DNA of 21,339 nt from a virus: positions 1 through 21,339 of the IMG/VR virus record IMGVR_UViG_3300047564_005286; one strand, 5' to 3'. Each line of letters begins with the position of its first letter. Within the stretch, counting starts at the first letter, position 1. Shown piece after piece: positions 1-21,339 of this stretch. The position numbers and the translations under genes are program-made. The notes beneath the pieces were generated by a model. The model did not search any database. It was not told the DNA's origin and saw only the letters and a program-made list of their open reading frames with translations.

Positions 1-2234
1 TTCACATTATCGGTAATAGCTTAACTGGATACGGTTACGCCGAAGGATTTTCGATTAAAAGCATTAAGGTCTTTGGAAAAGTTGCAGTTACAAACGATCC
101 CGATCCAGTTACCAGCGAAGAGACTGTCACGAGAACGATGTATGCCTTAGCTACAGTAAATCTAGAGGATACAATGCTTGGCGTATCACCAAGTCAATCT
201 AAGATTATAAGTTATACAACTTCATCTTTCCCAAGGCTTGGAGGAGAAATTACTGCTCTGACCATCGATGCTAAATTGGATGGCACTATTGCAGCTATAA
301 ATATTCTTCCAAATGGTCCAGTCAATGTTGATTCTTCTCAATTGTCAAGCATTTCTTTAATAGATAATTTAGATACTTTATTCTTAAATAATAAATTTAA
401 GATTAACTTTTCAAATCCACCTATTTTAATATGGGCTAATGGTGTCGCAATAGATTCGTTCAGCAATGATGGGTTAGAAATTACTAATGGAACTCCAATA
501 GAGATTTCCTATTCCAACGCCGCAGATAAAAAATCTGTAACTTTAACAGGTCAGACCTCATCTACATATTATTCTGACGCAACCTTCATACAAGATGGTC
601 CAAATCCAATATCTGGATATAGTTTGCAAAAACCAAATGGAACACCATTGCCCGGCACAAGAAATGCTACAAATGCTTCAGATGGAGTTTTGCTTTTATG
701 TAATTCGGACGGTGATCCTGTCGGACTTCTTGATTCATTAAACATACAGAATGGTGTTAGCGGACTCTCTTCTGCGGAGAGTCAAGAAGTGAATACTGCT
801 CTTGGAGATTTAAGTGTATTGAATTTACTTGGAGAGCAGGATGGCTTTATGTATGGATTCTATGACAGAAATAGATTAGAATTTATCGGTAGAGTGATAT
901 CATATACTGAGCTAGTTTCACGTGGCATTAACAATGTCTTTGTGGCCGTTTGTGCATATGATGCAGATGGAAATACTCTAAATCAGTCTGAATATATAGG
1001 TCCGACTAGTGATACTAAATTCATAGTTCCAAGGATTCCTTTAAAAACAATGTATCCAATATACTCTGTAAAGATGAGAAGATCATCATCTATTAGAGTA
1101 GATAAGATTGATCAAAATATATCCAAATTTGATATTTGGAACCTACCTATTTCAAGTGGAAGTTTTTGGAAAGATGTGTCTATTGTATCTAGACCATGGA
1201 CTGATTGGAAGTCTGATTATATAGGCCAGACTCTTAAGGCTTTTTACACCACTTTTGATGATCTAATCGAAGAGGGGTCGTCAGGTTTTGAATCTACTGG
1301 CACTGTCTGGTCTGAAATCTATGGTTATGGATTCTATGATATCAAGGATGAATCACCAGTTATATTAGATGATAGAACTATTCAACTTAGGAGAACTCCC
1401 TTATTAAAAGTAGCTTATCCAACTTCGGATTTAGCATCATCAACGGGAGTAATAAAACATGAAATTCATATTTTTACTCGCGAAACAGTATCATCTAGTT
1501 GGATAGAAGTAACTCACGATTTAATAAGAGATATTGATTCAAATACTGGAATTGTAAAATTTAGAACTAGACTTGTTCCTTCGGATAAGAATTTGATTAA
1601 GGTTAATTATGTCACGGCTAACAAGAATAGAATGATACATCAACTCAATGGAGAGATGATTCCCCTTAATCCATTGTTTAGCTCTTTAATGACCTTCGAC
1701 AATGGAAGTAAGGCAACTTTTGATGTTCCACTTTATATCTATTTAAAGCCGAAAGCTATTTATAAGCAACAAAACTTAGCTGACGCAATTAATATATCTG
1801 ATGTTAAATTGACAAAAATAACTGATTATACTTGTGACAAAACAATTGGATTCACTTACAATTCTGCCATCTTCAATAAGAATGTAAGCGAATATGACCC
1901 ATTTGCACTTCCCATTGCAATCATATATGTAACAAACAATCCCTATAGAATTCAACCTAATCTTTATGACGTAAGGGTCAGGGGTGGTGGTGTTGACGTC
2001 GATATTCCAACATCTACGTTAATCGAAAGCGTACCGGAGGTACTATCTAATTGGGATGTTTATCCGCCTTCTGGCATGGCGTATGCCCGTGGTGGTTATG
2101 TTATAATTAGAATACCTGCATCAGTTAAAGATCATTTCTTGAATGAAAAAGAAATTTATCAAGTAATATCAAATAATCTTACAGCTGGCATTGCATATGA
2201 ACTTCAAGATATGGATGGAAATAGTTGGAACTGA
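1..2234 (+). CDS. Large virion structural protein (tail/baseplate-like), 5' end cut by window edge
   Basis: The reading frame is open from base 3 without a stop, so the gene begins left of the window. The ATG at 138 is an internal methionine, because the 45 codons before it read as normal protein (for example GYGYAEGFSIKSIKVFG). At least 743 residues are present. The sequence is rich in Ser, Thr, Asn, Ile and aromatic residues in short alternating patterns, as in beta-sandwich phage tail and baseplate proteins. I see no signal peptide, membrane segment or enzyme motif. It heads a run of similarly long genes on the same strand, and the next gene starts one base after its stop. The size, composition and position suggest a tail, baseplate or appendage protein. 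The exact role is inferred and I do not recognise the family. Confidence 0.62.
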   Translation, partial: HIIGNSLTGYGYAEGFSIKSIKVFGKVAVTNDPDPVTSEETVTRTMYALATVNLEDTMLGVSPSQSKIISYTTSSFPRLGGEITALTIDAKLDGTIAAINILPNGPVNVDSSQLSSISLIDNLDTLFLNNKFKINFSNPPILIWANGVAIDSFSNDGLEITNGTPIEISYSNAADKKSVTLTGQTSSTYYSDATFIQDGPNPISGYSLQKPNGTPLPGTRNATNASDGVLLLCNSDGDPVGLLDSLNIQNGVSGLSSAESQEVNTALGDLSVLNLLGEQDGFMYGFYDRNRLEFIGRVISYTELVSRGINNVFVAVCAYDADGNTLNQSEYIGPTSDTKFIVPRIPLKTMYPIYSVKMRRSSSIRVDKIDQNISKFDIWNLPISSGSFWKDVSIVSRPWTDWKSDYIGQTLKAFYTTFDDLIEEGSSGFESTGTVWSEIYGYGFYDIKDESPVILDDRTIQLRRTPLLKVAYPTSDLASSTGVIKHEIHIFTRETVSSSWIEVTHDLIRDIDSNTGIVKFRTRLVPSDKNLIKVNYVTANKNRMIHQLNGEMIPLNPLFSSLMTFDNGSKATFDVPLYIYLKPKAIYKQQNLADAINISDVKLTKITDYTCDKTIGFTYNSAIFNKNVSEYDPFALPIAIIYVTNNPYRIQPNLYDVRVRGGGVDVDIPTSTLIESVPEVLSNWDVYPPSGMAYARGGYVIIRIPASVKDHFLNEKEIYQVISNNLTAGIAYELQDMDGNSWN

Positions 2235-2235
2235 A

Positions 2236-4851
2236 ATGAACAATAAATTAGCAGATAATATTAATACATTTTTTAATAATAGCAGAACAACTATTTCCAG
2301 TTTAGTCAGAGACATGAAGCTTGATAAAGCAGATTTCATGGCTTTAATCAAGAAAATAAATAGTAGTTCTAATTTTAATGATTTTATTCCAGCTCAGATT
2401 ATTAATTTTTCAGAGATACAGAAAGAGCCAGTTATTGATCTCTTCCGAGATTCTTCGTTGCGAATTAGTAGATTATTTAGTGCAACCAATGCAAGTGGTC
2501 TCGTAATAGATTCTTTGACAAATATCATGTCTGCAGATATTGAAAAAATTGAAGAAGATATCAAAAATCTACAAATATTTATAGACAACTATGAATTCTT
2601 GGCAGGTAAGGATGATCTCTATACCGGTAATTACATTGAAAAATTTGATAATTCATTAAATGACTATAAGTCAGATGGATATGATTTTTTGGTTCCAGAT
2701 AGAGATAATTCATCATTTCCTATAAGTGGAAATATATATATTGATTCTTTAGCTGGATTAATGAAAATGGGATCTGGCCATTCGATTAGTAATGTGATCA
2801 ATAATATCAAATCAATTAACTTAGTAAAAAATTATAATAATTACATTTCAAGTGAATCGAATTTTGTAAATGTGTTTACCGATTCTTTAGCTGATTCTTG
2901 GAACACGACAATAAAAAGTCCCGTATTACTTAATTCTGATCTCACCGATTATGCTCACTATATTCAGTATGACTCATCCATGGTCGCAGCAGGAGCTAAA
3001 GTAGCAGTAGAAATTAATCTACATTCGGCTATTGACGTGGATACAATCAGATTAAGTCCTAATCTTGGTAATGGGCTTCAGTTATTGCAGGTCGTCTTGT
3101 TCCAGAAGTTAGAAACAGATGGAATTACAGATGTTCAGATAAGTCAGTCTGAATATAAGCTTATTTTAGATGCGCCAAAAATTATAAATAGTTCAACTGA
3201 ATTATTATTCGAAAAATTCAGAACTAATAAAATGATTTTGATATTCAATCAATCATCGTATACTAGAAGTAAGAAACCATCTTTAATTTCAGAGTTAAAC
3301 TCAAAATCAATGAATGATTTTGTGATGAAAAGAATTGAAGAAAATAGAAGTAAATTCAGCAAATACCAAGACATTGTATATTGGTTCTTCAATAGAAAAT
3401 TTACTGTCAGCGGAATAAAGAAAAATTATACTAGCGATATTGAATATTATAGTTATAGGTTCCCAGAATCACTGCGCAGCTACGCGAAGTATGTGGAACA
3501 AGAATTTATAAAAGCATCGAATTTTTCTATTGCCGATAATCCTGTTTTTGTGAATAGTCCAATATTCCTTGATTTAATAAATTCAATGTTTAATACAGTC
3601 ATGAAAGATAAAAAGTTTTTAAGCCTAGGTCCGTCAATAAATACAAGATCTTATGGCATGAATTCCGCCAATTTAGGAAATCCTGGTTTTCTAACCGGAA
3701 GAGCCACAAATGATATGGATGATCCAAAGTATCAATTTTACTTAGATGGATACACTCCAACGATTTCAAATGATTTAATTAGATCATTGTTTGTTGAGGA
3801 AACCTCAGATGTATATGAATACAGTTTTTCAATGAAATCAATTGAATTTTTGTCAACAATATATAATCAAGTTTCTAAATCTTGTTTTGTAAGTAAAAAG
3901 ATACCTGTCAATGGACAGGTATTGGGAGTTAAGGCAAAAGTGCAAATAGTCAACGATTCAATTAACTCTTTAGAAAATAAATATGATTTAAACAAATACA
4001 CTTCATATGAATTGTCTGTATCTAATATTGACTATCCAATTTCAGAGACAGATTGGATGCCAATTGCATTCAATAACAGCAACTTCATTGACTCTGAAGT
4101 CGTATTTTTCGACATTAGTAATTTCTCTGCCAGTCTTCGTTTTCCTCCTAAAGCAGATAGTGTAATTCTTTATAAAGACGGAATGTTAATGAGCGCCTCT
4201 GCGTATGAGTATAGGACTGAATCAAATAGATTAATATTAAAAAATATAATAGAATTTAATCCATCGAGCATATTCGTGGCATCCTACACGATTGATGATA
4301 CAACGTATGATCCGTATCAGCTTGATCTTTTGAAGGCTAATGCGTATCAGGAATCGGTAAAGCAATATAGAAATAAAAATGGAGTTGGACAAATATTTGA
4401 TAGGACTAGCGGAAACGATACTGTTAAGATAGACTTTATTCCATATGTAAATACAGCAACTTTAACTGGTGCAGGTTATGATCAATTTTTTGGTACTATA
4501 TTTGCAAATAGTTTCACTGGTTATAGCCCTGTAAAAGTTAAGTTAGCAGATGGGTCATATGCGTTTAATCTAACAAATTATACTAGAACTCCCAAAAAGG
4601 TATCTTTTTCTGGAACTGAAACAGTGCAGTTTATTCAAACTGGAAAAGATATACTTTTTAATCAGCCTATCGATAGACCTTTTACTGTACAATATGAATA
4701 TGTTCCATATAGCTTAAGGTTTAGATTTGTCATGAGAAGAAATATTCTTGGTGTAGAAATTCCCGCAAGGGCAGATTCAGTTTTACTGAAACTGAAGACA
4801 GCTCATTTTGATCCATATTATGACAAGCTAGTCTATGTCGCACGTGCCTAA
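2236..4851 (+). CDS. Large virion structural protein (tail/baseplate-like), 871 aa
   Basis: I place the start at ATG 2236, one base after the previous stop. A frame-consistent ATG at 2191 exists but lies inside the upstream gene and would add 15 residues with an unlikely overlap. The N-terminal 130 residues are mostly charged and helical (for example IEKIEEDIKNLQIFIDNYEF). The rest is beta-rich. Residues about 526 to 612 carry a module also seen in the next two genes: a Y-x-Y-S-F-S-M-K-S-I-E-F opening and a DWMPI ending. Residues near 655 to 700 (PPKADSVILYKDGMLMSASAYEY) look like the beta-hairpin 'KDG' pattern frequent in phage tail proteins. No catalytic motif is visible. It is probably a tail or baseplate component. 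Function is inferred from context and composition. Confidence 0.62.
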   Translation: MNNKLADNINTFFNNSRTTISSLVRDMKLDKADFMALIKKINSSSNFNDFIPAQIINFSEIQKEPVIDLFRDSSLRISRLFSATNASGLVIDSLTNIMSADIEKIEEDIKNLQIFIDNYEFLAGKDDLYTGNYIEKFDNSLNDYKSDGYDFLVPDRDNSSFPISGNIYIDSLAGLMKMGSGHSISNVINNIKSINLVKNYNNYISSESNFVNVFTDSLADSWNTTIKSPVLLNSDLTDYAHYIQYDSSMVAAGAKVAVEINLHSAIDVDTIRLSPNLGNGLQLLQVVLFQKLETDGITDVQISQSEYKLILDAPKIINSSTELLFEKFRTNKMILIFNQSSYTRSKKPSLISELNSKSMNDFVMKRIEENRSKFSKYQDIVYWFFNRKFTVSGIKKNYTSDIEYYSYRFPESLRSYAKYVEQEFIKASNFSIADNPVFVNSPIFLDLINSMFNTVMKDKKFLSLGPSINTRSYGMNSANLGNPGFLTGRATNDMDDPKYQFYLDGYTPTISNDLIRSLFVEETSDVYEYSFSMKSIEFLSTIYNQVSKSCFVSKKIPVNGQVLGVKAKVQIVNDSINSLENKYDLNKYTSYELSVSNIDYPISETDWMPIAFNNSNFIDSEVVFFDISNFSASLRFPPKADSVILYKDGMLMSASAYEYRTESNRLILKNIIEFNPSSIFVASYTIDDTTYDPYQLDLLKANAYQESVKQYRNKNGVGQIFDRTSGNDTVKIDFIPYVNTATLTGAGYDQFFGTIFANSFTGYSPVKVKLADGSYAFNLTNYTRTPKKVSFSGTETVQFIQTGKDILFNQPIDRPFTVQYEYVPYSLRFRFVMRRNILGVEIPARADSVLLKLKTAHFDPYYDKLVYVARA

Positions 4852-4865
4852 GAATTGAGAATAGT

Positions 4866-7118
4866 ATGACACAAATTTCATCAAATACCTTAACATATGA
4901 TCAAATATATATTAAGATTAGAGAATTTTATATAAAGGAACTAAGAGGTGATTTTGGTTCAAATCAAGAGAGATTAACAGAATATAAGAAATTGATATCA
5001 GATATCCATGAATCGATGAATGGTCCAATGACCAAGTTTGATCCATACATAAAGGGTGAACCACCCATGTCTGAGAAGTTTAACACTTTTGCCAAATCCT
5101 TAGGAATAGATGTTAGCTTATTGTCTAAGCAGGTTGATTACCTTAATGCAAAAGCAATAAATGCTTTTAACCTATACTCTACTGAGATAGAGGCTGAGAA
5201 AAGGTATACTGAAAGGATAGCTTCAAAAGCTAAGATACTTCAGATGTACTCTAGGGCCCCATCTGAAGACTTGGTTTACATTGGAGACTCTTTCGATAAT
5301 GCAGATTTAGTTGACATTAGCAAAGTCGCGATTGGGCTCAATCCAATAATTAAAAATGGCATGCTAACTATGCCGGTTGCTAGAACTCGACCGTGGATTC
5401 CAAAAAATATATCAATTGATCAGCAATTCTCAAATGGATTTTATGGAAATAATCATCAGGTTATAAAAGATCTAAATACATCAAATTCATCTGAATACGA
5501 CTATGTATACCAGTCTAATAGAAGTATTTCTTCAATAACTGCACTAGCCGATACTAATCCTTTAACCTATTTTGAATATGAAATATTAAATGTAGATAAA
5601 ACTACAAGCAACCCTCCTGCAGATGTAAATTTGGTTTCCGAAGATGAATTCTGTTATGTTTCAAACAAGAGAATGAATAATAATATAACAGAAGGAACGC
5701 TAATCAATTGGTCAAATAGCGATATGAGTCAACCTCTTAAGTTGAGAGTTGTTTTAGAAAATTCATCTGGAGGTTTGGCTAATTCAATTAACATAGTTCC
5801 ATACTTTGGGTCAAGTAAACTGATCAAAATAACCAATATTAAGGCATATTATCAAAATGGTGATACGAAGGATGTAATTTCTGAACCAGTCTATATTGGC
5901 ACATCTTTCTCACCATTAAATCTAGACATCTCTTCAAATTACTTTTACAACGAAGCAACTATTAAATTTACAGAATTAAAGGCAGTTAAGTTTGAGATAG
6001 ATTTTGAGCAAGAACTAACTCAAGACCTGATGATTAAGCACACCTTCTTCAAACCAAGCTTTGCTGCCAATACTGGTCAAAATAATCCATTCTATGGATT
6101 ATCTAGATTTAACCCTAGTGCACTTAATCCTGAGGAGTTTCAGGATATTGAGTATGACAAGTATAAATTAGTTCCTAGTATCACCCTGCCTAATCAGTAT
6201 AAAGATTATGGCAATTATTCTGAATCAATACCAGTTAGGCTAACCAGGAAACCAACAACGTTTGGAGAGTATGCCATTGTAATCCATGGAACGAGAGCAA
6301 ATGCTAGTTCTATAACACAAGATTTTTATTATTATAATGGATCTCCATCTTCTGGTGCACTGACTACTTTCAATGCCGTCGCCAGTTTGGCTGATCTTTT
6401 TATGCCAGACGAAGCCGCTTATGCGACCCTCGGAAATAGAAGTACGTTTAGAACAGCTGAAGATGGTGCATCGGAGCTTGCTAGACTTATTGCTTATTTA
6501 GACGAAAACCTATATGATGCTGTTGATGAAAGATATGAAATAGAATTTCAAAATGCCGGAGGCATAGGTTATGTATACTATTTTTCTGCAGAAGATATTG
6601 GTATTGAATATGTTACATACACCAATGCTCCACAGCCAAGAACATGGACAGTCCCAGTTTCATTAGCCGAGGAACTGTACAGCGCAAAGCGAAAGAGTAT
6701 TGGAATTAGGGATATATCTGTCTCGTATGAAGTTTATGCTGATCGTGCGCAGATTGTTTCTACTCCATTTTATTTTGATTCACCAATTGAGTCTTTGATG
6801 TTATCTGTTGAATCAAATTATGACAATACATTTATAGACAGATTTGATATATCATATTATATCTCAATGAATGATTCTTCATGGATACAGATATCACCAA
6901 TTCAACTCTCGTCTAATGGTATTGCGGAAGTAATAGTTTTTAATAAAAATATTCCAACGAATTATCAAATACCTGGTGTGGCATATCTTAATTATCCAGA
7001 AATTCCAAATGAGGCGAACAAAGTTGCTGTTAAGATTGAGATGGCAAAAGAAAGATATTTAAATATAACTCCAGAGATATATTCGTATCAATTGATGGCA
7101 AAGGTTAAGAAACAATGA
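4866..7118 (+). CDS. Large virion structural protein (tail/baseplate-like), 750 aa
   Basis: The ATG at 4866 follows the previous stop by 14 bases, with a weak purine-rich site (GAGAATAG) before it. Residues 1 to about 130 are helical and charged, with a likely coiled segment (TEIEAEKRYTERIASKAKIL). The remainder is Ser/Asn/Tyr-rich and beta-like. Residues about 606 to 679 contain the shared module: KSIGIRDISVSYEVYADRAQIVSTP, written here in parts as KSIGIRDISVSY then ADRAQIVSTPFYF, ending in SSWIQISPI. The stop overlaps the next start in an ATGA junction, so the two products are probably made in coupled amounts. I see no enzyme motif. A tail, baseplate or appendage role is inferred from neighbours and architecture. 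Confidence 0.62.
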   Translation: MTQISSNTLTYDQIYIKIREFYIKELRGDFGSNQERLTEYKKLISDIHESMNGPMTKFDPYIKGEPPMSEKFNTFAKSLGIDVSLLSKQVDYLNAKAINAFNLYSTEIEAEKRYTERIASKAKILQMYSRAPSEDLVYIGDSFDNADLVDISKVAIGLNPIIKNGMLTMPVARTRPWIPKNISIDQQFSNGFYGNNHQVIKDLNTSNSSEYDYVYQSNRSISSITALADTNPLTYFEYEILNVDKTTSNPPADVNLVSEDEFCYVSNKRMNNNITEGTLINWSNSDMSQPLKLRVVLENSSGGLANSINIVPYFGSSKLIKITNIKAYYQNGDTKDVISEPVYIGTSFSPLNLDISSNYFYNEATIKFTELKAVKFEIDFEQELTQDLMIKHTFFKPSFAANTGQNNPFYGLSRFNPSALNPEEFQDIEYDKYKLVPSITLPNQYKDYGNYSESIPVRLTRKPTTFGEYAIVIHGTRANASSITQDFYYYNGSPSSGALTTFNAVASLADLFMPDEAAYATLGNRSTFRTAEDGASELARLIAYLDENLYDAVDERYEIEFQNAGGIGYVYYFSAEDIGIEYVTYTNAPQPRTWTVPVSLAEELYSAKRKSIGIRDISVSYEVYADRAQIVSTPFYFDSPIESLMLSVESNYDNTFIDRFDISYYISMNDSSWIQISPIQLSSNGIAEVIVFNKNIPTNYQIPGVAYLNYPEIPNEANKVAVKIEMAKERYLNITPEIYSYQLMAKVKKQ

Positions 7119-9283
7119 ACATTTCAGAAGTACAAAAAAGAAAATTTCTAAATAATATTCATAAATTATATTATTCATCTGGCAAAAAGCCTTCAGACCA
7201 CTCAATAAGAACCGCCTTTACTAAATATTTTTCTGTCAATAAATTTGGAGATCCAGTAACGATTGACACAAGTCAGATGCAAGTATCCAGCATCATCGAT
7301 CACAACATGCTAAATGAATTGATGGTCAATACGCTTCTAAATCTAGAAGTATTATACGAGTGTGTTATGGAAAACAATCAAGAAATCTATGGTGTTGTTA
7401 ATGCGCTAAATGATAAGCTCGATAACTTAAGGGCTAAAAGAAAAGAATTGGAATCTAAAGTCGATCAACTTCTTTTTTCTATAAATAATACAGATGGATT
7501 TTTCTACTCTTATTTAGACAATTTTTCAGGTATTGAAAAAATTGACATGGGAATGACTACAGCATATATTGACCTAGTCAATAACAATGTTTCAATACCA
7601 AAAATTGTTACAAGTACAAATCTTCAAACAGGAAGCTTGTCAACAGTTAGTCCAGCTTCTGTGACTTATTCAATATTATTCAATAATGAAGTTGTAGTTG
7701 ATAATGCTCCAGTTTCTAATTTTGATTTGACATTAGATGGATTAAACGACACGTTTTGGTCTTATCAACACTCTTTTAGCGCACCGGGAATTGTTGCATT
7801 GGTTCTCAATATGCCAGTGTCTATTCCTACTCCAATCTCTAAAGTGTCTGGATCAATCATGAGTTCCACACCGTGCTCAACCTTTATGAGAGCAATTCCA
7901 GCCTCTAGTGCTAATCCAGAGGTAATTAAGAGTAGAGATTCAAAAGGTGATTATAATAGATTTTCTTTTGTCATTCCATCAATAAATTATTCAAATATAT
8001 CTTTGACGTTTTATAAGAGTGAACCGGATAGAATTGTTAATAGCGAGTCCTCTCCGTATACCTATGAGTTTGGAATAAGAGAACTAAATGTTTCCGCCGA
8101 CTATCACGAGCAAAGAGCTCAGTTAGTGTCTTCGCCAATATACATACCAACATCGGACAATGAACTGTTATCGATCAGTGCCGTATCGATTGAGGTCGAT
8201 CATCAGGTAAATTCAGGTGTAGATATTTCGTATTTTGTTGCAGCAGATGTAGAAAATGGTTCATCTATATCTGATTTTGATTGGATACCGATTGAGCCAA
8301 CTAATATCAATTCGCAAGAGCAACCAAAAATAGTGAATTTACTCGGACCTACTCAAGCCAATGAAATGATAGGATTTGGGGGAGAAGGCTCTTTGGAGCC
8401 ATCAAATTACTATTTAATTCCAATGTCTACAGAGTCTGCTAATATAAATGATCTTAATCCGGTGACCCTTCCATTTTATCCCGATAAAACAGTATATAGA
8501 GTGGCAAGGTTGAATGAGTCAACTAAGTATCTACAACCATATATGCTAGCTAATCTAGAAACTTTTAGATATCACGCAATTATTAATTTGAATTACTCTA
8601 CAAATGTAAATTACATGTATAAATCATTAGAGGATTGGGCTGATAGAATTAGCGCAACTAGTGATCTAGAGCTATCTAGTGGCGTGTTTCAGAATACTAA
8701 CTCATCTATAACGGTGCCGAGAAATGAACCGCATTCTGGTTTATTAGAAACTAGTTTATTTTGCGATCAAGATAAAATAGTTTCTCATGAAATAATTAAG
8801 AGCCAAATAGATGGTCAAGATATGAATGTTGCTGTATATCTTAATGGAGTGTTGATTGCAGATCTTCCTTCTGGTCAGACTAAAACAAAAATAGAATGGA
8901 ATTTTGTAAAAGGAATTAACAATATTACAATTTCTTATGACAAATCATTTTCTGGAAAACCAATGATTGATTTGATGGTATCGCGAAATTTGACAGATTA
9001 TGGTACTATATTCCTTGATTATTTCTCGTATCTTGATCCTATAGATTTTGGTAGAAAAGTTAACAGTGAAGAAAATATTTTTACAATAACTCAATTTTAT
9101 GGATCAAAAGAAATTTTAGCTTCTAATCAGATTTCTAATAAAACAATATTGAGGTACTATCTAGATAAAGCTGATTTAGTAACTGCAGTTAGGTATAGAG
9201 CAGACTTATTCAGGTACGCTAACCCGCTTCAAACTCCAGTGATTGATGCAATTAGAGTTAGGTTTAAGCATAACGACGTTTAG
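7115..9283 (+). CDS. Large virion structural protein (tail/baseplate-like), 722 aa
   Basis: The start ATG overlaps the previous stop by four bases (ATGA), which implies translational coupling. Residues about 85 to 125 form a clear coiled-coil-like helix (LNDKLDNLRAKRKELESKV). The rest is beta-rich. Residues about 314 to 395 hold the module shared with the two genes upstream: YTYEFGIRELNVSADY, then EQRAQLVSSPIYIP, closing with DFDWIPIEP. The C-terminus ends with NPLQTPVIDAIRVRFKHNDV, a 'TPvId-I-V' pattern that resembles the end of the 417-residue protein downstream (TPPMLSDLIIDYI). The module content and synteny argue that this is a paralogous part of the same structure. Tail/baseplate assignment is inference. 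Confidence 0.62.
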   Translation: MNISEVQKRKFLNNIHKLYYSSGKKPSDHSIRTAFTKYFSVNKFGDPVTIDTSQMQVSSIIDHNMLNELMVNTLLNLEVLYECVMENNQEIYGVVNALNDKLDNLRAKRKELESKVDQLLFSINNTDGFFYSYLDNFSGIEKIDMGMTTAYIDLVNNNVSIPKIVTSTNLQTGSLSTVSPASVTYSILFNNEVVVDNAPVSNFDLTLDGLNDTFWSYQHSFSAPGIVALVLNMPVSIPTPISKVSGSIMSSTPCSTFMRAIPASSANPEVIKSRDSKGDYNRFSFVIPSINYSNISLTFYKSEPDRIVNSESSPYTYEFGIRELNVSADYHEQRAQLVSSPIYIPTSDNELLSISAVSIEVDHQVNSGVDISYFVAADVENGSSISDFDWIPIEPTNINSQEQPKIVNLLGPTQANEMIGFGGEGSLEPSNYYLIPMSTESANINDLNPVTLPFYPDKTVYRVARLNESTKYLQPYMLANLETFRYHAIINLNYSTNVNYMYKSLEDWADRISATSDLELSSGVFQNTNSSITVPRNEPHSGLLETSLFCDQDKIVSHEIIKSQIDGQDMNVAVYLNGVLIADLPSGQTKTKIEWNFVKGINNITISYDKSFSGKPMIDLMVSRNLTDYGTIFLDYFSYLDPIDFGRKVNSEENIFTITQFYGSKEILASNQISNKTILRYYLDKADLVTAVRYRADLFRYANPLQTPVIDAIRVRFKHNDV

Positions 9284-9297
9284 TCAAGAAGGATTTT

Positions 9298-9690
9298 ATG
9301 CCAAAAATATATAGTAATCAACAGAATGTTGAAAGATTTCGTGAGCCAGTTTTCAGTATTCGTAGAACAAAATTTAGAGGCTCTAGATCTAGTGAGTCAG
9401 AAAATTTAGAAACAAATTTAATTAAAATTGATTTAAGTAGAATTTTAAAAGAATTAGAAACAATAGATACTTCTATTGAAGATGATTTAATTTATTTATT
9501 AGGCGATATAAACGATATAACAACAGAAGTTTTAGCTGATGATGGACTATCTTATCAAATTTCTGGAGTTCAATTTTACTATGATGACACATCAACTCTT
9601 GAAAATCTAGAGATAGATACTACACAAAAGATAAGTGGTCGGTTGTCAAGACTTTTAAGTAAGGTACAAAGATTAGAGAGCGGTACATAA
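9298..9690 (+). CDS. Small structural-region protein of unknown function, 130 aa
   Basis: The ATG at 9298 has a fair ribosome binding site (AAGGA, 9288-9292) about five bases upstream. The N-terminus is basic (FREPVFSIRRTKFRGSRSS). Residues about 40 to 70 are helical and acidic, and the C-terminus is an amphipathic basic helix (KISGRLSRLLSKVQRLESGT). There is no membrane segment, signal peptide or recognisable catalytic motif. It is sandwiched between large tail-like genes, and its last stop codon directly abuts the next ATG. It could be a small linker, a tail assembly factor or an oligomerising helical part of the baseplate. I cannot choose between these. Confidence 0.5.
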   Translation: MPKIYSNQQNVERFREPVFSIRRTKFRGSRSSESENLETNLIKIDLSRILKELETIDTSIEDDLIYLLGDINDITTEVLADDGLSYQISGVQFYYDDTSTLENLEIDTTQKISGRLSRLLSKVQRLESGT

Positions 9691-10944
9691 ATGGCTGATA
9701 TTTTGAACACAAAGAAGCGCGATTACCAATACAATGGGCCAGTTGAGAGTTCTGACTATAATGCCAGGATTGAAGAAAACTATAAAGATTTAGTTTATTT
9801 ATACAATAGATCTACACTAGTAGACAATAAGCTGTCTCAGGCTTTTGAGCGGGTGATAAAAGATCAAAGATTTTTAACTTGTGCTATTCAGGATTTAGAG
9901 GATCGAGTTTTGGCATTAGAAAGCGCATCAAATAAAGTTTCCATAACATCATTCAGTCAAATAGATAATGCCTCTTTTATTGAGAGTGACTTTGCGTTAT
10001 CAGCTTCAGAAATTTTAACTTTTGATCCAATTTACAATGTTATCACTTTACCTAAATTGGTAAGTAGCTCTTTTTCAAAGCTAAAATTCGCCAACGCCAC
10101 TTATGGCCAAGTTATCCCTGATTTCTTTAAGGCAAAAATAGATAATTCTCTTGGTGGAGTAGATGTTGGTGGCGCTGTCGTTGACACGACGCCAATATAT
10201 AATGCGATATTAGATTCCTCGGATAAGGTTTGGAAGAGAAATATTATTTCAAATTCAACGTCTCCGTCTGGAGCTCAAATGATGCTCTATGTTAAGGTTC
10301 CAGCGGAAGCCGCTGGTTCAATGAAAACAAATATGATAAAATTGAATCCTTATCCAGCTTTTGGTACGGATATTTTGACTATTGAGTATACAACTAAGCC
10401 AAATCCATCTTTAACAAGCTCTGATGGATGGCGTCCATTGAATAAAAATGGATACTATGACGGAGTTACGGAAGCTATTGGCAAGGTTCCACCTGGAGGC
10501 TGGGCAACCTCAGGCACTGATGCCGCAAGAAACTCTGGTCCTTTAGCGTTTTTATTTGGCGATTTAGATATAACAGCAATTAGAATTAAATTTGTGCAAC
10601 GTAATTACTTTACTGAAAGCGGTAAATACATCTATACATATGGTTTATCTGATTTAGACATTAGATATGATAAGTATTTACCTACAGGTAGAGTTATGAT
10701 TAAGTATACTCCGCCAAATGGTGATTTAATTAGTGAAGTCACAAATGTGACTCCCAAAATATTCAATGTACCAGCGAGCTCTCTGTCCTCCGCCTTTAGC
10801 TATAGAGTAATATATGAGTCTGGTGGATCTTATACATTAGAAAATCCTGGATCATCTAATTATGTTTGGATTGAAGTAACTCTCTCCATGCTAGAAGACA
10901 AGACGCCGCCAATGTTAAGTGATTTAATTATCGATTATATTTAG
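9691..10944 (+). CDS. Virion structural protein (tail/appendage-like), 417 aa
   Basis: The ATG at 9691 immediately follows the previous TAA. Upstream purines (GAGAG) give only a weak binding site, so coupling is likely. The first 95 residues are helical, ending in a coiled-coil-like stretch (DQRFLTCAIQDLEDRVLALESAS). Residues about 100 to 417 are beta-like and Gly/Pro/Ser-rich. Residues 311 to 340 (GKYIYTYGLSDLDIRYDKYL) resemble the opening of the module found in the long genes upstream, but the rest of the module is less clear. The C-terminal VWIEVTLSML plus TPPMLSDLIIDYI echoes the end of the 722-residue protein. It is the last gene of the large structural cluster before a 57-base gap. It is likely a tail or fibre-attachment protein, by inference. 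Confidence 0.58.
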   Translation: MADILNTKKRDYQYNGPVESSDYNARIEENYKDLVYLYNRSTLVDNKLSQAFERVIKDQRFLTCAIQDLEDRVLALESASNKVSITSFSQIDNASFIESDFALSASEILTFDPIYNVITLPKLVSSSFSKLKFANATYGQVIPDFFKAKIDNSLGGVDVGGAVVDTTPIYNAILDSSDKVWKRNIISNSTSPSGAQMMLYVKVPAEAAGSMKTNMIKLNPYPAFGTDILTIEYTTKPNPSLTSSDGWRPLNKNGYYDGVTEAIGKVPPGGWATSGTDAARNSGPLAFLFGDLDITAIRIKFVQRNYFTESGKYIYTYGLSDLDIRYDKYLPTGRVMIKYTPPNGDLISEVTNVTPKIFNVPASSLSSAFSYRVIYESGGSYTLENPGSSNYVWIEVTLSMLEDKTPPMLSDLIIDYI

Positions 10945-11001
10945 GTTATATCCTGAATATAAAAATTACTATATTAACAGAAATTTCTATAAGGAGTAAA
11001 A

Positions 11002-11634
11002 ATGACAACTTTTTATGTTGGGCCTAGACCGGTTCTTAAGGGCAGAAGCTCTGCAGAAATGGTCAACCCTTACACTTCAATGACAGGAAAAGCAAAAGGT
11101 TCCGGTACCTATTCTTTCTATCCGCTGTATAGCACCAGTCACGTTCTAGACGGGGCTCCCGATAATCACTTTGATCCAGGTACTGGTCAGTTCCCTGGAA
11201 ATAGATTTTTATCTCAAATTTTTAACGGCAGTACCCTCTATGTTCATCCGCTTTCTGGAACCTTTGCAGATGGCGCTGGCTACGATGGCGCTCGTTTTAA
11301 GCCGAATGAGTTCAAGGGTCTATCTGGTGCAGCAGCATTCCCTTCTGATTTCGGACATGCAGATAGAGAAAGTGAATATGCTCATTCACTCTACATCTTC
11401 GATGGTGTAACTTCCGCTAATCCGCTTACCAATGTTGGTCACGGACAGCGTACGGAGGCTCAGGGCGCTCCTAATTCTTTTGGATACTTTGTTCCAGCTG
11501 AATTTAATGGTGTGACTAGTGCAACCATATTCACCACTGGCTATGGCCAGGGGTATCCCGCTGGCTACGACAATGAGTATGGCAAGAATAGAGTAAAAGA
11601 GTTCAGAGGTGTTCCTTCGGCGAAAGCTCTCTGA
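11002..11634 (+). CDS. F-x-G repeat protein, probable abundant virion protein, 210 aa
   Basis: A strong ribosome binding site (AAGGAG, 10992-10997) lies five bases upstream of the ATG, better than those of the neighbouring structural genes. The protein is rich in Gly, Tyr, Phe, Ser and Ala. From residue 74 it contains five spaced copies of F-x-G-x-x-[SG]-A or close variants, at residues 74 (FNGSTLY), 104 (FKGLSGA), 133 (FDGVTSA), 168 (FNGVTSA) and 201 (FRGVPSA), spaced 29 to 35 residues. Segments such as GHGQ and GYGQG sit between them. No signal peptide, membrane segment or enzyme motif is visible. The preceding 57-base gap is AT-rich with a weak promoter-like TATATT at 10970-10975. A head decoration, fibre or tail surface protein would fit. 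I do not recognise the family. Confidence 0.6.
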   Translation: MTTFYVGPRPVLKGRSSAEMVNPYTSMTGKAKGSGTYSFYPLYSTSHVLDGAPDNHFDPGTGQFPGNRFLSQIFNGSTLYVHPLSGTFADGAGYDGARFKPNEFKGLSGAAAFPSDFGHADRESEYAHSLYIFDGVTSANPLTNVGHGQRTEAQGAPNSFGYFVPAEFNGVTSATIFTTGYGQGYPAGYDNEYGKNRVKEFRGVPSAKAL

Positions 11635-11893
11635 TGTTGCAAGTAAACCACTAGTCCTTGATAAGGATAGGACTAGTGGTTTATCTGCATGGGGTGTTCT
11701 AGTTGTTGGAATTTTGGTATACGAAATGTATGCCATTAGGACCAAAAAGATCGAAACTTTAACACGAGCTTTTTGGAGATTAAGCGAAAAACAATTACAT
11801 GCAAGTATTTTAAACGGAGTGTGGTTAGGTTTAACCTTTCATCTTCTTATAGAGAAGTCACTAAGAAAATTAATTCTTGAAAAAAAAGGGTAG
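11609..11893 (+). CDS. Small two-helix membrane protein next to the holin
   Basis: The frame reads 94 residues from GTG 11609, overlapping the end of the upstream gene by 26 bases. The only in-frame ATG is at 11726, which would remove most of the first hydrophobic helix, so the GTG start (or another non-ATG start) is preferred, with some doubt. Two membrane segments are visible, residues about 26 to 43 (SAWGVLVVGILVYEMYAI) and about 66 to 83 (SILNGVWLGLTFHLLIEK). A basic, aromatic stretch lies between them (TLTRAFWRLSEKQ) and the tail is basic (RKLILEKKG). It ends five bases before the holin gene. Small membrane proteins are common beside phage holins, so a helper, antiholin or second lysis membrane protein is possible. 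The role is inferred from position. Confidence 0.55.
   Translation: MFLRRKLSDVASKPLVLDKDRTSGLSAWGVLVVGILVYEMYAIRTKKIETLTRAFWRLSEKQLHASILNGVWLGLTFHLLIEKSLRKLILEKKG
11644..11683 (+). repeat. Perfect 15-bp inverted repeat (RNA hairpin)
   Basis: Bases 11644-11658 (TAAACCACTAGTCCT) are the exact reverse complement of 11669-11683, with a 10-base loop (TGATAAGGAT). It starts ten bases after the stop of the F-x-G repeat gene. No clear run of T follows, so it is not a textbook intrinsic terminator. It may cap and protect the upstream mRNA, be a processing site, or weakly terminate. If the following gene starts at GTG 11609, the hairpin lies inside its coding sequence. Confidence 0.75.
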
Positions 11894-11898
11894 GTATA

Positions 11899-12096
11899 AT
11901 GAGTACTTTAACTAAAGATATTATCGAAAGAACTTTTTGGACTGCAGTTCAAGCTTTCCTAGCAGTTTTTGTAGTAACTGATGTTTCTACTGCCAAATCT
12001 GCAGGTGTAGCAGCTATTGCCGCAGTCGTAGCGGCCATTAAAGGCTTCGCAGCGTCAAAGGTTGGCAATAAAGAAAGTGCATCAACAGTAATATAA
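11899..12096 (+). CDS. Holin, r1t-like, 65 aa
   Basis: Holins form pores in the inner membrane and time phage lysis. This protein begins with a short charged helix (MSTLTKDIIERTF). A first hydrophobic helix follows at about residues 14 to 27 (WTAVQAFLAVFVVT), then a Ser/Ala turn (DVSTAKSAGV) and a second Ala-rich helix at about 36 to 52 (GVAAIAAVVAAIKGFAA), with a polar tail. The small size, two helices and the 'RTFWTAVQAF...SAGVAAIAAV..AIKG' arrangement resemble the r1t holin family seen in phages of Gram-positive hosts. A GGTAGG site lies just upstream of the ATG. It follows a small membrane protein, and an intrinsic terminator sits downstream. No endolysin gene is visible nearby. Confidence 0.75.
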   Translation: MSTLTKDIIERTFWTAVQAFLAVFVVTDVSTAKSAGVAAIAAVVAAIKGFAASKVGNKESASTVI

Positions 12097-12123
12097 CACC
12101 GCATTCCAATTAGCTAATTCAGT

Positions 12124-12156
12124 TCCACCATGGTATACTTAGTGATACGTGGTGGA
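12124..12156 (+). promoter_or_regulatory. Hairpin enclosing an extended -10 promoter-like element
   Basis: Bases 12131-12139 read TGGTATACT, which fits an extended -10 element (TG-N-TATACT). There is no good -35 box. The element sits within a hairpin: TCCACCA (12124-12130) pairs exactly with TGGTGGA (12150-12156), and GTAT with ATAC continues the stem imperfectly. A transcript from here would start near 12146 and run straight into the terminator at 12166-12202. The promoter call is weak. The 7-bp base of the hairpin is seen directly. Confidence 0.35.
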
Positions 12157-12165
12157 GCCATAGAG

Positions 12166-12202
12166 TGTAACCCCGCCACATAGGCGGGGTTACATCTTTC
12201 TT
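12166..12202 (+). terminator. Intrinsic terminator after the holin gene
   Basis: TGTAACCCCGCC (12166-12177) pairs exactly with GGCGGGGTTACA (12183-12194) around a five-base loop, making a 12-bp GC-rich stem. It is followed by TCTTTCTT. This should end transcription of the structural and lysis genes and separate them from the nucleotide-metabolism genes. The reverse strand has no T-rich tail, so it acts in the + direction. Confidence 0.85.
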
Positions 12203-12251
12203 GGCGAAGGTTTACACCTTTTAACAGTTTTATCCGAGCAGAGGAATCAGG

Positions 12252-12962
12252 GTGTCTTTAAAAGAAGTTATAACGGCAGTCGAAGATAATGCGTTGCCAG
12301 TTTCAGTCGCAGAAAAGTATCTTAAGCTCTATGTTGCCGACATAGATTGGCAACCACACATCACAAGCCTTTGGAAAAACGCCTTGAATAAATCAAGCAA
12401 CCAAGATGCGGCAAGAGAATTCATTAAAAAGGCAATATCTTGTGCGATATTGTTACCAGCAGTAGAAAAGACTCAAATTCCAGATCCACCAAGTAATCTA
12501 CTTTTTTGGTGCACAGGATGGAGACAGTTTAATGATCGAAACTGGTTTGAAGATTTAATAGAAATTCTAAAAAATGATATAGAAATTTCAACTAATAGGA
12601 ATAAAATAATCCAAGTTGGTGTTATCGATCCAATCGACGTTTCACCAATTACTAGACAGGCTTTTAATTGGTTATATGAGAAGTTTAAATCAGAAAACAC
12701 AGATATAAACACCTTCTCTAAAGATCAGATTGATGATATAAAATCTAAGTTTATGAATTTAGTTAGAGCATACGGCGGAGCTGTAATATGCAATATGTTC
12801 ATAAATCATAAAGCTAATATAGATAAAGTTTTAAATTGGAGAAGTGGATACTTCTTTGAGAAACAGATATACAATGTATATTCGTCAGATCAAATTATCA
12901 AAATTAAAACCGCTGAATTAAATAAAACAAATCAAAAATACATAAGAAAAGTAGGAGTATAA
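12252..12962 (+). CDS. Hypothetical protein, 236 aa, upstream of nrdJ
   Basis: The gene starts at GTG 12252, with GAGGA at 12241-12245 six bases upstream. No ATG lies near this point in frame. The protein looks mostly helical and soluble, with a mixed charge pattern. It contains a Trp/Pro-rich centre (IPDPPSNLLFWCTGWRQFND, residues about 76 to 95), a charged helical C-terminal half and a basic end (NQKYIRKVGV). There is no signal peptide or obvious membrane helix, and I recognise no catalytic motif. It is the first gene after the terminator, and its stop is one base before the nrdJ ATG, so it is probably co-transcribed with the reductase. It could be an accessory to nucleotide metabolism or an unrelated early protein. 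Function unknown. Confidence 0.5.
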   Translation: MSLKEVITAVEDNALPVSVAEKYLKLYVADIDWQPHITSLWKNALNKSSNQDAAREFIKKAISCAILLPAVEKTQIPDPPSNLLFWCTGWRQFNDRNWFEDLIEILKNDIEISTNRNKIIQVGVIDPIDVSPITRQAFNWLYEKFKSENTDINTFSKDQIDDIKSKFMNLVRAYGGAVICNMFINHKANIDKVLNWRSGYFFEKQIYNVYSSDQIIKIKTAELNKTNQKYIRKVGV

Positions 12963-12963
12963 A

Positions 12964-15054
12964 ATGAGTAATCCAATTGTGACAACTGTCAGTGAATCAA
13001 ACACATCAAAAGCTAATATGTTTAGTTTTCGGTTGTCAGAAGATTTTATAGATACCTACAAAACTAAAAAAGCACCCTTTGGCTATGGTGATGCGGTCGG
13101 TAATTCAGTCGGAGAAATAACGTTTCTTAGAACTTATTCTAGAATAAAAGAGGATGGTAAAAAAGAAACATGGGTAGATGTGTGTGAGCGAGTTATTAAT
13201 GGAATGTACTCTCTCCAAAAAGAACACTGCAAAAAGAACAGATTACCATGGAATGATTTAAAGGCTCAGGCCTCAGCTAAAGAAGCTTTTGATAGATTGT
13301 TCAATCTCAAGTGGACTCCTCCAGGACGCGGTCTTTGGGTTATGGGTACTCCAATTGTAATGATTCAAAAGAACTCAGCAGCCCTGCAGAACTGTGCGTT
13401 TGTTAGTACTGGAGAAATGACTAAGAATAATCCGGCGAAGCCTTTTGGCTTCCTAATGGAAGCATCTATGCTTGGTGTTGGTGTTGGGTTTGACGACAAA
13501 GGTGCTGATAAAGATTTTACTATTTACGAACCAAATAGACCGACAATCGCGGAGCAGATTGAAGACTCACGTGAGGGATGGGTTAACTCAACAATACAGC
13601 TTATTAATTCATATTTAAAGCCAGACCAGAATCCAATTGAGTTTGACTACAGCTCGATCAGACCAGCTGGCACCCCCATTAAGACTTTTGGCGGCACTGC
13701 AGCCGGTGCTGATCCACTAATCAAGCTGCATAACCATATCCGTAAGATGTTCGATGGTCGGAATGGGGAAAAGCTTACTAGAGTCGACATTGCTGATATT
13801 GGCAATACAATCGGTGTATGTGTGGTCTCTGGCAATGTCCGTAGATCAGCAGAGCTTTTAATTGGCCGTATTGATGACGATAATTTCTTGAATCTAAAGA
13901 ACGCAGAGCGTTTTCCTGAAAGAAACTCTTACGATTCTAGCGCCCCTGGATGGGGGTGGATGTCAAATAACTCAGTAGAAGTTTCGGTTGGTACCGATCT
14001 ATCTTCTATTGTTGATGGTATCTCCAGAAATGGTGAACCAGGAGTTATCTGGATGGATATGTCACGTAAGTATGGCCGTCTTGCGGATCCTGCGAACAAT
14101 AAGGATTGGCGAGTCGCTGGCTATAATCCGTGCGCCGAACAATCGCTTGAGTCGTATGAATGCTGTACTCTTGTAGAGACATATTTAAATAGACATGATT
14201 CTTTAGACGATTTTAAGCGTACGCTAAAGTTTGCGTATCTCTATGCAAAAACAGTAACACTGCTTCCAACCCACTGGGAAGAAACCAATGCAATCATGCA
14301 AAGAAATAGAAGAATTGGAACATCAGTATCAGGTGTAGCCAACTTTGCAGATAGACTGGGAATGCCAGTTTTAAGAGACTGGTTGGATCAAGGGTATCAA
14401 ACCGTTCAAAGATATGATAATATCTATTCAGAGTGGCTTGGAATTCGTGAGTCAATTAAAACAACTACAGTCAAGCCATCTGGCACTGTTTCGATTTTGG
14501 CTGGCGAATCTCCAGGAGTTCACTGGACTCCTGGTGGGAAATACTTCATGCGAGCAATTCGATTTGCAAACGATGATCCAATGTTGCCATTATTCCGTAT
14601 GGCAAACTATAATGTTGAGCCAGCTTCTGAGTCGCCAGACACTACTTCGGTAGTATTTTTCCCAATCATGTCCGATGCTAAGAGATCTGAAAAAGATGTT
14701 ACGATCTTTGAAAAGATGTCAATTGCAGCAGCTGCCCAGAGATATTGGTCAGATAACTCGGTTTCAGTGACAATATCATTTGACTCGGAAACAGAAAAAG
14801 AGCATGTGGGCACAGTTTTACACATGTATGATGGTCAGTTAAAGACTGTTTCATTCCTTCCACAGGGTAACTTTACATATCCCCAGATGCCTTATACTCA
14901 AATTACAGAAGAAGAATACAATCAAGCTTCTATGAATCTATTTCCAATTGATTTAACTGGAATCTATGAGGGTTTGGCCGCTGATGCCGTAGGAGAAAAT
15001 TATTGCACTACAGATAGCTGTGAAATAAAGTTCGTAAAAGAAAACGCAAAATAA
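12964..15054 (+). CDS. nrdJ: Class II (adenosylcobalamin-dependent) ribonucleoside-triphosphate reductase, monomeric type
   Basis: The enzyme reduces ribonucleoside triphosphates to deoxyribonucleoside triphosphates using a B12-derived radical, without oxygen or a second subunit. The 696 residues include QNCAFVST (active-site Cys144), VSGNVRRSAELLIG (289-302), the catalytic NPCAEQ (Cys390, Glu392), and Cys401 eleven residues later. That spacing equals the C408/C419 pair of the Lactobacillus leichmannii enzyme. KPSGT is at 504-508. The C-terminus has the redox pair Cys681-x4-Cys686 (CTTDSC), also as in that enzyme. Length is slightly below the usual ~740. The start is ATG 12964 with AGGAG (12953-12957) six bases upstream. 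It lies with thyX and dCMP deaminase in one dNTP-supply operon. Cobalamin must come from the host or the environment. The family call is firm. Confidence 0.95.
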   Translation: MSNPIVTTVSESNTSKANMFSFRLSEDFIDTYKTKKAPFGYGDAVGNSVGEITFLRTYSRIKEDGKKETWVDVCERVINGMYSLQKEHCKKNRLPWNDLKAQASAKEAFDRLFNLKWTPPGRGLWVMGTPIVMIQKNSAALQNCAFVSTGEMTKNNPAKPFGFLMEASMLGVGVGFDDKGADKDFTIYEPNRPTIAEQIEDSREGWVNSTIQLINSYLKPDQNPIEFDYSSIRPAGTPIKTFGGTAAGADPLIKLHNHIRKMFDGRNGEKLTRVDIADIGNTIGVCVVSGNVRRSAELLIGRIDDDNFLNLKNAERFPERNSYDSSAPGWGWMSNNSVEVSVGTDLSSIVDGISRNGEPGVIWMDMSRKYGRLADPANNKDWRVAGYNPCAEQSLESYECCTLVETYLNRHDSLDDFKRTLKFAYLYAKTVTLLPTHWEETNAIMQRNRRIGTSVSGVANFADRLGMPVLRDWLDQGYQTVQRYDNIYSEWLGIRESIKTTTVKPSGTVSILAGESPGVHWTPGGKYFMRAIRFANDDPMLPLFRMANYNVEPASESPDTTSVVFFPIMSDAKRSEKDVTIFEKMSIAAAAQRYWSDNSVSVTISFDSETEKEHVGTVLHMYDGQLKTVSFLPQGNFTYPQMPYTQITEEEYNQASMNLFPIDLTGIYEGLAADAVGENYCTTDSCEIKFVKENAK

Positions 15055-15063
15055 GGAATAAAA

Positions 15064-15402
15064 TTGTCTAAAGATAATAATGATAAAGATTTCGAAAAAA
15101 TATTTAGTGAAATGGTAAATTCTGAAGATTTAAAAGACATTAAAGAAGAATTTGAAGCAAATATTAAAATGGGTATTAAAGAACTGGCATTAATCCAGCA
15201 ATCTTTATCAGATGTAATTTCTCATGTAGCTGAAATTATGATGTCAGCTTTAACCGGTGACAACATTTTTGAAGATGATAATATATTTCATAATTTACTT
15301 TCTTCATTATATAAAATATCAGAAGATTTCAATGAATGCATGTTAGAATATTACTCAGAAGATTTGTTAGATGATGAAGAGCTTGGAGGAGAAGATGATT
15401 GA
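15064..15402 (+). CDS. Small acidic protein of unknown function, 112 aa
   Basis: The start is TTG 15064, supported by AAGGA at 15053-15057, which overlaps the nrdJ stop. The next ATG in frame is 16 codons in and has no such site. The protein is strongly acidic and helical throughout, ending with DLLDDEELGGEDD. A mid-protein hydrophobic helix (LSDVISHVAEIMMSALTG) looks amphipathic rather than membrane-spanning. Its end overlaps the start of thyX by eight bases, and the thyX ribosome binding site lies inside its last codons. That position between nrdJ and thyX suggests co-expression with dNTP synthesis, perhaps as an adaptor or inhibitor. No family is recognised. Confidence 0.55.
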   Translation: MSKDNNDKDFEKIFSEMVNSEDLKDIKEEFEANIKMGIKELALIQQSLSDVISHVAEIMMSALTGDNIFEDDNIFHNLLSSLYKISEDFNECMLEYYSEDLLDDEELGGEDD

Positions 15403-16069
15403 AGTTCTAGATAGAGGCTATGTAAGATTAGTCGATATAATGGGTGATGATTTATCGGTAGTTAATGCAGCACGTGCGTCTTTTGCAAAAGAGTCATCAG
15501 CAATGACAGATGCCGATGAGAGACTAATTAAATTTCTTGTAAGAGAGAATCATATGTCTCCTTTCAGACATGCGTTCATGACGTTTGAATTTAAAGCACC
15601 ACTTATGGTGGCTCGTCAGCATTGGAAGTATATCATTGGAAGTGACCATACAATGGATGGCTGGAATGAGTCTAGTCGTCGTTATGTAACCTCAGATCCA
15701 GAGTTTTATGTTCCCGACGTATGGCGCTCTGCTCCAGAAAATAAGAAGCAGGGATCTGGAGCGCCAGTTGATGGATTAATTGCAGATCAATTAACCTTAG
15801 ATCTAATAAGATATTACTCTGAGGGAATATCACTTTACGAAAAGGCGATGGACGATGGCGTGGCAGCCGAGCAAGCTAGACTTTTCCTTCCCGCATATGG
15901 GATGTACGTTAATTATAGATGGTCTTGCAGCCTTCAGTCTGTTATGTTATTCTTGAATCAACGCCTAGCAGAAGATTCTCAAGTTGAGATTCAAGAGTAT
16001 GCAAAAGCAGTGAAGGAATTGGTAAAAGATAAGTTTCCAGTATCAATGTCTCTTTTGATTGAGGAGTAA
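15395..16069 (+). CDS. thyX: Flavin-dependent thymidylate synthase ThyX
   Basis: ThyX methylates dUMP to dTMP using methylene-tetrahydrofolate, FAD and NADPH. I start at ATG 15395, five bases after GGAGG (15385-15389). An earlier ATG at 15371 lies inside the upstream gene and lacks such a site. The 224 residues show NHMSPFRHAFMTFEFKAP (52-69, the usual H-x-SPF-x-H region), ARQHWKYIIG (73-82), NESSRRYV (91-98), and the C-terminal ARLFLPAYGMYVNYRW (161-176) plus an R-x9-E region (LNQRLAEDSQVEIQEYA). The common RHR-x7-S signature is altered: RQHWK replaces RHR, with about eight extra residues (SDHTMDGW) before NESSRRY. It sits between nrdJ and dCMP deaminase, which supplies dUMP. The family call is strong and activity is likely. 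Confidence 0.92.
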   Translation: MIEVLDRGYVRLVDIMGDDLSVVNAARASFAKESSAMTDADERLIKFLVRENHMSPFRHAFMTFEFKAPLMVARQHWKYIIGSDHTMDGWNESSRRYVTSDPEFYVPDVWRSAPENKKQGSGAPVDGLIADQLTLDLIRYYSEGISLYEKAMDDGVAAEQARLFLPAYGMYVNYRWSCSLQSVMLFLNQRLAEDSQVEIQEYAKAVKELVKDKFPVSMSLLIEE

Positions 16070-16230
16070 TGGAATTTTTTATTAAATTAGTTCTCTTTGT
16101 ATTGATATCAAACTGGTGGATATCCATGCATAACGTGGTAAATAAGACTGATAATCGTCAGACTAGATATATCGCACTGCTGTGGGCAGTTGCCTTTTCT
16201 GTTGCATGTGGGTTTTTAATTATTCCATGA
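16069..16230 (+). CDS. Tiny two-helix membrane protein, 53 aa
   Basis: The ATG at 16069 overlaps the thyX stop as TAATG, and the TGA at 16228-16230 overlaps the next ATG as ATGA, so this 53-codon frame fills the gap exactly. GAGGAG (16061-16066) lies close upstream, only two bases from the ATG, so coupled re-initiation is likely. Residues about 3 to 17 (FFIKLVLFVLISNWW) and 35 to 53 (YIALLWAVAFSVACGFLII) are hydrophobic helices. Between them is a polar basic loop (HNVVNKTDNRQTR). It has no recognised family. A membrane-located phage small protein is plausible, but nothing shows its function. Confidence 0.62.
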   Translation: MEFFIKLVLFVLISNWWISMHNVVNKTDNRQTRYIALLWAVAFSVACGFLIIP

Positions 16231-16685
16231 TTTCAAGAAAAGATATTCAATTTATGAAAATGTGTGTATCTATGTCAAATGTCTTTGCGACATGCGCAAA
16301 GAGACAGTATGCAGCGATACTCACTGACGATTTAGGACACATTGTTGGCACTGGTTATAATGGTGGTCCTCGGGGGATGGTTCATTGCGTTGATGGCGGT
16401 TGTCCAAGACTATTACAGCAGTCTGCTCATGGTAGCAATTATGATAATTGTATAGCAATTCATGCGGAAGCAAATGCCTTTTTACATTCAGATTATAGCT
16501 CTAGACCAACTAAGCTATATGTGAATGGGCCTCCATGTTTTTCTTGTGCGAAATTAATTGCAAATTCAACAGTGACTGATGTATACTTCTTTGAGGATGA
16601 GGCTTATCTCGATTGGCCAAACGTAAATAAATTCTTATCAAATTGTAATATAAAAACATGGAAGGTAGATCGTGCCAGCGTCTAA
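16227..16685 (+). CDS. dCMP deaminase (zinc-dependent cytidine deaminase family)
   Basis: The enzyme deaminates dCMP to dUMP, the substrate of ThyX. The 152 residues contain the zinc-binding, catalytic HAEANAF (His/Glu, residues about 83-89) and PPCFSCAKL (Cys-x2-Cys, about 102-110). An upstream GYNGGPRG (about 44-51) and the CVDGGCPR Cys-rich stretch are typical of phage dCMP deaminases. The start ATG 16227 overlaps the tiny membrane-protein stop. An upstream in-frame ATG at 16182 would read into that gene's frame and add hydrophobic residues unlike the family, so I reject it. The family call is firm. The pathway assignment comes from synteny with thyX and nrdJ. Confidence 0.93.
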   Translation: MISRKDIQFMKMCVSMSNVFATCAKRQYAAILTDDLGHIVGTGYNGGPRGMVHCVDGGCPRLLQQSAHGSNYDNCIAIHAEANAFLHSDYSSRPTKLYVNGPPCFSCAKLIANSTVTDVYFFEDEAYLDWPNVNKFLSNCNIKTWKVDRASV

Positions 16686-16893
16686 GTTGAATTACGTGAT
16701 TGTGTACAAGAATCATAGTCAAGTATATGGTTCCTCTTCTAAGAAAATAGCTGAAGATAGCCCGCCTCCCGAAGGAGTATCAGCTGAAGATAAGCATATC
16801 TTCTTCGTAACATTTGAACCAGAAACCGATCAAATTTGTTTATATAACATCAACAACCAGGAAGAAAGTAATGAGCAAGAAGTATCTGAATAA
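16672..16893 (+). CDS. Hypothetical small protein, 73 aa
   Basis: The start is GTG 16672, with GGAAGG at 16660-16665 six bases upstream, and it overlaps the dCMP deaminase end by 14 bases. The protein has a beta-like N-terminal half (LNYVIVYKNHSQVYGSS), a Pro-rich middle (EDSPPPEGVSAEDKH) and an acidic, Asn-rich tail (NNQEESNEQEVSE). No membrane segment, signal or motif is visible. It overlaps the next small gene by 23 bases. I do not recognise it. Confidence 0.5.
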   Translation: MPASKLNYVIVYKNHSQVYGSSSKKIAEDSPPPEGVSAEDKHIFFVTFEPETDQICLYNINNQEESNEQEVSE

Positions 16894-17104
16894 GAAGAAA
16901 GTAAATGTTAAGGTAATGAATGGTCAGACTGTTGTGGTCTTACCATGGGAGTGGTTTATGCACATAGCAGAAACTTATGACTACCTTGCAACAGAGCAGG
17001 CTGATCCAGAAGATATGCGCTGGTATTGTGAATTGGCTGACGCAATTAGATTCCAATCTGACGAGAACTTATTTTCTAACATTGAAGAATATGATGAATG
17101 GTGA
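16871..17104 (+). CDS. Hypothetical small protein, 77 aa
   Basis: I start at ATG 16871, with AGGAAG just upstream (16859-16864). An in-frame ATG at 16814 lies inside the preceding gene without a supporting site. The N-terminus is very basic (MSKKYLNKKKVNVKV). The remainder is aromatic and acidic, with LPWEWFMHIAETYDYL (residues 24-39) and a C-terminal acidic tail (NIEEYDEW). No catalytic motif or membrane helix is visible. It is spaced four bases from the glycosyltransferase that follows. Function unknown. Confidence 0.52.
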   Translation: MSKKYLNKKKVNVKVMNGQTVVVLPWEWFMHIAETYDYLATEQADPEDMRWYCELADAIRFQSDENLFSNIEEYDEW

Positions 17105-17107
17105 ATA

Positions 17108-17911
17108 ATGATTGATTTATGTGTAGTTAATTACAACACAAAAGATCTATTAATCAGACTACTTGATTCTCTGCATGAGGATGTTAATCCATACAATAAA
17201 GTATGGAGTCTCTATATTGCGGACAATGGATCTAAAGATGGAACTGTTGAATGGTTAAAAGAAAATGATAATCGATATTTAGTCGACACAGTTTTTATTA
17301 ATCAGAATATTGGATACTCTGCGGCATGCAACCAGTTAGCTGGATATTCAAATTCAGATATAATTGCTTTGCTAAATTCTGATGTATGGTTTTCTACAGA
17401 AGATATGGTAAATATTGATAATATCTTCAAGGAAAATCCAGACATTCATATCCTAGGCCCTAAACAGCGTGACGAGAATTCGTTCATAACTCATGCAGGT
17501 ATTATTGGATCAAATACACAACCAAGACATCGAGGTTGGAGAGAGTATGATCCAGCTGACGTCCTGTATAAGGATAGGGTTGAGTGCGTAACAGTATCTG
17601 GATCTGCGTATTTCATCAGAAGAGATGTGTGGAATGCCCTTTGGAACAATGAGTCTTATAGGAAGATTTATCCAGATGCAACCGGAGCATTTTTGCCAAC
17701 ACCACATTATTACGAAGAAACATGGTGCTCTTATTTTGCTAGACACCTAGGTTACAATGTCGTTTATGATGGATCTGTCTCAATTGGACATAGCTGGCAC
17801 GCCTCGTCCCCTAAACCTGGTCAAGGCTACAGCGAAGCTGACTCTAAGTTCCCAATCAGTAGAGAAATATTTAGATCGGCATGCGATCAAATTGGTATTG
17901 AAAGAGATTAG
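17108..17911 (+). CDS. Glycosyltransferase family 2 (rhamnosyltransferase-like), 267 aa
   Basis: Family 2 enzymes transfer a sugar from a nucleotide sugar to an acceptor. The GT-A fold opens with LCVVNYNTKDLL (4-15). The nucleotide-binding ADNGSKDGTVEWL is at 38-50, QNIGYSAACNQ at 66-76 and the metal-binding ALLNSDVWF at 87-95. Later come VSGSAYFIRRDVW (163-175) and YYEETWCSYFARHLGYNVVY (201-220), the usual acceptor-side acidic region, then GHSWHAS. There is no signal peptide or membrane helix, so it is cytoplasmic. Phage glycosyltransferases are known to decorate virion proteins, modified DNA bases or host surface sugars. The acceptor cannot be told here. The stop is one base before the start of the nuclease gene. 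Confidence 0.85.
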   Translation: MIDLCVVNYNTKDLLIRLLDSLHEDVNPYNKVWSLYIADNGSKDGTVEWLKENDNRYLVDTVFINQNIGYSAACNQLAGYSNSDIIALLNSDVWFSTEDMVNIDNIFKENPDIHILGPKQRDENSFITHAGIIGSNTQPRHRGWREYDPADVLYKDRVECVTVSGSAYFIRRDVWNALWNNESYRKIYPDATGAFLPTPHYYEETWCSYFARHLGYNVVYDGSVSIGHSWHASSPKPGQGYSEADSKFPISREIFRSACDQIGIERD

Positions 17912-17912
17912 C

Positions 17913-18269
17913 ATGGATCCATATTGGTACAGAGCATCAGTCGTCAAAGTGATAGATGGTGACACCCTAGACATTGACATCGATCTAGGCTTTGATATTT
18001 GGCACTCAATTCGAGTTAGGTTATACGGAATTGATGCCGCAGAAGTCAGATCAAGTAATGCAGAGATAAAAGAATCAGGATTAAAAGCAAAAGAGTTTGT
18101 CAAAAATTGGTTTGATAGACGTGGATATAATATCTTAATCCAGACTAAAAGAGATAAAACAGAAAAATATGGTAGGATTTTAGCCGAAGTATATTCTGGA
18201 CTAGATAACCTAAATAATGATTTGATTACAGAAGGTTTGGCAAAGCCTTATTTTGGAGTTAAAAAATAA
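17913..18269 (+). CDS. Staphylococcal-nuclease-like (thermonuclease family) enzyme, 118 aa
   Basis: The start ATG 17913 is one base after the glycosyltransferase stop. An upstream in-frame ATG at 17757 sits inside that gene and adds residues unlike the family. The fold landmarks are all present: KVIDGDT (12-18), IRVRLYGIDAAEVR (33-46) with the catalytic Arg36, metal-binding Asp41 and Glu44, KYGRILAEV (85-93) with catalytic Arg88, and LITEGLAKPY (104-113). These equal R35, D40, E43 and R87 of S. aureus nuclease, so it should cut DNA or RNA in a Ca-dependent way. There is no signal peptide, unlike secreted homologues, implying action inside the infected cell, for example host DNA breakdown. It abuts the deoxyribosyltransferase-like gene. 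Confidence 0.88.
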   Translation: MDPYWYRASVVKVIDGDTLDIDIDLGFDIWHSIRVRLYGIDAAEVRSSNAEIKESGLKAKEFVKNWFDRRGYNILIQTKRDKTEKYGRILAEVYSGLDNLNNDLITEGLAKPYFGVKK

Positions 18270-18677
18270 ATGGTACTTAAAGTTTTTTTATCTGGAGCCA
18301 TTGAAGGAATAGAAGAGTATGGTGTTTCCTGGAGAAAAGAGGCAACACATCTCCTGCATATAGCTGGATACGATGTTTTAGATCCAACTACAATAGTTGA
18401 TCACGAGTATGAAACCCCAGAAGAAATAGTGGAAAAAAATCTCTTTATGCAGCGTAGAGCTGACGTTCTTCTGGTAGAATATATGATTCCAGGAAGACCA
18501 TATATTGGAACAGATTTTGAGCTGGTTTATGCAAAAAATAATAACCAACCAGCTATTGTTTTTTGTTGCAAAGAAAATCAAAATAGAGTTTATTTGAAAT
18601 ATCTTGCAACAAAACTTGCACCAACAATGCAAGATGCGATAGAATACCTATCGACAAATTATCCATCAAGCTACTAG
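18270..18677 (+). CDS. Nucleoside 2-deoxyribosyltransferase-like protein, 135 aa
   Basis: The ATG directly follows the nuclease stop. The protein begins with LKVFLSGAIEG (3-13). It then has YDVLDPTT (34-41), ADVLLVEYMIPGRPYIG (64-80) and GTDFELVYAKNNNQPAIVF (80-98). This is the pattern of the nucleoside 2-deoxyribosyltransferase superfamily, in which the Glu of GT-x-x-E (here Glu84) is the nucleophile. Relatives either swap bases between deoxynucleosides or hydrolyse the N-glycosidic bond of nucleotides. The length is slightly short for the transferase and fits the hydrolase-type members too. Beside a nuclease and dNTP enzymes, it may salvage bases or remove unwanted nucleotides. Family is fairly sure, reaction unknown. 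Confidence 0.7.
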   Translation: MVLKVFLSGAIEGIEEYGVSWRKEATHLLHIAGYDVLDPTTIVDHEYETPEEIVEKNLFMQRRADVLLVEYMIPGRPYIGTDFELVYAKNNNQPAIVFCCKENQNRVYLKYLATKLAPTMQDAIEYLSTNYPSSY

Positions 18678-18688
18678 AGAGGTAGAAA

Positions 18689-18883
18689 ATGTCAGACAAT
18701 AAGTTTAAGTATTTCGCTGTTACTACAACGACCGTGGTAAAGGCTAAGAACAAGGCAGACGCAGAGAAGCTGGCTCTTAGTTCACGTCGTTCGATCCCTG
18801 CAGCTATGGGAGAGCTAATCTACAAGGATGTAGAGGTTGAGCGCATCTCCGCTGTACAGGCTCGTGAGCAGCTAGAGGGCTGA
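18689..18883 (+). CDS. Small conserved-looking protein with distinct codon use, 64 aa
   Basis: The ATG follows AGAGAGG by six bases. The sequence (KYFAVTTTTVVKAKNKADAE at residues 7-26, then VEVERISAVQAREQLEG) is a beta strand followed by helices, soluble, with no motif I recognise. Codon use is unlike its neighbours: all seven Lys are AAG and all four Arg are CGT or CGC, while nearby genes use AAA and AGA heavily. The gene is more GC-rich than the surrounding region. It ends just before the strongest terminator in the window. Together this suggests a highly expressed or recently acquired gene. No function can be given. Confidence 0.58.
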   Translation: MSDNKFKYFAVTTTTVVKAKNKADAEKLALSSRRSIPAAMGELIYKDVEVERISAVQAREQLEG

Positions 18884-18897
18884 TTGTAATATCCACT

Positions 18898-18938
18898 GTA
18901 AAAGGGGGAGGGAAAGTCCTCCCCCTTTTACTTTTTTT
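18898..18938 (+). terminator. Strong intrinsic terminator
   Basis: GTAAAAGGGGGAGG (18898-18911) pairs exactly with CCTCCCCCTTTTAC (18918-18931) around a six-base loop (GAAAGT), a 14-bp stem, followed at once by seven T (18932-18938). It should end the nrdJ-to-64-residue-gene transcript and isolates the downstream glycosyltransferase genes. Confidence 0.95.
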
Positions 18939-18952
18939 CAAAGGGAGTTGTA

Positions 18953-19648
18953 ATGATTTACGCTCAAATGATAGGAAGAAATGAATCTTCAAGATTTCTA
19001 GAAGAAGTCTTAGAAAGATTATCAACTCAAGTTGATAAAATAATTTTTACAGATGATTGTTCGGATGATGAAACTCCAGAAATTGCAGCAAAGTATGCTG
19101 AAGTATTTCAGACTTCATCTCCAATGTTCACTGAACACGAGGGTAGATTGCGCGCCCTCGCCTGGGGTAATTTAGAAAAGTTTGCTAAAACAGGCGACTG
19201 GGTAATCGCAATAGACTGTGATGAAAAGCTTTTCCATTTAGGAAAAGATTCTATTAATTCAGTATTGTCTAAGTCTGAGTTTGATGTTGTAAATGTGAGA
19301 TTTTATCATATGTGGAACAGCGCTCAGTATCGAGTGGATAAATTATGGGCCCCAAATAACAGTTCTAGAATTTTTAGATTTGTTGAAGGTGGTGGATTCG
19401 CTAACAAGAAGCTTGCATGTGGTTCAGAGCCTAGTTATGTTCTTGACTGGATCAGAAGAAGAAACTTTTGGGTTAATTCAGATCTCGTTATGCAGCATCT
19501 AGGTTATGTTAGAGACGAAGATAAGCAAGCTAAGTATGAGAGATACTCTCATCTTGATGGCGGCGAATTCCATAATTTAAATCATATCAATTCAATAATA
19601 GACGAAAACCCAGTCTTAATTGACTGGGGAACCTTTGGGTTAGACTGA
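18953..19648 (+). CDS. Glycosyltransferase family 2, 231 aa
   Basis: The ATG at 18953 follows AAGGGAG (18941-18947) by five bases, just after the terminator. The GT-A features are MIYAQMIGRNES at the start, FTDDCSDDETPEIAAKY (32-48) for nucleotide binding, and GDWVIAIDCDEKLF (81-94), where DCD is the metal-binding DXD. Then come the acceptor-side RIFRFVEGGGF (139-149) and QHLGYVRDEDKQAKYERY (181-198), a segment typical of this family's C-terminus. No membrane helix or signal is visible. It pairs with the next gene and is probably part of a virion- or surface-sugar cassette. The sugar and the acceptor are unknown. It may have its own promoter, but none is clear in the short gap. Confidence 0.85.
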   Translation: MIYAQMIGRNESSRFLEEVLERLSTQVDKIIFTDDCSDDETPEIAAKYAEVFQTSSPMFTEHEGRLRALAWGNLEKFAKTGDWVIAIDCDEKLFHLGKDSINSVLSKSEFDVVNVRFYHMWNSAQYRVDKLWAPNNSSRIFRFVEGGGFANKKLACGSEPSYVLDWIRRRNFWVNSDLVMQHLGYVRDEDKQAKYERYSHLDGGEFHNLNHINSIIDENPVLIDWGTFGLD

Positions 19649-19658
19649 GGAGAAAGCA

Positions 19659-20288
19659 ATGCCATTTTTAAATCCATCAGAATCAATCATCAAATTGACT
19701 AAGGCGATGCAAGCTAAGGAAAAATTTAGCTACATCAATGTTCCTAAATCGTCAATTGTAGGTTTAAGCAGAAATAGTGATAATCCATTTCCGCAAAACT
19801 TTGCTAAGAATATTATTTCTTCATTAAAGAATAATGATGCAAATGTTATGAAGGCAATATCTCATACACTTATGTCAGATATTGATAATGGGAGACATTT
19901 CAAAATTGGTTTGAATAAAAATTCTCAATACTTTTATTCAAACATATTTGAATATTATTACATGAATAATCGTGACGCGTATAATGCTACTCTAGATTTC
20001 TTTATTAAGAATTCCAAGACAGTAACAGTATCGTTCCATGATAAGAAGTTGGTCCAAAAACATATTGGATACAATACTCATGTGATTAATGTTCCTTACG
20101 TAAATTATCATGAGAAATTAGATTCTGTGTATTCTCAGCTTACAGAATTTGAAGGCGGAGTTGACTACTGCATTATGGATTGTGGAGTTTTCGGGCTTGC
20201 ACTAATGTCTAAAATGTGGAACAATCTAAATATGTCAATTATTGATATTGGAAAAACAATTAATTTAGTCAAAACATCAAGTGAATAA
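19659..20288 (+). CDS. Probable GT-D-fold-like glycosyltransferase-associated protein, 209 aa
   Basis: GAGGAGAAAGC precedes the ATG at 19659, a good ribosome binding site. The C-terminus reads VDYCIMDCGVFGLALMSKMW (168-187) followed by NMSIIDIGKTINL (191-203). Gly-rich 'D-x-x-G-x-x-G' followed by an '[IL]-D-I-G' segment resembles the GT-D glycosyltransferase domain. The N-terminal half is Asn-, Lys- and Tyr-rich and has no clear motif. It lies directly behind a family 2 glycosyltransferase, which supports a role in the same sugar transfer. The match rests on a few positions, so I hold it loosely. Its stop overlaps the next start as TAATG. Confidence 0.42.
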   Translation: MPFLNPSESIIKLTKAMQAKEKFSYINVPKSSIVGLSRNSDNPFPQNFAKNIISSLKNNDANVMKAISHTLMSDIDNGRHFKIGLNKNSQYFYSNIFEYYYMNNRDAYNATLDFFIKNSKTVTVSFHDKKLVQKHIGYNTHVINVPYVNYHEKLDSVYSQLTEFEGGVDYCIMDCGVFGLALMSKMWNNLNMSIIDIGKTINLVKTSSE

Positions 20289-20935
20289 TGAAGAAGAAAA
20301 AGAGAATTGAAGAAGACGATGTTGAGTTTCTGATAGATTTACTGTTTGATACCAATATGTCAGTATCTGAAATAGCTAAAGAGCTAGATGTAGATATTTC
20401 AGACGTAAATAAAAAAATCAATTCACTTGGACTAAATTGGCTGAAGACCTCTAGACGCAAAATGTCTAGAGGTCAAACGGCTTTAACGCTCCTACTCAAG
20501 AAGCTAATTCCAGGTGAAGAGATCATTAATGAATATCATATTGGCGATAAATTAAAAATAGATATTTATTGCCCTAAATACAAGTTAGCAATTGAGTTTC
20601 ACGGCAGACAACATTTTTATTATACCAGCAGATTTTTTGAATCTAAATATGAGTTTGAAGAAGCTCAGAAGAGAGACATAAAGAAAGAGCAGTACTGCAG
20701 AGAAAATGGTATAATTCTAATTGTCTTCAGATACAATGATTCGTTGAATGAAGAAAGCGTATCGAAGAGAATTCTCAACGAACTAAGAAACGCTGATGTG
20801 CCTGTTAAGGCAAAGCCGAAAAAGAATAGTATTGCGTCGTCAGAGTATTATCAAATGATGAAAAAGCGTAATTCTGAATATCGAAAAAGTATCTACAAAA
20901 AAATAAAGGATAATAAAATTGATGATTCTAGATGA
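20288..20935 (+). CDS. Endonuclease with helix-turn-helix and Vsr/EDxHD-like nuclease core, 215 aa
   Basis: The N-terminus is highly basic (MKKKKRIEEDDVEF), then a helix-turn-helix-like segment (MSVSEIAKELDVDISDVNKK, 24-43). The core reads NEYHIGDKLKIDIYC (81-95), LAIEFHGRQHFYY (100-112) and AQKRDIKKEQYCRENGIILI (126-145), giving Glu82, Asp92, Glu103-x-His105 and Asp130. This resembles Vsr-type and EDxHD homing endonucleases of the PD-(D/E)XK fold. A basic C-terminal tail may bind DNA. The gene sits between a glycosyltransferase cluster and a helicase gene, a common home for phage endonucleases. It overlaps the next start by 14 bases. It could be a homing endonuclease or a repair/recombination nuclease. 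Confidence 0.62.
   Translation: MKKKKRIEEDDVEFLIDLLFDTNMSVSEIAKELDVDISDVNKKINSLGLNWLKTSRRKMSRGQTALTLLLKKLIPGEEIINEYHIGDKLKIDIYCPKYKLAIEFHGRQHFYYTSRFFESKYEFEEAQKRDIKKEQYCRENGIILIVFRYNDSLNEESVSKRILNELRNADVPVKAKPKKNSIASSEYYQMMKKRNSEYRKSIYKKIKDNKIDDSR
20446..20474. repeat. 10-bp inverted repeat inside the endonuclease gene
   Basis: GACCTCTAGA (20446-20455) and TCTAGAGGTC (20465-20474) are perfect reverse complements with a nine-base spacer. No T run follows. It lies in the coding sequence of the endonuclease and could be a hairpin or a dyad binding site, or chance. Confidence 0.7.
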
Positions 20936-21339
20936 CGTTGAGGAAACTCAAAACATTCCATTAGAGTATCAGATTTTTGCGCTAGCATTAAAAGAGCATG
21001 GAGCTATTGAATTCTTTAATAGTAATCTTCCGCTAGATATAGTTGGATTAATCCATGGCGAGAAGGGTATTCACGAATTCTATAGTGCACTCCTTTCGTT
21101 CTATCGTGCGACAAACCTAGACCTAGTTGACCCAGTTGCCTTTAAGTCTTGGCTCTCCTCTGAGACCGATATATATGATGCACTGGGTGGCTCATCTGGC
21201 GTCAATATAATTCTAGATATCATTGGCGGAATAGAGACTACTAATCGCGAATCTGTCGTTGAGCTAATTAAACATAAGGCGAATAAGCGTAAGCAGAAAA
21301 ACTATTTACAGGAACTGCAAATTCTTATTGGCAAAAAAG
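20922..21339 (+). CDS. Probable DnaB-like replicative helicase, N-terminal part (cut by window edge)
   Basis: The frame is open from ATG 20922 to the right edge (139 codons), overlapping the endonuclease end by 14 bases. AAAGGA at 20905-20910 lies 11 bases from this ATG and eight from an in-frame TTG at 20919, so either may be the start. The protein begins ETQNIPLEYQIFALAL, then HEFYSALLSFYRATN, VDPVAFKSWLSS, ALGGSSGVNIILDIIGG and SVVELIKHKANKRKQKNYLQ. This series of helices with 'VD-x3-F', 'LGG' and a basic helix at the end fits the N-terminal domain of DnaB-type helicases. The Walker motifs would lie beyond the window. The call is tentative until they are seen. Confidence 0.5.
   Translation, partial: MILDDVEETQNIPLEYQIFALALKEHGAIEFFNSNLPLDIVGLIHGEKGIHEFYSALLSFYRATNLDLVDPVAFKSWLSSETDIYDALGGSSGVNIILDIIGGIETTNRESVVELIKHKANKRKQKNYLQELQILIGKK

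Follow-up and report, generated by a model that had tools for sequence, protein, structure and literature searches.

Genes 2, 3, 4 and 6 of the phage gene cluster described here are four diverged, anciently duplicated paralogues, and they probably form the peripheral arms or pyramids of a contractile-tail baseplate, built from a helix, a jelly roll and a DUF4815-like end module. The cluster (genes 2-6, positions 2236-10944, all on the + strand) lies in IMG/VR virus record IMGVR_UViG_3300047564_005286, of which positions 1-21,339 were analyzed; this whole stretch of 21,339 nucleotides is referred to as the window. The repeated unit comprises ~300-400 residues, nearly the whole protein, and consists of a ~60-residue helix, a jelly roll of the CBM32/F5-8C type and then the module, with insertions in and after the unit in genes 2, 3 and 4, gene 6 being the most compact of the four copies. 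AlphaFold (AF2) models cover genes 3 and 6 only, and the domain plan of genes 2 and 4 was taken from profiles. The features are:

2236..4851, +, gene 2, paralogue 1, 871 aa (ORF; profile-profile comparison), unit at residues ~31-632 plus a C-terminal extension
3811..4071, +, gene 2 module, residues 526-612 (module profiles)
4612..4806, +, gene 2 closing C-terminal strands, residues ~793-857, common to genes 3 and 4
4866..7118, +, gene 3, paralogue 2, 750 aa (ORF; PHROG 21108; AF2 model)
5070..5252, +, gene 3 long N-terminal helix, residues 69-129 (AF2 model, local pLDDT 57-83)
5271..6056, +, gene 3 jelly roll, CBM32/F5-8C-like, residues 136-397 (VIA-align to CBM32 domains)
6063..6635, +, gene 3 insertion between jelly roll and module, residues ~400-590 (AF2 model)
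6672..7115, +, gene 3 module, residues 603-750, uninterrupted (profiles; AF2 model; DUF4815 C-terminal profile)
7115..9283, +, gene 4, paralogue 3, 722 aa (ORF; PHROG 19683, virion structural protein)
7667..8032, +, gene 4 CBM32-like jelly roll, residues ~185-306 (profile matches to CBM32 structures)
8036..8350, +, gene 4 module, residues 308-412 (module profiles; DUF4815 C-terminal profile)
9008..9271, +, gene 4 closing C-terminal strands, residues ~632-719 (profile-profile comparison)
9298..9690, +, gene 5, 130 aa, not a paralogue (orthologous ORFs with fused fibre/lectin parts)
9691..10944, +, gene 6, paralogue 4, 417 aa (profiles; AF2 model m4ba867007417, pLDDT 82)
10018..10617, +, gene 6 jelly roll, CBM32-like, residues 110-309 (VIA-align)
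10624..10938, +, gene 6 module, residues 312-416 (complete in AF2 model; module HMM on orthologues)

Profile-profile comparison revealed colinear similarity over the whole unit among the four proteins, with pairwise P values of 1e-11 to 1e-20 against 0.07-0.7 for reversed-profile controls. The gene 2 profile matched those of gene 3 (P 1.4e-11), gene 4 (1.6e-19) and gene 6 (1.2e-11), the last of which in turn matched gene 4 at 3e-15 and gene 3 at 1.7e-11. Genes 1 and 5 gave no alignment to the repeated unit, gene 1 proving unrelated in this comparison. The profile statistics rest on profiles built from orthologues only; earlier families from iterated HMM searches had mixed paralogues and were therefore discarded. 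Single-sequence scans of the gene 3 protein against IMG/VR and of gene 6 against a phage collection returned no match, whereas an alignment query did match, and no Pfam family exceeded its cut-off on the structural proteins of the window.

The original prediction had been narrower, describing a degenerate module of ~80 residues in three to four adjacent structural genes. Its positions proved right, 3811-4071, 6681-6903 and 8054-8299 corresponding to residues 526-612 of gene 2, 606-679 of gene 3 and 314-395 of gene 4, and the opening in gene 6 at 10621-10710 to residues 311-340. The strings on which it relied are likewise present (RAQIVSTP, RAQLVSSP or SKKIPV, followed by SSWIQIS, FDWIPIE or TDWMPIA). 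The proposed opening pattern fits gene 2 but is loose in genes 4 and 6, where the last position is L instead of I and gene 6 deviates further; in gene 3 only the second half (KRKSIGIRDI) follows it. As single sequences compared with shuffles (Smith-Waterman), the modules of genes 3 and 4 reached z 14.0, genes 2 and 4 z 4.9, genes 4 and 6 z 4.8 and genes 3 and 6 z 3.1, while genes 2 and 3 remained at chance level (z 0.6). Orthologue-only module profiles scored 97.9 for genes 3 and 4 (P 3.7e-18), 68.0 for genes 2 and 4 (P 3.7e-12) and 50.1 for genes 2 and 3 (P 8.8e-9), against a maximum of 23.0 and a next value of 15.7 in a set of 164 controls made up of unrelated segments and reversed profiles, which bears out the module shared by genes 2, 3 and 4. 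The top control, the gene 2 module against residues 1-106 of gene 1 (P 0.0012), is a short gapped match and was regarded as the upper edge of the noise. For gene 6, profile scores against the other modules were 25-34 (P 8.5e-4 to 2.7e-5), confined to the opening ~30 residues.

Two parts of the original prediction had to be enlarged: gene 6 carries a full copy instead of an opening alone, and what is shared is the ~300-400-residue unit. In the gene 6 model the module is whole, with the same order of strands and short helix as in gene 3 when the models are compared by order, and the module HMM matched gene 6 orthologues across positions 3-87 of its 99 (E 2.7e-5 to 4.8e-4). Across 13 phage records this HMM detected copies in the three neighbouring genes (only two of them in a contig that ends early) and a weak fourth copy in gene 6 in three records; apart from one contig's duplicated ends, only a weak match in MTATph1 (E 7.6e-4) turned up elsewhere in these records. 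Searched by sequence, the module profile (A11) matched no solved structure convincingly.

The order of the four orthologous lines is conserved across IMG/VR phages, Bacillus phage KLEB27-3 (gp053-059) and Moorella phage MTATph1 (CDS0053-0058). On the tree, the four gene groups together need the minimum of three changes, a value as low being reached in none of 200 shuffles. Support is 91-100 for the gene 3, 4 and 6 lines; gene 2 does not form one resolved branch but may have a single origin, and the deepest branching order among the four lines is weakly supported (85%). Because the tree rows group by gene and not by phage, the duplications are old and predate the split of the compared phage clades. 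It is very improbable that these proteins share nothing beyond common beta-sandwich blocks, separately acquired or converged upon, with no gene duplication. CBM32-like jelly rolls are indeed widespread, and the chance-level score of the gene 2 and gene 3 modules as single sequences would fit such an origin; but colinearity extends across helix, jelly roll and module at P values down to 1e-20, the module matches no Pfam family able to serve as a widespread common block, and the tree groups gene by gene with gene order fixed. Duplication followed by divergence of a tail or appendage structure, as first proposed, is supported by profiles, tree, synteny and the structural match described below, and the copies presumably arose in tandem, the natural reading of their conserved adjacency.

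Gene 2 holds an insertion of ~175 residues between jelly roll and module, and the corresponding insertion in gene 3 varies in length among orthologues. Closing strands were recognized between genes 2 and 4 (score 44.4, P 4.7e-8), between gene 3 and those of gene 2 (31.8, P 4.4e-5) and between full-length gene 3 and those of gene 4 (47.4, P 6.2e-8). In gene 4 they follow ~220 residues past the module opening; an insertion of ~220 residues may interrupt the module, or a second partial copy may come after it. Profiles and models place an N-terminal helix as in gene 3 at the corresponding position of the other paralogues; in the gene 3 model (mf79c2c67c77f, pLDDT 82) this helix is probably a coiled coil.

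The best PDB match of the whole gene 3 model is the phi812 baseplate protein ORF65 (DUF4815; Foldseek E 9.6e-8, prob 1.00; VIA Z 12.5 over 136 residues, 2.6 A). It is the common CBM32-type jelly roll that accounts for the best Z values among the structural matches. That fold, shared with CBM32 and F5_F8_type_C domains (Z 9-14), was recognized at Z 12-14 in gene 3 and up to 11.7 in gene 6 (4zy9, 130 residues, 2.6 A), with rmsd 2.3-3.5 A over 120-140 residues. In gene 4 the jelly-roll profile (A7) matched the CBM32 structures 4a42 (E 2.1e-4) and 4lks (5.5e-4), and two orthologues matched Pfam F5_F8_type_C (E 3.9e-9 and 3.1e-7; 37.1 and 31.0 bits, curated cut-off 28.2), while the window's own gene 4 alone had no Pfam match, F5_F8_type_C included. 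The DUF4815 C-terminus could be aligned in register with each of the four modules (P 4.6e-4 for gene 4 to 0.011 for gene 3; individually weak), against 0.27-0.75 for reversed segments. The Pfam model itself (PF16075; 570 positions, N-terminal part) matched none of the four proteins, nor the cluster in relatives. ORF65 of phi812 and phage K and gp106 of Listeria phage A511 are homologous and are likewise encoded downstream of a baseplate wedge gene. In them a jelly roll precedes a C-terminal beta-sandwich that lines up with the present module and may be the same domain; they are, however, one protein of 1151-1152 aa, whereas here four paralogues occur, without the DUF4815 N-terminal part. In A511, the baseplate pyramids consist of gp106 trimers and turn towards the cell wall, which they contact (PMC9863714).

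Gene context points the same way. Baseplate_J was found in six of seven relatives, five over cut-off, and in the close relative G001 it shares the cluster's strand at a distance of ~12 kb upstream; the contractile-tail class is read from these relatives, the window being too short for it. On the opposing side, Phage_sheath_1 gave a weak match in one of the seven and none in the others. In KLEB27-3 the cluster is flanked by tail-fibre and lysis genes. Oligomer, virion location, binding and order of the duplications are what we infer from genes and models.

The gene 3 model also matches, in BFVD, A7KUU5, A7KUU6, A7KUU7 and A7KUU9 (755, 591, 686 and 398 aa; E 1.6e-9 to 1.7e-36). These accessions, which we take to belong to Bacillus phage 0305phi8-36, are nearly consecutive, and their lengths are as expected for the four paralogues. 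In the available part of the description of that phage (PMC2147016), gp164 carries a VWA domain, like gene 3 extensions or followers in the present relatives, and the paralogue families given names (a, b, c and f) involve other genes. The same part describes this phage of related domain content as bearing curly fibres and numerous additional virion proteins, and PHROGs files the virion structural protein matches (gene 3 to PHROG 21108, E 3.5e-28) under 'head and packaging'. Decoration of the head or tail shaft, for instance as whiskers or curly fibres, is nevertheless unlikely: the genes lie downstream of Baseplate_J among fibre genes, the closest structural match is a baseplate protein, and that part of the description places curly-fibre candidates elsewhere (orfs 119-121, 126-134), with orfs 162-164 as host-recognition candidates. 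The CBM32/F5-8C fold of genes 3, 4 and 6 might further suggest receptor-binding proteins that would bind cell-wall sugars, which we regard as quite improbable, since phages of widely differing hosts retain all four and the parts that vary and are swapped are others, namely gene 5 fusions and gene 3 extensions. The domain is embedded in a structural protein here, and the likeness seen is one of fold.

As baseplate arms, the proteins would assemble into oligomers by bundling of their N-terminal helices and be attached to the baseplate wedges, and their beta domains would form arms or pyramids at the baseplate edge. Inserted or fused domains, together with neighbours of the gene 5 type, may bear the fibres or lectins touching the cell surface, a contact that would trigger contraction. 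Gene 5 is a probable fibre anchor because its orthologues carry fused fibre or lectin parts (2087-2089 aa, with Laminin_G_3 in L007; 654 aa with CBM_4_9). More tentatively, and on balance doubtfully, genes 2, 3 and 4, the three strongest paralogues, whose N-terminal helices are similarly long, might join through these helices as an obligate hetero-trimer, an asymmetric three-chain arm capped or bridged by gene 6. If so, two duplications would have replaced a homotrimeric gp106-like pyramid, each chain gaining its own insertion.

The T4 proteins gp10, gp11 and gp12, peripheral baseplate proteins from adjacent genes whose shared primordial fold is masked by insertions (PMC3004832), are an established precedent for baseplate growth by gene duplication. 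Both sets combine neighbouring genes for peripheral baseplate proteins (a proposed role here), a fold common within the set and insertions. The T4 fold, described as a helix plus small sheets (PMC3004832), appears to differ from the one modelled here; kinship in T4 is visible in structures only but here also in sequence profiles, and the present set has a fourth copy. None of the three T4 proteins is among the structural matches listed for the gene 3 and gene 6 models.

In the annotated records of two isolated phages these proteins are merely a 'structural' or 'hypothetical' protein. With the unit named, ~8.7 kb of structural genes across many large phages acquire a role that can be tested. 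Alongside T4 gp10-gp12, for which the case has so far been argued from structures, the cluster provides an example, traceable in sequence, of contractile-tail baseplate growth by duplication. Since the paralogues comprise four lines, in compact as well as inserted forms, the order of events is open to study.

Genes 2, 3, 4, and 6 of the window (871, 750, 722, and 417 aa) are paralogues. They lie at the left end of this 21.3-kb virus record, where seven plus-strand genes are followed by nucleotide-metabolism and glycosyltransferase genes. The original prediction had noted by eye a module recurring in three to four neighbouring structural genes, suggesting growth of a tail or appendage structure by tandem duplication and divergence; its coordinates correspond exactly to residues 526-612, 606-679, 314-395, and 311-340 of the four proteins, and the strings it quoted were found in them. 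Other features of the window are as follows.

9298-9690: gene 5, 130 aa, flanked by genes 4 and 6
11002-11634: 210-aa protein containing F-x-G-x-x-S-A-type repeats, without Pfam family; the block's best conserved protein (79% identity in the related locus L002)
12964-20935: B12-dependent ribonucleotide reductase, ThyX, dCMP deaminase, two family-2 glycosyltransferases, and staphylococcal-nuclease-like and deoxyribosyltransferase-like genes

Single sequences scored above shuffles for genes 3 and 4 (z 14), 2 and 4 (4.9), 4 and 6 (4.8), and 3 and 6 (3.1), the modules of genes 2 and 3 not doing so (z 0.6); gene 4 as query against the window picked up the gene 3 module unaided. A direct scan gave one syntenic contig as a relative, and an alignment query added 73 IMG/VR loci together with two contigs from bacteria (Oceanobacillus, Paenibacillus); Bacillus phage KLEB27-3 and Moorella phage MTATph1, both annotated, completed the set. 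Each profile drew on the orthologues of a single gene, without cross-family match at E 1e-20. Within the close clade alone, genes 3 and 4 matched at the module (P 2.9e-7) and the best match of genes 2 and 4 was again the module (P 0.0014), with control genes 1 and 5 at P 0.08-0.5. Inclusion of distant orthologues yielded colinear matches for all six pairs (P 1e-11 to 1e-20), while reversed profiles gave 0.07-0.7 and gene 1 no match. In agreement with the proposed recurrence, the module segments alone scored 50-98 among genes 2, 3, and 4 and 25-34 against gene 6, the top score of 164 controls being 23. The N-terminal parts alone also matched in profile-profile comparison (P 1e-10 to 1e-16), as did the closing C-terminal strands common to genes 2, 3, and 4 (P 4e-5 to 5e-8).

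AlphaFold models of genes 3 and 6 (mean pLDDT 82 each) predict a common domain order and fold.

Gene 3 model: long N-terminal helix 69-129, jelly roll 136-397, final beta-sandwich 603-747
Gene 6 model: long N-terminal helix 20-77, jelly roll 110-309, final beta-sandwich 312-416

Both models end in a beta-sandwich of identical strand order, with an equally placed short helix. The jelly rolls resemble CBM32 and relatives (Z 12-14 for gene 3, 9-12 for gene 6); at the sequence level, the gene 4 profile matched CBM32 and two gene 4 orthologues exceeded the Pfam F5_F8_type_C cut-off. Gene 3 carries an insertion of ~190 residues at the jelly roll/module junction, gene 2 ~175 extra residues there and more beyond the module, and gene 4 a long extra part C-terminal to it. 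An SxDYN-like motif precedes the helix in members of all four lines.

The predicted unit is structurally akin to a baseplate protein. In the PDB, the gene 3 model matched best with phi812 baseplate ORF65 (Foldseek E 9.6e-8, prob 1.00; VIA-align Z 12.5, 136 residues, 2.6 A, mostly contributed by one domain), which is identical to the phage K DUF4815 protein. Each of the four modules aligned in register with the DUF4815 C-terminal part (P 4.6e-4 to 0.011; reversed 0.27-0.75). In the viral library BFVD, the gene 3 model matched A7KUU5, A7KUU6, A7KUU7, and A7KUU9 (755, 591, 686, and 398 aa), near-consecutive accessions which we take to be proteins of Bacillus phage 0305phi8-36; as an independent hint, four proteins of one phage would thus have the unit's architecture. 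The phage K protein shares 56% identity with Listeria A511 gp106, whose trimers form pyramids of the double-layered baseplate, turning to the cell wall (PMC9863714).

A module HMM found the module in three adjacent genes in all 13 records, apart from one (G003) in which the contig edge removes the third copy; gene 6 orthologues of three records hold a weak fourth copy. One 229-kb contig (IMGVR_UViG_2889049205_000001) has the whole cluster at both ends (914-7846 and 212685-219616), either a long terminal redundancy or an assembly overlap. In a tree of 73 units, gene labels changed three times, the minimum, never reached by shuffles. Genes 3, 4, and 6 each formed one branch (support 100, 91, and 94) and gene 2 two neighbouring ones; the gene lines are orthologous. 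This grouping by gene dates the copies to before the window's metagenome clade parted from the Bacillus, Paenibacillus, and Moorella phages. Support for the deep branching order is weak (85), and with it for any order of the duplications. Gene 2 is divided into two or three separate genes in KLEB27-3 and relatives, the module sitting in the final piece in KLEB27-3. The split gene 2 in related loci spans:

L001: 6505-9978
L066: 6591-9798
L075: 6307-9798
L078: 5841-8704

In KLEB27-3, baseplate wedge and tail-fibre genes precede the cluster and holin and endolysin follow; in G001, which is closely related, the Baseplate_J gene sits ~12 kb upstream, without a change of strand. Baseplate_J is present in most of seven relatives, and Phage_sheath_1 was not detected in six of the seven (G001, G002, G007, G010, KLEB27-3, MTATph1), where the sheath has perhaps diverged. 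Orthologous ORFs of gene 5 reach 2087-2089 aa (L006, L007), with Laminin_G_3, a laminin-G-type lectin domain, in L007, the one scanned, and 654 aa with CBM_4_9 and Lcl_C in L012. Judged by sequence, the N-terminus of gene 5 seems to be an exchangeable anchor for fibres or lectins. Gene 3 orthologues elsewhere run on into large proteins or precede them, several with VWA domains, and PHROG 21108 (1867 positions) covers gene 3 plus the large VWA-containing part.

L057: 11641-16623, large VWA-domain protein after or fused to the gene 3 orthologue
L056: 11701-15363, likewise
L061: 9803-14209, likewise

Host-contact parts therefore appear to be attached to the proteins of this cluster. A stretch of 0305phi8-36 (orfs 162-164), including a VWA protein, is described as a hyperplastic host-recognition candidate (PMC2147016).

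T4 gp10-gp12 are likewise adjacent genes for peripheral baseplate proteins (here predicted), built on one primordial fold with inserted loops (PMC3004832); here, in contrast, the modelled fold is not the one described for T4, the set has four members, and kinship is detectable by sequence profiles. No description of this paralogy was found in the literature covered. A hetero-trimer of the three strong copies instead of a homotrimer would fit their helices of similar length; such a trimer taken jointly with one insertion per chain and gene 6 as cap or bridge we regard as rather unlikely. In the reading we favour, the N-terminal helices would bring the chains together as oligomers and the beta domains would make arms or pyramids round the baseplate; fused or neighbouring fibres may recognize the host, the arms passing on the signal for contraction.
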